Below, piece after piece: positions 1 to 64,000 of a DNA stretch of 64,000 nt. The notes beneath the pieces were generated by a model, which did no database searches, was not told where the DNA came from, and was given only the letters and a program-made list of their open reading frames with translations. Every line of letters begins with the position of its first letter. The stretch's first letter is position 1. Source of the stretch: Streptomyces sp. GS7 (lineage in GTDB: Bacteria > Actinomycetota > Actinomycetes > Streptomycetales > Streptomycetaceae); the NCBI RefSeq assembly GCF_009834125.1, contig NZ_CP047146.1:62001-126000 (forward strand), given 5' to 3'. The translations under genes and the position numbers were made by a program.

Positions 1-2
1 GG

Positions 3-674
3 CTGCGGCACACCACCGCGCCGACGGTGCTGGTCCTCTCCGCCGATCTGCCGTTCCTGACGGCCGCGACCGTACGGGACCTCCTCCAGGCGGCGACCGC
101 GCACGGCGCCGCGCCCCGGGACGGTGCGCTGCTGTGCGATGCCGAGGGCCGCGACCAGCCGCTGGTGGCCGCCTACGGTGCGGCGCCGGTGCGCCGCCGG
201 CTCGACCTGCTGCGCGCCGAACACGGCACCCTGGCCGGGCTGCCGCTGCGCCGCCTGACGTCCGCGCTGGCGCTCACGCGGGTCCAGGACGCCACGTCCA
301 CGGCCTCCTTCGACTGCGACACCTGGGAAGACATCAGCGCGGCTCGCGCCCGTATCAGGGAGCATGGACACGTGTTGGACGAATGGATCACCGCAGTCAA
401 GGCCGAACTGGGCATCGACCTCGATGTCGACACGGCGGCGCTTCTCGACCTCGCGCGGGACGCGGCGCACGGCGTGGCCCGCCCCGCCGCGCCGCTGACG
501 ACCTTCCTCGTCGGTTACGCGGCGGCCCAACAGGGCCGGGACGTGGCCGAGCTGGCGCAGCGTACCGCCGCGCTGGCCGACCGCTGGGCCGCGGAGGCCG
601 AGGCCGAGGAAGCACCGGCGGCCAAGGCGGCGGAGGCGGGCGGCGCCGGCAGCGAAGCGAAGCCCGCGCAATGA
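3..674 (+). CDS. MobA-like NTP transferase with DUF6457-like C-terminus (5' partial)
   Basis: The reading frame is open from the window edge, so the N-terminus with the GTP-binding loop is missing. The visible first part (LVLSADLPFLTAATV) matches the acidic Asp-containing strand of MobA/MobA-like nucleotidyltransferases, which attach GMP to molybdopterin in the cytoplasm. From about nucleotide 370 the protein changes to a helical module (LDEWITAVKAELGIDLDVDT) of the DUF6457 type, then an Ala/Glu-rich tail. Its stop codon overlaps the moeA start (ATGA), so the two genes are translationally coupled. Assignment to Mo-cofactor synthesis rests on both the motif and the moeA neighbour; the exact nucleotide substrate is inferred. 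Confidence 0.8.
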   Translation: MRHTTAPTVLVLSADLPFLTAATVRDLLQAATAHGAAPRDGALLCDAEGRDQPLVAAYGAAPVRRRLDLLRAEHGTLAGLPLRRLTSALALTRVQDATSTASFDCDTWEDISAARARIREHGHVLDEWITAVKAELGIDLDVDTAALLDLARDAAHGVARPAAPLTTFLVGYAAAQQGRDVAELAQRTAALADRWAAEAEAEEAPAAKAAEAGGAGSEAKPAQ

Positions 675-2212
675 CCGACGGGGAGTTCGGCGGCGCGTTC
701 CGCGAGGTGACCGGGGACCCGTTCGACGATGCGCTCGCGCTGGTCAACGACGTCGCCCCGGCGCGCCTGCGGTCCGGTGCCGCGGACGGGCCGTACGGCG
801 CCCGCGACAGCGGACCGTCCGGCGCCGGTGGCCACGGAGGCACCGGCGGCGGGGACGGCCCGCACCACCCCGCCGGGCCCGGTCCCGGGAAGGCCCGGCC
901 GCACGCCGGCCGCCCGGCCACCTCCTGGCCCACGGCCCGGGACGTCGCCGCGCGGGCGGTGCCCGAGCCGCCCGAGCCCGGGACGGCCGCGCTCGGCGAC
1001 GCGCTCGGCCGCACGCTCGCCGCGGCCCTGACGGCGCTCACCGACCTGCCGTCGTTCGACACCTCGGCCATGGACGGCTGGGCGGTCTCCGGCCCCGGCC
1101 CCTGGCGCGTCGTCCGCCCCGCGGAGGACGACGGCGAGCCCGGCCCGTCCGCCGGCATCCTCGCCGGCCACGCCACCACCGAAGCGCTCCCCGACGGCCA
1201 TGCGATCCCGATCGCCACCGGCGCCCGCATCCCGCCCGGCGCCACCGCCGTACTGCGCAGCGAGCACGGCGAGGTCCTCGACCTGCCCGACGGCCGCGCC
1301 CGGCTGTACGCGCCGCGCCCGGTGCCGCCCGGTCAGGACATCCGCCCGCGCGGCCAGGAGTGCCGCCGCGGCGACCACCTGCTCCCGGCCGGCGCCGTGG
1401 TGACCCCCGCGGTCCTCGGCCTGGCCGCGGCGGCCGGCTACGACGAGCTGGCCGTCTACCCCCGGCCCGCCGTCGAAGTGCTGGTCCTGGGCGACGAGTT
1501 GCTGCGCCAGGGGCTGCCCGAGGACGGCCGGATCCGGGACGCGCTCGGCCCGATGCTCGCGCCCTGGCTGCGGGAACTCGGCGCCGAGGCGGCCGCGCCG
1601 CGGCATCTCGCCGACGACGCCGACACGCTGTACGAGGCCCTCGCCGGGTCCACCGCCGACCTGGTCGTCACCACCGGCGGTACCGCGTCGGGCCCCGTCG
1701 ACCACGTGCACCCCACCCTGCGCCGGCTGGGCGCCGAGCTGCTGGTGGACGGGGTGGCGGTGCGCCCCGGCCACCCCATGCTGCTGGCCCGCCTCGCACC
1801 GCGCCGGCACCTCGTCGGCCTCCCCGGGAACCCTCTCGCCGCGGTGTCCGGCTTGCTCACCCTCGCCGAGCCGCTGCTCCGTGCCCTCGCCGCCCGCCGG
1901 CCCGCCGCCCCGTACCGCGCGCCGCTGGCCGCCGCCGTTCACGGCCATCCGCACGACACCCGGCTCGTCCCGGTCGCCTACCGCGACGACGAACGGCACG
2001 GACTGGTGGCCACGCCGCTGCATTTCCAGGGTCCCGCCATGCTGCGCGGCATCGCCGCCGCCGACGCGATGGCCGTGATCCCGCCCGGCGGCGCGGAGTA
2101 CGGCGCCGAGGTCGAACTCCTCGAACTCCCCTGGCCGGCGAGCTGGTCAGCGGGCTGGACCGCCCCCGGCGCGCCCTACGACGCCGCGGATCCTGCGGGA
2201 GGCCCCGCGTGA
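671..2212 (+). CDS. moeA: Molybdopterin molybdenumtransferase MoeA
   Basis: A 513-residue MoeA-family enzyme, which inserts molybdate into adenylylated molybdopterin. Diagnostic segments are the N-terminal TSAMDGWAV (about residues 130-138), the molybdopterin-binding TTGGTASGPVDHV (about 334), and LPGNPLAAV (about 383). The first 100 residues are a Gly/Pro-rich, poorly conserved extension common in actinomycete copies. The start is the ATG overlapping the upstream stop (ATGA), chosen over the longer upstream-open frame because that part is a shadow of the mobA-like gene. The stop overlaps a GTG (GTGA at 2209), the apparent former start of the broken potassium-channel gene, so all three were probably one operon. 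Confidence 0.93.
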   Translation: MTDGEFGGAFREVTGDPFDDALALVNDVAPARLRSGAADGPYGARDSGPSGAGGHGGTGGGDGPHHPAGPGPGKARPHAGRPATSWPTARDVAARAVPEPPEPGTAALGDALGRTLAAALTALTDLPSFDTSAMDGWAVSGPGPWRVVRPAEDDGEPGPSAGILAGHATTEALPDGHAIPIATGARIPPGATAVLRSEHGEVLDLPDGRARLYAPRPVPPGQDIRPRGQECRRGDHLLPAGAVVTPAVLGLAAAAGYDELAVYPRPAVEVLVLGDELLRQGLPEDGRIRDALGPMLAPWLRELGAEAAAPRHLADDADTLYEALAGSTADLVVTTGGTASGPVDHVHPTLRRLGAELLVDGVAVRPGHPMLLARLAPRRHLVGLPGNPLAAVSGLLTLAEPLLRALAARRPAAPYRAPLAAAVHGHPHDTRLVPVAYRDDERHGLVATPLHFQGPAMLRGIAAADAMAVIPPGGAEYGAEVELLELPWPASWSAGWTAPGAPYDAADPAGGPA

Positions 2213-2618
2213 AGCTCCCGTCCCACCACGCCGCGTCACGTGAGCCTCCCGAGGACCGGTCCCACCGGGTGATCCGCCCCGCCGCACTCCGAAGGCGCCG
2301 ATACGGCAGGTCGCCCGACGGCCGCTGATGGCCCTGCCCGTGCTCGTCGCGACGGTCTTCATCGTCTGGAGCGACCGCAAGGGGTACCACGACAACGCCG
2401 GCGGGCCCCTCGATCCGCTCGACTGCGTCTCTCACGCGACCGTCACCCTCTCCACGACGGGACACGGCGGCATCGTCCCCTGCAGCGCCGGCGCCCGGCT
2501 GCTGAACATCCTGCTCGTCACGCCACCGCGCGTGGTCTTCCTGACCATCCTGGTCGGCACGGTCCTGGAGGTGCCGACCGAACGCACCCGCGAGCAACGG
2601 CAAGGGAGACGCCGGAGT
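2209..2618 (+). pseudogene. N-terminal half of a disrupted potassium channel gene
   Basis: The segment from about 2328 encodes a first membrane helix, a YHDNAGG loop, a pore helix, a second helix and the ending LEVPTERTR. It aligns column by column with residues 58-145 of the intact channel at 2648-3766. It is damaged three ways. A GTG start overlapping the moeA stop reads only about 39 codons and ends at a stop at 2326, so a frameshift separates it from the channel frame. The selectivity filter is TGHGG instead of TGYGD. Homology stops near 2612-2618. The missing NAD-binding half is found at 11059-11805. This is the decayed left piece of a split gene. Confidence 0.8.
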
Positions 2619-2647
2619 CGACACCGTGCCGGACGGAACACACGCTT

Positions 2648-3766
2648 TCAGTTCACGTGGTCCCCGGACGTTGCCCGCTGAACGGTGATCAGCCGGTCCG
2701 TGAGCTGGAGCGTCGCGGCCTCGGGCTCGGTGTAGTCCAGCACCCTGCCCCCTCGTAGGACGGCCACGACCAGGTCACTGCACTCGCGGGGGGAACGTCC
2801 CGCCTCGGACTTCGCCACCGCGCGCTCCTTGAGGTCCAGTCCGCTTCCGTACGTCATCAGTTCTTCCAGGACGGTGCTCGCGCTCGGGCTGGTCATCGCC
2901 ATACCGAGCAGCTGGCCCGCCGAGCTGGAGCTCGTGATGACCGTGTCGGCTCCGCTCTGCTTCAGCAGCGGGATGTTCTCGTCCTCCCGGACCGCCACCA
3001 CGATGGAGGCGTGCCTGTTGAGCTGGCGCGCGGTCAGCGTCACCAGGGCGGCTGTCTCGTCCCGATGGGTGGCGACGACCACCTTCGAGGCCCGGTGCAA
3101 CTCGGCCCTGCGCAGCGCGTCGGAACGGGTCGCATCCCCGAGGACCCCCACGAGCCCGTCGTTGCCGGCTGCATCCACCGTCTGCTTCTGCGGATCGACC
3201 ACAACGATCTTCTGCTTCGATACGCCCTGGCCGACCAGGGTTTCGACGGTGTGCCGGCCCTTGGTTCCGTACCCGATGACGACGATGTGGTCGCGCATAC
3301 GGGAACGCCAGCGATGAACGCGTACTTGATGCCGGGTGCGCTCGGTGAGCACTTCCAGCGTGGTGCCGACCAAGATGATCAGGAACAGGACGCGCAGCGG
3401 CGTGACGACGAAGATGTTGGCCAGCCGAGCGCCGTCGCTGACCGGGGTGATGTCGCCGTAGCCCGTGGTCGAAAGGGTCACGGTCGCGTAGTACGCCGAG
3501 TCGAGGAGACCGACGGTCCCGCCGGCGTTGTCGTGGTACCCGGCACGGTCGACCCACACGACGAACGTCGTGAGTGCCAGCACCACAAGGGCCATGACCA
3601 GCCGACGGAAGACCTGCTGAAGCGGTGGTTTCACGCCCTGCACGGGCATGACGACGGACCGGCCGTCCTCGGCGTCCTCCTCGGCCTGGGCTCGTGAACG
3701 CGACCAGAGAGACCGGAAGATGGAGACTTTCCCGGTGTCGCGGAGTGGCTGTTGCTCTTCCCTCAT
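2648..3766 (-). CDS. Two-TM potassium channel with RCK/TrkA-N domain
   Basis: 372 residues: a basic cytoplasmic start, TM1 at about residues 54-73, pore helix with canonical filter TGYGD (101-105), TM2 at about 118-137, a linker TERTR...HRWRSRMRDH, then a Rossmann RCK domain beginning VVIGYGTKG (162-170) and a C-terminal TrkA-C-like part. This is the architecture of prokaryotic ligand-gated K+ channels that sense NAD(H), nucleotides or Ca2+; the ligand here is unknown. An internal Met at residue 40 is an alternative start. The gene lies about 30 bp inside the inferred left end of the accessory element, on the strand opposite to the broken channel, and may substitute for it. Confidence 0.88.
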   Translation of the reverse strand: MREEQQPLRDTGKVSIFRSLWSRSRAQAEEDAEDGRSVVMPVQGVKPPLQQVFRRLVMALVVLALTTFVVWVDRAGYHDNAGGTVGLLDSAYYATVTLSTTGYGDITPVSDGARLANIFVVTPLRVLFLIILVGTTLEVLTERTRHQVRVHRWRSRMRDHIVVIGYGTKGRHTVETLVGQGVSKQKIVVVDPQKQTVDAAGNDGLVGVLGDATRSDALRRAELHRASKVVVATHRDETAALVTLTARQLNRHASIVVAVREDENIPLLKQSGADTVITSSSSAGQLLGMAMTSPSASTVLEELMTYGSGLDLKERAVAKSEAGRSPRECSDLVVAVLRGGRVLDYTEPEAATLQLTDRLITVQRATSGDHVN

Positions 3767-3908
3767 AGGGGCGGCCCCTCTTGTGCGGCTTGCTCTGCGG
3801 AAGTCCGTCCATAAGGCATAAGGCCATCCTCAGGGATCAGGCTGCCTCGTGTCGCGTTCGGAGTACCCCGTCAGGCATTCGGTCACATCCGGATGTACTC
3901 CTGGATAC

Positions 3909-4502
3909 ATGACATCGGACAGCCCCCAGCCGCCTGATGACTCCGGCAAGCGGGAGAAGAAGAAAAAGAAGAAGCGTCCGGAGCCTACGGCCTGGGCGGC
4001 GTGGGGGAGCCTGGCAGTGGCGGTCATCGCACTGGGAAACTCCATCTATGGAGCCCAGATTGCCAGGGATGCCAGTGATCAGGCGAAAAGGACGGAGCGT
4101 CGTTCCGAGGAAGAGAGTGAGAAAGCTCAAGCATCGCTGGTCTCGTACTCCTTCCAGAGCAACCCCCAAGGGCAGGCGGAGTCTCTGACCATCTTGAATC
4201 GCAGTGATGCCGCGATCGCCAAGGTGGTCATGGTGTTCGAGGACGTGAAGCGGTATGTCTACTTCGATGAAATTCCGCCTTGCAGTTTGCAGAAAGTCGA
4301 ACAGCTTCACAAATATTACCTCGGGGCGCATGAATTTATTCGTTTCCTGGATGGTGATGGCGTCGCGTGGGAGAAGGCGATGGCGGATGGTCGTTCCGGC
4401 CTCAAGAAGATCGATAAGCCGGATCCGCCGCAAGACACCAGTAATGCCACTCCCGCCATTGCCGCTGGTGAATCGAGCGGCGCTCTGGCGAACTGTCGGT
4501 GA
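3909..4502 (+). CDS. Hypothetical protein, Lys-rich N-terminus and one TM segment
   Basis: A 197-residue protein I do not recognise. A Lys-rich stretch (KREKKKKKKR) is followed by one hydrophobic segment (about residues 26-45), a charged coiled-coil-like stretch rich in Glu/Arg, and a soluble domain with IPPCSLQKVEQLHKYYLG. The topology suggests a type II membrane protein with the C-terminal domain outside. The ATG at 3909 is chosen over an in-frame ATG at 3849 because the extra 20 residues look like random upstream sequence. Base composition is clearly less GC-rich than the core genes (AAG/AAA-rich, AT third positions), consistent with horizontally acquired DNA. Confidence 0.55.
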   Translation: MTSDSPQPPDDSGKREKKKKKKRPEPTAWAAWGSLAVAVIALGNSIYGAQIARDASDQAKRTERRSEEESEKAQASLVSYSFQSNPQGQAESLTILNRSDAAIAKVVMVFEDVKRYVYFDEIPPCSLQKVEQLHKYYLGAHEFIRFLDGDGVAWEKAMADGRSGLKKIDKPDPPQDTSNATPAIAAGESSGALANCR

Positions 4503-4544
4503 GCCCCACTCGCGAGTGCCCCGCTTCGAGTGAGGGAATTGCCG

Positions 4545-4658
4545 GGCGGTCTGCCCGTCTCGCCGAAGCGCGTTGGTCAACTTGCGGAACCGATGTGGCC
4601 TCAGCCCGGAGCAAGGGGCTGTCCAGTACGGCTCCGACGCCGTGATCACACCAGGCAC
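4545..4658 (-). pseudogene. IS5-type transposase, N-terminal relic
   Basis: From a GTG at 4658 the minus strand reads VPGVITASEPYWTAP then SGLRPHRFRKLTNALRRDG, the characteristic N-terminal start of a family of actinomycete IS5-like DDE transposases. Homology ends after about 38 codons and the frame runs into unrelated sequence, so only the 5' end of the IS survives. Upstream, the motif TTATCGGGCAGCCC at about 4690-4705 could be the remaining terminal inverted repeat, although no partner end was found. It lies just upstream of the DUF1963-like gene. Confidence 0.65.
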
Positions 4659-4714
4659 ACCATGGCCCTCTCACCCGTGGTCAGCAGTTATCGGGCAGCC
4701 CTTAGAGTGAGCGG

Positions 4715-5425
4715 ATGGTCGAACCTGATGTGCGGGGAATGCGGGCGGGGTTGCCTGCGCGCGCGATCGAGGTCGGAACCGAACCTCTGGTCCGGCCGGT
4801 ACGGAACTCGGTGGGCGGCTGGCCCTTCCTCGACGAGGACCAGGAGTGGCCGGAGTGTTTCTGCGGCGAGCGGATGGCGCTGTTCTTCCAGCTCGATATC
4901 CCCCCGGACCTGGAACCTTTCGGCGGCGACCACCTGTTGGTCTTTCACTGCCGCGCGCACAACGACGCATCCGACCCGCAATTGACCGACGGGCGACTCG
5001 TGCCCCGGTACTGGGAAGCTCCACACCCGCCCTATCCGCGTCCGTTCTGGAGCTTGCTGCTCCAGCGCCACGCGACGCTGCCGGCGGCGGAGCCGGAACC
5101 ATCCCTGTGCGCGCTACCGCTGCAACTGCGCCCCTTCGTGGACAGTCCCGACGCGCAAGGGCTGGGAGCCCAGACATTCAAAGTGGGCGGTGCGCCATCC
5201 TGGGCGCAGGGCCCCGAATTCTACCGGTGCGCGTGCGGCGCCGAGCTGGTGTACCTCTGCCAGGTGCCGGAGGGCATGGAATTCGCCGTCCACCCCGGCC
5301 AACCAGAGCAGCCCTACAGCGTCGACGCCAACACCTACGGGCTTTTCCTCGGCAACGAGGTCTATCTGCTGGCCTGCCCTGCCCACTGCGACCCGGCTGC
5401 AGTCTGGCCGGTGAACCAGAACTGA
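4715..5425 (+). CDS. DUF1963/YwqG-like protein
   Basis: 236 residues with the layout of DUF1963 (YwqG-like) proteins: GGWPFLDEDQEWPECFCGERM followed by LFFQLDIPPDLEPFGG near the N-terminus, then a second half with paired Cys (FYRCACGAEL) and a closing CPAHC. The cysteine pairs suggest a zinc-ribbon insertion. The function of the family is not established. The gene stands between two relics of similar IS transposases (4545-4658 and 5466-5564), so it may have been mobilised as their cargo. A 16-bp stem terminator follows at 5669. Confidence 0.6.
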   Translation: MVEPDVRGMRAGLPARAIEVGTEPLVRPVRNSVGGWPFLDEDQEWPECFCGERMALFFQLDIPPDLEPFGGDHLLVFHCRAHNDASDPQLTDGRLVPRYWEAPHPPYPRPFWSLLLQRHATLPAAEPEPSLCALPLQLRPFVDSPDAQGLGAQTFKVGGAPSWAQGPEFYRCACGAELVYLCQVPEGMEFAVHPGQPEQPYSVDANTYGLFLGNEVYLLACPAHCDPAAVWPVNQN

Positions 5426-5465
5426 CCCTCGGTATCGCCGACTTGCCCGGCGGACACCGTCCTAT

Positions 5466-5564
5466 CCGGCGGACGAGGAAGACGTAGGCCCTCGTGCCGT
5501 ATCTCGTGGCTACGGCACGGGAGTTCTTGAGGGCGTTGATCGTCCGCTCGACTTCGTTTCGGCG
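5466..5564 (-). pseudogene. IS5-type transposase, C-terminal relic
   Basis: The minus strand encodes RRNEVERTINALKNSRAVATRY then GTRAYVF, matching the C-terminal region of IS5-family transposases in which the catalytic Glu lies in the NxVER(x)6K segment. The match breaks off at both sides: only about 33 codons remain and the downstream reading is unrelated. It has the same orientation as the N-terminal relic at 4545-4658 but lies on the wrong side to be the same copy, so it derives from a second IS. Confidence 0.6.
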
Positions 5565-5668
5565 CTCCGGAGACTGCCCTGGAGCCTGTCCCGCGATCAT
5601 GTGACGGGGCAGTCGGTTCCCGGTGCCTGTCCGATGGGTCGGCGCCGGTCAGAAGGACACCAGCACGT

Positions 5669-5708
5669 CCAAGCCTCCCTCACCACACGTTCGGTGAGGG
5701 AGGCTTGG
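5669..5708 (+). terminator. 16-bp perfect stem terminator
   Basis: Arms CCAAGCCTCCCTCACC (5669-5684) and its exact complement (5693-5708) enclose an 8-nt loop. It follows the DUF1963-like gene and precedes the methyltransferase. There is no clear T-run, as is usual in high-GC actinomycetes. Confidence 0.75.
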
Positions 5709-5872
5709 TCGCGAACGGCTGGCCCGGGAGGATAGCGGCTGTCGCTGCGGCGCCCTGGACGTCACTGGCTGAACGTGCCCTTGCTGCTGGACTCATAGGA
5801 CACGCCCTGGGGGTGGGGGGCGGCTCGGGGCTTGAGAAGCTGCGAACGTGCGCGGGTGTTAGCTTCTTTCCC

Positions 5873-6502
5873 GTGGGGGAACACCAGGACGGGACCAGGG
5901 CGGCCTACGACGAGGTCGTCGAGCTGTATGCATCGAAGTTCGCTAATCGGTTGGAGACGCAACCGTTCTCGCGGAACATGATCGGCACCTTCGCCGAGCT
6001 GGTGCGCGGGACGGGGAACCCGCGGGCAGCCGACGTCGGGTGCGGGCCCGGACATCTGACGGCCATGCTGCACGACCTGGGGCTGGACGCCTTCGGGCTC
6101 GACCTCTCCCCGGGCATGATCGACCATGCCCGGCGGGCCCATCCGGCGCTGCGGTTCGACGAGGCGCGGATGGAGGACCTGCCGGTCGAGGACGGCGCGC
6201 TCGGCGGCGTGCTGGCCCACTACTCGATGATCCACACCCCTCCTGGGGAACTACCCGCGCTGCTCGCCGAGCAGGTGCGTGTCCTGGCGTCAGGGGGCCT
6301 GCTCCTGGTCTCGTTCTTCGCGACCGACGGACCCGAGCCGGTCCGCTTCGATCACAAGGTGACGCCCGCCTATAGCTGGCCGGTTGACCGGTTCGCCGAG
6401 CTGCTGGCCGGGGCCGGGCTCGTCACGTTCGCCCGGCTGCTCCACGACCCGGCCTCCGAGCGGGGCTTCCTCGACGCCCACCTGCTGGCCCGCCTCCACT
6501 AG
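5873..6502 (+). CDS. Class I SAM-dependent methyltransferase
   Basis: 209 residues. Motif I of the Rossmann methyltransferase fold is plain (ADVGCGPGHLTAML), followed by motif II/III equivalents LDAFGLDLSPGMIDHARR and RMEDLPVEDGALGGVLAHYSMIH. The first 40 residues (YDEVVELYASKF) match the N-terminal cap of ubiquinone/menaquinone-type and trans-aconitate-type methyltransferases. The substrate cannot be deduced. GTG 5873 is chosen because similarity begins right after it; a longer in-frame start at 5705 would add unrelated residues. It sits in the accessory element with no operon partner other than a NUDIX relic downstream. Confidence 0.85.
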   Translation: MGEHQDGTRAAYDEVVELYASKFANRLETQPFSRNMIGTFAELVRGTGNPRAADVGCGPGHLTAMLHDLGLDAFGLDLSPGMIDHARRAHPALRFDEARMEDLPVEDGALGGVLAHYSMIHTPPGELPALLAEQVRVLASGGLLLVSFFATDGPEPVRFDHKVTPAYSWPVDRFAELLAGAGLVTFARLLHDPASERGFLDAHLLARLH

Positions 6503-6525
6503 GTTGCCCGTGGGCCTCATAGAGG

Positions 6526-6662
6526 ACGGGGATCCGACCGCATCGAGTGGATCCCGCTCGCCGACGTGCGCGGGATGATCGACCGCCGGGAGATCATCAG
6601 CAGCGGGTCGCTCGTCGGCCTTCTGTATGTCCTGATGGATGAGGCGATATGCCCTGATGGAT
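6526..6662 (+). pseudogene. NUDIX hydrolase, C-terminal relic
   Basis: One frame reads DRIEWIPLADVRGMIDRREI then ISSGSLVGLLYVLMDEAI, the typical last helix region of ADP-ribose-pyrophosphatase-like NUDIX proteins encoded in actinomycetes. The NUDIX box itself is absent, so only the tail survives. A 22-bp tandem duplication (6631-6652 and 6653-6674) shifts the frame just before the original end. Non-functional. Confidence 0.6.
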
Positions 6663-6670
6663 GAGGCGAT
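6631..6670 (+). repeat. 22-bp-period tandem duplication in NUDIX relic
   Basis: The segment CCTGATGGATGAGGCGAT occurs at 6631-6648 and again at 6653-6670. It looks like a slippage duplication: removing one copy restores a reading frame that ends MDEAIR followed by a stop. Confidence 0.8.
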
Positions 6671-6848
6671 CCGCTGATTCAGGCGGGAGTACTTCCCCGA
6701 GGCGTCCTTCAAAGGCGGTGACGGCCTCTCCGCGGTACGGAGTCAACTGCCTGTAGAACTCCCCAAGGTGGCCTGCCAGCCTGTTTCAGCCTTCTGTGAC
6801 CGGACAGCCCAGACAGCGCCGCTTCGCGCGATCCGGTCGGTTTCCGCA

Positions 6849-6864
6849 GGTGAGAGCTCTCACC
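6849..6864. repeat. 16-bp perfect palindrome
   Basis: GGTGAGAGCTCTCACC is self-complementary with no spacer. It is in a gene-free stretch; an operator or IS-end remnant is possible but unproven. Confidence 0.5.
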
Positions 6865-6963
6865 GGACAGTCGAACAGCTGGGACACCTGCTCGTCGGCA
6901 GGCTCCGAACAGCGGAGGGGCCCCACACCGATCGGATGCTGTCGGTCGATTCGGAGCCTGTGT

Positions 6964-7008
6964 GACGTCGGCCTTCACGACGTGGTTGTAGTCGTGAAGG
7001 CCGACGTC
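6964..7008. repeat. Perfect 18-bp inverted repeat, 9-nt loop
   Basis: GACGTCGGCCTTCACGAC (6964-6981) is repeated as its exact complement at 6991-7008 around GTGGTTGTA. It is not attached to any intact gene end. It could be a terminator or a cruciform/transposon-derived structure. Confidence 0.7.
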
Positions 7009-7410
7009 GTCGCCGGGGAAGGTGTCGGTGCCGATGCGGCCGATGGCGGCAGGTAAGGCTCCGGCGGAGGCGGTGCAGGTAGCGCGGGCGGAATTTCTTT
7101 GAGGGCACCATCCGCGAAGCGCACAGGAAGACCACAGGCTCCTCGTATCACCCGGGCCCGCCGCGCCCTGGCCGGACTCGAATGCCGACATGTCCCACCG
7201 GTTTCCGGCGGCGATGGTGCCGTAAACCGGCCACGGGCGTCGGATCTCGCAAGGCATGTGAAGGAGTTTCCGCGATCCCGTGAACGGTCCCACGGGTCGG
7301 CATGTGGGGATATTGGGAACCTCGGCAGAAATTACCGATGAGCCGGGGTCGCCGGGCGGCCGGTCGGCATGGTTTGCTCTCGCGCCAAGCCACCAGTGGA
7401 AAGGACAGTC

Positions 7411-7656
7411 ATGCGTAACGACTTCACCCCCGTCGAGACCCGAGAGATTTCCGAGGCCGACCTGGACAGCGTTTCCGGCGGCGTTCTCGGCGACATGGTT
7501 CAGGACGGCACGTCCGCGCTTCCGGGCCTGCCCGGGCTGCCGGGACTGCCGGGCCTGCCGGGTCTGCCCAGCGGCACGATCAGCGGCGGCGGTGGCATCC
7601 AGGTCACCGGCCCCATCTCGGGCCAGGCCGGCTTTTCCGGCATAGCCGGGCTCTGA
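7411..7656 (+). CDS. Orphan RiPP-like precursor peptide, double-Gly leader, LPG repeats
   Basis: 81 residues with a good ribosome site (GGAAAGGA) 5-8 bp before the ATG. The leader MRNDFTPVETREISEADLDSVSGG has the ELD..SGG pattern of double-glycine leaders found in type-A2 lantipeptide and NHLP/bacteriocin precursors. The predicted 57-residue core after Gly24 contains five LPG triplets (encoded at 7519-7563), then Ser/Thr/Gly-rich sequence and no Cys at all, so classical lanthionines cannot form. No modification enzyme or C39 peptidase transporter is nearby, hence orphan. It could also be a small secreted Gly/Pro-rich peptide. The leader call is firm as a pattern; modification and export are inference. 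Confidence 0.65.
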   Translation: MRNDFTPVETREISEADLDSVSGGVLGDMVQDGTSALPGLPGLPGLPGLPGLPSGTISGGGGIQVTGPISGQAGFSGIAGL

Positions 7657-7665
7657 CGGCTACTG

Positions 7666-7706
7666 GGCCCCGAAAATCCTCTTTGTACTGCTGGTCATTC
7701 GGGGCC
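7666..7706 (+). terminator. Hairpin after precursor gene
   Basis: GGCCCCGAA (7666-7674) pairs with TTCGGGGCC (7698-7706) across a 23-nt loop, 10 bp after the precursor stop codon. Confidence 0.5.
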
Positions 7707-7712
7707 TGGATT

Positions 7713-7748
7713 CTGCGCCCCGTCGATCGCTTGGTCGGCGGGGCGCAG
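7713..7748. terminator. Second hairpin between precursor and Zn-ribbon-like gene
   Basis: CTGCGCCCCG (7713-7722) pairs exactly with 7739-7748 around a 16-nt loop. The region is convergent (plus-strand precursor, minus-strand cysteine protein), so it may serve both. The rest of 7749-7977 shows no supported gene. Confidence 0.5.
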
Positions 7749-7977
7749 TGCTGCGAGGTGCGGGTGGGGGTGCGGGCCCGAGGTGGCCTCGCCCAGGCGC
7801 ACCGGTGCTCATACCGCGCTCACCCAGCGCGCCAGGACGCCGGTGACCCGTCGCATGGCGCCGGCGGCCGGCGTGGTCGCCCTCTCGCACGCGTCCACGA
7901 CGGCTACAACTGGTCAATAGCCAACTTCCTTAAGCAAAAGTGCCCGAGAGGGGCGCAATCGGGTGATTGCGATTGCC

Positions 7978-8271
7978 TCATGTGGGGCTTTTCATCCACT
8001 CGACGAGCCGAGCCCACAAGCCGGCTCCCGATCGACTCGGTGAACCCTCTGAATGCTCGGGAGTCCGCGTGCGTTGCGACGACCCGCCCTGACGGGCTCG
8101 CGCCGACTCCGCTCGCGTCGACGCCTCCGCTGTGCGCGCACCCCGGCGCTCCGCAGGCTCACACATGCACCGCTGAGCCATCGGCACGCCCATCATCACT
8201 TGGTCCACATGCCTCCCGCAGCCCTCATAGGTCGCCTTCCGGCACGACCGACAGGCAGCACGTTGACACAT
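7978..8271 (-). CDS. Small Cys-rich (zinc-ribbon-like) protein with WARL tail
   Basis: 97 residues. It begins MCQRAACRSCRKATYEGCG, then RHVDQVMMGVPMAQRCMC, a pattern of small actinobacterial proteins with two CxxC-like pairs that probably bind zinc. The middle is low-complexity. The end, GLWARLVEWMKSPT, is an amphipathic Trp-rich tail nearly identical to the tail of the protein at 8685-9242 on the other strand. The ATG at 8271 is chosen over 8295 because GGAGGGGAG lies just upstream and the conserved family start MCQ follows. Exact role unknown; it may be a redox or metal accessory protein of the neighbouring transporter. Confidence 0.7.
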   Translation of the reverse strand: MCQRAACRSCRKATYEGCGRHVDQVMMGVPMAQRCMCEPAERRGARTAEASTRAESARARQGGSSQRTRTPEHSEGSPSRSGAGLWARLVEWMKSPT

Positions 8272-8684
8272 AACTCCCCTCCATTGGCTCTTCATTCAAG
8301 ATCCACGATATCCACGCCATCACCACAAGAGACTCCGGTGGTTTCACCCTCTCCCCAAAAATCTGACTTGTACCGGCACGAGCCGCAATCATGAGGTCGA
8401 ATTGCGACACAAGTGGCCGCCATGCTGGTCGTGGATGTCCAGACATGAGAGACAGAAGTCTCATAACCGTTGCGTGGAATATCACGCCAAGTGGCGCCAA
8501 GTGACCCGATTGAAAAATACCCTGAAGTTGCTCGAGATGCTGAAACGGTGATTGCATCACGCCCGGTCGAGGAACGGAGACGCAGCACCTTATTGCCACT
8601 TCCTGTCACCGCATTGCTTTTCAGACCGTCGACCGGGCGCAGTGAGGGCAGGAATCGAGAACGGCAACCACTCTCCCCGAACGG
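8272..8684. promoter_or_regulatory. Divergent intergenic region of lower G+C
   Basis: About 410 bp between two divergently transcribed cysteine-motif genes whose products share a tail. It is noticeably less GC-rich than its surroundings and holds small dyads such as TGAGA...TCTCA near 8445-8465. Overlapping minus-strand frames exist but have no recognisable content. It most likely carries both promoters. Confidence 0.4.
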
Positions 8685-9242
8685 GTGGTGCGCCGGTCAG
8701 GAAGGAGCAACGTGGGTTGCTCGCACGCCGCAGGATGCCCCCTTTTCCCCCTACTCAGGGCGAGCTTGCAAGGTTGGCGCGAATACTACTGCGACAGCGA
8801 GGATCGATGGCTCGGCTGTGCGCGCTATCAGATGTCACTCACCGGCGAGCGCGTGCCGATCAGCCTGCTGCCCAACGGAGCCCGCGCGCGACACCTCGAA
8901 CCCCCGGCCGAGGTGGACCGATCCGGCGCCACCAGCCCGGCGGCGGTACCCCGGCAGGCCCCACCGCCACGGTCCGCTCCCGGGTCACCGGAGACCGCGT
9001 CCTGGCCCCAGCCAGCGCCGACCCGGCCACATGAGCAGTCAGGACCCGGAACCGCGATACCGGAGGCCAGGGCCCAGTTCGGGGCAACACCTCCGCCAGC
9101 AGCTGTCCGGCCCAACCAACCGTCACCGCCCCCGCAGGTTGCCCGGCCTTCAGACAGCCTCGCTCCACACACGGGGCAAGCGCCCAGCCCGAAGCGCGGC
9201 TGGTGGGCTCGACTTGCCGATTGGATGAGAGGACCCGCATGA
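8685..9242 (+). CDS. Cys-motif protein, first gene of YeeE/YedE operon
   Basis: 185 residues. The N-terminal third carries CPLF then WREYYCDSEDRWLGCARY and VPISLLPNG. This resembles the YC..(D/E)....CARY....vP..LlPN module found at the ends of many bacterial signalling proteins, probably a metal or redox site. A long Pro/Ala-rich linker follows, and the protein ends KRGWWARLADWMRGPA, matching the tail of the 7978-8271 protein. The stop overlaps the next start (ATGA), so it is coupled to the transporter genes. The start is uncertain. An accessory or sulfur-relay role for the transporter is inferred from position only. Confidence 0.6.
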   Translation: MVRRSGRSNVGCSHAAGCPLFPLLRASLQGWREYYCDSEDRWLGCARYQMSLTGERVPISLLPNGARARHLEPPAEVDRSGATSPAAVPRQAPPPRSAPGSPETASWPQPAPTRPHEQSGPGTAIPEARAQFGATPPPAAVRPNQPSPPPQVARPSDSLAPHTGQAPSPKRGWWARLADWMRGPA

Positions 9243-9895
9243 GTACCTACTGGCCCTGGTGGGCGGGCGCTATCGGGCTCGCTCTGGTCACCATCAACCA
9301 CACCCTCATCACCGATCGGTCTCTCGGGGTGTCGGCCGCGTGGGATCGCGTGTTGCACTGGCGCCGGGAACGCCGCCTCGAGCAGATGGACGAGGAGTTC
9401 ACCGACGATCAAGCTCTCGCCGAGGCGCTCGCCGCAGCTACAGCGGAGCACTTCGGTACCGGCACCGGCGCGTCCACCGTGCCGCAGGAACCGTACGGGA
9501 CGTCGCGACCGCTCGAAGCGGACGCCGAACCGGCAGCGGGTGAGCGCCCCGCGGCCACGAGCCTGCGCCCGGCCCCGCTGGTCACCCAGGCTGCCCTGCT
9601 GATGTCGGTCTTCCTCGGCGGGCTCGTCGCCGCGGTCACCTCCGGGCGGTTCCACCTCCGCCACGACATGGGCCCGGGTTTCCGGAACCTGGTCACCGCC
9701 AATCCGGCCACCATGATCGCCGTGCTGTTCGTGGGTGGCGTGCTGGTCGGCTTCGGCACGCGGCTGGCCGGTGGGTGCAGCTCCGGCCACGGACTCAGCG
9801 GCTGCGGTCGGCTGCGCCCGGTCAGCATCGTCGCGACCGCCGTGTTCTTCGGCACCGCCGTCGTGGTGTCGTTCCTCCTGTGGAAGGTGATCTGA
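9239..9895 (+). CDS. YeeE/YedE-family transporter, first half
   Basis: 218 residues: an N-terminal TM, a charged cytoplasmic loop of about 90 residues, then four or so TM segments including GTRLAGGCSSGHGLSGCGRL, the hallmark cysteine motif of YeeE/YedE (DUF395, TsuA-like) sulfur-compound transporters. ATG 9239 has AGAGGA upstream and overlaps the preceding stop; a longer GTG start at 9203 lies inside the upstream gene. The long hydrophilic insert between TM1 and the rest is a divergence from compact YeeE halves. With the next gene it should form one complete transporter for thiosulfate or a related sulfur species. Confidence 0.85.
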   Translation: MSTYWPWWAGAIGLALVTINHTLITDRSLGVSAAWDRVLHWRRERRLEQMDEEFTDDQALAEALAAATAEHFGTGTGASTVPQEPYGTSRPLEADAEPAAGERPAATSLRPAPLVTQAALLMSVFLGGLVAAVTSGRFHLRHDMGPGFRNLVTANPATMIAVLFVGGVLVGFGTRLAGGCSSGHGLSGCGRLRPVSIVATAVFFGTAVVVSFLLWKVI

Positions 9896-10311
9896 TGCGC
9901 ACCCGAGGCGCGATTCTGCTGGCCAACATCCTCACCGGACTGGCCCTCGGCTATACCGTCACCAACATCGGCTTCGGCGACTACGCCGAGCTGAACCGCA
10001 TGTTCACCTTCCAGGACCTGCGCATGCTCCTCTCCTTCGCCGGCGCCGTGGTGATCATCGTGTGCGCGTTCGCTCTGCTGCGGGTCCGTCGCACCCCAGG
10101 GCGCATCCACGCCGGCGTGATCCCCGGCGCGGTGTTGTTCGGTACGGGCTGGGCGATCTCAGGTGGGTGCCCCGCAATCCCGATCATCCAGGTCGCCAGC
10201 GGATACCTGCCTGCCCTGATCACCATCGTCGGCGTCATCGTCGGTATCCGGCTGTGCCGCTGGGCCAATGCCCGATACTTCCACCTCGACCGCGGCTCCT
10301 GCGGGCTGTAG
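9895..10311 (+). CDS. YeeE/YedE-family transporter, second half
   Basis: 138 residues with about four TM segments and the second cysteine motif, AISGGCPAIPIIQVASG, where the partner half has GGCSSGHG. Its start overlaps the previous stop (TGATG), so the two halves are made in equal amounts. In TsuA-type proteins the two pseudo-symmetric halves form one polypeptide with conserved Cys residues lining a thiosulfate path; here they are split as in the YeeE/YedE pairs next to persulfide enzymes. No sulfurtransferase gene is adjacent. Confidence 0.85.
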   Translation: MRTRGAILLANILTGLALGYTVTNIGFGDYAELNRMFTFQDLRMLLSFAGAVVIIVCAFALLRVRRTPGRIHAGVIPGAVLFGTGWAISGGCPAIPIIQVASGYLPALITIVGVIVGIRLCRWANARYFHLDRGSCGL

Positions 10312-10716
10312 CCAAAGGCGCCCACCGACACGAGCCGTGGAGGCAGGGGCTCCCGCTTCGACGATCTCCCGACGTCCCCCGGCACCCCATGCACACCTCG
10401 GGCTGGGCGACGCAGACCGTCGGCCCCAGCCACAACACCCCGCCCTGTACGGCGGTTGTCCGCTGGCGAGTACTCCTGGGTGCGTGGTGGTGTGCGGGCG
10501 GCGGGCGTCCGCCGGGACCGTTCGCCAGGCCGCGGCCCGGCGGGGCGGCCGGGCCGCCCGGCGCGCCGCCCGGCGCGCCCCTGGGTAAGTGAAGTCAGCT
10601 TTTGACAGTCGCCGGAGCGTGGTTTCAGACGGCGCGGAGTGTGCGGGGGGGGGGCTGTCGGCGGTGATGCGATAGGCGAGTTGGGCACGGTCGGCGCCGG
10701 TGCGCGGCTCTTCGCC
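10312..10716. other. Gene-free stretch with GC-rich stems
   Basis: No supported gene. From about 10533 to 10580 the sequence is a run of overlapping GGCCGGGCC/CGGCGCGCCG-type self-complementary blocks that could terminate the transporter operon. From 10640 upward the minus strand continues the integrase frame, but without family similarity. Confidence 0.4.
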
Positions 10717-11034
10717 GCGGTAGCCGATCTCCCCGTTGGGCAGGCGTACGCGCTTGCGCTGCCATGCGCTCGTGTCCGGTTCCTCGTACGCGTAGACGTA
10801 CCGTCCGCCCCGCGACTCGACGAACGACCGGTTGTCTTTCTCCTGCTCATCGCGGCCCTTGATGTCCCGCCCGGTCAGGGGACGGAAGGCGGGCTCGGTC
10901 TCCGTGTTGTCGGTAGCGTCGTTCTCGGCAGCGGCGGATCCCTCGTCGGCCTCGAAGGACAGACGGACAAGACCGGCTCAGTTCTGACCTTTGAGATCGC
11001 CCCAACGAGCCCGCCGCACAAGCTCGTTGTCCAT
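10717..11034 (-). pseudogene. Serine recombinase/integrase, N-terminal relic
   Basis: From an ATG at 11034 the minus strand reads MDNELVRRARWGDLKGQN, an in-frame TGA (10978-10980), then AGLVRLSFEADEGS and, further on, LTGRDIKGRDEQEKDNRSF, RGGRYVYAYEEPDTSAW and RVRLPNGEIGYR. This is the N-terminal region of a family of Streptomyces large serine recombinases. Similarity stops at 10717, so the catalytic domain's remainder, zinc ribbon and coiled-coil are gone. Its start lies 28 bp from the right junction of the split channel gene, the usual position of an integrase next to its att site. Confidence 0.7.
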
Positions 11035-11058
11035 GAACTTGGGTTACTTTCGCCAAAC

Positions 11059-11805
11059 TGCTGGAGAAACGCCTTGCGCGATCACACCGTCATCGTCGGC
11101 TACGGGACCAAGGGCCGGTCCGCCGTCCAGACCCTCTGCGCCACGGGCCTTGCCCGCGACCGCATCGTCATCGTGGACCCCATCAGCAAGGTGGTCGACG
11201 CGGCGGTGGTCGAGGGGTTCGCGGGTGTGGTCGGCGACGCGACCCGCAGTGACGTCCTGCTGCGGGCCGAGATCCAGCGCGCGCACCAGGTCGTCATCGC
11301 CACCCAGCGCGACGACACCGCCGTCCTGGTCTCGTTGACCGCTCGTCAGCTCAACAAGCGGGCCAACATCGTCGCCGCGGTGCGGGAGGAGGAGAACGCG
11401 CCGCTGTTGCGGCAGTCCGGCGCCGACGCGGTGATCACCTCGGCCAGCGCGGCCGGTCGGCTGCTCGGGCTCTCCGTGCACAGTCCCAGCGCGGGCACCG
11501 TCATGGAGGACCTGATCCAGCAGGGCAGCGGTCTCGACCTCGTGGAACGGCCGGTGGTCAAGGCGGAGGTCGGCCGGTCCGTACGGGAGACCGATGACCT
11601 GGTCGTTTCGGTCCTGCGGGGGCACCGGCTGCTGGGGTACGACGACCCGGAGGCGAGCCCCCTGCAGGCCGCGGACCGGCTGATCACCATCGTCCGGGTC
11701 GCCTCGGCACAGGAGTCGGACCAGTTCGGCAGGGCGCCCGTCCGCCCCGCCAAGCCGACGCTGCCCGGCACCGGCGTCGCCCCGATGCGCCGGGCGGACG
11801 AATAA
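11059..11805 (+). pseudogene. C-terminal RCK/TrkA-N half of disrupted potassium channel gene
   Basis: From WRNALRDHTVIVGYGTKGRS onward the frame is a complete RCK NAD-binding plus TrkA-C-like region, very similar to residues 153-372 of the channel at 2648-3766. No membrane domain precedes it: the open frame upstream (10639-11058) is the antisense of the integrase relic. A TTG at 11074 with GGAG upstream could allow expression as a soluble RCK protein, so it might not be entirely dead. It ends with a Pro-rich tail. Its missing half is at 2209-2618. Confidence 0.75.
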
Positions 11806-11921
11806 GGAGCAGCCGGGCGGGGTCGGGCAATCGGCTTCTCCGGGGCCCCGATCCGTCCGACCTGCCGCGACGCCGACCCGCACCGTCGCCCCGCGGCCGG
11901 TCGGCGAGTAGCCTCGCGCCC

Positions 11922-12899
11922 ATGCGAGCGATCACTATCCCCGAGCCCGGTGGCCCCGAAGCACTCGTCTGGGCCGAAGTGCCCGACCCACAGCCCGCCG
12001 AGGGCGAGGTCCTGATCGAGGTCGCGGCCAGCGCCGTGAACCGCGCCGACCTGCTCCAGCGCCAGGGCTTCTACGACCCGCCGCCCGGCTCCTCCCCGTA
12101 CCCCGGTCTGGAGTGCTCGGGGCGGATTGCCGCGGTCGGTCCCGGCGTGCACGGCTGGGCGGTCGGAGACGAGGTATGCGCGCTGCTGGCGGGCGGCGGG
12201 TACGCCGAGAAGGTCGCCGTGCCGGCCGGTCAGGTGCTGCCGCTGCCGCCCGGACTCGACCTCGTCACGGCCGCCGCGCTCCCCGAAGTCGCCTGTACCG
12301 TCTGGTCGAACGTCTTCATGATCGCGCACCTGCGACCCGGGGAGACGCTGCTGGTCCACGGCGGCGCCAGCGGCATCGGCACGATGGCGATCCAGCTCGC
12401 CAAGGCGGTCGGCGCCCGGGTCGCGGTCACCGCGGGCGGCCCCGAAAAGCTGGCCCGCTGCGCCGAGTTGGGCGCGGACGTCCTCATCGACTACCGCGAA
12501 CAGGACTTCGTCCAGGAGATCCGCAAGGCCACCGACGGCAAGGGCGCGGACGTCATCCTCGACATCATCGGCGCCAAGTACCTCCAGCGGAACGTCAAGG
12601 CGCTGGCGATCGCCGGACGCCTCGCGATCATCGGCCTGCAGGGCGGAGTGAAGGCGGAGCTGAATCTCGCCGCCCTGCTCTCCAAACGCGCCGCGATCAC
12701 CGCCACCGGTCTCCGGGCCCGCCCGGTGAGCGAGAAGTCGGCCATCGTCGCCGCCGTCCGCGAGCACGTCTGGCCGCTGATCGGCAATGGCCAGGTCCGC
12801 CCGATCGTGGACCGCACGCTCCCGATGCCGGAGGCCGCCGAGGCGCACCGGATCCTGGAGGCCAGCACCCATGTCGGCAAGGTCGTGCTGACCGTCTGA
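11922..12899 (+). CDS. NAD(P)H-quinone oxidoreductase, MDR superfamily
   Basis: 325 residues. GroES-like N-terminal domain (AVNRADLLQRQGFYDPPPG, PGLECSGRIAAVG), then a Rossmann domain with LVHGGASGIGTMAIQLAKAVGARV. This matches the PIG3/Qor-type zinc-independent NADPH:quinone oxidoreductases; no zinc-ligand cysteine cluster is present. A TAGCCT box lies about 10 bp before the ATG and there is no clear ribosome site, so the transcript may be leaderless. It follows the disrupted channel gene and is the first intact core gene after the accessory element. Confidence 0.9.
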   Translation: MRAITIPEPGGPEALVWAEVPDPQPAEGEVLIEVAASAVNRADLLQRQGFYDPPPGSSPYPGLECSGRIAAVGPGVHGWAVGDEVCALLAGGGYAEKVAVPAGQVLPLPPGLDLVTAAALPEVACTVWSNVFMIAHLRPGETLLVHGGASGIGTMAIQLAKAVGARVAVTAGGPEKLARCAELGADVLIDYREQDFVQEIRKATDGKGADVILDIIGAKYLQRNVKALAIAGRLAIIGLQGGVKAELNLAALLSKRAAITATGLRARPVSEKSAIVAAVREHVWPLIGNGQVRPIVDRTLPMPEAAEAHRILEASTHVGKVVLTV

Positions 12900-13049
12900 A
12901 CCGACCGCCCGTAGCGCCCGGGGCCGTTGCCGCCCCGTGCCCCTCCCCCTGCCGGCAGGTCACTCGGTGCGACCTGCTCAAGATGCCGCGGATATTCCGC
13001 CGTGTGACGCTGGGCACGTCACTCGACGGCTCGGCACGGGAGGGGCACT

Positions 13050-13844
13050 GTGGTCGTACCAGGACTCCGTTCGCGCATTGCCACCGGACTGCTGGTGGTC
13101 GCCGCCGCCCTACCCTTCCCCATGACAGCCGGCACCGCGATGGCCGTGGACGTCCGTGCCACACCGGCCGCCCGCCCCGACGAACCGAAGGACGACCACG
13201 CGGCTAATCCCCCGCTGGCCGTAGGGCACGCGATGGCGGGCTATCCCGGACGCCCGCGGGTGCCGGTGCGCCTGCTGGACTTCCCCAGTGCCGACGACCT
13301 CCGGGACCTGCCGGACCACCTCTTCGCGTTGCCTGGCACCCTCCCCGGGTTCTCGCACCACCCCGGCGGCCCGTTCCTGTTTGCGTGGCGCCGCCACCAC
13401 CCGCATCACCCGTTCGGTCCACACCTGCACTGGCCGCCGTACTTCGCCCTGGACCTCACCGACCGTGACGCCGACCCCCGGGACGCGGACCGCTCCGAGC
13501 CCGCCAACCCGCCCGCAGCCGCCCCCAGCCGGCAGCCGGCCCCCAGCTCCGCTCCCGTGCCGCGCCGCAGCCCTGCTCGTACGGATCCCGGCGCGGCGCC
13601 CGCCCGCCCGGAGCAGCCGTCGACCTCGCGCGACCGCGACCGCGCCGGTCCGCTCCCGAGCCCGTACCGGCCGCTGCCGTCGCCTGAGCAGGCCCCGGAC
13701 GCCGCCGGACCGGCACCTGCGGAGAGCCCGTATGCGCTCGATGCCCCGGCGGCCCGCGTCGAGCGGGTCCTTCCGATGGGCGCCGGAATGGCGCTCACCG
13801 GCCTGGGGCTCGCCTTCCTCGCCCTCCGGCTGCGCCGGCGCTGA
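13050..13844 (+). CDS. Secreted/anchored His- and Pro-rich protein
   Basis: 264 residues from a GTG with GGGAGGGG just upstream. It has an N-terminal signal peptide (TGLLVVAAALPFPMTAGTAMA), a central region rich in His and Pro (RRHHPHHPFGPHLHWPP), a long Pro/Arg/Ala-rich linker, and a C-terminal TM helix (GAGMALTGLGLAFLALRLRRR) ending in positive residues. The layout is that of a wall-spanning protein anchored by its C-terminus. No catalytic domain is recognisable; the His cluster could bind metal. Confidence 0.65.
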   Translation: MVVPGLRSRIATGLLVVAAALPFPMTAGTAMAVDVRATPAARPDEPKDDHAANPPLAVGHAMAGYPGRPRVPVRLLDFPSADDLRDLPDHLFALPGTLPGFSHHPGGPFLFAWRRHHPHHPFGPHLHWPPYFALDLTDRDADPRDADRSEPANPPAAAPSRQPAPSSAPVPRRSPARTDPGAAPARPEQPSTSRDRDRAGPLPSPYRPLPSPEQAPDAAGPAPAESPYALDAPAARVERVLPMGAGMALTGLGLAFLALRLRRR

Positions 13845-13850
13845 GCACGT

Positions 13851-13864
13851 GTTTCACGTGAAAC
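13851..13864. promoter_or_regulatory. parS: parS site 1
   Basis: Perfect GTTTCACGTGAAAC, the Streptomyces ParB-binding palindrome. First of four perfect copies in 184 bp between the secreted protein gene and bpa. Confidence 0.9.
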
Positions 13865-13879
13865 GCACGCGAGATCGCC

Positions 13880-13893
13880 GTTTCGTATGAAAC
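13880..13893. promoter_or_regulatory. Degenerate parS-like palindrome
   Basis: GTTTCGTATGAAAC keeps both outer half-sites but differs at three central positions. A similar degenerate copy, GCTTCGCATGAAAC, is at 13909-13922. Both lie between perfect sites. Confidence 0.45.
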
Positions 13894-13937
13894 GGCCCTC
13901 GTGGCCCGGCTTCGCATGAAACCGTCGTAGCTCCGTG

Positions 13938-13951
13938 GTTTCACGTGAAAC
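13938..13951. promoter_or_regulatory. parS: parS site 2
   Basis: Perfect GTTTCACGTGAAAC within the bpa-upstream cluster. Confidence 0.9.
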
Positions 13952-13992
13952 GATGCGACTCTGCGGGTTCATGCCAAATGGGGCGGTCACGC

Positions 13993-14006
13993 GTTTCACG
14001 TGAAAC
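13993..14006. promoter_or_regulatory. parS: parS site 3
   Basis: Perfect GTTTCACGTGAAAC within the bpa-upstream cluster; 28 bp centre-to-centre from site 4. Confidence 0.9.
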
Positions 14007-14020
14007 AGGAGAATTCCGCG

Positions 14021-14034
14021 GTTTCACGTGAAAC
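14021..14034. promoter_or_regulatory. parS: parS site 4
   Basis: Perfect GTTTCACGTGAAAC, last of the cluster, about 130 bp before the bpa start. The intergenic gap 13845-14161 holds nothing else recognisable apart from the bpa promoter. Confidence 0.9.
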
Positions 14035-14161
14035 GGAGCGGCGAAATTTCCAGATGGGCCCGGATGTCACGCGGTATCGGAGGTTTGCCGCCCTGGGGAG
14101 GTGGATCACCTTCTCCCGGGGGCACCACCGTTCTGGACCTGTCGTACGAGAGAATGGCGGC

Positions 14162-14722
14162 ATGGATATGCCGATGAACGAACGGTCGCAGGAGAACCAG
14201 CACGTCCTGGTTGTCGGCCCGGACGGCATGGCGCTCGGCAGCGCCGGCGCCGGTGGCGGGGACGAGGGCGAAGAGCCCCGTGAGGTTCCGGTGACGGACA
14301 TGGTTGAGCAGCCCGCGAAGGTCATGCGTATCGGCAGCATGATCAAGCAGCTGTTGGAAGAGGTGAAGGCCGCTCCCCTCGACGAGGCGAGCCGAGTGCG
14401 CCTCAAGGAGATCCACTCCAGCTCGGTCAAAGAGCTGGAGGACGGGCTGGCGCCCGAGCTGGTCGAGGAGCTGGAGCGGTTGTCGCTGCCGTTCACCGAT
14501 GAGTCGGTGCCGACGGAGGCGGAGCTGCGGATCGCCCAGGCCCAGCTGGTCGGTTGGCTGGAGGGACTCTTCCACGGCATCCAGACCGCGCTCTTCGCCC
14601 AGCAGATGGCGGCGCGCGCCCAGCTGGAGCAGATGCGCCGCGCCCTGCCGCCCGGTGTCCCCATCGAAGGCCATGAGGACCACCCCGGTCACAGCGGTGC
14701 GCGCTCGGGCCCGTACCTCTGA
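14162..14722 (+). CDS. bpa: Bacterial proteasome activator Bpa
   Basis: 186 residues, matching the ring-forming actinobacterial proteasome activator (DUF2587, Bpa/PafE). The helical core runs from MVEQPAKVMRIGSMIKQLLE to LEGLFHGIQTALFAQQM. The protein ends SGARSGPYL, a C-terminal HbYX-like tail with penultimate Tyr like the GQYL end of the mycobacterial protein, which docks between 20S alpha subunits and opens the gate independently of ATP. The start is the first Met of MDMPMNERS; the long upstream open frame consists of the parS cluster. No proteasome genes are in the window. Confidence 0.92.
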   Translation: MDMPMNERSQENQHVLVVGPDGMALGSAGAGGGDEGEEPREVPVTDMVEQPAKVMRIGSMIKQLLEEVKAAPLDEASRVRLKEIHSSSVKELEDGLAPELVEELERLSLPFTDESVPTEAELRIAQAQLVGWLEGLFHGIQTALFAQQMAARAQLEQMRRALPPGVPIEGHEDHPGHSGARSGPYL

Positions 14723-14747
14723 GGTCCGGGCGTACGGCACGTCCGTA

Positions 14748-14794
14748 ACGGCGGAGGGGCCGGCACGCGATCCGCGTGCCGGCCCCTCCGCCGT
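14748..14794. terminator. 22-bp perfect stem terminator, bpa / kinase
   Basis: Arms 14748-14769 and 14773-14794 are exact complements with a 3-nt loop (ATC). It sits between the convergent bpa and kinase genes, so it should terminate both strands. Confidence 0.85.
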
Positions 14795-14811
14795 CTGCTT
14801 GTCCGTTGCCG

Positions 14812-16473
14812 TCAGTTGCTGCGGCCGGTCGAGATCGTCAGCTGGATGGTGTCGCCGCTGCTCGGGTCCCACCAGCTGATGGCTGCCGGGGTCTGGTCCG
14901 TGACGGTGTTCTTGGCCCAGAGCGAGTCGTTCGCTTCCCTGACGACCTTGTACTTCCAGCCGGCCGCCTGGATGCATGCCTTGACCGAGTCCAGGTTCTT
15001 GTACTTGAAGGACGGGACGAGGATCTTGCCCTTGTCGCTGTAGCTCTTGGCCGGGCTGGTGCACTCGGACGCCTGGATCGTCGCCGTCTTGTCCTCGGGC
15101 CGGACGCTGTTGGTCGGCGACGGGGTGTAGGAGTACGGCGTGTACGAGGACGACGGGGAGCCGCCGGCGTCGTCACCGGAGCTGCCGGCGCTCAGGCCGA
15201 TGCCGATGGCTATCACGGTGACGACGATGACGCCGACCACCGCCGCGACGATGATCACCGGGCTGTTGTTCTTCCGGGGCCGCGGGCCACCGGCCGACGG
15301 CATCGGGGCGGTCAGCGGCGGCGCCGGCGGCCCGTTGAACGGCGGCGGGGCCTGGAAGCCGCCGTTGGCGAAGGGCGCCGGGGTCGGTGCCGGCGTCGGG
15401 AAGGGGTTGTTCACCGGCGGCGGCGTCGAGGGGCCGAAGGCCGCCTGTGTCGGCTGGTACGGCTGCTGGACGTTCGGCGGGACCGGGCTCTGCGGGTTGC
15501 CCGACGTGGTGGGGAACACCGCGGAGGACACCGACGCACCGCTGGTGCGGGCGCGCGGGCCCTCGCTGATGATCAGCGGCGTCGCCCCGGACTGGGCGGA
15601 CCCGGCGATCCGCAGGCACTCGTCCTGCATCGCCTCCGCGGTCGGGAACCGTTCGTTGGGGTTCTTCTTCAGCGCGCGGGCCACCAGCGCGTCCACGGCC
15701 GGCGGCAGCGAGCGGTTGATGCTCGACGGGACCGGCGGTTCTTCCTGGACGTGGGCGTAGGCGATGGCCAGCGGGGAGTCCGCGTCGAACGGCAGCTGGC
15801 CGGTCAGCAGCTCGAAGAGCATGATGCCGACGGAGTAGAGGTCGGAGCGGGCGTCCACAGCGCGGCCCAGCGCCTGCTCGGGCGAGAGGTACTGCGGGGT
15901 GCCGACGACCATGCCGGTCTGGGTCATGGACGTCACGCCGGACTGCATGGCGCGGGCGATGCCGAAGTCCATGACCTTGACGACGTTGCGCTTGGTCATC
16001 ATGACGTTGCCCGGCTTGATGTCCCGGTGGACCAGGCCCATCTCATGGCTCGCCTCCAGAGCGGCGAGCACATCGGCGGTGATTTTCAGCGCCTTCTCCG
16101 TCGGCATCGCGCCGTGCTGGGCGATGTCGTTGTCCAGCTCGGAGCGGAGCGGCTGCCCGGAGACGTACTCCATGATGATGTAGGGCACCATGCCGCCGTC
16201 GAGCTCGTCCTCGCCGGAGTCGAAGACCGAGACGATGTTGGTGTGCGTGAGCTTCGCCACTGACTGGGCCTCGCGCCGGAAGCGCTCACGGAACGCCTGC
16301 TCGCGGCCGAGCTCGGTGTGCAGGGTCTTGATCGCGACTTCGCGGTCCAGCACGCTGTCGTAGGCGAGGTGCACGGACGCCATGCCGCCGGCTCCGAGAA
16401 GATCACGAAGCTGGTAACGTCCACCGCCGACCGAACGGCCCTCGAATTGGCCCTGAGCGCCGTCCTGGCTCAT
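14812..16473 (-). CDS. Transmembrane Ser/Thr protein kinase with PASTA-like domain
   Basis: 553 residues. Kinase domain (about 15-285) with VAIKTLH lysine, HRDIKPGNVMM catalytic loop and DFGIAR. A Pro-rich juxtamembrane linker (about 310-400), one TM helix (NNSPVIIVAAVVGVIVVTVI), and an extracellular part whose last 85 residues look like a single PASTA domain (VPSFKYKNLDSVKACIQAAG, then DTIQLTIS). PknB-type kinases use PASTA repeats to sense muropeptides or lipid II. ATG 16473 has GGGGGAAG upstream; the in-frame codon at 16506 lacks one. It is divergent from a second kinase gene. Confidence 0.92.
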   Translation of the reverse strand: MSQDGAQGQFEGRSVGGGRYQLRDLLGAGGMASVHLAYDSVLDREVAIKTLHTELGREQAFRERFRREAQSVAKLTHTNIVSVFDSGEDELDGGMVPYIIMEYVSGQPLRSELDNDIAQHGAMPTEKALKITADVLAALEASHEMGLVHRDIKPGNVMMTKRNVVKVMDFGIARAMQSGVTSMTQTGMVVGTPQYLSPEQALGRAVDARSDLYSVGIMLFELLTGQLPFDADSPLAIAYAHVQEEPPVPSSINRSLPPAVDALVARALKKNPNERFPTAEAMQDECLRIAGSAQSGATPLIISEGPRARTSGASVSSAVFPTTSGNPQSPVPPNVQQPYQPTQAAFGPSTPPPVNNPFPTPAPTPAPFANGGFQAPPPFNGPPAPPLTAPMPSAGGPRPRKNNSPVIIVAAVVGVIVVTVIAIGIGLSAGSSGDDAGGSPSSSYTPYSYTPSPTNSVRPEDKTATIQASECTSPAKSYSDKGKILVPSFKYKNLDSVKACIQAAGWKYKVVREANDSLWAKNTVTDQTPAAISWWDPSSGDTIQLTISTGRSN

Positions 16474-16786
16474 GGTTCCGCTTCCCCCTAGGCGCACTGC
16501 CCACATGTCAGGCGATCAAAATCTGGAATTCCGCAGCCAAGTCTGCCCCAGGCCACGGACACGTCAAGCTGTGTGCCCGTTCCGTGACCAGATGTGCAAG
16601 ATCCGACCACGGCTGTGAGCGGTTCCGGCGGTCCGGTTACCCCTGGTGAACTTGCCACACCAGGTGGGCGGAGGGTTGGATGGCCGGTCCACGACGGACC
16701 GGTGGGTGCCGCGGAACCTGTAGCGTGCTCTAGCGAAGACCGAGACCTTACCGCTGTGATGCGGATCGATTCGACGGCGAGGACCG
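16474..16786. promoter_or_regulatory. Divergent promoter region of the two kinase genes
   Basis: 313 bp without a gene between the two kinases. No obvious operator dyad was seen; it must carry both promoters. Confidence 0.5.
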
Positions 16787-18385
16787 ATGGCACCGACGCA
16801 GCGCCCCCAGGGGCCGTCCGATCCTGACGCCACCGGCTCCAATGTCCCGGACGCACCGGAGATGTGGGGTAACGGCGGACTGGTCGGCGACGGCCGCTAC
16901 CGGCTGACGCGCCGGCTGGGCCGCGGCGGTATGGCGGAGGTGTTCGCCGCCGAGGACGTACGGCTGGGCCGTACCGTCGCCGTGAAGCTGCTGCGTGCCG
17001 ATCTCGCCGAGGACCCGGTGTCCAAGGCGCGCTTCACACGTGAGGCGCAGTCCGTGGCCGGGCTGAACCACCACGCGGTGGTCGCGGTCTACGACTCCGG
17101 TGAGGACTTCGTCGGCGGCAACACCGTGCCGTACATCGTGATGGAGTTGGTCGAGGGCCACACCATCCGCGATCTGCTGCTCAACGCGGACGCCCCGCCG
17201 CCGGACCAGGCGCTGATCATCGTCTCCGGCGTCCTGGAAGCGCTGGCCTACAGCCACCAGCACGGCATCGTGCACCGCGACATCAAGCCCGCGAACGTGA
17301 TCATCACGAACAGCGGTGCCGTGAAGGTCATGGACTTCGGCATCGCCCGCGCGCTGCACGGCGCGCAGTCGACCATGACCCAGACCGGCATGGTCATGGG
17401 CACCCCCCAGTACCTCTCCCCGGAGCAGGCGCTCGGCAAGACCGTCGACACCCGCTCCGACCTGTACGCGACCGGCTGCCTGCTGTACGAACTCCTCGCG
17501 CTGCGGCCTCCGTTCACCGGTGAGACCCCGCTGTCGGTCGTCTACCAGCACGTCCAGGACATGCCGGTGCCGCCCTCCGAGGTCGCCGAGGCGGTGCCGC
17601 CGGAGCTGGACGGCCTGGTCATGCGGTCGCTGGCCAAGGACCCCGACGACCGCTTCCAGACCGCCGAGGAGATGCGCGGCCTGGTCCAGTACTCGCTCCA
17701 GATGCTGCACGAGCAGGGCGGCCACACCGGTACCTGGAACACCGGACCGGTCGCGATGCACGACGGCGGTCACACCATGGCCCTCCGCGGTGGCGGCGCC
17801 GCCGAGACCACGGCCCTGTCGCACCCCGACGCCGGCCGGACCGCGGCGCAGCCGATCGTCGCGCCCGGACGGGACGACGGCGGTTACGAGGGCGGTCGCC
17901 GGCAGGGCAGGGGCGGCCGCGGCAAGGTCTGGCTGATCGCGGTGCTCGCGCTGATCGCCATCGCGGTGGGCGTGGCCTTCGCGCTGCAGAACACCAACAA
18001 CCAGCACCAGAGGCGCCAGCCTCCGGTGGTCCAGTCGCCGTCCGCTTCGCAGTCCGAGGAGTCCACGGCGCCGCCGACGGACGAGCAGACCACCCACGAG
18101 ACGTTCCCGGGCAGTTCCAGCGGCGGCGGGAACACCTACTCCCACCGGCCGAGCCACCGGCCCAGCGCCCCGCCGTCCTCCGAGCCGCCGAGTTCCGAGC
18201 CGCCGACCTCGGCGCCGCCGAGTTCCGAGCCGCCGACCTCGGCGCCGCCCAGCACCACCACCGGCGGGACCACGAACGGTGGCACGACGAACGGCGGGAC
18301 CACCAACGGTGGCACGACGAACGGCGGGACCGGCAACGGCGGGATCAACAACGGCGGTACGACGCTCGGTACGACCGGCGGCTGA
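16787..18385 (+). CDS. Transmembrane Ser/Thr protein kinase with repetitive extracellular tail
   Basis: 532 residues. Kinase domain at about 35-300 with VAVKLLRADL, HRDIKPANVIITNSG and DFGIARAL. One TM helix (KVWLIAVLALIAIAVGVAFAL, about 380-400). The extracellular part has no PASTA domain: it is Ser/Pro-rich with repeated SSEPPTSAPP blocks and ends in about seven TNGG-type repeats. It is paired head-to-head with the PASTA-like kinase, a common actinomycete arrangement resembling pknA/pknB. Close kinase similarity suggests they may heterodimerise, which is inference. Confidence 0.9.
   Translation: MAPTQRPQGPSDPDATGSNVPDAPEMWGNGGLVGDGRYRLTRRLGRGGMAEVFAAEDVRLGRTVAVKLLRADLAEDPVSKARFTREAQSVAGLNHHAVVAVYDSGEDFVGGNTVPYIVMELVEGHTIRDLLLNADAPPPDQALIIVSGVLEALAYSHQHGIVHRDIKPANVIITNSGAVKVMDFGIARALHGAQSTMTQTGMVMGTPQYLSPEQALGKTVDTRSDLYATGCLLYELLALRPPFTGETPLSVVYQHVQDMPVPPSEVAEAVPPELDGLVMRSLAKDPDDRFQTAEEMRGLVQYSLQMLHEQGGHTGTWNTGPVAMHDGGHTMALRGGGAAETTALSHPDAGRTAAQPIVAPGRDDGGYEGGRRQGRGGRGKVWLIAVLALIAIAVGVAFALQNTNNQHQRRQPPVVQSPSASQSEESTAPPTDEQTTHETFPGSSSGGGNTYSHRPSHRPSAPPSSEPPSSEPPTSAPPSSEPPTSAPPSTTTGGTTNGGTTNGGTTNGGTTNGGTGNGGINNGGTTLGTTGG
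18178..18370 (+). repeat. Tandem coding repeats in kinase tail
   Basis: Two arrays lie within the kinase gene. The first has 33-bp units around 18178-18250 encoding SSEPPTSAPP. The second has about seven near-identical 15-bp units around 18265-18370 encoding T(T/G)NGG. Such arrays vary in copy number by slippage. Confidence 0.8.
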
Positions 18386-18397
18386 CCGGCCGGTGAC

Positions 18398-18421
18398 GGG
18401 CTGACCCGCGCGGGTCAGCCC
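18398..18421. terminator. 24-nt palindromic terminator
   Basis: GGGCTGACCCGC and its complement form one uninterrupted palindrome between the convergent kinase and phosphotransferase genes. The stop codon of the phosphotransferase (18415-18417) is inside it. Confidence 0.75.
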
Positions 18422-19458
18422 GTGAACGCCCTCCGCACGGCCGGGTATTCGCGGGTCCACCACACGGCGAGCGCCGCCGCCGCGGGGAACTGCGGGTCGG
18501 TGCGGCGGTCGCCCAGCTGGTAGCGCCAGGTGAGCATCCAGAAGTCGTTCAGCCGCTCCCACCACACCCGGTGGACGGCCGCCGCCAGTTCGTCGGCGCC
18601 GGCCCCGCAGACGGCCCGGTAGGCGCTCGCGTACGCCGCGACCTTGGCCAGGTCCAGCGTGCCGCAGGGGCGTACGAAGAAGATCGCGGCGGCGCGTACC
18701 GCTTCCTCGGCGCGCGGCTGGACGCCCAGCCGGTCCCAGTCGACGATCGCGGCCGGTTCCGTGCCGCGGTAGAGCACGTTCAGCGGGTGGAAGTCGCCGT
18801 GCACCCAGCCCGCCGGCGGCTGCGCGCCCGGCGGCGGACGGCGGTGCGCCTGCCGGTCCAGCAGGGCCCGGCGCTCCAGGAGCCGGTGCTCGGCCAGTTC
18901 GTCGAAGCTGGTGCGGGGGCGGGCGCCGCGGGCCAGGGCGAGCAGCTCGTCGATCGTCTCGAAGGTCCGCTCGGGGTCGGCCGCGGCGTCCGTGCCGGGT
19001 GGCCGCGGCGGGGCGGGTTCGTCCGCCATGACCTGCGCCAGCGCGGTGTGGACGAGGCCGAGCAGGGCGCCGAGCCGGCGGGACTGGGCGCCGGTCAGCG
19101 CGGCGCCGCCCAGGTGCCGGCCCTCGATCCAGGGGTGCAGGGCGTAGCAGCGGCCGTCCAGGACGGTGACGGTGCGATCGTCCGCGTCGGCGACCGGCGG
19201 GGCGACCGGCAGGCCGAGTCCGGCGAGCCGGCGGGTGGCGCGGTGCTGGCGGGTCAGGGCGTCGCGGTCGCCGTCGAGGTGGTGCTTGAGGAAGTAGCGC
19301 CCGCGGGTGGTGGCGAGGAAGTAGCCGTGGTTGAGCAGGCCCTCGGCGACGGGTTCGCAGGAGAGCGGCGCGCCGGCGCGGTCGTAGTGGCGCAGCAGGG
19401 ATCCGAGGGTGTCGCGGTCGGGCGTCACCGCAGACCGGACTACAGATGAGCGCAGCAC
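18415..19458 (-). CDS. APH/homoserine-kinase-type phosphotransferase
   Basis: 347 residues of the aminoglycoside phosphotransferase/choline kinase fold: N-lobe LNHGYFLATTRGRYFLKHH with the ATP-site Lys, Brenner motif WVHGDFHPLNVLY, and metal motif AAIVDWDRLG. The family phosphorylates small hydroxyl compounds such as homoserine, aminoglycosides, methylthioribose or fructosamine; the substrate here cannot be told. The start is a GTG with no ribosome site. A TAACAT -10-like box lies 7 bp upstream, so the transcript is probably leaderless. Confidence 0.8.
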   Translation of the reverse strand: MLRSSVVRSAVTPDRDTLGSLLRHYDRAGAPLSCEPVAEGLLNHGYFLATTRGRYFLKHHLDGDRDALTRQHRATRRLAGLGLPVAPPVADADDRTVTVLDGRCYALHPWIEGRHLGGAALTGAQSRRLGALLGLVHTALAQVMADEPAPPRPPGTDAAADPERTFETIDELLALARGARPRTSFDELAEHRLLERRALLDRQAHRRPPPGAQPPAGWVHGDFHPLNVLYRGTEPAAIVDWDRLGVQPRAEEAVRAAAIFFVRPCGTLDLAKVAAYASAYRAVCGAGADELAAAVHRVWWERLNDFWMLTWRYQLGDRRTDPQFPAAAALAVWWTREYPAVRRAFTG

Positions 19459-19481
19459 GCGCCAGATGTTAGATCAACTAC

Positions 19482-19497
19482 ACCCACTGGAGTGGGT
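19482..19497. promoter_or_regulatory. Operator-like dyad upstream of phosphotransferase
   Basis: ACCCACT (19482-19488) and AGTGGGT (19491-19497) form a 7-bp dyad with 2-bp spacer. It lies about 11-26 bp upstream of a -10-like box on the minus strand, so it overlaps the expected -35 area. Confidence 0.5.
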
Positions 19498-19510
19498 ATA
19501 CCGGAAAGCC

Positions 19511-20047
19511 TTACAGAGGGTGTGCATATCGGAAGACCGGTACGTCCGTGAGGTAATGCATCGTCACGAACTCCGGCTCGATGCGCAGGAAGACCGGGTC
19601 GAAGGGTGCCCCGTCGGCCAGCCGCGGGGTGCGGCCGAACAGCTCGCGCTCGGCGGGGGTCGGCCGGATGACCCGGGCGGTGCCCGTGAACTGCACGGAC
19701 CAGGTGTCGGGCTCCCCGCTGTTCACGTTGTCGGCTTCGTAGGCGACGACGCTGCCGTCCAGCGCCCGGTGGTAGTCGTAGCCGCGGTGCAGCCGCAGGA
19801 TCAGCCGGCCGTCGACGACGATGTGCCGGGTGACGGTGGTGAAGGGGAGCGCCCGACGGCTGGCCGACACGCGCCCGTAGGGGGTGCGGCTGAGCAGCTC
19901 GATGGCACGGAAGTCGTCGGTGGGCATGGGCTCAGCCTGCCCGTCGGGCGCGTCCGTGGGTAGAGGCGGCAGCCCTGGAGCCGCGGGACGTTGGTCCTTT
20001 TCCCCGGGCTCGGTCTCGACGGTGCCGCGGCCGGGGCCGGCGCTCAT
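19511..20047 (-). CDS. Pyridoxamine 5'-phosphate oxidase-like FMN/F420-binding protein
   Basis: 178 residues with the split-barrel features of PNPOx-like proteins: AIELLSRTPYGRVSASRRALPFTTV, a basic strand LILRLHRGYDY, and VVAYEADNVN followed by WSVQFTGTARVI. Members bind FMN, F420 or haem; the cofactor is not evident. The first 40 residues are Pro/Gly-rich and an alternative Met lies at 19928. It starts 7 nt after the response-regulator stop, so the two form an operon. Confidence 0.8.
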   Translation of the reverse strand: MSAGPGRGTVETEPGEKDQRPAAPGLPPLPTDAPDGQAEPMPTDDFRAIELLSRTPYGRVSASRRALPFTTVTRHIVVDGRLILRLHRGYDYHRALDGSVVAYEADNVNSGEPDTWSVQFTGTARVIRPTPAERELFGRTPRLADGAPFDPVFLRIEPEFVTMHYLTDVPVFRYAHPL

Positions 20048-20054
20048 GGCCTGG

Positions 20055-20735
20055 TCAGCGCCGTTCGGCCTGCATTCGCGCGACATAGGCGGCGGCTTGG
20101 GAGCGGCGTTCCATGCCGAGCTTGGACAGCAGGCTGGAAACGTAATTCTTGATCGTTTTCTCGGCGAGATGGAGCCGTTCGCCGATTGCGCGATTGGTCA
20201 GGCCCTCGCCGATGAGATCGAGGATCTTGCGTTCCTGCTCGGTGAGGTTCGCCAGCCGGTCGTCGCCCTTCGCGGTGTTCCCGTCGCGCAGCCGTTCCAG
20301 GACGCGGGCGGTGGCCACGGGGTCGAGCAGCGACTTTCCGGCTGCCACGTCGCGGACCGCGGAGAGGAGTTCGCTGCCCCGAATGGCCTTGAGAACATAT
20401 CCGGACGCACCGGCCATGATGGCATCGAAAAGGGCCTCGTCATCGGCGAACGAGGTGAGCATCAGGCATTTGATGTCCTCGTCCTGGGCGCGGATCTCAC
20501 GGCAGACCTCGACACCGCTGCCGTCCGGCAGCCGGACGTCGAGCACTGCCACGTCCGGACGCGTCGCAGGGATCCTGACCAGCGCGTCCGCGGCCGTGCC
20601 GGCCTCGCCGACGACCTCGATGTCCTCCTCGACCGACAGCATTTCGTGGACGCCCCGCCGGACCACTTCGTGGTCATCGAGCAGGAAAACCGTGATTTTT
20701 CCGTCTTCGCGCACCTTCCCAGTCTCACACATCAA
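20055..20735 (-). CDS. NarL/DevR-type response regulator
   Basis: 226 residues. The receiver domain carries the acidic pair LLDDHE and phospho-acceptor Asp66 (AVLDVRLPDG); the C-terminal LuxR-type HTH reads LTEQERKILDLIGEGLTNRAIGERL. It is most like actinobacterial DevR/DosR-type regulators, which work with GAF-domain kinases that sense redox or hypoxia. No histidine kinase gene is adjacent, so it is an orphan in this window. Co-transcription with a flavin-binding PNPOx-like gene fits a redox theme (inference). Confidence 0.9.
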   Translation of the reverse strand: MMCETGKVREDGKITVFLLDDHEVVRRGVHEMLSVEEDIEVVGEAGTAADALVRIPATRPDVAVLDVRLPDGSGVEVCREIRAQDEDIKCLMLTSFADDEALFDAIMAGASGYVLKAIRGSELLSAVRDVAAGKSLLDPVATARVLERLRDGNTAKGDDRLANLTEQERKILDLIGEGLTNRAIGERLHLAEKTIKNYVSSLLSKLGMERRSQAAAYVARMQAERR

Positions 20736-20821
20736 CCCTTCCCGTGCTCCAGGTCACCGATATAACGTGCCGTTGTCCCGGCGGCCTGCAACGCTGTGAC
20801 CAGGAGTTGTTCCCGCCCTTC

Positions 20822-20852
20822 GCGATTTACTTGGAAATCCAAGCAAAATCGC
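20822..20852. promoter_or_regulatory. Nested inverted repeat upstream of bkd operon
   Basis: Outer arms GCGATTT (20822-20828) and AAATCGC (20846-20852) enclose inner arms CTTGGA (20830-20835) and TCCAAG (20838-20843). Local AT-richness suits a promoter/operator; it may serve the divergent response-regulator gene as well. Confidence 0.5.
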
Positions 20853-20871
20853 AGGTCAGAGCGGTTTCCGC

Positions 20872-20892
20872 TTACCCATTGGCAATGGGTAA
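20872..20892. promoter_or_regulatory. Operator-like dyad upstream of bkd operon
   Basis: Perfect 9-bp arms TTACCCATT and AATGGGTAA separated by GGC, 150 bp upstream of the E1-alpha start. The form fits a dimeric HTH regulator; which one is unknown. Confidence 0.6.
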
Positions 20893-21040
20893 CGTGCAAT
20901 GAGCAGGCCACTCCGGGGCGCTTTGTTCCACCCGGACCCGGCCGCGTTCGCACACACCCCGTGCGCCGTATCGGATACCGGGTGAGCCGCAATACGGCCA
21001 CCGGCGGACCCCGGGGGCCGGACAGACGGAGGAGCAGCAC

Positions 21041-22258
21041 GTGACCGTGGAAGGCACTGCCGAGCGGAAAACCGCCCGCGGCGGCAGCAAGCGCACCACC
21101 GCCAAAAAGGCGACGCCGACGAAGAAGGCGCCGCAGTCCCAGGCCGGGAACGGCGGCCGTCCGGACGAGGCGGAGCAGGACCAGCTCGTACAACTGCTGA
21201 CCCCGGAAGGGAAGCGGGTCGAGCACCCGGATTACGCGATCGACCTTTCCCCCGAGGAGCTGCGCGGGCTGTACCGCGACATGGTGCTGACGCGATGCTT
21301 CGACGCCGAGGCGACCACGCTCCAGCGCCAGGGCGAACTGGGCCTGTGGGCCTCGCTGCTGGGCCAGGAGGCCGCCCAGATCGGCTCGGGGCGGGCACTG
21401 CGTGACGACGACTACGTCTTCCCGACCTATCGGGAGCACGGCGTGGCGTGGTGCCGCGGCGTCGACCCGACGAACCTGTTGGGAATGTTCCGCGGCGTCA
21501 ATCACGGCGGCTGGGACCCCAACAGCAACAACTTCCACCTCTACACCATCGTGATCGGTTCGCAGACGCTGCACGCGACCGGCTACGCGATGGGCGTGCA
21601 GAAGGACGGCGCGGATTCCGCGGTCATCGCGTATTTCGGTGACGGCGCCTCCAGCCAGGGCGATGTCGCCGAATCCTTCACTTTCTCCGCGGTCTACAAC
21701 GCCCCGGTCGTCTTCTTCTGCCAGAACAACCAGTGGGCGATTTCCGAGCCCACCGAGAAGCAGACCCGGGTGCCGCTCTACCAGCGCGCCCGCGGCTTCG
21801 GCTTCCCCGGCGTCCGGGTCGACGGCAATGACGTCCTGGCCTGCCTGGCGGTGACCAAGGCGGCGCTGGAGCGGGCGCGCACCGGCCAGGGCCCCATGCT
21901 CATCGAGGCGTTCACCTACCGGATGGGGGCGCACACCACCTCCGACGACCCGACGAAGTACCGGGCCGACGAGGAGAGGCTGGCGTGGGAGGCCAAGGAC
22001 CCGATCCTGCGGCTGCGGACGTATCTGGAGTCCGAGGGCTTCGTCGACGACGCGTACCTGGCCGCGATCGACGAGGAGAGCGAGGCCCTGGGCAAGCGGG
22101 TCCGCGACGTCGTACGGGCGATGCCCGACCCGGACACCATGGCGATCTTCGAGAACGTCTATGCCGACGGGCATGCGCTCGTCGATGAGGAGCGCGCGCA
22201 GTTCGCCGCGTACCAGGCGTCGTTCGCCGACGCCGATGCCATCGCGGAGGGGAACTGA
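21041..22258 (+). CDS. bkdA: Branched-chain 2-oxoacid dehydrogenase E1 alpha
   Basis: 405 residues. After a Lys/Thr/Ala-rich N-terminal extension of about 45 residues comes the ThDP-binding E1-alpha domain with AYFGDGASSQGDVAE (GDG at 200-202) and FFCQNNQWAIS (NN at 229-230), and the phosphorylation-loop region YRMGAHTTSDDPTKYR. It decarboxylates branched 2-oxoacids with E1-beta, supplying isobutyryl-, isovaleryl- and 2-methylbutyryl-CoA for branched fatty acids and polyketides. It is 2 nt before the E1-beta start. Pyruvate as substrate cannot be excluded by sequence alone. Confidence 0.9.
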   Translation: MTVEGTAERKTARGGSKRTTAKKATPTKKAPQSQAGNGGRPDEAEQDQLVQLLTPEGKRVEHPDYAIDLSPEELRGLYRDMVLTRCFDAEATTLQRQGELGLWASLLGQEAAQIGSGRALRDDDYVFPTYREHGVAWCRGVDPTNLLGMFRGVNHGGWDPNSNNFHLYTIVIGSQTLHATGYAMGVQKDGADSAVIAYFGDGASSQGDVAESFTFSAVYNAPVVFFCQNNQWAISEPTEKQTRVPLYQRARGFGFPGVRVDGNDVLACLAVTKAALERARTGQGPMLIEAFTYRMGAHTTSDDPTKYRADEERLAWEAKDPILRLRTYLESEGFVDDAYLAAIDEESEALGKRVRDVVRAMPDPDTMAIFENVYADGHALVDEERAQFAAYQASFADADAIAEGN

Positions 22259-22260
22259 CC

Positions 22261-23244
22261 ATGGCCGTCTTCGAGAAGATCACCATCGCCAAGGCGATCA
22301 ACGCATCGCTGCGCGCCTCCATGGAGGCCGACCCCAAGGTCCTCGTCATGGGCGAGGACGTCGGCAAGCTCGGCGGCGTCTTCCGCGTCACCGACGGTCT
22401 GCAGAAGGACTTCGGCGAGGAGCGGGTGATCGACACCCCGCTCGCCGAGTCCGGCATCATCGGCACCGCGATCGGCCTGGCGCTGCGCGGCTACCGCCCG
22501 GTCGCCGAGATCCAGTTCGACGGCTTCGTCTTCCCCGCCTACGACCAGATCGTCACCCAGCTCGCGAAGATGCACGCGCGGGCGCTCGGCAAGGTCAAGG
22601 TGCCGGTCGTCATCCGCATCCCGTACGCGGGCGGTATCGGCGCGGTCGAGCACCACTCCGAGTCCCCCGAGGCGCTGTTCGCGCATGTCGCGGGCCTCAA
22701 GATCGTCTCTCCCTCGAACTCCTCCGACGCCTACTGGATGCTCCAGCAGGCCATCGCCGGCGACGACCCGGTCATCTACTTCGAGCCCAAGCGCCGCTAC
22801 CACGACAAGTCGCGGCTGGACACCGAGTCGATCCCGGACCCGCTGCACAAGGCCCGGATCACCCGAACCGGCTCCGACCTCACCCTGGCCGCCTACGGTC
22901 CGATGGTGAAGGTCTGCGAGAACGTCGCCAACGTCGCGGCCGAGGAGGGCAAGTCGGTCGAGGTCGTCGACCTGCGCTCGATCTCCCCGATCGACTTCGA
23001 CACCGTGCAGTCCTCGGTGGAGAAGACCGGCCGGCTGGTCGTCGTCCACGAGGCGCCGGTCTTCTTCGGCTCCGGCGCGGAGATCGCCGCCCGGATCACC
23101 GAGCGCTGCTTCTACCACCTGGAGGCACCGGTGCTGCGGGTCGGCGGCTTCCACGCCCCGTACCCGCCGTCCAGGCTGGAGGACGAGTACCTGCCGGGAC
23201 TGGACCGGGTGCTTGACGCCGTTGACCGCGCGCTGGCGTACTGA
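22261..23244 (+). CDS. bkdB: Branched-chain 2-oxoacid dehydrogenase E1 beta
   Basis: 327 residues of the transketolase-like E1-beta family: ALRASMEADPKVLVMGEDVGKLGGVFRVT, RVIDTPLAESGIIGTAIGLA, and GGIGAVEHHSESPEALFAH, with the C-terminal transketolase domain (SVEVVDLRSISPIDFDTV). It completes the alpha2beta2 E1 enzyme with the upstream gene. The length and the 2-nt spacing to E1-alpha are typical for the bkd operon. Confidence 0.92.
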   Translation: MAVFEKITIAKAINASLRASMEADPKVLVMGEDVGKLGGVFRVTDGLQKDFGEERVIDTPLAESGIIGTAIGLALRGYRPVAEIQFDGFVFPAYDQIVTQLAKMHARALGKVKVPVVIRIPYAGGIGAVEHHSESPEALFAHVAGLKIVSPSNSSDAYWMLQQAIAGDDPVIYFEPKRRYHDKSRLDTESIPDPLHKARITRTGSDLTLAAYGPMVKVCENVANVAAEEGKSVEVVDLRSISPIDFDTVQSSVEKTGRLVVVHEAPVFFGSGAEIAARITERCFYHLEAPVLRVGGFHAPYPPSRLEDEYLPGLDRVLDAVDRALAY

Positions 23245-23259
23245 GGGCTGAGGAGAGCC

Positions 23260-24747
23260 GTGACCATGACTACAGGAACCGCCGGCGCCGCGAACGCGCA
23301 GCGCATCCGCGAGTTCAAGATGCCCGACGTGGGCGAGGGGCTCACCGAGGCCGAGATCCTCAAGTGGTACGTCAAGACCGGCGACACCGTCACCGACGGC
23401 CAGGTCGTCTGCGAGGTCGAGACCGCCAAGGCCGCCGTCGAACTGCCCATCCCCTACGACGGGGTGGTGCATGCGCTGAACTTCGACGAGGGCACCACCG
23501 TCGACGTCGGCACCGTGATCATCTCGGTCGACACCGACCCGGGGGCCGGGCCCGTCGCGGGGCAGCCGGGCGAGGCCGCCGCGCCCGCCGCCACCGAGGA
23601 GGAGGCCGAGCCGCAGGGCCGGCAGGCGGTGCTGGTCGGTTACGGCGCCGCGCCGGCCTCGACCAAGCGCCGGGCGCGCAAGGTGCAGCCGGCCGTCCCG
23701 GCGCAGCCGGAGCCGGCGACCGCCGGGCTCCAGGCCGAGCTGAACGGACGGACCGCACCCGTCCCGGCGGCCACTCCCGTGATCGTCCCCGAGGCGTCCG
23801 CGGTGCCCGCGGCGCCGGCCCCGGCCGCCGGCCGGCCGCTGGCCAAGCCCCCGGTCCGGAAGCTCGCCAAGGACCTCGGCGTCGATCTGGCGACGGTGGT
23901 CCCGACCGGCGCGGACGGCATCATCACCCGGGACGACGTCTACGCGGCGGCCACTGCGGCAGCGGCCCCGCCGGCAGCTGTGCCCGCCGTCGCCGAGGTG
24001 AGCGCACCGGCCGTGGCGGCGCCCGTCGGGACCTTCGACGCGGCGGCCCGCGAGCGCCGGGTGCCGGTCAAGGGCGTGCGCAAGGCGACCGCTCAGGCGA
24101 TGGTCGCCAGTGCCTTCACCGCGCCGCATGTCACGGAGTTCATCACCGTCGACGTGACCCGCACGATGAAGCTCGTCCAGGAGCTGAAGCGGGACCCGGA
24201 CATGGCTGGGCTGCGGGTCAATCCGCTGCTGCTGGTCGCCAAGGCGTTCCTGGTCGCGCTCAAGCGCCACCCGGAGGTCAACGCGGCCTGGGACGAGGCG
24301 AATCAGGAGATCGTCTACAAGGACTACGTCAACCTCGGGATCGCGGCGGCGACCCCGCGCGGGCTGATCGTCCCCAACATCAAGGACGCGGGCGCCAAGG
24401 CGCTCCCCCAACTCGCCGCGGAACTGGGCGAGCTGGTGGCGACCGCCCGCGAGGGCAAGACCTCACCGGCGGCGATGTCCGGCGGTACGGTCACCATCAC
24501 CAACGTCGGCGTCTTCGGCGTCGACACCGGTACGCCGATCCTCAACCCGGGAGAGTCGGCGATCCTCGCCTTCGGTGCGGTCAAGCTCCAGCCGTGGGTG
24601 CACAAGGGCGAGGTCAAGCCGCGCCACGTCACCACGCTTGCGCTGTCCTTCGATCACCGGCTGATCGACGGGGAGTTGGGCTCGAAGCTTCTCGCGGACA
24701 TCGCGGCGATTCTGGAACGCCCCAAGCGTCTGATCACCTGGGGCTGA
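23260..24747 (+). CDS. bkdC: 2-oxoacid dehydrogenase E2, dihydrolipoyl acyltransferase
   Basis: 495 residues. N-terminal lipoyl domain with the target Lys in CEVETAKAAVE (Lys57), an Ala/Pro linker, a peripheral-subunit-binding domain (VRKLAKDLGVDLATVVPTG, about 195-230), and the acyltransferase core ending LSFDHRLIDGELGSKLL with the catalytic His/Asp. It transfers the acyl group from lipoate to CoA. Only one lipoyl domain is present. GTG 23260 (after AGGAG) and ATG 23266 are both possible starts. No E3 gene follows, so E3 is supplied from elsewhere. Confidence 0.92.
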   Translation: MTMTTGTAGAANAQRIREFKMPDVGEGLTEAEILKWYVKTGDTVTDGQVVCEVETAKAAVELPIPYDGVVHALNFDEGTTVDVGTVIISVDTDPGAGPVAGQPGEAAAPAATEEEAEPQGRQAVLVGYGAAPASTKRRARKVQPAVPAQPEPATAGLQAELNGRTAPVPAATPVIVPEASAVPAAPAPAAGRPLAKPPVRKLAKDLGVDLATVVPTGADGIITRDDVYAAATAAAAPPAAVPAVAEVSAPAVAAPVGTFDAAARERRVPVKGVRKATAQAMVASAFTAPHVTEFITVDVTRTMKLVQELKRDPDMAGLRVNPLLLVAKAFLVALKRHPEVNAAWDEANQEIVYKDYVNLGIAAATPRGLIVPNIKDAGAKALPQLAAELGELVATAREGKTSPAAMSGGTVTITNVGVFGVDTGTPILNPGESAILAFGAVKLQPWVHKGEVKPRHVTTLALSFDHRLIDGELGSKLLADIAAILERPKRLITWG

Positions 24748-24780
24748 GCCGGAGGAGCCCACAGCGGCAGCAGGGGCGGA

Positions 24781-24794
24781 GTTTCACGTGAAAC
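24781..24794. promoter_or_regulatory. parS: parS site 5
   Basis: Perfect GTTTCACGTGAAAC, 34 bp after the E2 stop codon. Confidence 0.9.
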
Positions 24795-24803
24795 GGTCGG
24801 CGA

Positions 24804-24817
24804 GTTTCACGTGAAAC
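24804..24817. promoter_or_regulatory. parS: parS site 6
   Basis: Perfect GTTTCACGTGAAAC, 23 bp centre-to-centre from site 5, in the gap before a small membrane protein gene on the other strand. Confidence 0.9.
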
Positions 24818-24835
24818 ACCGCCCCTCTCCGTTGC

Positions 24836-25012
24836 TCAGCCCCGGATGAGCTCCACGGCGCGACCGAAGTGCGCCACGGGCCCCGTCGGGGTGGACGGAT
24901 CGACCTCTGTGGCGCCGCGGGTCAGTGCGGTGCCCGCCCACACGGTGGCGACGATCAAGGCCAGTACGACGGCGTTCCGGGCGCGGCGGCCGGTGTTCGT
25001 GCTGGGCTGCAT
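24836..25012 (-). CDS. Small single-pass membrane protein
   Basis: 58 residues: a short basic N-terminus (MQPSTNTGRRARN), one hydrophobic helix (AVVLALIVATVWAGTALTRG) and a short polar C-terminus. AGGGGAG lies 6-7 bp before the ATG at 25012; an in-frame TTG at 25018 is nearer to that site and less likely. No family is recognised. Convergent with the bkd operon across a parS pair. Confidence 0.5.
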   Translation of the reverse strand: MQPSTNTGRRARNAVVLALIVATVWAGTALTRGATEVDPSTPTGPVAHFGRAVELIRG

Positions 25013-25219
25013 GGTCAACTCCCCTTGTCCTGCGGAGCCTCATCGACTCCATGCCTCCATTCACCCATGGGATTCCGGCCCGTCCGTACGCGCCAGGTAT
25101 GGACTCTCGTCAGTCTTGAGTCGGACCGGTGGTCCCCCTGGAGTCCCCCTTCGGCCGGGGGCGTGGCCCCGGCCGGAAAGGGTTTGCCGCCGCCGGCCGG
25201 GCTGCCTACGGTCGGCGGG

Positions 25220-26080
25220 GTGAGCAGTCAAACGATCATCCGGCGCTATCGGCCCGCCGATCAGGACGCGGTGACCGACCTGTGGTCCCGCGCCGCACGG
25301 CAGGCGCATCCGTTCATCGAGGGGGAGGGCGGGGGCGAGCGGGCCCGCCTCCTCCGTGAGGTGTATCTCGCTGAGGCCGAGAACTGGGTCGCCGAGCGCG
25401 ACGGCACCGTCATCGGGCTGCTCGGTCTGCTGGGCGGCGGGACCGGCGACGACGCGGGCGCCAAGGTCGGCGGGCTGTTCGTGGCGCCCGAGGCACAGGG
25501 CGGCGGCACCGGGCGGGAGCTGCTGGAGCACGCGGCGGCGCGGTACGGCGCGCTGTCCCTGGAGGTCTTCGAGGAGAACGCCCGCGCCCGCCGCTTCTCC
25601 GCGCACCTGGGCTTCACGGAGCGCGGGCGGCGGACCGACGAGCAGACCGGCCATCCGCTGATCGCCCTGGAGCGCCAGGCGCCGCTGAGGTCGGTGTCCT
25701 GGCTGCACGTCCGCGACGGGCGGCTGCTGAGCGTCCGGACGCGGGGGAACGACACCTTCTACCTCCCGGGCGGCAAGTACGAGCCGGGTGAGACGGCCCG
25801 CGAGGCGCTGTCCCGGGAGCTGTCCGAGGAGCTCGGCCTGCACGTTCCCGTGGCGGAGCTGACCGAGGCGTTCGTCATCCACGCCGTTGCGCATGGCAAG
25901 AACGGCCGGCGGCTGCACATGACCTGCTTCACCGGTGGGCCCCAGGACATCGCTCCGGTCCCCGGCCGGGAGATCGCCGAGTACGCCTGGTTCGACCGTG
26001 AGGGAGCGCGGACGCGATGCGCGCCCGCCCATGGGCAGGTGGTCGAGCGGTTGATCGCCCAGGGGCTGATGCGCGACTGA
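25220..26080 (+). CDS. GNAT acetyltransferase - NUDIX hydrolase fusion
   Basis: 286 residues. N-terminal GNAT fold (IIRRYRPADQDAVTDLW; acetyl-CoA loop APEAQGGGTGRELLEH, about 90-105), then from about 157 a NUDIX domain. The NUDIX box appears as GGKYEPGETAREALSRELSEELG, with all conserved Gly and catalytic Glu residues. Separately each domain is common; fused they suggest an enzyme acting on one metabolite or repairing an acylated nucleotide. The substrate is unknown. The GTG at 25220 is preferred, since upstream frames show no similarity. Confidence 0.8.
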   Translation: MSSQTIIRRYRPADQDAVTDLWSRAARQAHPFIEGEGGGERARLLREVYLAEAENWVAERDGTVIGLLGLLGGGTGDDAGAKVGGLFVAPEAQGGGTGRELLEHAAARYGALSLEVFEENARARRFSAHLGFTERGRRTDEQTGHPLIALERQAPLRSVSWLHVRDGRLLSVRTRGNDTFYLPGGKYEPGETAREALSRELSEELGLHVPVAELTEAFVIHAVAHGKNGRRLHMTCFTGGPQDIAPVPGREIAEYAWFDREGARTRCAPAHGQVVERLIAQGLMRD

Positions 26081-26216
26081 GGCAGGGGCGGCCGGTGACC
26101 GTGCGCGGGCCCCGGCCGCCCGCCCATAACGCCTCTACCAGGACAAACACCCCGTTGATCGTCCGCATCCCGGAATGGGGTGACGGTCGCATACCTGTTG
26201 TATCTATCCTGTGCGC

Positions 26217-26909
26217 ATGCCATCAGCGTCCACGCCCACCGCCCCCACAAGGGAGACCGGTCCCGTTCCCGCCAAACAGCCCCCCGCCGCCGAGCGGGTC
26301 TACGCACACATCAAGGACGCAGTTCTGGAGCGCCGCTACGAGGGCGGAATGCTGCTCACCGAAGGGGAGCTCGCCGACGCCGTGGGGGTGTCGCGCACCC
26401 CGGTGCGCGAGGCGCTGCTGCGGCTGGAGGCCGAGGGGCTGATCAAGCTCTACCCCAAGAAGGGCGCCCTGGTCCTGCCGGTCTCCGCGCAGGAGATCGC
26501 CGACGTCGTCGAGACCCGGCTGCTTGTCGAGAAGCACGCGGCGGCCAAGGCGGTACCCGCGAGCCAGTCGCTGATCGAGGAACTCGGCGCGCTGGTGGAG
26601 ACGATGCGGGAACAGGCCGCGGCCGGCGATCTGGCCGCCGTCTCCGTCACCGACCGCGCCTTCCACGCCGCCATCGTGCGCAGCGCCGGCAACCAGATCC
26701 TGGACCGGCTCTACGAGCAACTGCGCGACCGGCAGCTGCGGATGGGCGTCGCGGTCATGCACGCCCACCCCGACCGGATCGCCAAGAACATCGCCGAGCA
26801 CACGGAAATCCTCGAAGCGCTGCGCGCGGGCGACTCCGACGCGGCCGCCGACGCCGTACAGCGGCACGTCAGCTGGGTCCGCAACCTCGCGCAGGGGGAC
26901 GAGCGATGA
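26217..26909 (+). CDS. GntR-family regulator, FadR/FCD subfamily
   Basis: 230 residues. Winged-helix HTH with YEGGMLLTEGELADAVGVSRTPVREALLRL (about 35-65), then an all-helical FCD ligand-binding domain (VVETRLLVEKHAAAKA, and VTDRAFHAAIVRSAGN with the metal-binding Asp/His). Such regulators respond to small organic acids. It overlaps the downstream MFS gene by 4 bp (ATGA) and very likely controls it. A TATCTA box just upstream and lack of a ribosome site suggest a leaderless transcript from ATG 26217 or GTG 26211. Confidence 0.88.
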   Translation: MPSASTPTAPTRETGPVPAKQPPAAERVYAHIKDAVLERRYEGGMLLTEGELADAVGVSRTPVREALLRLEAEGLIKLYPKKGALVLPVSAQEIADVVETRLLVEKHAAAKAVPASQSLIEELGALVETMREQAAAGDLAAVSVTDRAFHAAIVRSAGNQILDRLYEQLRDRQLRMGVAVMHAHPDRIAKNIAEHTEILEALRAGDSDAAADAVQRHVSWVRNLAQGDER

Positions 26910-28252
26910 GCGGCGGCACCGACACCACCGCCGGCGGTGGCATAGGTGGGGGCGCCGCCCGGCTGCTGCCCTCGGACCCGCCCGGCGGCCGCAGGGCGAT
27001 GGCCGTCTGGGGCATCGGCGTCGCGGTCTACTTCGTCGCGATCACCTACCGCACGAGCCTGGGCGTGGCCGGCCTGGACGCCGCCGTGCGCTTCCACATC
27101 AACGCCTCGGCGCTGTCCACCTTCTCGATCCTCCAGCTGCTGGTGTACGCGGGCATGCAGATACCCGTCGGCCTGCTGGTCGACCGGCTCGGCGCCAAAA
27201 AGGTGCTGACCCTCGGCGTTGTCCTCTACACCGTCGGGCAGTTCGGCTTCGCGCTCTCCGCGACGTACACCATGGCGCTCGGCTCGCGCGCGCTGCTCGG
27301 CTGCGGGGACGCGATGACCTTCATCAGCGTGCTGCGACTGGGCTCCCGGTGGTTCCCGGCCCGCCGCGGCCCGATGATCGCGCAGATCGCCGCGCTCGTC
27401 GGCATGGCGGGCAACCTGATCTCCACCCTCGTCCTGGCCCGGCTGCTGCACACCTTCGGCTGGACGACGACCTTCGCTGGCAGCGCGCTGGGCGGGGTCG
27501 CCGTACTGGTCCTGCTGCTGCTCTTCCTCAAGGACCACCCCGAGGGCTTCGCGCCGCCGCCCGCTGCCGCCGAGCACAGCGGAGCCGCGTTCGTCCGCCG
27601 GCAGATCGCGGACGCCTGGCGCGAGCCGGGCACCCGGCTGGGGATGTGGGTGCACTTCACCACCCAGTTCCCGGCGATGGTCTTCCTGCTGCTGTGGGGA
27701 CTCCCGTTCCTCGTCCAGGCGCAGGGCCTCTCCCGCGGCACCGCCGGTGAACTGCTCACGCTCGTGGTGCTCTCCAACATGGGCGTGGGCCTGGTCTACG
27801 GGCAGGTCATCGCCCGCCACCACGCGGCCCGCACGCCGCTGGCCCTGAGCACCGTCGCCGCCACCGCCCTGCTGTGGGCCCTCACCGTGTGCTGGCCGGC
27901 CGCGCACGCCCCGATGTGGCTGCTGGTCATGCTCTGTGTGGTGCTGGGTGCCTGCGGTCCCGCCTCGATGATCGGCTTCGACTTCGCCCGGCCCGCCAAC
28001 CCGCCGGAGCGCCAGGGCACCGCATCCGGCATCGTCAACATGGGCGGCTTCACCGCCTCGATGACGACCCTGCTGGCCATCGGCGTCCTCCTGGACGCCA
28101 CGGGCGAGAACTACCGGATCGCCTTCTCCTCGGTCTTCGTCCTGGAGGCCATCGGCCTCTCGCAGATCCTGCGGTTGCGCCGGCGCGCGGCACGGCGCGA
28201 GCGGGAGCGGCTGGTCGTCAGCAGGGTGGAGGCGGTGCACGTCCCGGCGTGA
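26906..28252 (+). CDS. MFS transporter
   Basis: 448 residues with about 12 TM segments and the MFS loop motif GLLVDRLGAKKVLT between TM2 and TM3. The fold resembles the NarK/YihN and hexuronate-type transporter clades (VRFHINASALSTFSILQLLVYAGMQIPVG). The substrate is unknown. It is translationally coupled to the GntR gene, which suggests substrate-induced uptake or export. Arg-rich C-terminus. Confidence 0.85.
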   Translation: MSGGTDTTAGGGIGGGAARLLPSDPPGGRRAMAVWGIGVAVYFVAITYRTSLGVAGLDAAVRFHINASALSTFSILQLLVYAGMQIPVGLLVDRLGAKKVLTLGVVLYTVGQFGFALSATYTMALGSRALLGCGDAMTFISVLRLGSRWFPARRGPMIAQIAALVGMAGNLISTLVLARLLHTFGWTTTFAGSALGGVAVLVLLLLFLKDHPEGFAPPPAAAEHSGAAFVRRQIADAWREPGTRLGMWVHFTTQFPAMVFLLLWGLPFLVQAQGLSRGTAGELLTLVVLSNMGVGLVYGQVIARHHAARTPLALSTVAATALLWALTVCWPAAHAPMWLLVMLCVVLGACGPASMIGFDFARPANPPERQGTASGIVNMGGFTASMTTLLAIGVLLDATGENYRIAFSSVFVLEAIGLSQILRLRRRAARRERERLVVSRVEAVHVPA

Positions 28253-28357
28253 GGGGGGCCGGTGCCGTGGGTCGAAGTGCCCAGGAGTGCCGTCCGGGAA
28301 TGATCCATCTCCCGCAAAACGCCCGGGAGTTGGCGGATCGAGTCGGGAGCGGCTCCG

Positions 28358-28371
28358 GTTTCACGTGAAAC
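28358..28371. promoter_or_regulatory. parS: parS site 7
   Basis: Perfect GTTTCACGTGAAAC in the convergent gap between the MFS gene and the maleylpyruvate isomerase-family gene. Confidence 0.9.
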
Positions 28372-28380
28372 CGGCAGGCC

Positions 28381-28394
28381 GTTTCACGTGAAAC
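28381..28394. promoter_or_regulatory. parS: parS site 8
   Basis: Perfect GTTTCACGTGAAAC, 23 bp centre-to-centre from site 7, the same spacing as sites 5 and 6. The remainder of gap 28253-28601 shows no gene. Confidence 0.9.
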
Positions 28395-28601
28395 GGCCAA
28401 CTCCCCGCGTGCTGTCCGGTCGACAGGCAGCGGCCTGGGCGCAGCGGGGCTGCGCCTGCGCGCTTCCGTGTTGCCGCGTCTTTGCGTTCTGCGTTGTCGT
28501 GGTTCCGCGTTGTGTGATCGTGCAGTTCCGCGATGTTGCGCCCAGGGGGACGCCCCGTCAGGATGACCCGTTCCCGCCGGGGCGCGCTGCCGGGGAGCCC
28601 G

Positions 28602-29426
28602 CTACGGCGTCACCGCGAAGTGGTCGAGGATGGCCTGGGCCAGCTCGTGGTCCCCGTCGATCTTGATCTGCCCGGCGATGGCCGCCGGGCGGACCCGGCC
28701 GCAGGCCAGCCGGTGGAAGGCATCCCAGTCCATGGCCAGTGTCACCGTCGGGCCGAGCGAGACGCTGCCGTCGATCGTCGCCTTGCCGTCGGCGCCGACC
28801 CGCACCGTGCGCATGAACTCCACCGGGCCGGTGATGTCGAAGACGACGGCCGAATCGGCGGGCGCCTGCGCCCTCTTCGCGACGATGCCGGGCAGCACCC
28901 GCACCAGCAGATCGCGGGCCACATGCGCGCCGGGGGAGTCGGGATTGCCGGGCTTGCCGAGCGCCCGGCGCAGATCCTGCTCGTGCACCCAGACGTCGAA
29001 CGCCCGCTGCTCCAGTACGAATTCCAGCGTCCGCTCCTCGCCGAGCGGGCTGCGCACCACGGCGTCCGGCTGGCGGGACTCGTTGCGCAGCTGCCGGGAC
29101 CGCCGGATGACGGTGTATTCGAGCTCGCTGAGCATTTCCGGTGCGGTGTGGTGCCGGCGGACGTCGACCTGGACCTCCATGCGGCGGGCCGACTCGCTCC
29201 GTACGTGGTAGAGGTCGCGCGGCAGGGTGTGGATCGGCCGCGGGTCGCCCAGCATCTCGCATTCCAGACCGATGACGTGGGAGACGACGTCGCGTACGGA
29301 CCATCCTGGGAGGTCTGTCGCCCTGCTCCACTCACCCTCGACGAGCGGCGTCACCAGCTCGGTTATCGCTTCTATGGAATGCGTCCAGGCATCGATGGAG
29401 GACTGAAGGCTGGGATGGACGGTCAC
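28602..29426 (-). CDS. Maleylpyruvate isomerase family mycothiol-dependent enzyme
   Basis: 274 residues. N-terminal DinB-like four-helix domain (LPGWSVRDVVSHVIGLECEMLG) of the MDMPI type with the metal His, and a C-terminal SCP2/MDMPI-C-like domain ending IKIDGDHELAQAILDHFAVTP. The family uses mycothiol, the actinobacterial thiol, in metal-dependent isomerisation or transfer. The exact substrate is unknown and most paralogues are uncharacterised. Confidence 0.85.
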   Translation of the reverse strand: MTVHPSLQSSIDAWTHSIEAITELVTPLVEGEWSRATDLPGWSVRDVVSHVIGLECEMLGDPRPIHTLPRDLYHVRSESARRMEVQVDVRRHHTAPEMLSELEYTVIRRSRQLRNESRQPDAVVRSPLGEERTLEFVLEQRAFDVWVHEQDLRRALGKPGNPDSPGAHVARDLLVRVLPGIVAKRAQAPADSAVVFDITGPVEFMRTVRVGADGKATIDGSVSLGPTVTLAMDWDAFHRLACGRVRPAAIAGQIKIDGDHELAQAILDHFAVTP

Positions 29427-29664
29427 GGGACCCCTCGGACGGTTCGTACGCGGGCTGCTGTCTGTGCAGTTAAGTTACTTTGCGCACGGGCACCCCGGCA
29501 GTGCTTTCGGGTCACCATCGTAGGTGGATGTTTGACGGCGGAGCCGTTCGAAAGCTTTGGCGGTGGTACTGTGCGCGGTTCGCCGCCCCCGAACGGTGCG
29601 TAACGGGCTAAATCGGTCAATTCCCTTCGCGGGCGGGAGGCTTGGCCGTGCCCGCCCCGAGCCC

Positions 29665-29999
29665 TCAGCCGTCCCCGCGCTCCCGCTCGGTCATCCGGAT
29701 CACGCACACCGCGATGGCGATCAGCAGCGGCGGATCGGCGTCCTCCCGTACGGCGTCGACCGCATAGGTGTCGCGTACGGTGAGCCGGCGCCGGGAGATC
29801 TCGGCGAGCAGCTCGCCGTCGCACTCGACCGCGGACTCCCGGTCCAGGATCTTGCCGCCGACGTCCGGCTCGGTCCCGTCGACCGGCTCCACGCGGTAGT
29901 GGTGGCGCAGCGGCGACAGTCCTCACCGATGCCGAAGATCCGGTCGTGCACGACGTACTTGCGGGAGCGCGGGGAGTGGTCCCCGTGGGATCGCGGCAT
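29665..29999 (-). pseudogene. LURP-one/scramblase-like gene, internally deleted
   Basis: The first frame from ATG 29999 reads RKYVVHDRIFGIGED, the typical opening of LURP-one-related (tubby-like) proteins, then goes off. A second frame supplies the typical ending: HYRVEPVDGTEPDVGGKILD, ECDGELLAEISRRRLTVRD and DADPPLLIAIAVCVI. About 70 central residues and the reading-frame continuity are lost by an internal deletion at about 29905-29920. Non-functional. Confidence 0.75.
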
Positions 30000-30063
30000 G
30001 GGTGAGGTGTTCCCCACGGCCCCTGCGGAATGCGGACGCACCGGGGTGACGTTGAATGTCCAC

Positions 30064-31872
30064 ATGGCTTCACGTGCGCGCGTCCGGGCCCCCGAGCTGA
30101 TCGGCAAGGGCGGTTGGCTCAACACCGGCGGAAAAGATCTCACCCTCTCCGACCTGCGAGGACGCATTGTCATCCTCGACTTCTGGACCTTCTGCTGTGT
30201 GAACTGCCTGCATGTCCTGGACGAGCTGCGGGAGCTGGAGGAGCGGCACCGCGACTCGGTCGTGATCATCGGCGTGCACTCCCCGAAGTTCGTGCACGAG
30301 GCCGAGCACCAGGCGGTCGTGGACGCCGTCGAGCGGTACGGCGTCGAGCACCCGGTCCTCGACGACCCCGAGCTGGCGACCTGGAAGCAGTACGCGGTGC
30401 GGGCCTGGCCGACGCTCGTGGTGATCGATCCCGAGGGCTATGTGGTCGCCCAGCACGCGGGTGAGGGCCATGCGCACGCCATCGAGAAGCTCGTCGAGGA
30501 GCTGGTCGCCGAACACGGCGCCAAGGGCACCCTCCGGCGCGGCGACGGCCCGTACGTACCGCCGGAGCCGGTCGCCACCGACCTGCGGTTCCCCGGCAAG
30601 GCGGTACGGCTGCCCGGCGGCACCTTCCTCGTCTCCGACACCACCCGGCATCAGCTGGTGGAGCTGGCGGCCGACGGCGAGCAGGTGCTGCGCCGGATCG
30701 GGACCGGCGAGCGCGGGCTGGGCCCGGACTCCTTCAACGAGCCGCAGGGCCTGGCGCTGCTGCCCGACGGCACGGTCGCCGTCGCGGACACCGTCAACCA
30801 CGCCATCCGGGTCTTCGACCCCCGCAGCGGTGCGCTGGAGACGGTGGCCGGCACCGGCAGGCAGTGGTGGCAGGGTTCGCCGTCCTCCGGGCCGGCCCGC
30901 GAGGTGGACCTCTCCTCGCCGTGGGACCTCGCCTGGTGGCAGGACCGGCTGTGGATCGCGATGGCCGGCGTGCACCAGCTGTGGACGTACGACCCGGCGG
31001 ACGGCACGGTCGCCGTCGCGGCCGGCACCACCAACGAGGGGCTGGTGGACGGGCCCGCCGAACAGGCGTGGTTCGCCCAGCCCTCCGGGCTCGCGGCGGG
31101 CGGCGACCGGCTGTGGATCGCCGACTCGGAGACCAGCGCGGTGCGCTGGATCGAGCGGGCGGCGGACGGCGACGGCCATGTGGTCCACACGGCCGTCGGC
31201 ACCGGGCTCTTCGACTTCGGGCACCGCGACGGCGCCGCCGCGCAGGCCCTGTTCCAGCACCCGCTGGGCGTCACCGCGCTGCCCGACGGCTCGGTCGCCG
31301 TCGCGGACACCTACAACCACGCACTGCGCCGCTTCGACCCCGCGAGCGGCGAGGTGACGACGCTCGCGACCGATCTGCGGGAACCGTCCGCGGCGGTGCT
31401 CGCCGACGACGACATCGTGGTCGTGGAGTCCGCGCGGCACCGGCTGACCCGCCTGCGGCTGCCCGAAGAGGCGGTACGCGTCGAGGCGGTGGCCCACCGC
31501 ACCCGGCGCGCGGCCACCGACGTCGCCCCGGGCAGCCTCCGCCTGGACGTGGTCTTCCAGGCCCCGGCCGGCCAGAAGCTCGACACCCGCTACGGCCCCT
31601 CGACGCGGCTGCTCGTCAGTGCGACGCCGCCGGAGCTGCTCGCCGACGGTGCCGGTGCGGGCACCGATCTCGCCCGGGACCTGGTGCTGGCGGACGGTGT
31701 CACCGAGGGCGTGCTGCATGTCTCGGCGATGGCCGCGTCCTGCGACGACGCCCCGGACGTCGAGTACCCGGCCTGCCATGTGCACCAGCAGGACTGGGGC
31801 GTTCCGGTCCGGGTCACCGACGGCGGCGTGGCCCGGCTGGGGCTCGTCCTGGCGGGGCTGGACGCCGAGTAG
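30064..31872 (+). CDS. Thioredoxin-like domain / NHL beta-propeller protein
   Basis: 602 residues. N-terminal TlpA/AhpC-type thioredoxin fold with redox motif DFWTFCCVNCLHVLDEL (CVNC, about residues 46-49). From about 190 an NHL-repeat propeller with repeated units such as EPQGLALLPDGTVAVADTVNHAIRVF and HPLGVTALPDGSVAVADTYNHALRRF. The layout matches the NHLRC2-like family. No signal peptide is seen, so it is cytoplasmic. The function in bacteria is not established. Upstream GTG 30046 is an alternative start. Confidence 0.85.
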   Translation: MASRARVRAPELIGKGGWLNTGGKDLTLSDLRGRIVILDFWTFCCVNCLHVLDELRELEERHRDSVVIIGVHSPKFVHEAEHQAVVDAVERYGVEHPVLDDPELATWKQYAVRAWPTLVVIDPEGYVVAQHAGEGHAHAIEKLVEELVAEHGAKGTLRRGDGPYVPPEPVATDLRFPGKAVRLPGGTFLVSDTTRHQLVELAADGEQVLRRIGTGERGLGPDSFNEPQGLALLPDGTVAVADTVNHAIRVFDPRSGALETVAGTGRQWWQGSPSSGPAREVDLSSPWDLAWWQDRLWIAMAGVHQLWTYDPADGTVAVAAGTTNEGLVDGPAEQAWFAQPSGLAAGGDRLWIADSETSAVRWIERAADGDGHVVHTAVGTGLFDFGHRDGAAAQALFQHPLGVTALPDGSVAVADTYNHALRRFDPASGEVTTLATDLREPSAAVLADDDIVVVESARHRLTRLRLPEEAVRVEAVAHRTRRAATDVAPGSLRLDVVFQAPAGQKLDTRYGPSTRLLVSATPPELLADGAGAGTDLARDLVLADGVTEGVLHVSAMAASCDDAPDVEYPACHVHQQDWGVPVRVTDGGVARLGLVLAGLDAE

Positions 31873-31924
31873 CCCGGAAAACCGCGTGGTCCCGGCCCCG
31901 GTGGCCGGGGCCGCCCGTGCGCGG

Positions 31925-32527
31925 TCAGTCGCCGACGCCGGCTTCCAGCCTGGCCCCGGCCAGGCTGCTGTTCCAGTCGCTGACCCTGCTCTGGCCGACG
32001 GAGATGACGTCGCGCTTCTCGGTGAAGTCGAACGTCACCGGCGACCCGGTGGACCGTGCGAACCGGATGGCCACGTTCTCCTGCCGGGTGCCCAGCGCGG
32101 CGGGGGTGTTGGTCGGGACGACCGCGTAGGCGGTGTCGCGGGGGCGGAGGGTGACCTGGTGGTTCGATCCCGCCTTCACCGGCGGCAGCGGGGTCTTCGC
32201 CTGGTTGAAGGACAGCAGTGGCGCGCCGTACAGCGTGCAGCTCAGCGTGCTGGAGGAGTTCCGGTACCGCACGGTGACGTATCCCTTGGGACCCGTCTGC
32301 TGGCCGAACTGGAGCCGGGACGTGGAGAGGGAGCAGTACGTCGTACGGCCGTTGCGACGGCTCGCGGTGCCCGCACCGCCGATGACGTGGTGCGTGCTCC
32401 GGGAGGCCGTGGACGAACTCCGGTGGGTTTTCGAGCTCTTGCAGCCGGTCAGGGCGAGTGAGCCGGCGAGTCCGAGGGCCAGCGCGGCGTAGGCGGCGGA
32501 GCGGCGGCGGGTGCGGCGTGCGGTCAT
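31925..32527 (-). CDS. DUF4232-like lipoprotein
   Basis: 200 residues. Arg-rich n-region, hydrophobic h-region and lipobox SLALTGC at about residue 27-29, marking a lipoprotein. The mature part has a beta-rich DUF4232-type domain: CSLSTSRLQFGQQTGPKGYV, YRNSSSTLSCTLYGAPLLSF, then VAIRFARSTGSPVTF. The paired Cys probably form a disulfide. GGGGGAA lies before ATG 32527. It shares domain type with the lipoprotein at 34961-35794. Confidence 0.75.
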   Translation of the reverse strand: MTARRTRRRSAAYAALALGLAGSLALTGCKSSKTHRSSSTASRSTHHVIGGAGTASRRNGRTTYCSLSTSRLQFGQQTGPKGYVTVRYRNSSSTLSCTLYGAPLLSFNQAKTPLPPVKAGSNHQVTLRPRDTAYAVVPTNTPAALGTRQENVAIRFARSTGSPVTFDFTEKRDVISVGQSRVSDWNSSLAGARLEAGVGD

Positions 32528-32670
32528 GAGTGGTTCCCCCTGGGAGTCGCTGCGGTCAGGTGTCTCCGGCTGCCATGGCGTCGCCACGATAGTCACCGGG
32601 GCTCACATGAACAGCGCGGGTGCGTTCCGGGCCGGCATCCGTACGCGGTGGCCGGGGTACGGCCGGACGT

Positions 32671-33561
32671 TCACGATCCGTCGCGGCAGCGCGGTAGTTC
32701 GGCGTTCGCCAGCTGCTCCGGACGGATCCGGATGCCCGGCGCCCAGACCTGCCCGCCCCCGTGAACGACCCGGAACCAGATACTGCTGTGCCCGCCCATC
32801 TCGTCGGTGACGGAGACACCGTCGGCGATCTCGCAGACCGCGTGCAGCGCATCGCCGTGCCAGACATGGCCCACGATGTTGGGCCGCAGATACGGTGCGT
32901 ACGGATCGCGGGCCAGCCCGAGTCCGCAGTAGTCGCTGCGGCTGTGCTGGCAGGCCCGTTCGACGTTGTGGACGGTGATCAGGGCGGATCCGGCGCCGGT
33001 CGACGTGCTCGCGGGGGCCGGCGCCCGGCCGCCGCCCTCCGCCGGACCCCCGCTGTCCGGGCCGGTCAGCGCGAGGACGGCGAACGCGGCGCCGGCCAGT
33101 ACGGCGGCGGTGCAGAACCCGGCGAGCAGCAACCGCAGCCGGCTCCGGGCCGGTGCTGTGTCTTCCGGGTCTTCCGGTCCCGTCCGCTCGCCGGAACCCG
33201 GCACGGCCTCGTCGCCGGGTTGCGGGGCGGGCACCGGCGGGGCGTCCGCCGCCTCCTGGGCGCGGTGCAGCAGCTCCACGAGCGCGGGCATCCGGTCCTC
33301 ACCGGTGAACGAGAGCTTGCACCACTGCACCAGCAGCCGCTCGTCGGGCAGGCTCTGGCCGCGCAGATAGCGCGAGAGGGACGACCGGCTGGCGGGCAGC
33401 CGTCCCGACAACTCCTGAAGGCTGTAGCCCAGTTCGCCGTGCATCCGGCGCAGGGCGGCGGCGAAGTCCCGTACGGGTCCGGAGAGTTCGGCGGGAAGCG
33501 GGGCCAGTGGCTTGCGGCGGACATTTGCGGCGTCGTTCTCATGGCCAGGCACGTCTCGCAT
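32671..33561 (-). CDS. Membrane-anchored HTH protein with extracytoplasmic domain
   Basis: 296 residues: an XRE-type HTH (LRRMHGELGYSLQELSGRLP then ASRSSLSRYLRGQSLP, about 30-75), an acidic Pro-rich linker, one TM helix (LRLLLAGFCTAAVLAGAAFAVLAL, about 145-167), and an outer domain with several Cys (ERACQHSRSDYCGLGL, DALHAVCEIADG). It looks like a one-component sensor that binds DNA inside and senses outside, in the midst of exported-protein genes. The start is uncertain; downstream GTGs are possible. Confidence 0.7.
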   Translation of the reverse strand: MRDVPGHENDAANVRRKPLAPLPAELSGPVRDFAAALRRMHGELGYSLQELSGRLPASRSSLSRYLRGQSLPDERLLVQWCKLSFTGEDRMPALVELLHRAQEAADAPPVPAPQPGDEAVPGSGERTGPEDPEDTAPARSRLRLLLAGFCTAAVLAGAAFAVLALTGPDSGGPAEGGGRAPAPASTSTGAGSALITVHNVERACQHSRSDYCGLGLARDPYAPYLRPNIVGHVWHGDALHAVCEIADGVSVTDEMGGHSSIWFRVVHGGGQVWAPGIRIRPEQLANAELPRCRDGS

Positions 33562-33586
33562 TCCAGCACAGCGGACATGCGCGCGC

Positions 33587-33625
33587 GAGGGGCACTTCCG
33601 CTCCCCTGTGACGGAAGTGCCCCTC
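33587..33625. terminator. 14-bp perfect stem terminator
   Basis: GAGGGGCACTTCCG (33587-33600) pairs with 33612-33625 around an 11-nt loop. It separates the NlpC/P60-like gene from the HTH gene, both on the minus strand. Confidence 0.8.
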
Positions 33626-33717
33626 GTTACGCGATCCGGAACGAACCCGGATCGCCCTGTGAAGTTGCAACAGACTCCGCGCCCCGGATCCATCCCGAAA
33701 CGCGCCCCCGATTCGGG

Positions 33718-34611
33718 TCAGTCGCCGAACTCCACGGGACGGTAGGGCCTGAACCGGGCGTCGCCGCCCGGCAGTCCGTAGGTCAGGCTCCGGTGGTCGG
33801 TGCCATGGCCACCGCGCTGCTCGAACGCGGTGTACGAGGAGTGCGCGGCGTTGTTCCACTTCTCGAAGATCACGACATGCCGGTGGTTGTGGTCGCCGAT
33901 CGCGTCGATGAGCAGGTCGCCGGGCTGCAGTTCGCCGAGCGATATCGGCCGGGTGAGGCCGCGGTCGGTGGCCAGCCCCACGGTGTTGGTGCCCGGCGTC
34001 GGCAGCCCGAGGGCCATCGACGCATAGCCCGAGCAGTCCTGGCGGTAGCCGTCCTTCCAGACCCTGACCTGGCTGTACGGGACCTGGGCGCCGTGGTCGG
34101 CGGTCAGCCAGGTGGCGGCGCGCGCCAGCATCTCCTGGCGGCCGCGGCCGGGGTGCGGCGGCGCGCCGTGGACCGGTATGCCCGGCAGCCGGTCCTGAGG
34201 GACGGCCACCGCGACGACGCTGAGGAACCCGCCGACCGGCCCGGTCAGATGCGCCATGTACGTCGAGCAGGCGCTGCCCTCGCACACCCGGTGCCCGGTG
34301 TCGACCTGGTAGTCGGCGGTGATCCGGTCCTGGCCGGCCGCGGTCTTGTTGATCATTCCGACCGCGGGGGAAGCGGTGTCGGCCGTGGCGTGCACGACCC
34401 AGCGGGTGCCCCAGGTCGGGAAGCCGGCGGCGGCGGTTCCCGGGGCCGCGGTCTCGCTGCCGTGCGCCACCCCCGCGATCCCGGCGACGCCGATCCCGGC
34501 CGCGGCGACCGCGGGCAGCACCCTGCGCACCACGGTCCGGCGGATCGCGGATGCCCTGCCGTCCGCGGGGGTTGTGCCGTCCCCCGGATACGTGGTGCCG
34601 TGCTCGTCCAT
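33718..34611 (-). CDS. Secreted NlpC/P60-like cysteine hydrolase
   Basis: 297 residues. A membrane/signal segment (RRVLPAVAAAGIGVAGIAGVAHG, about 30-52), then a mature region whose last 130 residues hold the papain-like pattern: YRQDCSGYASMALGLP with the nucleophile Cys, LQPGDLLID, and HRHVVIFEKW with the catalytic His. NlpC/P60-type enzymes cleave peptidoglycan stem peptides. The N-terminal mature part (VVHATADTASPAVGMINKTAAG) resembles an SH3-like module. GGAGGGGAACC precedes ATG 34611. Confidence 0.75.
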   Translation of the reverse strand: MDEHGTTYPGDGTTPADGRASAIRRTVVRRVLPAVAAAGIGVAGIAGVAHGSETAAPGTAAAGFPTWGTRWVVHATADTASPAVGMINKTAAGQDRITADYQVDTGHRVCEGSACSTYMAHLTGPVGGFLSVVAVAVPQDRLPGIPVHGAPPHPGRGRQEMLARAATWLTADHGAQVPYSQVRVWKDGYRQDCSGYASMALGLPTPGTNTVGLATDRGLTRPISLGELQPGDLLIDAIGDHNHRHVVIFEKWNNAAHSSYTAFEQRGGHGTDHRSLTYGLPGGDARFRPYRPVEFGD

Positions 34612-34886
34612 GCCGGTTCCCCTCCGAATCGGTCCGGCCCGGATGGCCGGTTGCGCGACGGAGACCATGGTGGTGCCGGCGCGCGGCACGGTCCGCCGTT
34701 CCGCGTTCCATGGGACGTACCGCCCGCCGCGCACCGCTGTGAGCTGCAAGGACGCGGCGGGCGGGACTCCATCGCGGGACACCGGGCGGGCGCCGTGGGA
34801 CATGACGGGACAGCCGCAGCCTCTGTAAGCCGCACGGAAACCGTCCGGGAGTCGCCCGGTCGGCCCGCGGTGCGGCGGCAGACGAA

Positions 34887-34918
34887 GGGGCGCCCGCAGG
34901 GGGAGTCGCGGGCGCCCC
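34887..34918 (-). terminator. 11-bp stem terminator after DUF4232-like gene
   Basis: GGGGCGCCCGC (34887-34897) and its complement (34908-34918) around a 10-nt loop. Gap 34612-34960 otherwise holds only the upstream region of the NlpC-like gene. Confidence 0.75.
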
Positions 34919-34960
34919 GCTCAAGGGAGCGACGGATGGCCTGCCAGGAGGCGGGCCGGT

Positions 34961-35794
34961 CTACCAGGAGGCCGCGTCGCTCGGGTCCGCCTGCCAGTAC
35001 GACACCCGGGCACTGTCGTCGATGTACGCCGAGCCGCCCGGCAGCGCCACCTTCGCCGCACCGCCGACGCTGCCCTTGCCGTCACGGCCCGCGACCCAGA
35101 CGGACAGCGAGGTGACCGTGCGGCCGTGCGCGCCGCCGTCGGCACCGGACGTCATCACCCCGGCATAGCCGGACTTGCCCGGCGCGAGGGTGACCACGGC
35201 CTGCGGCTTGCTCTCCGGCAGGTCCGGGACCGGCGCCTGCGCGTCGTCGAACTGCAGGAACGGGGCGGCGTAGAGGTCGCAGGTGGTACCGGAGGTGTTG
35301 GTGGCCTCCAGCAGGAGATGGTTGACCGGCCGGGTCAGCGGCTTCGCCACGATGCGGATCCGGGCGGCGTCGCAGGCGGTGTGCCCGGCGCCCGCACCGT
35401 GGCCCCGGCCGGCGGTGGACCCGCCCGGCGCATGCGAGCCGCGCTGCTTGGCGCCGCCGGCCGAGCCGTCCGTCACGGTCGCGTTGCCGCCGCGGCCACC
35501 GGACGCCTGCCCCGCCGAGGCGCTCCCGCCGCCGCTCACCGAGGCGTTGGAGTCCTCAGTGCCCTTCGTGCCCTGCGTGCCCTTCGTACCGTTGGCCGCC
35601 GGGTCCTGGGCGTCCTGAGGCGCGGGGTTGAACGGCTTGGCGGCGGCGGTCTTCAGCGGGTCGTCCTGGCCGCCGCAGGCGGTGAGGGTGAGCGCGGCGA
35701 CGGCGGTCAGTCCGGCCGCCGCGATCCGCAGCGTACGGCGGCGGGCGGTGCGGGGCGTACGGGTGGTGCGGGTGTGGGCGTCGGTCTGCGGCAT
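34961..35794 (-). CDS. DUF4232-like lipoprotein with Gly/Ser/Thr-rich linker
   Basis: 277 residues. Signal with Arg-rich n-region and lipobox LTLTAC at about 42. A long linker rich in Gly/Ser/Thr with GTKGTQGTKGTE and repeated Gly stretches (about 65-135), then a DUF4232-type beta domain with paired Cys (ACDAARIRIVAKPL, TNTSGTTCDLYAAPFLQF) and a C-terminal DSARVSYWQADPSDAASW. Probably a surface-exposed lipoprotein. GGGGGGAG precedes ATG 35794. Confidence 0.75.
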   Translation of the reverse strand: MPQTDAHTRTTRTPRTARRRTLRIAAAGLTAVAALTLTACGGQDDPLKTAAAKPFNPAPQDAQDPAANGTKGTQGTKGTEDSNASVSGGGSASAGQASGGRGGNATVTDGSAGGAKQRGSHAPGGSTAGRGHGAGAGHTACDAARIRIVAKPLTRPVNHLLLEATNTSGTTCDLYAAPFLQFDDAQAPVPDLPESKPQAVVTLAPGKSGYAGVMTSGADGGAHGRTVTSLSVWVAGRDGKGSVGGAAKVALPGGSAYIDDSARVSYWQADPSDAASW

Positions 35795-35959
35795 GTCGGT
35801 CTCCCCCCGATGGGCAGCGCGCCGTGCGGTGCGCTCTGCGGTGCGGCCGGATGCGATCCGGCCGGGCCTGCTTGTCCTGCGGTCCGTCCACAAGACTGCC
35901 GCCCGCCGCTGGCGTGCCGCTAACGCTTGCCTAACGGCCGCCGTCCGCTGCCGCGGTGC

Positions 35960-37888
35960 TCAGCCGTTGCCGCCACCGGGGCCCTTGCCCCGCCCGCTCT
36001 CCCCATCGCTCTCCTCACCGCGCTCGTCGCGCGCGAACAGCTGCGTCAGCGTACTGATCGTGTAGACATCGGTCGCCTCTTCGTCCACCAGATGCATCTC
36101 GGCGAGCCGCTCCAGGCCGTCCTGGGTGCGCTCGGGGTCGTACCCGGCGAGCGCCGCCGCCACCGACGCGTTGAGATGGCCGTCGGCGCTGGTCGCCAGC
36201 GCGCTCAGCAGCCGGGCGTCATCCGCCGACAGCCGGGCGACCGACATCCGCAGCGCCGCCGCGATCCCGGTGTCCTCCGCCGACAGCAGCGCCAGCCGCC
36301 GCCGCTCGTCGCGCAGCGCCGCGGCCAGCCGGGCCAGCTTCCAGCGCGGCCGGGCGGTCAGCTGGGCGGCGGCGGCCCGCAGCGCCAGCGGCAGCCCGTC
36401 GCACAGCGCCACCAACTCCTCGGCGGCGGCCGGGTCTTCCGCGACCCGCTCCGGCCCGAGCATCGCGCCGAGCAGTGCCGCGCCCTCCTCGTGGCCGAGC
36501 ACCTGGACGCTCACCGGCCGGGCGCAGTCCGTGGCGACCAGCCCGTCGAGTCGGCTGCGGCTGGTGACGACCGTGGCGCAGTGCGGGCCGCCGGGCAGCA
36601 GCGGGCGTACCTGCGCCGAACTCCGCGCGTTGTCGAGGACGACCAGCAGCCGGCGGTCGGCGACCAGTGAGCGGAACAGCGCCGAGGCGGCCTGCGCGGA
36701 GCCGGGCACCCGCTCGGGCGGTGTGCCGAGCGCCAGCAGGAAGTCGCGCAGGATCTCGGCCGGTGCCGCCTCGTCGCCCTCGCCGAAACCGCGCAGATCG
36801 GCGAAGAGCTGCCCGTCGGGGAAGGCTCCGGCGTGCAGATGCGCCCACTGCACGGCGCATGCGGTCTTGCCGACGCCTGCCGGTCCCGCGACCACCGCGA
36901 GTGGGCTCTCGCCGGTCGTACGGTCCGTCAACGCATCAGTCAGTGCGCCCAGTTGGTCCTGTCGGCCCAGGAAGCGGGCGGGCGGCCGGGGCAGCAGCCG
37001 AGGTGCCGCACCGGCCCCGCGGCCCGTCCCCGTCGTCGTGGCGTCCGCGGGGGACGCACCGGCGGTGTCCCCGGGCCGCGGGTCATCCTGCCCGTGTTTC
37101 ACGTGAAACGACGAGCCCGCGGGCGCCGTCTTCCGTCCGCCGTCCGCCGCCTCCGCGCGGAGAATCTCCTCGTACGCGTCGCGCAGCCGCTCGCCGGGGT
37201 CCACGCCCAGCTCTTCGTTGAGCAGCCGCCGGGTGCGGTGGAACCACTCCAGTGCGTCCGACTGCCGCCCCGTACGGAACAGTGCCCGCATCAGCGCCGC
37301 GATCAGCCCTTCCCGCAGCGGGTGGTTGACGGCCGCGGAGTAGAGGATCGCCGCGGCCTGTTCGTGCTCGCCCAGCGCACCGTGGGCCCGCGCCAGCGCC
37401 TCGACGGCGGTCAGCCGGCGCTCCTCCAGCGCATGCGCGGCGGCGGCGAAGGGCGGGCTGGTGACCGTGCCGGTCAGTGCGGGCCCGCGCCACAGCCCCA
37501 GCGCCTCGCGCAGCAGCGGCACGGCGTCGGCAGGTGCCGCCTCCGGGCGGGCCAGCGCCACCAGTTCACTGAAGCGGTGCGCGTCGATCAGCTGCTCCGG
37601 CAGCCGCAGCAGATAGGCGGAGCCGTGCGTGGCCAGCTCGATGCCGTACGTCTCCGCACCGCCCGCGGCCAGTGTCGCGCGCAGCCGCGAGACATGCCCC
37701 TGGACGACCGTGCGGGCGTGCTCGGGCGGCTCGTCCTCCCACAGGGAGTCGATCAACTGCTCCAGTGGAACGGTGGTGTTGGGCTGCAGAAGCAGCAGCG
37801 CCAGCACACTGCGCCGTTTGGCGGGCCCGAGCGACAGCTCTCCTGAGCCGGTCGTCACGGCGATCGGGCCGAGCAGTGAGAATTCCAA
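35960..37888 (-). CDS. SARP/AfsR-like regulator (OmpR HTH - BTAD - NB-ARC)
   Basis: 642 residues. N-terminal OmpR-type winged helix (AKRRSVLALLLLQPNTTVPLEQLIDSLWEDEPPEHA), BTAD helical domain to about 250, a linker containing SSFHVKHGQ encoded by an embedded parS site, then an NTPase with P-loop VAGPAGVGKTAC (about 325) and ARC-type helices (LPGGPHCATVVTSRSRL, CDGLPLALRAAA). The TPR tail of full AfsR is missing. SARPs activate secondary-metabolite genes; none are adjacent. The start is TTG, one base after the stop of the upstream aminopeptidase gene, so translation is probably coupled. Confidence 0.85.
   Translation of the reverse strand: MEFSLLGPIAVTTGSGELSLGPAKRRSVLALLLLQPNTTVPLEQLIDSLWEDEPPEHARTVVQGHVSRLRATLAAGGAETYGIELATHGSAYLLRLPEQLIDAHRFSELVALARPEAAPADAVPLLREALGLWRGPALTGTVTSPPFAAAAHALEERRLTAVEALARAHGALGEHEQAAAILYSAAVNHPLREGLIAALMRALFRTGRQSDALEWFHRTRRLLNEELGVDPGERLRDAYEEILRAEAADGGRKTAPAGSSFHVKHGQDDPRPGDTAGASPADATTTGTGRGAGAAPRLLPRPPARFLGRQDQLGALTDALTDRTTGESPLAVVAGPAGVGKTACAVQWAHLHAGAFPDGQLFADLRGFGEGDEAAPAEILRDFLLALGTPPERVPGSAQAASALFRSLVADRRLLVVLDNARSSAQVRPLLPGGPHCATVVTSRSRLDGLVATDCARPVSVQVLGHEEGAALLGAMLGPERVAEDPAAAEELVALCDGLPLALRAAAAQLTARPRWKLARLAAALRDERRRLALLSAEDTGIAAALRMSVARLSADDARLLSALATSADGHLNASVAAALAGYDPERTQDGLERLAEMHLVDEEATDVYTISTLTQLFARDERGEESDGESGRGKGPGGGNG
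37096..37109. promoter_or_regulatory. parS: parS site 9, inside the SARP gene
   Basis: Perfect GTTTCACGTGAAAC embedded in coding sequence, encoding FHVK in the linker between the BTAD and ATPase domains. The only perfect site in the window that lies within a gene. Confidence 0.9.
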
Positions 37889-37889
37889 C

Positions 37890-39185
37890 TCAGCTCTCCA
37901 GGAAGGCCGTCAGGGCGTTCGCCAGCAGATACGGGTCCTGGGCGCCGCACAGCTCGCGGGCCGAGTGCATGGACAGGATGGCCACGCCGATGTCGACGGT
38001 CGCGATGCCGTGCCGGGCCGCGGTGATCGGTCCGATCGTGGTGCCGCAGGGCATCGCGTTGTTGGACACGAACGACTGCCAGGGCACACCGGCCCGTTCG
38101 CACGCCGCCGCGAAGACGGCCCGCCCGCTGCCGTCCGTCGCATACCGCTGGTTGACGTTCACCTTGAGGATCGGCCCGCCGTTGGGCATCGGGTGGTGCC
38201 CGGGGTCGTGCCGCTCGCTGTAGTTGGGGTGGACGGCGTGACCGGTGTCGGAGGACAGGCAGACGGTGCCGGCGAAGGCCCGCGCCCGGTCCTCGTACGA
38301 ACCGCCGCGGGCGAAGACCGAACGTTCCAGCACCGTGCCGAGCAGCGGGCCGTCGGCGCCGGTGTCCGACTGGCTGCCGTTCTCCTCGTGGTCGAAGGCG
38401 GCCAGCACCGGGATGCCGGTCAGCGTGCCGCCGGCGGCCGCAGCCGCGGCGAGCGCGGCCGTACCGGCGTGCACGGACAGCAGGTTGTCCATCCGCGGCC
38501 CGGCGACCAGCTCACGGTCGCGCCCCAGATAGGCGGGGGGCTCGACGCTGTGCACCATCAGGTCCCAGCCCTTGATGTCGTCCGCCGGGACCCCGGTCTC
38601 CTCCGCCACGAACGCGATCAGATCGCCCTCGGCAACCTCGCCCAGGCCCCAGATCGGCGTCATGTGGCGCTGCTTGTCGAGCTTGAGCCCGTCGGTGTTC
38701 ACCGAGCGGTCCAGGTGGACGGCGAGTTGCGGCACCCGCAGCAGCGGCCGGTCCACGTTGACCAGCCGGTGGCTGCCGTCGCGCAGCGTCACCCGGCCGC
38801 TGAGCCCCAGGTCGCGGTCGAGCCAGGTGTTGAGCAGCGTGCCGCCGTAGATCTCGACGGCGATCTGCCGCCAGCCCCGGGAACCGGTGTCCGGGATCGG
38901 CTTGACGCGCAGATTGGGCGAGTCGGTGTGCGCTCCGACGATGCGGTAGGGGGTCGCGGCGCCCGCGCCCTCGGGGACGTACCACGCGATGATGGCGCCG
39001 CCGCGCAGCACATACCGGCCGCCGCTCTCGCCGCCCCACTCGTCGGTCTCCGCCAGCTGCCGGAAGCCGGCCTTCTCCAGCCGCTCCGCCGCGTTCGCCA
39101 CCGCGTGGTACGGCGACGGGCTGGCGGCGAGGAAGGACATCAGGTCGTCGGTGTGGCCGCGGTCGAAGCGGGTGGAGTTGGTCAT
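37890..39185 (-). CDS. M18-family aspartyl aminopeptidase
   Basis: 431 residues of the M18 metallo-aminopeptidase family, which removes N-terminal acidic residues. Metal-site segments are IVGAHTDSPNLRVKP (His/Asp ligands, about 90), FDHEENGSQSDTGADG (Asp/Glu-Glu) and a C-terminal ILSMHSARELCGAQD (His). Full length for the family. The start follows an internal Met (MTNSTRFDRGHTDDL) rather than a longer frame to 39287. Upstream member of an operon with the SARP gene. Confidence 0.9.
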   Translation of the reverse strand: MTNSTRFDRGHTDDLMSFLAASPSPYHAVANAAERLEKAGFRQLAETDEWGGESGGRYVLRGGAIIAWYVPEGAGAATPYRIVGAHTDSPNLRVKPIPDTGSRGWRQIAVEIYGGTLLNTWLDRDLGLSGRVTLRDGSHRLVNVDRPLLRVPQLAVHLDRSVNTDGLKLDKQRHMTPIWGLGEVAEGDLIAFVAEETGVPADDIKGWDLMVHSVEPPAYLGRDRELVAGPRMDNLLSVHAGTAALAAAAAAGGTLTGIPVLAAFDHEENGSQSDTGADGPLLGTVLERSVFARGGSYEDRARAFAGTVCLSSDTGHAVHPNYSERHDPGHHPMPNGGPILKVNVNQRYATDGSGRAVFAAACERAGVPWQSFVSNNAMPCGTTIGPITAARHGIATVDIGVAILSMHSARELCGAQDPYLLANALTAFLES

Positions 39186-39362
39186 GGATTCAGCATAAGG
39201 AGCGAAGTCCGCGAATCCCCGTGCCCAGGGGGCGCGACTCCGTTGCCTTCCGGCCACGATTTCCGCATTCCAGGCCGCTGACCCCACTGGAACGAATGAT
39301 TCCGCTTCTGGTCGGGCGCACGGGCCCCAGCCGGCTCGTCCGCCTCATCGGGCCGAAACGAC

Positions 39363-39398
39363 GGTGCCCGCCTCCTCGGGGGAAGGGAGGCGGGCACC
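39363..39398. terminator. 13-bp stem terminator after acyl-CoA dehydrogenase
   Basis: GGTGCCCGCCTCC (39363-39375) pairs exactly with 39386-39398 around a 10-nt loop, about 90 bp past the acyl-CoA dehydrogenase stop. Confidence 0.85.
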
Positions 39399-39489
39399 AC
39401 TCAGTCTGGCCGCCGATTCTGAGAGCTCTCTAAGAACGGCGTGACGGTCCGGGAACAGGCCCCGGACCGCCGGGACTTGACCGCGTCGC

Positions 39490-41316
39490 TCAGAACGCGG
39501 CCTCGTCGAGCTCCATCAGCGACTGGTCGACGGACTCGGCCAGCCCGCGCTGCACCGCGACGCCCGGCAGGACGGTGTGCGCGAAGAACTTCGCGGCGGC
39601 GATCTTGCCCTCGTAGAACGGCTTGTCCTTCGAGGACGCACCGGCCAGCTTCCCGGCCGCCACCGCGGCGCCCTTGAGGAGCAGGTAGCCGATGACGACG
39701 TCACCGGAGGCCATCAGGAGGCGGGTGGTGTTCAGACCGACCTTGTAGATGGACTTGACGTCCTTCTCCGTGGCGGCGAGGTCCGTCAGCATGGCGCCGA
39801 CGATCGCCTCCAGGTCGGCGGCGGCCTTGGCCAGCTCGCCGCGGGCCTGCTCCAGCTCCGCGCCGCCCTCGGCGTCGGCCAGGAACTTCTTGATCGTCTC
39901 CGAGAGCTGGGTCAGCGCCGCGCCCTGGTTGCGGACGATCTTCCGGAAGAAGAAGTCCTGCCCCTGGATGGCGGTGGTGCCCTCGTAGAGGGTGTCGATC
40001 TTGGAGTCCCGGATGTACTGCTCGATCGGGTACTCCTGGAGGTAGCCGGAGCCGCCGAAGGTCTGGAGCGACTGCGCCAGCTGCTCGTAGGACTTCTCCG
40101 AGCCGTAGCCCTTGACGATCGGCAGCAGCAGGTCGTTCAGCGCGTTCTCGGCGGAGGCGTCCTCGCCCGCGGCCTCCTTGATGAGGATCTCGTCCTGGAC
40201 CGTGGCGGTGTACAGCACCAGCGCGCGCATGCCCTCGGCGTACGCCTTCTGCGTCATCAGCGAGCGGCGCACGTCGGGGTGGTGGGTGATGGTGACGCGC
40301 GGCGCGGCCTTGTCGGTGAACGCGGCCAGATCCGGGCCCTGCACGCGCTCCTTGGCGTACTCCAGGGCGTTCAGGTAGCCGGTCGAGAGGGTGGCTATGG
40401 CCTTCGTGCCGACCATCATCCGGGCGAACTCGATGATCCGGAACATCTGGCGGATGCCGTCGTGCTTCTCGCCGATCAGCCAGCCCTTGGCGGGGTGGCG
40501 GTCGCCGAAGGTCATCTCGCAGGTGTTGGACGCCTTGAGGCCCATCTTGTGCTCGACGTTGGTGGCGTAGACGCCGTTGCGCTCGCCCAGCTCGCCGGTC
40601 TCGAAGTCGAACTCGTACTTCGGCACGAGGAAGAGCGACAGGCCCTTGGTGCCGGGGCCGTGGCCCTCCGGCCGGGCGAGGACGTAGTGGAGGATGTTGT
40701 CCGCCATGTCGTGCTCACCGGACGTGATGAAGCGCTTCACGCCCTCGATGTGCCACGAGCCGTCCTCCTGCTTGACGGCCTTGGTGCGGCCGGCGCCGAC
40801 GTCCGAGCCGGCGTCCGGCTCGGTCAGCACCATCGTGGAGCCCCAGCCCTTCTCCGTGGCGAGCTTCGCGATGTGCTTCTGCTGCTCGGTGCCCTCCTCG
40901 AAGAGCACACCGGCGAAGGCCGGGCCGGAGGCGTACATCCACACCGCCGGGTTCGAGCCCAGGATGGACTCGGCGAAGGCCCACAGCAGCGAGCGCGGCG
41001 TGGTGGTGCCGCCGATCTCCTCCGGGACGCCCAGGCGCCACCACTCGGCGTCCATGTACGCCTGGTAGCTCTTCTTGAAGGTGTCCGGGACCGGCGCGGT
41101 GTTGGTGTCCGGGTCGAAGACCGGGGGATTCCGGTCGGCGTCCGCGTACGAGTCGGCCAGCTCGTTCTCCGACAGCCGGGCGATCTCGGACAGCACGCTC
41201 TTGGCGGTGTCGACGTCCATCTCCGCGAACGGTCCGGTGCCGTACACGCTGTCACGGCCGAGCACCTCGAAGAGGTTGAACTCGATGTCGCGGAGATTCG
41301 ACTTGTAGTGCCCCAT
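39490..41316 (-). CDS. Acyl-CoA dehydrogenase, long (about 600-residue) type
   Basis: 608 residues, the size of FadE-type dehydrogenases carrying a C-terminal extension. FAD and substrate segments include [37 protein letters not shown], and the C-terminal catalytic region [22 protein letters not shown] then [17 protein letters not shown]. It catalyses alpha-beta oxidation of acyl-CoA with FAD. The N-terminal [17 protein letters not shown] is typical of this clade. ATG 41316 follows GGAG; a longer frame runs through promoter dyads. Monocistronic. Confidence 0.9.
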
Positions 41317-41351
41317 GGGTACGGCTCCGTAAGGGTTCGGGAGGGCCTCTT

Positions 41352-41388
41352 TGCGAGGAAGGACCTCGATGCGAGGAAGGGACCTCGA
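41352..41388. promoter_or_regulatory. Tandem dyads upstream of acyl-CoA dehydrogenase
   Basis: Two adjacent units, 18 and 19 bp long, read TGCGAGGAAGG(G)ACCTCGA. Each contains CGAGG and CCTCG arms. They lie 36-72 bp upstream of the start codon, a likely repressor-binding pair. Confidence 0.5.
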
Positions 41389-41507
41389 TACGCAATACCA
41401 GCAAGTAGCTCCGATGATGCTACCCACCGGTAATAAGAAGCAACCCCTCTCGGCCGATCTGTGACGAGCGTCCCCCGCGCATTCCTCGAATCAGTACGCT
41501 GTGGCGC

Positions 41508-41984
41508 ATGTACGGCTACGACCAGAACGCGGGTGCCGGGCAGCAGCAGTATGGAGCTCCGCCGCCCCCGCCGCAGCAACCGGCCCCCGGGGGCTACGGC
41601 GAGCAGCCGCTCTATCCCGAGCCGTCCCCGCCCTCCCTCGCCGACGCGGTGCGCGCCTTCACCACCGGCTCGATGTCGGCCGAGGACTTCCAGGGCATCT
41701 TCTCGACGTCCAAGGTCTACTGCCCGCGCGGCGACAACCCCGGGTTCCTGGCGCTGCACAACACCCAGCAGCCGGTGATCCCGATGTTCACCTCGCTCAA
41801 AGAGCTGCGGCGGTACGCCGGCAAGGAGTCCAAGTACTTCGTGATCACCGGTGCCGAGGTGCTCGATCTGCTGCCGACCGGCTACGGCTTCGTCCTCGAC
41901 ATGGAGGGCGACCACCGGATGGTCTTCGACGCCAAGGCCGTGGAGCAGATGGTCGACTTCGCCATGCGGCGCATGTACGGCTGA
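41508..41984 (+). CDS. SseB-like domain protein
   Basis: 158 residues. A Tyr/Gly/Pro/Gln-rich N-terminus (about 1-45), then an SseB N-terminal-type fold: LADAVRAFTTGSMSAEDFQGIFSTSKVYCPR, VIPMFTSLKELRRYAGKE and GAEVLDLLPTGYGFVLD. Role unknown; in actinomycetes such proteins are often linked to type VII secretion or regulation. A TACGCT box 7 bp before the ATG and no ribosome site point to a leaderless transcript. Confidence 0.75.
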   Translation: MYGYDQNAGAGQQQYGAPPPPPQQPAPGGYGEQPLYPEPSPPSLADAVRAFTTGSMSAEDFQGIFSTSKVYCPRGDNPGFLALHNTQQPVIPMFTSLKELRRYAGKESKYFVITGAEVLDLLPTGYGFVLDMEGDHRMVFDAKAVEQMVDFAMRRMYG

Positions 41985-42083
41985 CCCCGACCCTTTGTAC
42001 GTCAGCTTGCTTCGCCCTGTCTGACCTGCGGAAACAGTGACGCGACGCAGCCGGGAATGCCGCACGCCTTGCGAGTTGTTCAG

Positions 42084-42105
42084 GATTCAACTAACTTATT
42101 GAATC
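42084..42105. promoter_or_regulatory. Operator-like dyad upstream of pirin gene
   Basis: GATTCAA (42084-42090) and TTGAATC (42099-42105) with an 8-bp AT-rich spacer, 23 bp before the ATG. AT-richness is unusual for this genome. Confidence 0.55.
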
Positions 42106-42127
42106 GCGAACGACCGAGGAGGCCGTC

Positions 42128-43081
42128 ATGCCCGCTGTGACCGTAGAGAACCCGCTGACCCTGCCGCGGGTGGCCGCGCCCGCCGGCGCGCACACCCGGC
42201 CCGTGCTGACCGTCGCCACCGCTCCGAGCGGATTCGAGGGCGAGGGCTTCCCCGTGCGCCGGGCGTTCGCGGGCATCGCCTACAAGCACCTCGATCCCTT
42301 CATCATGATGGATCAGATGGGCGAGGTGGAGTACGCGCCCGGAGAGCCCAAGGGCACCCCCTGGCATCCGCACCGCGGCTTCGAGACCGTCACGTATCTG
42401 ATCGACGGCACGTTCGTGCACCGCGACTCGCACGGTGGCGGCGGTGTCATCAACGACGGCGACACCCAGTGGATGACGGCGGGCTCCGGCCTGCTGCACA
42501 TCGAGGCACCGCCGGAGTCGCTGGTGATGTCCGGCGGCCTCTTCCACGGCCTCCAGCTGTGGGTGAACCTGCCGAAGAGCGACAAGATGATGGCGCCCCG
42601 CTACCAGGACATCGGCGGCGGCCAGGTGAAGCTGCTGACCTCCGCCGACGGCGGGGCGCTGCTGCGGCTGATCGCCGGTGACCTCGACGGACACCGGGGG
42701 CCGGGCGTGACCCACACACCGATCACGATGATGCATGTGACGATGAACCCGGGCGCCGAGGTGACCCTCCCCTGGCGCACGGACTTCAACGCCCTCGCCT
42801 ACTCCCTGGCCGGCCGCGGTACGGCCGGTGCGGAGGGCCGCCCGTTCCGCATGGGCCAGGCGGTCGTCTTCGGTGCGGGTGACGCGATCACGATCCGGGC
42901 GGACGAGAACCAGGAGTCGCGCAGCCCTAACTTCGAGGTCGTGCTGCTGGGCGGGCTGCCGATCCGCGAGCCGATGATGCACTACGGCCCGTTCGTGATG
43001 AACACCCACGCCGAACTGGCCCAGGCATTCGAGGACTTCCAGGCCGGACGGCTCGGAAGGATACCCGCCGACGCGCGCTGA
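42128..43081 (+). CDS. Pirin family protein
   Basis: 317 residues, two cupin domains. The N-terminal cupin carries the iron-binding pattern HPHRGFETVTYLIDG, HRDSHGGGG and LHIEAPPESL; the C-terminal half has VTHTPITMMHVTMNPGAEV. Pirins are Fe(II) proteins, some with quercetinase activity and others interacting with metabolic enzymes. GAGGAGG lies just before the ATG. A dyad upstream suggests a dedicated repressor. Confidence 0.88.
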   Translation: MPAVTVENPLTLPRVAAPAGAHTRPVLTVATAPSGFEGEGFPVRRAFAGIAYKHLDPFIMMDQMGEVEYAPGEPKGTPWHPHRGFETVTYLIDGTFVHRDSHGGGGVINDGDTQWMTAGSGLLHIEAPPESLVMSGGLFHGLQLWVNLPKSDKMMAPRYQDIGGGQVKLLTSADGGALLRLIAGDLDGHRGPGVTHTPITMMHVTMNPGAEVTLPWRTDFNALAYSLAGRGTAGAEGRPFRMGQAVVFGAGDAITIRADENQESRSPNFEVVLLGGLPIREPMMHYGPFVMNTHAELAQAFEDFQAGRLGRIPADAR

Positions 43082-43144
43082 GCTGCCCGCCACGGCGGGG
43101 AGTCGGGGGCGGCGTTTCCCGTGAAATGCCGCCCCCGCACACGT

Positions 43145-43158
43145 GTTTCACGTGAAAC
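43145..43158. promoter_or_regulatory. parS: parS site 10
   Basis: Perfect GTTTCACGTGAAAC between the pirin and AI-2E-type genes. A degenerate copy (GTTTCCCGTGAAAT) is at 43114-43127. Confidence 0.9.
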
Positions 43159-43241
43159 GCCGCTCCGCGCGCCCTGCCGGACACCGCAGCCGTCGCACCC
43201 CATGCCCGTCGACTGCCGCATCGGCGTGGTGGACTGTCGGC

Positions 43242-44405
43242 GTGCGAAACGACTCGGATCAAGACCGGAGCGGCGCCGAGCCCGGCCGGCCGCCGCACGA
43301 CAGGCAGCCGCTGCTGCCCATCGAGGCCCGCCGCGCCGCGGCCTGGTGCGCGACGGTGCTCCTGGTCGCGGCCGTGCTGGGCGTCGGGGTGTGGCTGTGC
43401 GTCGAGCTGAGCGCGGCGGTCACGCCCGTCCTGCTGGCGCTGCTCGGCAGCGCGCTGCTCGGGCCGCTCTACCGGCAGCTGGTGGCGATGAAGCTCAACC
43501 GTTCGCTGGCGGCCGGGCTGACCTGCGCCGTGCTGGTGGTCGTGGTCGGCGGTGCCGGCTACATCGTGGTCAGCGCGCTGGTCGACACCGGTGATCAGAT
43601 CCTCGCGTCGCTCAAGGACGCCGCGTCGGACCTGTCCCGGCACTTCGGCACGGCCGGCAACTCGCTCAGCGACCTCGCCACCAACGCCAAGAGCCTGGTG
43701 ACCAAGTTCGGCGGCACCGCGGCCTCCGGGCTGCTGGCCGGTGTCAGCATCGTCGGCCAGTTCATCGCCGCGGCGGTGCTGGCCCTGCTGCTGACGTTCT
43801 TCTTCCTGCGGGACTCGGACAAGGCCGTCCGCGCGCTGCACGACTGGGCGCCGGGCGACTCGGCGCCGCAGCTGGAGCGGATGGCCCGGCGCGGCTTCCA
43901 GTCCATCGAGGGCTTTATGCGCGGCACCACCTTCATCGCGCTGATCGACGCCATCTGCATCACCGTCGGACTGCTGATCCTGCAGGTGCCGGGCGCCCTC
44001 GGCCTGGGCGCACTGGTCTTCGTCGGCGCCTATATCCCCTACCTCGGCGCGTTCATCTCCGGTGCGGTGGCGATCCTGGTGGCGTTCGCGGACCGCGGCA
44101 TCGTGATCGCGCTCTGGGCGCTCGGCGTGGTCCTCGCCGTGCAGGTGCTGGAGGGCCATGTGCTCCAGCCGATGATCCAGAGCCGTACCGTGCAGATGCA
44201 CCCGGCGGTGGTCATGCTGGCGATCACGGCGGGGGCGAGCGTCGCCGGCATCCTCGGCATGCTGCTGTCCGTACCGCTGACCGCAGCCGCCTCCGGTGTC
44301 CTGCACGAACTGCGCAAGGGCTACGCGGCGGACTCCGGCGCCGGCTCCTCGGGATCCGGTGACACCGGGCCGGACGGCTCCACCGCCGATCCGGCGTCCT
44401 CGTAG
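43242..44405 (+). CDS. AI-2E family transporter-like permease
   Basis: 387 residues with about eight TM segments and the family pattern FFFLRDSDKAVRALHDWAPGD, FMRGTTFIALIDAICITVGL, and VFVGAYIPYLGAFISGAVAIL, characteristic of the UPF0118/PerM family. Despite the name, members include Na+/H+ antiporters and exporters; the substrate is unknown. GTG 43242 gives a short hydrophilic N-terminus; a longer frame would read through the parS site. The 3' 85 bp overlap the end of the convergent phosphatase gene. Confidence 0.82.
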   Translation: MRNDSDQDRSGAEPGRPPHDRQPLLPIEARRAAAWCATVLLVAAVLGVGVWLCVELSAAVTPVLLALLGSALLGPLYRQLVAMKLNRSLAAGLTCAVLVVVVGGAGYIVVSALVDTGDQILASLKDAASDLSRHFGTAGNSLSDLATNAKSLVTKFGGTAASGLLAGVSIVGQFIAAAVLALLLTFFFLRDSDKAVRALHDWAPGDSAPQLERMARRGFQSIEGFMRGTTFIALIDAICITVGLLILQVPGALGLGALVFVGAYIPYLGAFISGAVAILVAFADRGIVIALWALGVVLAVQVLEGHVLQPMIQSRTVQMHPAVVMLAITAGASVAGILGMLLSVPLTAAASGVLHELRKGYAADSGAGSSGSGDTGPDGSTADPASS

Positions 44406-46507
44406 AGCTCGAACCACGTCGATTTGCCGTCCCCGCGCGGATCCACTCCCCACGCGCCGGCCAGCAGCTCCATCAGCACCAGACCGCGCCCCGAGGACGC
44501 CAGTTCGCCGGGCCTGCGGCGGTGCGGCAGCTCGTCGCTGCCGTCGGCGACATCGACCCGGATGCGCCGGCGGCCCCGCTCACCGGAGATCTCGGCGACC
44601 AGCAGCGCGTCCCCGTCGGTGTGCTTCAGCACGTTGGTGACCACCTCGGAGACCATCAGCACCGCCGCGTCGACCTGGTCCGGGTCGGCCCAGTCGTGCA
44701 GCACCGCGCGGATCTGCCGGCGTGCCTCCGCTATCCGCTCCGGCTCGGCCTGGGCGACGGAGAACACGGTGCGCCGTACGGGCTGCCGCGTCGGCCGCCC
44801 GCCGGTGCCCACCCCGCAGCTGCCGCCGTCGCGGGAGAGCAGCAGGACGGCGATGTCGTCCTCGCGGCGGTCCACCAGCGGCCCGGTGGTGTGGTGCGAG
44901 GAGGGGCCGTGCACGGCCTGGACCAGGGTGTCGGCCAGCCGCTCCAGGCTCTCGCCGCTGGTCTCGTCCGCCCCGGCCTCATGCCCTTCGAAGATGCCGC
45001 GCAGCCGGGCCCAGCCGGTCTCCAGGTCGTGGCCGCCGGTCTCGATCAGCCCGTCGGTGCACACCAGCATGGTCTCGCCGGGCTCCAGGACGAGCCGGGT
45101 GGTGGGGTAGTCGGTGTCCGGGTCGATGCCCAGCGGCAGCCCGCCCGCGGTGGGCCGGACCAGCATCGGGCCGTCGGCCATCCGGATCGCCGGGTCGGGG
45201 TGGCCGGCCCGCGCGATGTCCAGCAGCCCGGTGGCCGGGTCCACCTCGACGTACAGACAGGTCGCGAAGCGCTGGTCCTCTCCGAGGCCGCGGAACTCGG
45301 TCTCGTTGATCCCGGCGAGAAAGCGCGAGGCGCGGGAGAGCACCGCGTCGGGGTGGTGGCCCTCGGAGGCATAGGCGCGCAGCGCGATGCGCAGCTGCCC
45401 CATCAGGCCCGCGGCCCGTACGTCGTGGCCCTGGACGTCCCCGATGACCAGCGCGATCCGGCCGGACGGCAGCGGGATCATGTCGTACCAGTCGCCGCCG
45501 ACCTCCAGCCCGCCGCCGGTCGGCACGTAGCGGGCCGCGACCGTCATCCCCGGGATGTCGGGCTGCACCGTCGGCATCATGCTGCGCTGCAGCCCCACCG
45601 CCAGTTCGTGCTGCGACTCCTGCACACCGGCCCTGGCCAGCGCCTGGGCCAGCATCCGGGCGACGGTGGTCAGCACCGAGCGCTCGTCGGGCGTGAAGGC
45701 GACCGGCTGCGCGAAGCCGGCCATCCAGGCGCCGATCGTGCGGCCCGCGTTGACCAGCGGCAGGAACGCCCACGAGGTCCGCTGGAAGCGGGCGGCCAGC
45801 GGCCAGGTGGCGGGGTAACGGCGCCGGTACTCCTCGGGGGTGGGGAGGTAGATGGCCCGGCCGGTCCGGATGACCTCGGCCGCCGGATACTCGGTCTCCA
45901 GCGTCATGCCGGAGAACGGCCGCTCATCGCCGGGACGGTGGCCGTGGTGGCCGATGACCGAGAGCCGGTCGCCCTCGATGCCGAAGACCGCCAGGCCGTC
46001 CGGCATGAACCCCGGCATGGACAGCCCGGCCGCGACCCTCAGGACCTCGGCGGTCGACCGCGCCTCGGCCAGCGCCCGGCCCGCGTCCAGGAGGAACGCC
46101 TCGCGCGAGCGTCGCCAGTCGCCGGTGATCGGGGTGTGCGCCGCGGACGTGCCGGGCTGCGGTTCGGGGACTTCCTGGAGCGTGCCGACCAGATCGAAGT
46201 CACCGTTGACGAGCCGGGGCCGGGAGCGGGTGCGCACGATGCGGAGCACCCGCCCGCGTTCGTCGACGATGCGCAGCCGGGCCTCGGCGAGGGTCCCTTC
46301 GGAGACGGCGAGCTGGACGACGCCGTTGATCTCGGCGAAGTCCACGGGATGAAAACGGGAGCGCACCGCGGCCTCGGTCAGCTCCGCCGGCTCGGCGGGA
46401 AGCCCGAGGAGCCGGGCCGCTTCGGCGTCGAGGGTCACCCGGCCCGATGCGTTGTCCCAGCGCCACAGGCCGGTCTCGATGGCGGCCAGGAGATCCTCGG
46501 TGCGCAT
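44321..46507 (-). CDS. PAS-GAF-PP2C (SpoIIE-like) phosphatase with C-terminal ATPase domain
   Basis: 728 residues. Domains in order: PAS-like (about 8-105), GAF (about 150-300, with MPGFMPDGLAVFGIEGDRL), PP2C/SpoIIE phosphatase (about 320-540; GGDWYDMIPLPSGRIALVIGDVQGHD with metal Asp residues), and an HATPase_c anti-sigma-kinase-like domain (about 575-700; VLMVSEVVTNVLKHTDGD, SSGRGLVLMELLAGAWGVD). Phosphatase and kinase-like modules in one chain suggest control of an anti-anti-sigma switch. A common Streptomyces architecture; partner unknown. Its 3' end overlaps the convergent permease gene. Confidence 0.9.
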   Translation of the reverse strand: MRTEDLLAAIETGLWRWDNASGRVTLDAEAARLLGLPAEPAELTEAAVRSRFHPVDFAEINGVVQLAVSEGTLAEARLRIVDERGRVLRIVRTRSRPRLVNGDFDLVGTLQEVPEPQPGTSAAHTPITGDWRRSREAFLLDAGRALAEARSTAEVLRVAAGLSMPGFMPDGLAVFGIEGDRLSVIGHHGHRPGDERPFSGMTLETEYPAAEVIRTGRAIYLPTPEEYRRRYPATWPLAARFQRTSWAFLPLVNAGRTIGAWMAGFAQPVAFTPDERSVLTTVARMLAQALARAGVQESQHELAVGLQRSMMPTVQPDIPGMTVAARYVPTGGGLEVGGDWYDMIPLPSGRIALVIGDVQGHDVRAAGLMGQLRIALRAYASEGHHPDAVLSRASRFLAGINETEFRGLGEDQRFATCLYVEVDPATGLLDIARAGHPDPAIRMADGPMLVRPTAGGLPLGIDPDTDYPTTRLVLEPGETMLVCTDGLIETGGHDLETGWARLRGIFEGHEAGADETSGESLERLADTLVQAVHGPSSHHTTGPLVDRREDDIAVLLLSRDGGSCGVGTGGRPTRQPVRRTVFSVAQAEPERIAEARRQIRAVLHDWADPDQVDAAVLMVSEVVTNVLKHTDGDALLVAEISGERGRRRIRVDVADGSDELPHRRRPGELASSGRGLVLMELLAGAWGVDPRGDGKSTWFELYEDAGSAVEPSGPVSPDPEEPAPESAA

Positions 46508-46777
46508 TGCATCACTTTATGTGGGTTTGACGAAGCCCGGCCAACGAGCCGGACGTGACCATCCTCGCAGCGGGGGCGCCCGGTCTCCTGTCGAGGAGGG
46601 CCTGATGGGGATATGTCAACCAGGTCATGGGGGCCGGGCGGTAACCTGGAGCGGTTATGCCATTCCTGGGGTGGTCTTCGGGTGATCCACAAGGCGATCG
46701 ATCGGGCGTTCGAGTCTCGTGTCGCCCCTTCTCTCCCGACAGCTCCCCACCTCGACTCGCGACGACTTGGATGAGCG

Positions 46778-48565
46778 ATGCATCGGTACCGGTCCCATAA
46801 CTGCGGCGAGCTCCGAGCCGCGGACGTCGACACCGACGTCCGCCTCAGCGGCTGGCTGCACAATCGACGTGACCTGGGCGGCATCCTCTTCATCGATCTG
46901 CGCGACCACTACGGTCTCGTGCAGCTCGTCGCCCGTCCCGGCACCCCCGCCAACGAGGCGCTCGGCTCGCTGACCAAGGAATCCGTCGTCCGGATCGACG
47001 GCAAGGTCAGCGCGCGCGGCGCCGACAACGTGAACCCCGACCTGCCGACCGGTGAGGTCGAGATCGAGGTGACCGAGGTCGAGGTGCTCGGTTCCGCCGA
47101 GCAGATCCCCTTCACGATCAACGCGGAAGACGGCGTCAACGAGGAGAAGCGGCTCGAATACCGCTTCCTCGACCTGCGCCGCGAGCGCATGCACCGCAAC
47201 ATCATGCTGCGCACCGCCGTGATCTCCGCCATCCGCCACAAGATGGTGGCCCTCGGCTTCAACGAGATGGCGACCCCGATCCTGTCCGCGACCTCCCCCG
47301 AGGGCGCCCGCGACTTCCTGGTCCCCTCCCGCCTGCACGCCGGCAAGTTCTACGCGCTCCCGCAGGCCCCGCAGCAGTTCAAGCAGCTGCTGATGATCGC
47401 CGGCTTCGACCGCTACTTCCAGATCGCGCCGTGCTTCCGCGACGAGGACGCCCGCGCGGACCGCTCGCCGGGCGAGTTCTACCAGCTCGACATCGAGATG
47501 AGCTTCGTCGAGCAGGAGGACGTCTTCCAGCCCGTCGAGAGGCTGATGACCGAGCTGTTCACCGAGTTCGGCAACGGCCGCACGGTCACCTCGCCGTTCC
47601 CGCGGATCCCCTTCCGCGAGGCGATGGTCAAGTACGGCTCCGACAAGCCGGACCTGCGCGCCGAGCTGGAGCTGGTGGACGTCTCCGACGTCTTCGAGAA
47701 CTCCGGCTTCAAGGCGTTCGCCGGCAAGCACGTGCGCGCCCTGGCCGTGCCGGACACCGCGGACCAGCCGCGGAAGTTCTTCGACCAGCTGGGCGACTTC
47801 GCCGTCCAGCAGGGCGCCAAGGGCCTGGCCTGGATCCGCGTCGGCGAAGGCAACGCGCTGGCCGGCCCGATCGCCAAGTTCCTCACCGACGAGGACGTCA
47901 AGGCGCTGGTCGTCGCCCTGGACCTCAAGCCCGGCCACGCGGTGTTCTTCGGCGCCGGCGAGTTCGACGAGGTCTCCAAGATCATGGGCGCGGTCCGCGT
48001 CGAGGCCGCCAAGCGCGCCGGCCACTTCGTCGAGGGCGAGTTCCGGTTCTGCTGGATCGTCGACTTCCCGATGTTCGAGAAGAACGCGGACACCGGCCAG
48101 ATCGAGTTCTCCCACAACCCGTTCTCCATGCCGCAGGGCGGCCTGGAGGCGCTGGAGACCAAGGACCCGCTGGACATCCTCGCCTGGCAGTACGACATCG
48201 TCTGCAACGGCACCGAGCTGTCCTCCGGCGCCATCCGCAACCACGAGCCGGACGTCATGTACAAGGCGTTCGCCCTCGCCGGTTACGACAAGGAGACCGT
48301 CGAGGCCGAGTTCGGCGGCATGCTCCGCGCCTTCAAGTTCGGCGCCCCGCCGCACGGCGGCATCGCCCCCGGCGTCGACCGCATCGTGATGCTGCTGGCC
48401 GACGAGCCCAACATCCGCGAGACCATCGCCTTCCCGCTCAACGGCAACGCCCAGGACCTCCTCATGGGCGCCCCGAGCGAGGTCGACGAGGCGCGCCTCA
48501 AGGAGCTGCACCTGAGCATCCGCACGGGCCCCGCGAAGCCGACGCCGTACAAGCCGACGAAGTGA
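46778..48565 (+). CDS. aspS: Aspartyl-tRNA synthetase
   Basis: 595 residues, class II. N-terminal OB-fold anticodon-binding domain ([25 protein letters not shown]), motif 2 with [21 protein letters not shown], the GAD-type insertion domain (about 290-420), and motif 3 [17 protein letters not shown]. Catalyses Asp-tRNA formation; as in many actinobacteria it may be non-discriminating and serve tRNA-Asn, which sequence alone does not settle. Start: ATG of [12 protein letters not shown], full family length. Confidence 0.96.
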
Positions 48566-48582
48566 CGCCGAGAGCCTGAGAG

Positions 48583-48613
48583 GGGGCCCGGGAACCGCTC
48601 GGTTCCGGGCCCC
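48583..48613 (+). terminator. aspS terminator hairpin
   Basis: GGGGCCCGGGAACC pairs with GGTTCCGGGCCCC (one bulged G) around GCTC, 18 bp after the aspS stop, followed by TTC. Confidence 0.75.
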
Positions 48614-48627
48614 TTCGCCTACCGGCC

Positions 48628-48683
48628 GCACATACGGCGAAGCCCCCGGACCGAACCCGGTCCGGGGGCTTCGCCGTATGTGC
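48628..48683. terminator. 25-bp perfect stem between aspS and metG
   Basis: Arms 48628-48652 and 48659-48683 are exact complements around a 6-nt loop (GAACCC). It lies in the convergent gap, so it stops transcription from both synthetase genes. Confidence 0.9.
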
Positions 48684-48693
48684 GGGGTGCGGT

Positions 48694-50409
48694 CTACTGC
48701 TCCTCGCCGCCGAACCGCTCCCGGTACGCCTCCAGATCATCCTCGGTGATCTTCGCGAACAGCACCGGCGGCACCGTGAACGGCGTCCCGGCGGGGACGG
48801 CCGCCAGCGCCTTCGCCTCGTCCTGCGAGACCCATCGGGCGGTGTCGTTCTCCAGCGCGAACGCGCTCCGCATGGCCTGGGCCGACGTCGGGATGAACGG
48901 CTCGGAGACCACCGCGTAGAGGTGGATCAGGTTCATCGCGGTCCGCAGCGTCAGCGCCGCCGCGTCCTTGTCGGTCTTGATCTCCAGCCACGGGGCCTTC
49001 TCCTCCAGGTAGGAGTTGCCCGCGCTCCACAGCGCACGCAGCGAGGCCGACGCCTTGCGGAACTGGAGCGCCTCCATGTGGCCCTCGTACTCCGCCAGCA
49101 GCCCGGCGATCTCCTCGCCCAGCTTCTGCTCGGCGGCCCCGGCCTCGGCGCCGGCCGGCACCTCGTCGCCGAACCGCTTACGGGAGAACGACAGCACGCG
49201 GTTGACGAAGTTGCCGAGCGTGTCCGCCAGGTCCTTGTTGACCGAGGACGAGAACAGCTCCCAGGTGAAGGAAGTGTCGTCCGACTCCGGCGCGTTGGCC
49301 ATCAGGAAGTAGCGCCAGTAGTCGGCCGGCAGCAGCTCCAGCGCCGCGTCCGTGAAGATGCCCCGCTTCTGCGACGTCGAGAACTTCCCGCCGTAGTAGT
49401 TGAGCCAGTTGAACGCCTTCAGGAAGTCGACCCTCTTCCACGGCTCGCGGGTCCCCAGCTGCGTCGCCGGGAACATCACGCTGTGGAACGGCACGTTGTC
49501 CTTGGCCATGAACTCCGTGTACCGGACGTCGTCGGCCTCGTACCACCACGACTTCCAGTCGCGCTCCTCCGGCGCCTGGTCCGCCCACTCCTTCGTCGAG
49601 CCGATGTACTCGATCGGCGCGTCGAACCAGACGTAGAAGACCTTGCCCTCCGCGGCCAGCTCCGGCCACACATCGGCCGGCACCGGGACGCCCCAGTCGA
49701 GGTCGCGGGTGATCGCCCGGTCCTGGAGGCCCTCGGTCAGCCACTTGTGCGCGATGGAGGAGGCGAGGGTCGGCCACTCCTTGCTGCCGTTGCCAGCCAG
49801 CCAGCCCTCGACCTCGTGCTGCAGCTCCGACTGGAGCAGGAAGAGGTGCTTGGTCTCGCGCACCTCCAGATCACCGCTGCCGCTGATCGCCGACCGCGCG
49901 TCGATCAGATCGGTCGGGTCGAGGACCCGGGTGCAGTTCTCGCACTGGTCGCCGCGGGCCTTGTCGTAGCCGCAGTGCGGGCACGTGCCGACGATGTAGC
50001 GGTCCGGCAGGAAGCGGCCGTCGGCGTTCGAGTAGACCTGGCGGATCGCCCGCTCCTCGATGAAGCCGTTCTCGTGCAGCTTGCGCGCGAAGTGCTGGGT
50101 CAGCTCCACGTTCTCCGGCGACGAGCTGCGCCCGAAGTAGTCGAACTCCAACCCGAAGCCGTCGTAGATCGCCTTCTGCTTGTCGTGCTGCTCCGCGCAG
50201 AACGCGTCGACCGACTGCCCCGCGTCCTTCGCCGCCAGCTCGGCGGGCGTCCCGTGCTCGTCCGTCGCGCAGATGTAGAGCACGTCGTGTCCGCGCTGCC
50301 GCATGTACCGGGCATAGACGTCGGCCGGGAGCATGGACCCCACCATGTTGCCCAGGTGCTTGATCCCGTTGATGTACGGAAGGGCGCTGGTGATGAGGTG
50401 TCGAGCCAT
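48694..50409 (-). CDS. metG: Methionyl-tRNA synthetase
   Basis: 571 residues, class I. HIGH-type motif in [14 protein letters not shown] (about 8-21), zinc knuckle [17 protein letters not shown] (about 143-159), and a KMSKS-position loop reading KFSTSQKRG (about 345). The last variant is the normal form of this actinobacterial/archaeal-like MetG clade. C-terminal anticodon helices follow; no tRNA-binding EMAP domain. Charges initiator and elongator tRNA-Met. Convergent with aspS. Confidence 0.95.
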
Positions 50410-50560
50410 TGCCGGCTGCTCCCAAGTCGCTACGGTGAGTGAGGATTTGCTTTACGGAACGTCAATATCGTACTGGACGGGGTGGGGGCGGTCGCGCGGG
50501 GATTTTCGGGGGCGGACGGGGCTCCGGGGCCGGGAAGGGACGGGGATTCCGGACCGGTGC

Positions 50561-50574
50561 GTTTCACGTGAAAC
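50561..50574. promoter_or_regulatory. parS: parS site 11
   Basis: Perfect GTTTCACGTGAAAC upstream of metG. A degenerate copy (GTTTCCTGTGAAAC) follows at 50628-50641. Confidence 0.9.
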
Positions 50575-50697
50575 GCCCCCCCCGCATCCCCCATCATCAC
50601 GCGCGCCGCAAGTAACCGGTACGGCGTGTTTCCTGTGAAACGGACCGGTGCCGCGGCCTGCGGCCCGCCGCTCGCCACGCCGCTCCGGCGGCGGCGC

Positions 50698-52293
50698 TCA
50701 CACTCCCGCCTCTGCCGACTCCGCGCCGTCCGTCGCCGGCACCGGCCCGCGCTGCGGTGCCGCCCCGTTGACCACCACGCCGGCGACGACGGCGGCCAGC
50801 AGCATGATCCCCGAACCCACCCCGATCGCCGTGGTGAACCCGTGCACCACCCCGTCCTTCACGATCCCCACCCGGACCGCCGGATCCAGACCGGGCCGGC
50901 CCGTGCCCCGGGCCGCGCGCGTCAGATGACCTGCGATATACGTCGCGCTCGTCGACGCCGCGATGGTGTTCAGCAGCGCCGTACCGATCGAACCCCCCAC
51001 CTGCTGCGCGGTGTTGACCGTCGCCGACGTGACTCCGGCGTCCTGCGGGGCCACCCCGGCCGTCGCCGTCGCCATCACCGGCATGAAGATCAGGCCCATG
51101 CCCAGGCCGACCAGGAGCTCGGCGGGGAGGACATGCGCGGCGTACGCGGGTGCCGCGGTCAGGAACCTCAGAGTGAACAGCCCCGCCGCCGCGAGCAGCG
51201 CACCCGGGACCATCAGCAGCCGCGGCGCGAGCCGGTGCAGCAGCCGCGCCGAGATCTGCGTCGATCCGACGACGATCGCGGCCGTCATCGGCAGAAACGC
51301 CAGCCCGGCCTTGATCGGCGAATACCCGAGAACGCCCTGCAGGTAGTAGGTCAGGAAGAGAAACATCCCGAACATCGCGATCACGGCCAGCGCCATCGTC
51401 AGAAACGCACCGCCGCGATTCCGGTTCCGGACGACCTGCAGGGGCAGCAGGGGGTACTGCGCCCGGGTCTGCCACCAGGCGAAGGCGGCCAGCAGCGTCA
51501 CACCCCACACCAGCATGCCGACGACCAGCCCGTCCTCCCAGCCCCGGGGTGCCGCCTCGCTGCACCCGTAGACGATCGCGACCAGACCACCGCACCCCAG
51601 CGCCACGCCCGGCACGTCCAGGTGCACCCGCCCGCGGCCGCCCCGGTCGCGCAGGAGGACGGCCGCACCGGTGCAGGCGGCCACCGCGACCGGAACGTTC
51701 ACGTACAGGCACCACCGCCAGTTCAGGTACTCGGTCAGCAGCCCGCCGGCGAGCAGCCCGATCGCCGCACCCCCACCGGCAATCGCCCCGTACACACCGA
51801 ACGCCTTGCTCCGCTCCCGCCCCCGCGTGAAGGTCGTCGTCAGCAGCGACAGCGCGGATGGCGCCAGCAGCGCCCCGAACGACCCCTGCAGGGCCCGGGC
51901 CCCGAACAGCATCCCCGGCCCCGTGGCCGCACCACCGATCCCCGACGCGACCGCGAACCCCACCAGCCCGACCATGAACGTCCGCTTCCGCCCCACCAGA
52001 TCGGCGATCCGCCCGCCCAGCAGCAGCAACCCGCCGAACGCGAGGGTGTACGCGGTGATCACCCACTGCCGGTTCGCGTCGGAGATCCCCAGCGCCTGCT
52101 GCGCCGACGGCAGCGCGATGTTCACGATGGTCGCGTCCAGCACCACCATCAACTGCGCCATCGCGATCACGCCGAGCCCCCACCACCGCCGGGGATCGGG
52201 CTCGGCGGGCGGGACCCCGGCAGGGGGACCGGCCCCGGTGCCCGGACAGGCCCCGGCGCCGCCTTCTTCACCTTCGCCGCTCGGGTTACTCAT
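50698..52293 (-). CDS. DHA2-family MFS drug-efflux-type transporter (EmrB/QacA-like)
   Basis: 531 residues with about 14 TM segments. Motif A GRIADLVGRKRTFMVGLVGF, motif D1 AQLMVVLDATIVNIALPSA, and motif C-like GVYGAIAGGGAAIGLLAGGLLTEYLNWRW are all typical of proton-driven 14-TM exporters. The N-terminus is Gly/Pro-rich. The drug or metabolite exported is unknown. No TetR/MarR regulator gene adjoins. Confidence 0.88.
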   Translation of the reverse strand: MSNPSGEGEEGGAGACPGTGAGPPAGVPPAEPDPRRWWGLGVIAMAQLMVVLDATIVNIALPSAQQALGISDANRQWVITAYTLAFGGLLLLGGRIADLVGRKRTFMVGLVGFAVASGIGGAATGPGMLFGARALQGSFGALLAPSALSLLTTTFTRGRERSKAFGVYGAIAGGGAAIGLLAGGLLTEYLNWRWCLYVNVPVAVAACTGAAVLLRDRGGRGRVHLDVPGVALGCGGLVAIVYGCSEAAPRGWEDGLVVGMLVWGVTLLAAFAWWQTRAQYPLLPLQVVRNRNRGGAFLTMALAVIAMFGMFLFLTYYLQGVLGYSPIKAGLAFLPMTAAIVVGSTQISARLLHRLAPRLLMVPGALLAAAGLFTLRFLTAAPAYAAHVLPAELLVGLGMGLIFMPVMATATAGVAPQDAGVTSATVNTAQQVGGSIGTALLNTIAASTSATYIAGHLTRAARGTGRPGLDPAVRVGIVKDGVVHGFTTAIGVGSGIMLLAAVVAGVVVNGAAPQRGPVPATDGAESAEAGV

Positions 52294-52417
52294 CACGACC
52301 CGCCTCGCAACCGGTTCCAACGGAGCGCCTCCATTCAGCGTAGGTAAGGGGGTGCGGACTCGCCCGTTGTGCGGGCCGCGGCGCGCTGCGGAGCCGGTGC
52401 CGTGCGGGAAAACGGCA

Positions 52418-52457
52418 CCGGCCGCGGGCGGGCCCGGTGGGGCCCGGCCGCGGCCGG
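52418..52457 (-). terminator. 18-bp stem (one mismatch) after VWA gene
   Basis: Arms 52418-52435 and 52440-52457 with a 4-nt loop, 20 bp beyond the VWA-protein stop on the minus strand. Confidence 0.7.
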
Positions 52458-52477
52458 GGGGATGTCTGCGTGACGGG

Positions 52478-53956
52478 TCAGTTGTCCTTGAGGACGCCGG
52501 CGCTCCGGGCCTCGGTGAGCCACTCGGGGAACTCGACCATCAGCTGTTGGTAGAACTCGTCGTGGGAGAGGCCGCGGGGGTCGCGGCCGGCGTGGAAGAA
52601 GCCGGCGTTGTCGACGGCGCGCCGCTCCGGGACGGTCAGGTCGTCGAGCTTCCGGAGGAAGTCGAAGCCCTTGGCGTCCGGGTCGCCGAAGCCGATGAAC
52701 TGCCAGAAGACGGGCATTCCGGCCGCCTCGCACAGCGCCCGCTCGGCGGCCGGCTTGGAGGTCGGCGCGCCGTCGGTCTGGAAGATGACGAACGCGGGGT
52801 CGGTGGAGCCGGACTTCTTGTAGTGCTCGACGACGGACTCGATCGCCCAGTGGTAGTTGGTGCGCCCCATGTGCCCGAGGCCGGAGTGCAGTTCCTCGAT
52901 GCGGCCCTCGTAGCCGGGGAGGTCCAGCTCGGCGGTGCCGTCGACATCGGTCGAGAAGAAGACGATCGGAACGGTGGCCTTCTCGTCGAAGTGCGCGGAG
53001 AGGGCGAGGGCCTGCTCGGCGAGGTGCTGGACCGTGCCGTCCTTGTAGTAGTTGCGCATCGAGCCGGAGCGGTCGAGGACGAGGTAGACGGTGGCGCGCT
53101 GGGATGCGAGTTGGTGCTTCTCCAGGGTGGCGGCGGCGGAGTCGTAGAGGGGGAGGAGTGCGGGGGCGGTGGCCGCGAGGGGGTGCGGGGCGCCGGGCGC
53201 GGGGGTCTCCGCGGGGGGCGTGGCGGTGGCCTCGGTCTCCGCTGCGGCCGGCTCGGCGACCGGCTCCGCTACGGGGGCGTCCTCGGGGGCTTCCACCGCC
53301 GCAGCCGCAGCCTCGGCCGTGGCCCTGGCCTCGTCCTCCGCGGCCTCTTCGGCCTCTTCGGCCTTCGCCGGCTCGTCCGCCGCTCCGGCTTCCTCGGCCT
53401 TCGTCTCGGTCGCCTTCGGCTCGTCCTCGGCGGAGCTCTCGGCCTGGTCCTCGGTCTCGGTCCCGGCACCGGTCTCGGCCTCGGGCTGTGCCTTCTCCGT
53501 CGGCGCGACCGGGGCCGGGTTGTCGAAAGCCCGGCTGACGAGGTCGGAGACGGCCTCGTCCGCGACCGTCTCTCCCGCCGCGTCCTCGGCCTTCTCAGCG
53601 GCCCGGTCCTCGGTCTTCTCGGCCGGCTTCACCGCCACCGGCTCGGCGGCAGGCTCGTCCCGTACGACCTGCTCGCACACCGAGGGCTCCGGCGCGCGGT
53701 CAACCGGGCTTCCCTGCGCGGGCAGAGTGGCCGTCACCGGCAGCGGTGCCGGTTCGGGGGCCTCGCCCGGTGCCGTACGGGCCGCCGGGACCTCGGCCTC
53801 AGGAGTGGGGGTGGCCGGGGGTGGGGTGGACTCCTCGCGGGCCTCCGGGATCGTTGCCGATTCCGGCTTGTCGGCGCTGCCCCGGGCCGCGCCGGATTCG
53901 TCGCGGGTCGCCTTGGAGCGACCGAAAGCGTTGCGCAGCAGACTCCGAATGCCCAT
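52478..53956 (-). CDS. VWA-domain protein with long Ala/Glu-rich region (TerF-like)
   Basis: 492 residues. A short basic start (MGIRSLLRNAFGRSKATRD), about 240 residues of Ala/Glu/Pro-rich low complexity likely to be disordered, then a von Willebrand A domain with MIDAS DRSGSMRNYYKDG and metal-coordinating FFSTDVDG...FQTDGAPTS. The VWA part resembles the C-terminal half of TerF/TerY tellurite-stress proteins. No ter genes are nearby. Cytoplasmic by lack of a signal. AGAGAGG precedes the ATG. Confidence 0.8.
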   Translation of the reverse strand: MGIRSLLRNAFGRSKATRDESGAARGSADKPESATIPEAREESTPPPATPTPEAEVPAARTAPGEAPEPAPLPVTATLPAQGSPVDRAPEPSVCEQVVRDEPAAEPVAVKPAEKTEDRAAEKAEDAAGETVADEAVSDLVSRAFDNPAPVAPTEKAQPEAETGAGTETEDQAESSAEDEPKATETKAEEAGAADEPAKAEEAEEAAEDEARATAEAAAAAVEAPEDAPVAEPVAEPAAAETEATATPPAETPAPGAPHPLAATAPALLPLYDSAAATLEKHQLASQRATVYLVLDRSGSMRNYYKDGTVQHLAEQALALSAHFDEKATVPIVFFSTDVDGTAELDLPGYEGRIEELHSGLGHMGRTNYHWAIESVVEHYKKSGSTDPAFVIFQTDGAPTSKPAAERALCEAAGMPVFWQFIGFGDPDAKGFDFLRKLDDLTVPERRAVDNAGFFHAGRDPRGLSHDEFYQQLMVEFPEWLTEARSAGVLKDN

Positions 53957-54697
53957 CGGCGGACCTCTCTTGCGTGTGGTGGGTGCGGCGAATGTCCGTG
54001 AAGCGCGGACATGTCCCTGACCAGGACGGATACGTAAGGGTAGCGGCCTGCACCGGCCTCTTCGTGGGAACCCGCGCCTCGCATGGTGGGCCATACGGGG
54101 GTGTTGTGCGGGGATGTGGTTTCGGGCAGTGCGTCGTGGGCGGGGAAAGGGAGGTGGTCCGCGGGGCGAAACAGCGGGATCGATCTTTGGGAAAAAGACA
54201 TGTGATCGTCGATAAAGGACGGTTGTGATCGTTCCTGCGGTGGGTCTTGACTCCTTGTGTGGTGCGGTAGTTGCGTATGAGGCGTTCAATGCGAGGAATG
54301 GCGAATGTGTCGGTGATGTCGCAGGGGCGTGTGATCCGTCGCCGCCCGTAACGTCAACTAGCCATGCGGCGGCCGCAGTTCGCGGACTCGTGTGTTGGGC
54401 CGCCGGTGGCGGTGGCGGCGACCGGTGCCACCGGCCGACGGGGTTGCCGGTGCACCTGTTTCACGTGAAACAGGTGCGCGGTTCTGCCGTCTCGTACGTA
54501 CGTGCCGTGCCCGCTCGCACACATCACGCCGGGGAAACGAACGGGCAAGGGGTCGGTAAGAAATAAGTCGCGCAGGTATCCGATTCCCAGATGGGCTCGT
54601 CTTCTCCGGTGACCATTGTCCTGAGCCGCCGTTGTGCCTCGGGGGCGGCCGATAAGAAGGCAAGAACCCTTTCGAGGGTGACGGGAGATGTGGGCGC
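53957..54697. other. 741-bp gap with parS
   Basis: No supported gene. The region is moderately AT-richer at 54150-54350 and probably carries the promoters of the divergent VWA and esterase genes; it contains parS site 12. Confidence 0.5.
54458..54471. promoter_or_regulatory. parS: parS site 12
   Basis: Perfect GTTTCACGTGAAAC; symmetry extends six bases outward on each side (GCACCT / AGGTGC), giving a 26-nt palindrome. Confidence 0.9.
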
Positions 54698-55981
54698 ATG
54701 GGGCTGACCAGTCAGTCGCTCGAAATCACGGTGGTTGTGCTGGCGGTGGCGTGTGTGGCCGCCACGGTGTGGCTCTGGCCGAGGTTGTCGCGCAACGGAT
54801 GGCGGCAGGTGCTGGGCAGGTTGGGGGCCATCATGGTGACCCAGGTGGCGATCGTGTCCGCGCTCGCCCTGGCCGTGAATGCGAACTTCGAGTTCTACGG
54901 CAACTGGGACGAGCTGCTGGGCAACAACGACCAGGCCCCGGCGTCGGTGGGCCAGGGCGACGGGCAGTACGCCACGGTCGGAAACATCAAGGGCGGGCTG
55001 GTCCAACCGGCGGGCCCACAGGGCCTCGACCGGGTCACCGGACTGCCTAAGGGCCCCGCCGACAAGGTGGGCAAGGTCGAGTCCGTGCGGATCGTCGGCC
55101 GCCGTACACGGGCCATTAACCCGGGCTTTGTGTATTTGCCGCCGCAGTATTTCCAGCAGCAGTTCCACCGGCAGCGGTTCCCCGTCATGGTCGTTATCAG
55201 CGGCTATCCGGGCGGAATCATGAATCTCGCCCAGCATCTCCAGATTCCGCAGAATGCGGGCCGGTTGATTGCCGACGGCAAGATGCAGCCGACGGTGATC
55301 GTGATGGTCCGGCCGACGATCGCGCCGCCGCGGGACACCGAGTGCGTGGATGTGCCGGGCGGACCCCAGGCGGAGACGTTCTTCACCAAGGACCTGCCGG
55401 ATGCGATGAAGTCGGCCTACCGGGTCGGCCACGACCCCAGCGCCTGGGGCGCGTTCGGGTACTCGTCCGGTGGTACCTGCTCGCTCCAGCTGGCGATGCG
55501 CAACCCGAAGGCGTACACGTCGGCGGTCTCGCTGTCCGGTGACTACGCGATCAAGGACGACCTCACCACCGGCAGCCTCTTCGGCCCCGGCCCGGAGGGC
55601 GCCCAGCGCGAGCACGAGCACGACCTGCTGTGGCGGCTGGAGCACCTGCCGGCGCCGCAGATCTCCGCGCTGGTGGCCAGCAGCCGCCAGGGCGAGTCGG
55701 ATTACGGTGAGACGATGAAGTTCATCCAGGCGGCGAAGCCGCCGATGACGATCGACTCCATCATCCTGCCGCACGGCAGCCACCAGTTCGGGACCTGGCG
55801 CCGCGAGGTCGTACCGGCCCTGGAGTGGCAGAGCCAGCAGCTGACCTTCCCGCAGGACACGGAGGCGGCCACGCCGCAGAAGCCGGCGCCGGGGCAGGCG
55901 AGGAGCATGCCGTCCAAGGATCAGCCGCCCGCCGATGACAAGGCGCACAAGCGGGTTGAGGCGGAGAGCCCGCAGGGGTGA
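54698..55981 (+). CDS. Membrane-anchored esterase (alpha/beta hydrolase, PF00756-like)
   Basis: 427 residues. Two N-terminal hydrophobic helices (about 8-28 and 42-62), then an extracytoplasmic esterase domain like the mycolyltransferase/esterase D family: VYLPPQYFQQ...FPVMVVISGYPG, nucleophile elbow WGAFGYSSGGTCSL and a late His in LPHGSHQFGTWR. C-terminus is charged and Pro-rich. In non-mycolate actinomycetes the substrate of this family is unknown. Confidence 0.85.
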   Translation: MGLTSQSLEITVVVLAVACVAATVWLWPRLSRNGWRQVLGRLGAIMVTQVAIVSALALAVNANFEFYGNWDELLGNNDQAPASVGQGDGQYATVGNIKGGLVQPAGPQGLDRVTGLPKGPADKVGKVESVRIVGRRTRAINPGFVYLPPQYFQQQFHRQRFPVMVVISGYPGGIMNLAQHLQIPQNAGRLIADGKMQPTVIVMVRPTIAPPRDTECVDVPGGPQAETFFTKDLPDAMKSAYRVGHDPSAWGAFGYSSGGTCSLQLAMRNPKAYTSAVSLSGDYAIKDDLTTGSLFGPGPEGAQREHEHDLLWRLEHLPAPQISALVASSRQGESDYGETMKFIQAAKPPMTIDSIILPHGSHQFGTWRREVVPALEWQSQQLTFPQDTEAATPQKPAPGQARSMPSKDQPPADDKAHKRVEAESPQG

Positions 55982-56014
55982 TGCGTACGCCGTAGCGCGC
56001 GGCACAGCGCGGAA

Positions 56015-56042
56015 GGGGGCGCCGGACCGGTCCGGCGCCCCC
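56015..56042. terminator. 28-nt palindromic terminator followed by TTT
   Basis: GGGGGCGCCGGACC and its complement abut, between the convergent esterase and deacetylase genes. Confidence 0.85.
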
Positions 56043-56101
56043 TTTGCGTGTCCGGCCGTCCCCGGGGCGCGGCCGGACTCCCCGCCCCAACGGGGCCCCG
56101 C

Positions 56102-56920
56102 TCAGGGCCGGTAGACCATCCCCGGCTCCGGCTTCGCCGGGGACAGCAGCTGGGAGACCGTGACGACCGTGTAGCCGCGCTTCTTCAGTTCCTTGAGGAT
56201 GCCGGGGATGGCCGGCACGGTGCCCTTGTAGATGTCGTGGAGCAGGATGATGCCGTCGCGCTCGGTCTGGTCGAGGACCCGCTTGGTGATCAGGGCCGAG
56301 TCGTTGGTCTGGTAGTCCTTGGCGGTCACGCTCCACAGGACCTGTGCCAGCCCGAGGTCCTTGCTGATGTTGGAGACCTCTTCGTTGGTCCGGCCCTGCG
56401 GCGGGCGCATCAGCTTGGGCGTCTTGCCGGTGATCTTGCGGACCGCGTCCTGGACGCGGGACAGCTCGCGCTTGGCCTCGTCCGGCTTGATCTCCGTCAG
56501 GATCTGGTGCGACCAGGTGTGGTTGGCCAGCTCATGGCCCTCGGCGTCGATCCGCTTGACCTCGGCGGGGCGCTCGGCGATGTGGTTCTTGCCGAGCATG
56601 AAGAAGGTCGCGTGGGCCTTGTTCTCCTTGAGGATGTCCAGCAGGCGGTTGGTGTTCTCGCTGGGGCCGGCATCGAAGGTGAGCGCCACGCACTTGGCCT
56701 TGCGGCAGTCGACGTCGCTGCCGCCGTCCGCGCCCTGGTCCTTGCCGCCCGTGGTCGTCGCGCCCTGGGCCGTGCTGTCGGACGCCGGGGCGTCGGCCCG
56801 TGCGTCGGCCGGCGCGGTGACGTCGTACGAGGCACAGCCGCCGAGGGCCAGGACCAGGGAGGTGGCCGTCAGCAGCCCGGCGAGGGCGGTGCGGCGGGCC
56901 GCGGATATCTGCTTCGGCAT
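56102..56920 (-). CDS. Polysaccharide deacetylase lipoprotein
   Basis: 272 residues. Signal and lipobox LALGGC (about 24-29), a Thr/Asp/Gly-rich linker, then a NodB-homology domain: ALTFDAGPSENTNRLLDIL (motif 1), HELANHTWSHQILTE (motif 2, HxxxH), RPPQGRTNEEV (motif 3), and IILLHDIYKGT (motif 5). In motif 1 the usual metal-ligand Asp is Ala (TFDAGP instead of TFDDGP), which occurs in a subset of actinobacterial members and may reduce or alter activity. The probable substrate is peptidoglycan or another N-acetylated wall glycan. Confidence 0.85.
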   Translation of the reverse strand: MPKQISAARRTALAGLLTATSLVLALGGCASYDVTAPADARADAPASDSTAQGATTTGGKDQGADGGSDVDCRKAKCVALTFDAGPSENTNRLLDILKENKAHATFFMLGKNHIAERPAEVKRIDAEGHELANHTWSHQILTEIKPDEAKRELSRVQDAVRKITGKTPKLMRPPQGRTNEEVSNISKDLGLAQVLWSVTAKDYQTNDSALITKRVLDQTERDGIILLHDIYKGTVPAIPGILKELKKRGYTVVTVSQLLSPAKPEPGMVYRP

Positions 56921-57081
56921 GCGATGCCTTTCCTGGTCTCTTCTCGGGGTTGGTGTGGGCTCTCTGCGGGGCGTTGTGGGCGCGGCGCGTACTTCCGTGA
57001 CCTGCGCTTTCGGGTATGGCGGAGCAGGCGCGGACGAGCCGTGGCCCGATGCGCCGACCCTGGCCGTAGGGGCGCCAGCGA

Positions 57082-57113
57082 CTATACATAGATGCTACAC
57101 GCCATGTGTATAG
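57082..57113. promoter_or_regulatory. Promoter/operator dyad of osmoprotectant operon
   Basis: CTATACA (57082-57088) and TGTATAG (57107-57113), 18-bp spacer, in the AT-richest spot of the gap 56921-57202. It includes TATA-type -10 candidates. Confidence 0.5.
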
Positions 57114-57202
57114 ACGGGGTGGATACGTGGTGCGGGGCCGACGGCAGCCCAATCGGACGCGCCCCGCGCGACACTCAGCCCGGCCCGGGGTGGACTTCTA
57201 CC

Positions 57203-57934
57203 GTGACCGCACCGCCGGACGACTGCCTGGCACGGAACGACTGGATCTGCGGCGACTACCTGAGCACCCGCCGGCAGATCCTGCTCGACGCGGTCGGGCA
57301 GCACGTCCGGCTGACGGTGGTCTCGGTGGCGCTGGGGCTGGTGATCGCGCTCCCGCTCGCGCTGCTGGCCCGGCGCAGGCGCTGGACGATCGGGCCGGTG
57401 CTCGGCATCACCACCGTCATCTACACGATCCCGTCGCTGGCGATGTTCTCGCTGCTGCTGCCGGTCTACGGGCTCTCCGCCACCCTGGTCGTGGTCGGAC
57501 TCGCCCTCTACTCCCTCACGCTGCTCGTCCGGAACATCCTGGCGGGGCTGGACGGCGTCCCGGCCGAGGCCAAGGAGGCCGCCCGGGGCATGGGATACGG
57601 GCCGATGCGGCAGCTGCTGACGGTGGAGCTGCCGCTGGCGGTGCCGGCCGCGATGGCCGGGCTGCGGATCGCGACGGTCTCCGCGGTCGCGCTCACCACG
57701 GTCGGGGCGATCGTCGGCTACGGCGGGCTGGGCAACCTCATCTACACGGGCATGAACGCGTTCTTCAAGGCGCAGGTGCTGACCGCGTCCGTGCTCTGCG
57801 TGCTGATCGCGGTGGTCTTCGACGTGCTGCTGCTCGGTGCGGAACGCCTGCTCACCCCGTGGCGGCGGGCGGGCCGAAGGTCCCGGAGCGGCCGCGGGAG
57901 GCGGCTGCCCGCCGCCTCCGGGCGGCGAGCATGA
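57203..57934 (+). CDS. Osmoprotectant ABC transporter permease 1
   Basis: 243 residues with about six TM segments and the BPD permease EAA loop GVPAEAKEAARGMGYGPMRQLLTVELPLAVP, like OpuBB/OpuCB and ProW. It imports glycine betaine, choline or related solutes. GTG 57203 is chosen; the in-frame ATG at 57092 lies inside the promoter dyad. The stop overlaps the next start (ATGA). Confidence 0.88.
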   Translation: MTAPPDDCLARNDWICGDYLSTRRQILLDAVGQHVRLTVVSVALGLVIALPLALLARRRRWTIGPVLGITTVIYTIPSLAMFSLLLPVYGLSATLVVVGLALYSLTLLVRNILAGLDGVPAEAKEAARGMGYGPMRQLLTVELPLAVPAAMAGLRIATVSAVALTTVGAIVGYGGLGNLIYTGMNAFFKAQVLTASVLCVLIAVVFDVLLLGAERLLTPWRRAGRRSRSGRGRRLPAASGRRA

Positions 57935-58605
57935 ACACCCTCTCCGAGGTCTGGTCCTGGCTGACCACCGCCACCAACTGGTCCGGCGAGAACGGTATCG
58001 GCCACCGGCTGGAGCAGCATCTCGTCCTGACCTTCGCCTGTCTCGCCATCAGCGCCCTGATCGCGCTGCCGATCGCACTGACGCTGGGGCATCTGGGGCG
58101 GGGCGGCGCGCTGGCGGTCAACCTCGCCAACGTCGGCCGCGCGGTGCCGACCTTCGCCGTTCTCGTCCTCCTGCTGCTGACGCCCATCGGGCGGTACGGG
58201 CAGTGGCCGACGGTCGTCGCGCTGGTGCTGTTCGCCATTCCGCCGCTGCTGACCAACGCCTACGTCGGAATGCGCGAGGTCGACCGGGACATGGTGCGAG
58301 CCGCGCGGGGCATGGGGATGACCGGGGCGCAGCTGGTGTGGCACGTCGAGGCGCCGCTCGCCTTTCCGCTCGTCCTGACCGGCGTCCGGATCGCCGCCGT
58401 GCAGCTGGTCGCCACCGCCACGCTCGCCGCGCTGGTCGGCGGCGGCGGACTCGGCCGCATCATCACGGCGGGCTTCAACCTGGCCAGCACTCCGCAGGTC
58501 GTGGCCGGGGCGGTGGTGGTCGCGGTGTTCGCGCTGCTGATGGAGGCCGTCTTCGAGCTGGTGCAGCGGTTCGCGCCGGTGTGGGTACGGGGGCGGACCC
58601 GGTGA
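57931..58605 (+). CDS. Osmoprotectant ABC transporter permease 2
   Basis: 224 residues with about five or six TM helices and EAA motif MVRAARGMGMTGAQLVWHVEAPLAFP. N-terminal WSWLTTATNWSGENGIGHRLEQHL is typical of OpuBD/OpuCD. It pairs with permease 1. ATGA overlap with the previous gene and GTGA overlap with the binding-protein gene show tight coupling. Confidence 0.88.
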   Translation: MNTLSEVWSWLTTATNWSGENGIGHRLEQHLVLTFACLAISALIALPIALTLGHLGRGGALAVNLANVGRAVPTFAVLVLLLLTPIGRYGQWPTVVALVLFAIPPLLTNAYVGMREVDRDMVRAARGMGMTGAQLVWHVEAPLAFPLVLTGVRIAAVQLVATATLAALVGGGGLGRIITAGFNLASTPQVVAGAVVVAVFALLMEAVFELVQRFAPVWVRGRTR

Positions 58606-59594
58606 GACCGGCCCGTACGCCGGGCCCGGCGCCCGCGGCCCGCAGCGCTGTCCCGGCGGCACTGCTCGCGCTGGTCGCGCTGGCGGGTCTGACGGCGTGC
58701 GTCGGCGGGCCCTCCCTGGAGCACCGCGGCGCGATCACCGCCTCGCCTGGCAACAGCCGTGATCTGTCCGTCGGTTCGGCCGGCTTCACCGAGAGCGAGC
58801 TGCTGGCCCAGATGTACGCGGCGCTGCTCCACCAGGCCGGCTACCACGCCGGCATCCTCACCGTCGGCAACCGCGAGCTGTACGAGCCCGCGCTGGAGTC
58901 CGGCCAGATCGACGTGGTGCCCGAATACGCCGCCACCCTCGCGGACTGGCTCAACGCCAAGGAGCACGGCCCGAAGGCCGCCCCGGTCGCCTCCCCCGAC
59001 CTCGGCACGACCATGGCCGCACTGCGCCGGCTGGCCACCCCGCGCGGCCTGACCGTGCTCCCGGCGGGCCGGGCCGTCGACCAGAACGCCTTCGCGGTGA
59101 GCGCCGGGTACGCCGCCGAGCACCACCTCAGGACCCTCAGCGACCTGGGCCGCGCCAGGCTGCCGGTCCGGCTGGCGGCGGGCGACGAATGCGTCCAACG
59201 GCCTTTCTGCGCACCGGGGTTGCGGAAGACGTACGGGATCGACGTCACCGCCGTCGACCCGAAGGGCGTCGGCACCACCCCCGCGAAGCAGGCCGTGCAG
59301 AACGGGCAGGACCAGATGGTGCTGACCACCAGCACGGACGCGACCTTGGACCAGTTCGGGCTGGTGGTCCTCGACGATGACAAGAAGCTCCAGAACGCCG
59401 ACTATGTCGTCCCCGTCGTCAATCGCGCCCGCGCCGGCAGCGCCCGTCCGGCCGCCGCGCTCAACCGCCTCAACACCGTGCTGACCACCGCCGATCTGGC
59501 CAACCTGAACGAACAGGTCGACAGCTGGCGGCGGCTGCCGGCGGACGTGGCGCACAACTACCTCGTGTCGAAAGGGCTGTTGAGGCAGCAGTGA
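58602..59594 (+). CDS. Osmoprotectant-binding lipoprotein (OpuAC/QAT type)
   Basis: 330 residues from GTG 58602. Signal with lipobox LAGLTAC (about 33-35), then a type-II solute-binding fold: SVGSAGFTESELLAQMYAALL, LESGQIDVVPEYAATLADWLN, and the terminal LNRLNTVLTTADLANLNEQV. It delivers betaine-like ligands to the permeases. Last gene of the operon; followed by three parS sites. Confidence 0.88.
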   Translation: MRPARTPGPAPAARSAVPAALLALVALAGLTACVGGPSLEHRGAITASPGNSRDLSVGSAGFTESELLAQMYAALLHQAGYHAGILTVGNRELYEPALESGQIDVVPEYAATLADWLNAKEHGPKAAPVASPDLGTTMAALRRLATPRGLTVLPAGRAVDQNAFAVSAGYAAEHHLRTLSDLGRARLPVRLAAGDECVQRPFCAPGLRKTYGIDVTAVDPKGVGTTPAKQAVQNGQDQMVLTTSTDATLDQFGLVVLDDDKKLQNADYVVPVVNRARAGSARPAAALNRLNTVLTTADLANLNEQVDSWRRLPADVAHNYLVSKGLLRQQ

Positions 59595-59609
59595 TTGGGA
59601 CGGGATGGC

Positions 59610-59623
59610 GTTTCACGTGAAAC
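59610..59623. promoter_or_regulatory. parS: parS site 13
   Basis: Perfect GTTTCACGTGAAAC, 16 bp after the binding-protein stop. Confidence 0.9.
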
Positions 59624-59640
59624 ATCCGCGATATGCCGGT

Positions 59641-59654
59641 GTTTCACGTGAAAC
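59641..59654. promoter_or_regulatory. parS: parS site 14
   Basis: Perfect GTTTCACGTGAAAC, 31 bp from site 13. Confidence 0.9.
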
Positions 59655-59671
59655 GGTGCGCCATCCTCCAT

Positions 59672-59685
59672 GTTTCACGTGAAAC
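59672..59685. promoter_or_regulatory. parS: parS site 15
   Basis: Perfect GTTTCACGTGAAAC, 31 bp from site 14; the three sites form an evenly spaced triplet. Confidence 0.9.
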
Positions 59686-59722
59686 GCCGCGCTGCTGTCG
59701 TACGGTGCCGGGCCGGCTCGCC

Positions 59723-60880
59723 TCACTCCGTAGGGACCGAGTCCACCTCTGCCCGCCCCCGCGGCACTCCTCGTTCGTCCGGGGAGATGGTGCGGCGCAG
59801 CGCCTCGTGGAGGGTGGTGGGGGTCAGGACGCCAAGGAACCGGTGGCCGTCCAGGACGGCGATCCAGCCGGCGTCGTGCTTGAGCATCTCGCTGAAGGCC
59901 GCCTTGAGAGTGCTGGTCACCGGGACCCATGCCTCCATCCGCCGGGCATGGTCAGCGACGGTGCCGCCGGCCCCGGCCAGCTTCTCCGTGGCCACCCAGC
60001 CGTGCAGTGCGCCGTTGCTGTCCAGCACCACCGCCCAGCGGGCGCCCTCGGACCGCAACCGGGTCACCGCCTCGGCAGCGGATTCGGCGAGCCGGGCGAA
60101 CGGCGGGCGTTCCAGGTCGTCGCGGTCGATACCGGTGACCGAGAGCTGTTTCAACGCCCGGTCGGTGCCGACGAATTCGGCGACATAGGGCGTGGCGGGG
60201 GTGCCGAGCACGCTCGCCGGGGTGTCGTACTGCTCGATCCGGCCCTGTCCGTAGACCGCGATCCGGTCCCCGAGGCGGATGGCCTCCTCGATGTCATGGG
60301 TGACCAGAAGCACCGTCTTGTGCATGGTGGCCTGGAGCCGCAGGAACTCCTTCTGGAGGCGGTCGCGGACGACCGGGTCGACCGCGCCGAACGGCTCGTC
60401 CATCAGCAGCACGGGCGGGTCGGCGGCCAGGGCACGGGCCACCCCGACCCGCTGGCGCTGGCCGCCCGAGAGCTGGTCGGGATAGCGCGAGCCGTAGACG
60501 GCGGGGTCCAGCCCTACCAGGTCGAGGAGTTCGGCGGCTCGCTCGCGCGCTCGGGCCTTCTTCCAGCCGGTCAGGTACGGCACGGTCGCGGTGTTGTCGA
60601 GGACGGTGCGGTGCGGGAAGAGGCCGGTCTGCTGGATGACGTAGCCGATGCGGCGGCGGAGCCCGACCGGATCGACGCCGGCGACGTCCGAGCCCTCGAC
60701 GAAGATCCGGCCCTGTGTGGGGTCGATGAGCCGGTTGACCATCATCATGGTCGTCGTCTTGCCGCAGCCGGACGGTCCGACGAGAGTCACCAACTCGCCC
60801 TCGCCGACTTCGAAGGAGAGGTCGTCGACAGCGGTGGTCCCGTCGGGGTAGCGCTTGGTGACGGACTCGAACCGGATCAT
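59723..60880 (-). CDS. Osmoprotectant ABC transporter ATPase with CBS domains
   Basis: 385 residues. Walker A GPSGCGKTT, Q-loop IGYVIQQTGLFPH, signature QLSGGQRQRVGVARAL and Walker B VLLMDEPFGAVDP, followed by two C-terminal CBS motifs (about 255-370) typical of OpuAA/OpuCA, which sense ionic strength or cyclic di-AMP. It faces the permease/binding-protein operon instead of leading it, so it needs its own promoter. Confidence 0.92.
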   Translation of the reverse strand: MIRFESVTKRYPDGTTAVDDLSFEVGEGELVTLVGPSGCGKTTTMMMVNRLIDPTQGRIFVEGSDVAGVDPVGLRRRIGYVIQQTGLFPHRTVLDNTATVPYLTGWKKARARERAAELLDLVGLDPAVYGSRYPDQLSGGQRQRVGVARALAADPPVLLMDEPFGAVDPVVRDRLQKEFLRLQATMHKTVLLVTHDIEEAIRLGDRIAVYGQGRIEQYDTPASVLGTPATPYVAEFVGTDRALKQLSVTGIDRDDLERPPFARLAESAAEAVTRLRSEGARWAVVLDSNGALHGWVATEKLAGAGGTVADHARRMEAWVPVTSTLKAAFSEMLKHDAGWIAVLDGHRFLGVLTPTTLHEALRRTISPDERGVPRGRAEVDSVPTE

Positions 60881-61065
60881 TGCGCCATTGAATCCCGCGG
60901 TCCGCCACCGGTCCCGTCATGCGGGCAAACGAGTGGGGGAGGCGAGACGGGACGGGGGCCGTAAGAGTTGCTTCCGGGGCAGCCCCTCCCGTCCTGCCGC
61001 GTCCCGCCCCGCCCGCGTGCTTACGATCCACCCGGCCTCCTCGGACGGGTGGAAGGGAACGCCGC

Positions 61066-62007
61066 ATGAGAGCCGTAGCAGTCAGCGCATTCGGTGAACA
61101 GCCACAGCTCATGGAGCTGCCGCAGCCCGAGCCGGGGCCCGGGGAGGTCCTGGTGCGGCTGGCCGCCGCCGGACTCAACCCGGTCGACTGGAAGCTGGCC
61201 GACGGCATGTTCGGGGACGCCGTGCAGGCCTCCTTCCCTCTGGTCATGGGGACGGACGGAGCGGGAGAGGTGGTCGCGGTCGGGCCCGGTGTACGGCGGT
61301 TCACCGTCGGCGACCCGGTGTTCGGCCAGTTCCAGCGGCCGGAGCGGGGCGGCGGCTCGTACTGCGAACTCGCCGTCGCCGACGAGAACTCCCTCGCGCC
61401 GGCCGCCCGCAGTGTCACCTACGCGACCTCCGCCGCCGTGCCGACGGCTGGGATGACCGCCTACAACCTCGTCGAGGAGACCCGGATCGGCGAGGGTCGC
61501 CGGGTGCTGATCGTCGGCGCGACCGGAGGGGTCGGTACCTTCGCCACTCAGCTCGCGGCCGGCCGTGGGGCCGAGGTGATCGCCACCGCCCGTCCGGCCA
61601 AGGCGGAGCTGATGCGCACCCTGGGCGCCGCGGAGACCGTGGACCACACCGCGGGCCCGGTCGCCGACCAGGTCCTGGCGGCGCACCCGGACGGGGTGGA
61701 TGTCCTGATCGACATGGCCAGCGGCCCGGAAGAGTTCATCGAGCTGACCCGGACCGTGCGGGACGGTGGCACGGCCGTCTCGCTCATCGGCTCGGCCGAC
61801 GCCGATGTGCTCACCGAACACAATCTGCGCGGCTTCAACTTCGTCAACCGTCCGTCCCCGCAACTGCTGGACATCCTGGCCGGCCATCTCGACGCGGGTC
61901 GTCTGACAGTCCTCGTGGGCCGCGAGGTCCCGTTGGAGGAGGCCCCCGAGGAACTGGCGGCGAGCCGCACCGGCCGGGCGCAGGGGAAGACCGTCTTGGC
62001 GATCTGA
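61066..62007 (+). CDS. MDR-family NADP-dependent oxidoreductase
   Basis: 313 residues. GroES-like domain (GEVLVRLAAAGLNPVDWKLADG, LVMGTDGAGEVVAVGPGV) and Rossmann domain with VLIVGATGGVGTFATQLAAGRG. Zinc ligands are absent, placing it with quinone-oxidoreductase/enone-reductase-like enzymes. GGAAGGG precedes the ATG. Substrate unknown. Divergent from the ABC ATPase gene. Confidence 0.88.
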   Translation: MRAVAVSAFGEQPQLMELPQPEPGPGEVLVRLAAAGLNPVDWKLADGMFGDAVQASFPLVMGTDGAGEVVAVGPGVRRFTVGDPVFGQFQRPERGGGSYCELAVADENSLAPAARSVTYATSAAVPTAGMTAYNLVEETRIGEGRRVLIVGATGGVGTFATQLAAGRGAEVIATARPAKAELMRTLGAAETVDHTAGPVADQVLAAHPDGVDVLIDMASGPEEFIELTRTVRDGGTAVSLIGSADADVLTEHNLRGFNFVNRPSPQLLDILAGHLDAGRLTVLVGREVPLEEAPEELAASRTGRAQGKTVLAI

Positions 62008-62133
62008 GGCCGGTCTGCCCGCCGGGCTCTTTCCGTCAACTCCTCCAGCGCCTCGGGGGCGTTGGGGTGGTCGCACCCGCACGCAGGGCCTCGGCGTGGT
62101 GCGCGTTCCGCTCGCGGGTGAGGTGCCGCTTCT

Positions 62134-62157
62134 CGCCGGGGCGGCCGCGGCCGCCCC
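62134..62157. terminator. 24-nt palindromic terminator
   Basis: CCGGGGCGGCCG and its complement form a perfect palindrome between the convergent oxidoreductase and membrane-protein genes. Confidence 0.7.
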
Positions 62158-62159
62158 GG

Positions 62160-63158
62160 TCAGGAGGAGTCGGTGGGAGCGGGCGGATGGGGCGGTGAGC
62201 GGAGTACGCGGGCGGCCGGGGGGCCCGCGGCGGCGATCGCGAGGACGAGCGCGCCGGTGCCGACGGCGCACCACACACCGGTGCGCAGCGGATCGGTCAG
62301 CGCGTCCGCGTACGCATCGGCGGCCGGCCGGGAGACCGAGGCGGGCAGCGCGTCCAGGACCCGGGTGCGGACCAGCGCCAGTGCCGCGGCCAGCAGCGCA
62401 CAGGCCACCGTGCAGCCCGCTGTCGCGCAGATCAGCGCCCGGCGCCGGCGCCGCGCCAGCAGCAGCCCGGCCAGCAGGCAGAGCGCGGCGGCCGGCGGCA
62501 GCACCAGCGCGCCGGTGCGCGCGGCCTGGAACACCGCCCGGAACCGCGGCACGTCCGGCGGTCTCAGCAGCACGATCGAGGCACCGGTGCGCGGCACCCG
62601 GCGGGCGAGGTCGATGCCCAGGCCGTTGCCGGACAGCTGGTGTTTGACGCGTTCGAGGACCGGGGTGAGGTCCAGGGTGACGGGGGTGTCGACCGAGGTG
62701 GCCAGCGTGCCGTCCAGGGTCTGGTGCGCGGTGCGGTGCACACCGGTCCAGACGGAGGGAAAGGTGCGGCCGGTGACGACCTGCCGGACCTGTTTGCCGA
62801 CGAACTCGCGGATGCCGCGGGTGAACTTCCGCCGCAGTGCCGGCCGTTCGGCGCGCGGGACGACCTTGAGCAGCCCGTCGAGCCGGACATGGGGCATCAC
62901 GCTGTTGGTGACGTCGTCGACGAGGGCGTTCTGGATGGCGCGGTTTCCGGCGAGCGGGGCGACCGCGGCCACATAACTGTCGGTGTCGGTGAGTTCCGCG
63001 CGGGCCCATACGGCGGCCAGGCTCAGCGGCAGCAGCAGCGTCCCGACCAGCAGCAGCACCCCGCCGGCCAGCGAGCGTCCGCGGCGCTGCGGCTGCCCGG
63101 GAGGGCACCGCGCCGCCGCCACCCGGCCGTCGGCGCGTACGGGTGCGCTCGCTGACAT
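62160..63158 (-). CDS. Integral membrane protein, unknown
   Basis: 332 residues. One TM near residues 30-50 (AGGVLLLVGTLLLPLSLAAVW), an extracytoplasmic region of about 150 residues (DTDSYVAAVAPLAGNRAIQNALVDDV) and three C-terminal TM helices with an Arg-rich loop (LLLARRRRRALI). It resembles a set of uncharacterised actinobacterial membrane proteins with the same ADLTDTDSYV-type opening. No function can be assigned. Confidence 0.7.
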   Translation of the reverse strand: MSASAPVRADGRVAAARCPPGQPQRRGRSLAGGVLLLVGTLLLPLSLAAVWARAELTDTDSYVAAVAPLAGNRAIQNALVDDVTNSVMPHVRLDGLLKVVPRAERPALRRKFTRGIREFVGKQVRQVVTGRTFPSVWTGVHRTAHQTLDGTLATSVDTPVTLDLTPVLERVKHQLSGNGLGIDLARRVPRTGASIVLLRPPDVPRFRAVFQAARTGALVLPPAAALCLLAGLLLARRRRRALICATAGCTVACALLAAALALVRTRVLDALPASVSRPAADAYADALTDPLRTGVWCAVGTGALVLAIAAAGPPAARVLRSPPHPPAPTDSS

Positions 63159-63305
63159 CGCGTTGCGGTCCTTCCTGGAACGGCGGACTACGGCCAGCTC
63201 CAGGCAAGTCCGTGGGGCCGTCGGCCGCGAGCGGGGCCGGTGCCAACGGGTGACCGTACGGGTGGGCGGCCGTCCGGGCTCCCGGACAGCCGCCGGTCGC
63301 CGCGG

Positions 63306-63902
63306 TCACCCGGACCGCCGGGCACGGCCGCGCCGGACCGCCCGGACGGCCCCGGAGACGAACAGCGCACTGACCAGGGCCGCCGCACCCCGCCACACCC
63401 ACGTGTCCCGGCGCTCCGGCCCGGGCCGGGCCGTCGGCAGATCGTCCAGGTTGCCGGAGCAGGCGGTGGGGGCGGCGGACGGGCCGGCGTAGACGCAGAC
63501 CGTGGAGGCGGCACGCAGGGTGCCGGGAGCGGCGGTGGTGTCGGGGTCGCGGGGGGCGCCGAGCACCGCGCCGGCGGTGAACACCTGGATGTCGTGCGCG
63601 GGCAGGTCGGCGTGCCACACGGCCTTCTGCCGGCTCGTCCCGTGGCCGCCGACGGTGCCGCCGGCCGCGGTGGCGGAGAGGGTGGTGGCCGGCATCTCCT
63701 GCTCGATGCGGGCCCGGTGGACGTCGTGGGCGCCCAGGTTGTGGACGGTGATGCGGTAGTCGAGTCGCCTGCCCGCCTCGGCCCGGTCGACCCCGTCGGT
63801 CACCGACACCGACACCGAGACGGCGGGTGGGACGGGGACGGCGGCCGGTGGTGCGGGGAGCGTGGCGGCGTACAGCAGCGCGCAGACGGCGGCGGTTCTC
63901 AT
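63306..63902 (-). CDS. Secreted, C-terminally anchored DUF11-like protein
   Basis: 198 residues. Signal peptide (MRTAAVCALLYAATLPAPPAA), a beta-sandwich segment typical of DUF11/conserved-repeat domains (VSVSVTDGVDRAEAGRRLDY, TVHNLGAHDVHRARIEQEMP), then a C-terminal TM helix with Arg-rich end (GAAALVSALFVSGAVRAVRRGRARR). Probably cell-surface. ATG 63902 is preferred to a longer start at 63968 because the signal peptide begins there. The last 98 bp of the window show no clear gene. Confidence 0.65.
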   Translation of the reverse strand: MRTAAVCALLYAATLPAPPAAVPVPPAVSVSVSVTDGVDRAEAGRRLDYRITVHNLGAHDVHRARIEQEMPATTLSATAAGGTVGGHGTSRQKAVWHADLPAHDIQVFTAGAVLGAPRDPDTTAAPGTLRAASTVCVYAGPSAAPTACSGNLDDLPTARPGPERRDTWVWRGAAALVSALFVSGAVRAVRRGRARRSG

Positions 63903-64000
63903 GCCGTCATCCGAGCACCGGTGCCGCTCGCACCAGTGGCTCTCCGGGCGCTCGCGGGCCGGGTTCACCCGAGTGAGGGCGGCCCGCTCGGCGGGCTCAG

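Follow-up and report, generated by a model that had tools for sequence, protein, structure and literature searches.

Two incomplete pieces of a potassium-channel gene lie on the same strand of the window, the 64,000-nucleotide stretch of the Streptomyces sp. GS7 genome analysed here (NZ_CP047146.1, positions 62,001 to 126,000), with 8.45 kb between the pore remnant and the RCK-only gene, raising the question as to whether a single channel gene has been interrupted by an inserted element and, if so, what has become of its two halves. The features of the locus are as follows.

674-2212, + strand: moeA-like gene, left core neighbour (reading frame and relatives' loci)
2209-2612, + strand: decayed pore remnant of a type-1 channel, the two-helix part (tblastn pieces, translations, PF07885)
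2608-2626, + strand: degraded attL junction, CGCCGGAGTCGAC; relatives have CGCTGGAG and then TCAAC
2648-3766, - strand: intact type-2 potassium channel, pore plus TrkA_N/RCK, 372 aa (PF07885 and PF02254, Pfam)
3849-4502, + strand: hypothetical protein, 77% identity to the sister genome G215 (S. albospinus)
4715-10311, + strand: cargo block with no alignment to the sister's insert
4715-5425, + strand: hypothetical gene of the cargo block
5873-6502, + strand: methyltransferase of the cargo block
7411-7656, + strand: Gly-Leu-Pro peptide of the cargo block
9242-9895 and 9895-10311, + strand: two Sulf_transp/YeeE-like genes of the cargo block
10648-11034, - strand: serine integrase remnant running into the C-terminal end of a GntR-like regulator (tblastn with G207 proteins, translation, nucleotide matches)
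11060-11067, + strand: attR core GCTGGAGA, also the Shine-Dalgarno sequence of the RCK gene
11074-11805, + strand: RCK-only gene, 243 aa, TTG start (PF02254, low dN/dS, AlphaFold)
11922-12899, + strand: qor-like zinc-binding dehydrogenase, right core neighbour

The interrupted channel gene

The sequence-only reading had taken the two pieces for halves of one channel gene, split by an 8.4-kb element between moeA and an oxidoreductase as core neighbours, and had named an uninterrupted channel in related Streptomyces as the test. Among 60 relatives searched, the best 29 (loci L004-L032, about 3.7 kb each) all provide it: an intact type-1 pore-plus-RCK channel lies between moeA and qor, the pore-to-RCK alignment is unbroken with the first stop not before residue 353 of 381, moeA is upstream in 29/29, and qor falls inside the fetched stretch in 26 of the 29, bearing out both the split and the choice of core neighbours. 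The alignment of the window itself took in 49 of 57 listed relatives. Both pieces are where that reading had placed them and both match the same orthologue, the intact type-1 gene of G036 (tblastn identities of 75% over the main segment of the pore piece and 84% for the RCK piece), and the linker it had counted between TERTR and RDH, 12 residues with Trp at position 8, has the same count in the intact gene. An assembly artefact was set aside, as the sister contig of S. albospinus (L113/L160) and many other species are arranged alike.

The intact type-1 gene encodes the filter TTGYGD and an RCK domain and matches the MthK sequence in the PDB at E 1.6e-17, the best PDB sequence matches being GsuK and then MthK; types 1 and 2, when intact, both combine a two-helix K+-filter pore with a C-terminal RCK/TrkA_N domain, as in MthK-type channels. 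The left piece in the window does contain the pore part, starting at a GTG that overlaps the stop of the moeA-like gene, but it is not an intact half: because it has a frameshift near 2277-2280 and a filter reading TTGHGG rather than TTGYGD, it looks decayed. Its PF07885 match spans 2328-2678, and comparison with two intact genes over 85 codons gives dN/dS values of 0.52 and 0.29.

The pore/RCK joint of intact genes

At the joint between pore and RCK, intact type-1 genes have within them a Shine-Dalgarno sequence and a putative start codon, of the form TGG AGG/AGA, 6 nt, then TTG/GTG/ATG. In an alignment of 129 intact type-1 sequences (one of 130 was dropped), the Arg column at this site is AGG or AGA (AGR) in 128/128, a share that reaches no more than 10% in any of the 22 other conserved Arg columns, and the Leu column is TTG in 125/125, against a maximum of 17% in the 28 other conserved Leu columns. 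A Shine-Dalgarno sequence plus NTG occurs at the site in 128 of the 129 and 25 times elsewhere, 40,119 codons having been scanned with the site included. Beyond this main set the internal start is present in 17 of 17 sequences, 16 of them from other genera and one a divergent second copy in Streptomyces G151, and in 49 of 50 sequences from the order of G054, these being 50 of 94 matches (the 30 best and 20 added for family spread; L247 and L153 represent one gene). The comparison with the 17 left out duplicates and sequences shorter than 150 residues, and its RCK-only class includes one damaged gene with no start (L135, G387). Across these distant sequences the residue at the start position may be L, V or M, yet its codon stays NTG.

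Within Streptomyces the channel is matched at E 1e-40 in 375 of 392 genomes. The strict start pattern is found in 351 of the 392, although these matches were not all confirmed to lie in the channel and a reversed control also matches in a minority. Twenty-four genomes have the channel and lack the pattern; 21 of these, read directly, have an NTG start after a Shine-Dalgarno-like stretch (GGAAGG in G014 and G328), and three (G125, G387 and G394) are degenerate.

The obvious comparison is with MthK, in which free RCK subunits from an internal start (Met107) complete the eight-RCK gating ring (PMC9440719, PMC2920069), and which the type-1 and type-2 channels resemble in their two-helix pore and RCK. 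By alignment ranges, the start described here falls after Met107 by roughly 7-10 residues, just before the first RCK strand, and differs from that of MthK in being a TTG, GTG or ATG with a strong Shine-Dalgarno sequence, conserved across actinobacterial families. E. coli Kch also has a putative internal start before its RCK, whose removal left expression and function unaltered (Kuo 2003, as cited in PMC2920069). The codon data support the view that actinobacterial channels of the type-1 family are dual-product genes like MthK, predicted to yield a full-length subunit and a free RCK. In the open-licence literature we found no description of an internal start or a gene split in Streptomyces RCK channels.

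The inserted element and its attachment site

The window's left junction recurs in G170, G125, G394, G309, G207 and G397, and slightly changed in G215, which together with the unbroken orthologue in relatives supports the reading that the channel gene was split by insertion. In G397 a near-intact AICE with a serine integrase lies between junctions that match those of the window. In the G397 and G207 elements CGCTGGAG is found at both ends, relatives have the empty site, and the GC(C/T)GGAG that the sequence-only reading had seen at both breakpoints fits this attachment core. The recombinases of G397 (559 aa) and G207 (557 aa) are 82% identical, open along their length, and match XisF/CcrB-type NCBIfam models below the model cut-offs; they were searched for at a cut-off of 1e-120, which leaves weaker relatives uncounted. 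G207 also has a RepSA match (E 4.8e-141, at 470.7 of 700 bits below the curated cut-off) and weak FtsK/TraB/EccC-like matches, of which the G397 counterparts are 83% and 86% identical, the RepSA of G397 having a frame change close to its N-terminus, and both elements have the replication initiator and translocase expected of an AICE.

This set of a RepSA-type replication gene, an FtsK/TraB-like translocase, a GntR regulator and a serine recombinase is that of previously described serine-recombinase AICEs; 19 of 144 surveyed AICEs have serine recombinases, some of them inside protein genes (PMC3218068). The present element differs in its attachment within a potassium-channel gene, at an internal start; the word "potassium" is absent from the main text of that survey (PMC3218068), and we found no channel-gene attB described in the open-licence literature.

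The insertion in the window was recognized correctly by the sequence-only reading, and the genes between the halves are indeed accessory, but the 8.45 kb is not one intact element, since it contains a second channel, the integrase and GntR-like remnants and other cargo. The integrase remnant corresponds to residues 1-110 of 557 (80% identical, 11034-10705, one stop inside; tblastn with the G207 query) and the C-terminal end of the regulator lies at 10713-10648; these are the only matches to mobility genes in the insert, and neither is complete. RepSA and FtsK have no match in positions 1-16000 of the window with the G207 proteins as queries. Integrase N-terminal remnants are also present in G114, G170 and G215, and the window insert may stem from more than one event.

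The matching junctions and the near-intact G397 element show that the predicted internal-start region of the channel is an AICE attachment site, and insertion there was presumably carried out by that element's own integrase. Judging from the junctions, the element enters inside the internal Shine-Dalgarno sequence and restores it; each end has the att core, so that Shine-Dalgarno and start codon are re-formed on the RCK side. An attP picked out by eye, with short inverted arms AAACCG/CGGTTT in G207 that are matched imperfectly in G170 and G397, is suggestive only.

RCK-only genes and their type-2 neighbours

The right piece is the RCK part only, as had been read, but it is a gene with a start of its own, TTG at 11074 after a Shine-Dalgarno sequence at 11063-11067. 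RCK-only genes are present in at least 36 of the 392 Streptomyces genomes, a lower bound because candidate genomes were picked by eye from the match table (two matches or a low score; 47 were inspected besides the window). All 36 start with TTG (31) or GTG (5) at the former internal start, after GGAGG or GGAGA, and those of G131, G170 and G220 have an in-frame stop 5-6 codons upstream with no start codon between. Pairwise dN/dS is 0.03-0.30 for 12 chosen RCK-only pairs and 0.04-0.17 for 10 intact RCK pairs, and in the pairs tested the RCK-only genes look to be under selection. Some have changed faster relative to the nearest intact gene (dN/dS of 0.44 in G245 and 0.28 in G114), the RCK part is damaged in G125 and G387, and it is lost in G394. 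At the level of codons and reading frames, these comparisons show decay on the pore side and low dN/dS on the RCK side.

AlphaFold predicts the window's RCK-only protein with a mean pLDDT of 89.1 (monomer); its best fold match is the MthK RCK, with KtrA rings also among the matches. On an RCK tree built with 12 of 17 outgroup rows and the 71 intact sequences that remained once those above 95% identity had been thinned, the split label needs 12 changes in a quick search, at least six of them forced by starred branches, and the gene has been kept in a starred clade made up of 19 RCK-only rows. On this count of label changes a single ancient split was set aside as improbable. From sequence comparison, then, what remains of the gene on the RCK side is conserved and uses a predicted internal start already present in intact channels, and the split is found in many lineages.

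A type-2 channel on the opposite strand stands alongside the RCK-only gene in 33 of the 36 genomes. Its internal Shine-Dalgarno sequence is absent in 32 of these 33 and kept in one, and it is kept in 8/9 type-2 genes that have no RCK-only partner; in the window the site reads TGG CGT TCC CGT ATG. G114 keeps both starts, G394 has a type-2 gene lacking the Shine-Dalgarno sequence and no RCK-only gene, and in G170, G397 and G267 the RCK-only gene occurs with no type 2. Because the loss represents one or two events on the tree, and the correlated-loss test on the type-2 tree had two independent pairs and no power, the association could not attain significance once relatedness is allowed for; the neighbouring type-2 channel appears mostly to have lost its own internal start, and with so few independent losses a link to the RCK-only partner is suggestive. 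A Fisher test gives p 7e-7, a value that ignores relatedness and is not counted as evidence. In G207, G309, G215 and the window, type 2 is enclosed by the attL/attR pair, at no more than about 100 bases from attL. It is ruled out as obligatory cargo of the element by its absence from the near-intact G397 element and the G170 insert.

We propose that a type-1 gene would yield a full-length pore-plus-RCK subunit and a free RCK from its internal start, and that an AICE with a serine integrase would take this region as its chromosomal attachment site, inserting within the Shine-Dalgarno sequence. The severed pore part would then decay, as in the window, and the RCK part would persist as a separate gene. 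Some inserts (G207, G309 and the window's lineage) have a type-2 channel adjacent to attL; this channel would provide the pore together with four tethered RCK domains and the old type-1 gene the free ones, making a two-gene gating ring, and type 2 would lose its own internal start once a source of free RCK adjoins. We infer that type 2 uses the RCK of the old type-1 gene as its free gating subunit, and regard the whole account, from dual-product gene through AICE split to a surviving RCK that serves type 2, as probable. More tentatively, and with somewhat less than even confidence, the element would have knocked out the host pore and freed the host gating subunit, which an element-borne channel then adopted to form a mixed host/element ring. 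Such rings would differ from GsuK, where both RCK domains are on one chain, in drawing them from two genes, and from MthK in that a gene apart from the channel would be the source of free RCK in at least 36/392 Streptomyces genomes; they would share with KtrA and TrkA a free RCK protein that has a gene to itself, although here the partner would have an RCK too and the RCK-only gene derives from splitting a channel gene.

Several other explanations bear on parts of this account. Plain insertional inactivation, with both halves leftovers, the RCK frame merely undecayed and type 2 working alone, would fit the clearly decayed pore half in the window and the damaged or lost RCK parts of G125, G387 and G394, but we consider it improbable given that start and Shine-Dalgarno sequence are kept in 36 RCK-only genes, that dN/dS is low among the 12 pairs, and that the clade of 19 has retained the gene. 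Shine-Dalgarno-like codons slow ribosomes, and the TGG AGG plus TTG motif, placed where the membrane part gives way to the RCK, could be a pause site that aids folding at the joint; the AGG codon would then be accounted for. Pausing does not require a start codon, however, and 6 nt further downstream the codon stays NTG though its residue varies; this and the upstream stops in G131, G170 and G220, with no alternative start between, make a pause site highly improbable.

The RCK-only protein could also function apart from type 2, in a ring of its own with another transporter or as a soluble sensor, as soluble RCK proteins (TrkA, KtrA) serve other transporters (PMC2920069). The three genomes with an RCK-only gene and no type 2 would fit such a role, which we nevertheless think unlikely, since type 2 adjoins the RCK-only gene in nearly all genomes that have one, almost always without its internal Shine-Dalgarno sequence, and the window's two RCK parts, type-2 and RCK-only, are 61% identical. 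A serious contender, if still the less likely case, is that type 2 is not element-borne and was acquired or duplicated separately, reaching the same locus by chance: it is missing from the G397 element and the G170 insert, and eight unpaired type-2 genes also lie between moeA and qor. Its position beside attL inside the att pair in four genomes argues against this, as does the single match at E 1e-40 in most genomes with a high-scoring type-1 gene.

The importance of free RCK outside MthK is unsettled, the Kch internal start being dispensable, and the many genomes and repeated splits described here provide a test: the putative internal start is held at the codon level across actinobacterial families, and the free-RCK product usually survives breakage of the gene. 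The locus also offers an unusual integrase target, a channel gene, and gene-calling programs with a preference for ATG or upstream starts may overlook the second product. It would illustrate gene fission by way of an internal start that already existed and, if the two-gene gating ring is real, would provide a natural ring of this kind whose pore-linked and free RCK domains could each be mutated independently.

The split channel locus

On the 9.07-Mb contig that carries the window (62,001-126,000), moeA and a qor-like gene bracket the following features:

2209-2612, pore-only piece of type 1, a pore+RCK potassium channel
2648-3766, opposite strand, type 2, a second and complete channel
7.3 kb of further DNA, from type 2 up to the RCK-only piece
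11074-11805, + strand, RCK-only piece, the separated RCK half of type 1

The sequence-only reading proposed that one channel gene had been split in two, and this is borne out, both pieces matching the intact gene of another Streptomyces genome, G036 (75% and 84%); GC(C/T)GGAG is indeed common to the two breakpoints. The uninterrupted channel it expected in relatives appears as one alignment across pore and RCK in 29/29 loci (the best 29 of 60 relatives searched), with moeA upstream in all 29 and qor within reach in 26. The closest named relative is Streptomyces albospinus JCM 3399 (G215), with identities of 94% in RCK, 91% in moeA and 99% in qor. From its frameshift and its filter of TTGHGG, the pore part of the window's type 1 looks dead. 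Its dN/dS against two intact genes is 0.52 and 0.29, where the RCK part gives 0.11 and 0.14 against these two genes. The stop of moeA overlaps the start of the channel (GTGA, 2209-2212), which suggests that the two may be translationally coupled.

A predicted internal start at the break

In all 36 genomes with RCK-only genes these start at one common codon, the Leu of 'ALRDH' (TTG in 31, GTG in 5), preceded by GGAGG or GGAGA. Intact type-1 channels hold the same signal internally: of 130 unique sequences, 126 have TTG and 4 have GTG as this codon, and the Trp-Arg ahead of it is TGGAGG (80), TGGAGA (49) or TGGAAG (1). Background usage in these genes is 4.0% TTG among 5,431 other Leu codons and 3.1% AGG+AGA among 4,027 other Arg codons. 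Across 129 sequences, AGR fills 128/128 positions at the internal-start Arg column, and none of 22 further conserved Arg columns exceeds 10%; TTG fills 125/125 at the Leu column, with a maximum of 17% in 28 further conserved Leu columns. A Shine-Dalgarno followed by NTG stands at the site in 128/129, with 25 occurrences elsewhere in a scan of 40,119 codons. The sequences are related to each other, so that none of these fractions counts as a set of independent trials. The pattern matches what selection for a start site would predict.

A strict start pattern is matched in 351 of 392 Streptomyces genomes; 17 have no channel at the search cut-off, and direct reading of the remaining 24 finds the start present in 21 and degenerate in 3. 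It is also present in 17/17 more distant sequences (16 other genera plus a divergent second copy in Streptomyces G151) and in 49/50 of a further, wider set, the start residue in distant sequences being L, V or M. The sole failure, L283 (G438:C51), reads TGG CAG ... GTC at the site and is a second channel copy; its companion in that genome, L282, does have the start, and a similar division of labour may have arisen there independently. According to PMC9440719 and PMC2920069, MthK starts its free RCK inside the channel gene, at Met107; here the predicted start is NTG after a Shine-Dalgarno.

The inserted element and its cargo

The left junction is CGCTGGAG followed by TCAAC in six genomes (G170, G125, G394, G309, G207 and G397) and CGCCGGAG in G215, the window's copy being more degraded. 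At the right junction the RCK gene starts again with a GCTGGAG-like sequence, and in G000, G114, G170, G207, G215 and G309 it is preceded by ∼100-430 alignable bases; these form the 5′ end of a serine recombinase gene that is read divergently. The window retains an N-terminal remnant of this recombinase (residues 1-110, at 80% identity), and others remain in G114, G170 and G215. The 14-kb insert of G207 carries a 557-aa recombinase, RepSA, FtsK/TraB-like and GntR-like genes, and type 2. In G397 an element of this kind, near-intact and on a single contig, measures ∼10.5 kb between attR and attL (recombinase 82%, RepSA 83%, FtsK-like 86% and GntR-like 81% identical, RepSA with a frame change near its start). 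Type 2 is absent from it; a filter-intact pore part lies outside attL and the RCK gene outside attR. Recombinases of this family occur in six of 392 Streptomyces genomes (E 1e-120 or better), in three of them at the channel (G207, G309, with a stop, and G397). Integrase relatives 56-61% identical lie at G161:C1:1721603, G406:C42:62739 and G088:C1:2736255; since that of G161 is far from the G161 channel gene, other attachment sites are likely. In G125 and G170 (L104 and L108) a filter-intact pore part lies 2.2-2.6 kb from RCK, with no type 2, and these splits are perhaps recent or failing.

The window's insert and the 3.1-kb insert of G215 share 1.9 kb at the left end and 0.35 kb at the right; between these the window has ∼6.2 kb that the G215 insert does not share. 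The methyltransferase, peptide and YeeE-like genes in this stretch therefore either arrived later or were lost in G215. Two adjacent Sulf_transp (YeeE/YedE-like) genes (9242-10311) are unaligned in the sister's insert, and 7411-7656 encodes an 81-residue peptide with Gly-Leu-Pro repeats (GLPGLPGLPGLPGLP) with no match in Pfam or NCBIfam. The G+C content falls to 0.57 at 4001-4500 and 8251-8750, compared with ∼0.70-0.83 over most of moeA, qor and beyond.

Type 2 and the free RCK half

Type 2 forms one clade (support 98 on the RCK tree, 100/100 on the type-2 tree) and lies beside 33 of the 36 RCK-only genes, missing in G170, G397 and G267. Its internal Shine-Dalgarno is kept in only one of the 33 genes with an RCK-only partner (G114), as against eight of nine without (G414, G372, G084, G075, G265, G318, G327 and G243; G394 is the exception). 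All eight, too, are opposite-strand genes between moeA and qor, and the searches made found no type-1 part. They are the earliest branches on the type-2 tree, so that the Shine-Dalgarno was likely lost in one or two events, too few for a relatedness-aware test of its association with pairing. We read this as a reciprocal loss, in which there would have been two sources of free RCK and one then decayed, G114 still having both. A near-palindrome, GGCACCATGGTTCC, common to L033 and L034 (G013 and G017), lies between divergent type-2 and RCK-only genes and is perhaps an operator.

The split label requires 12 changes on a quick-search tree of 159 RCK sequences, at least six of these changes being forced by starred branches; horizontal transfer of whole loci could contribute. 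The dN/dS of RCK-only genes is low, 0.03-0.30 (12 pairs), compared with 0.04-0.17 for intact genes (10 pairs), and 0.07-0.44 against the nearest intact genes. Exceptions to RCK survival are G125 and G387, where the RCK part is damaged, and G394, which has none. For the window's RCK-only protein, which has 243 aa, the AlphaFold model (mean pLDDT 89.1, pTM 0.68) has as its top PDB fold match the MthK gating-ring RCK (E 4.9e-16), with a TM-score of only about 0.5 and an rmsd of 13.6, which we take as a predicted difference in lobe orientation. Integration cuts the RCK gene off from the promoter that it once had. Full-length type 2 would probably supply the pore together with four tethered RCK domains, and the RCK-only protein probably the other four.

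The channel is MthK-like and the element an AICE (integrative conjugative element), both of known kinds, and putative internal starts in Kch/MthK-like proteins were noticed earlier (PMC2920069). As far as our literature searches show, three things would be new: that the internal start is conserved at codon level across actinobacteria, that an integrase apparently targets it, and that it apparently persists as an independent gene next to a channel whose own internal start has been lost.
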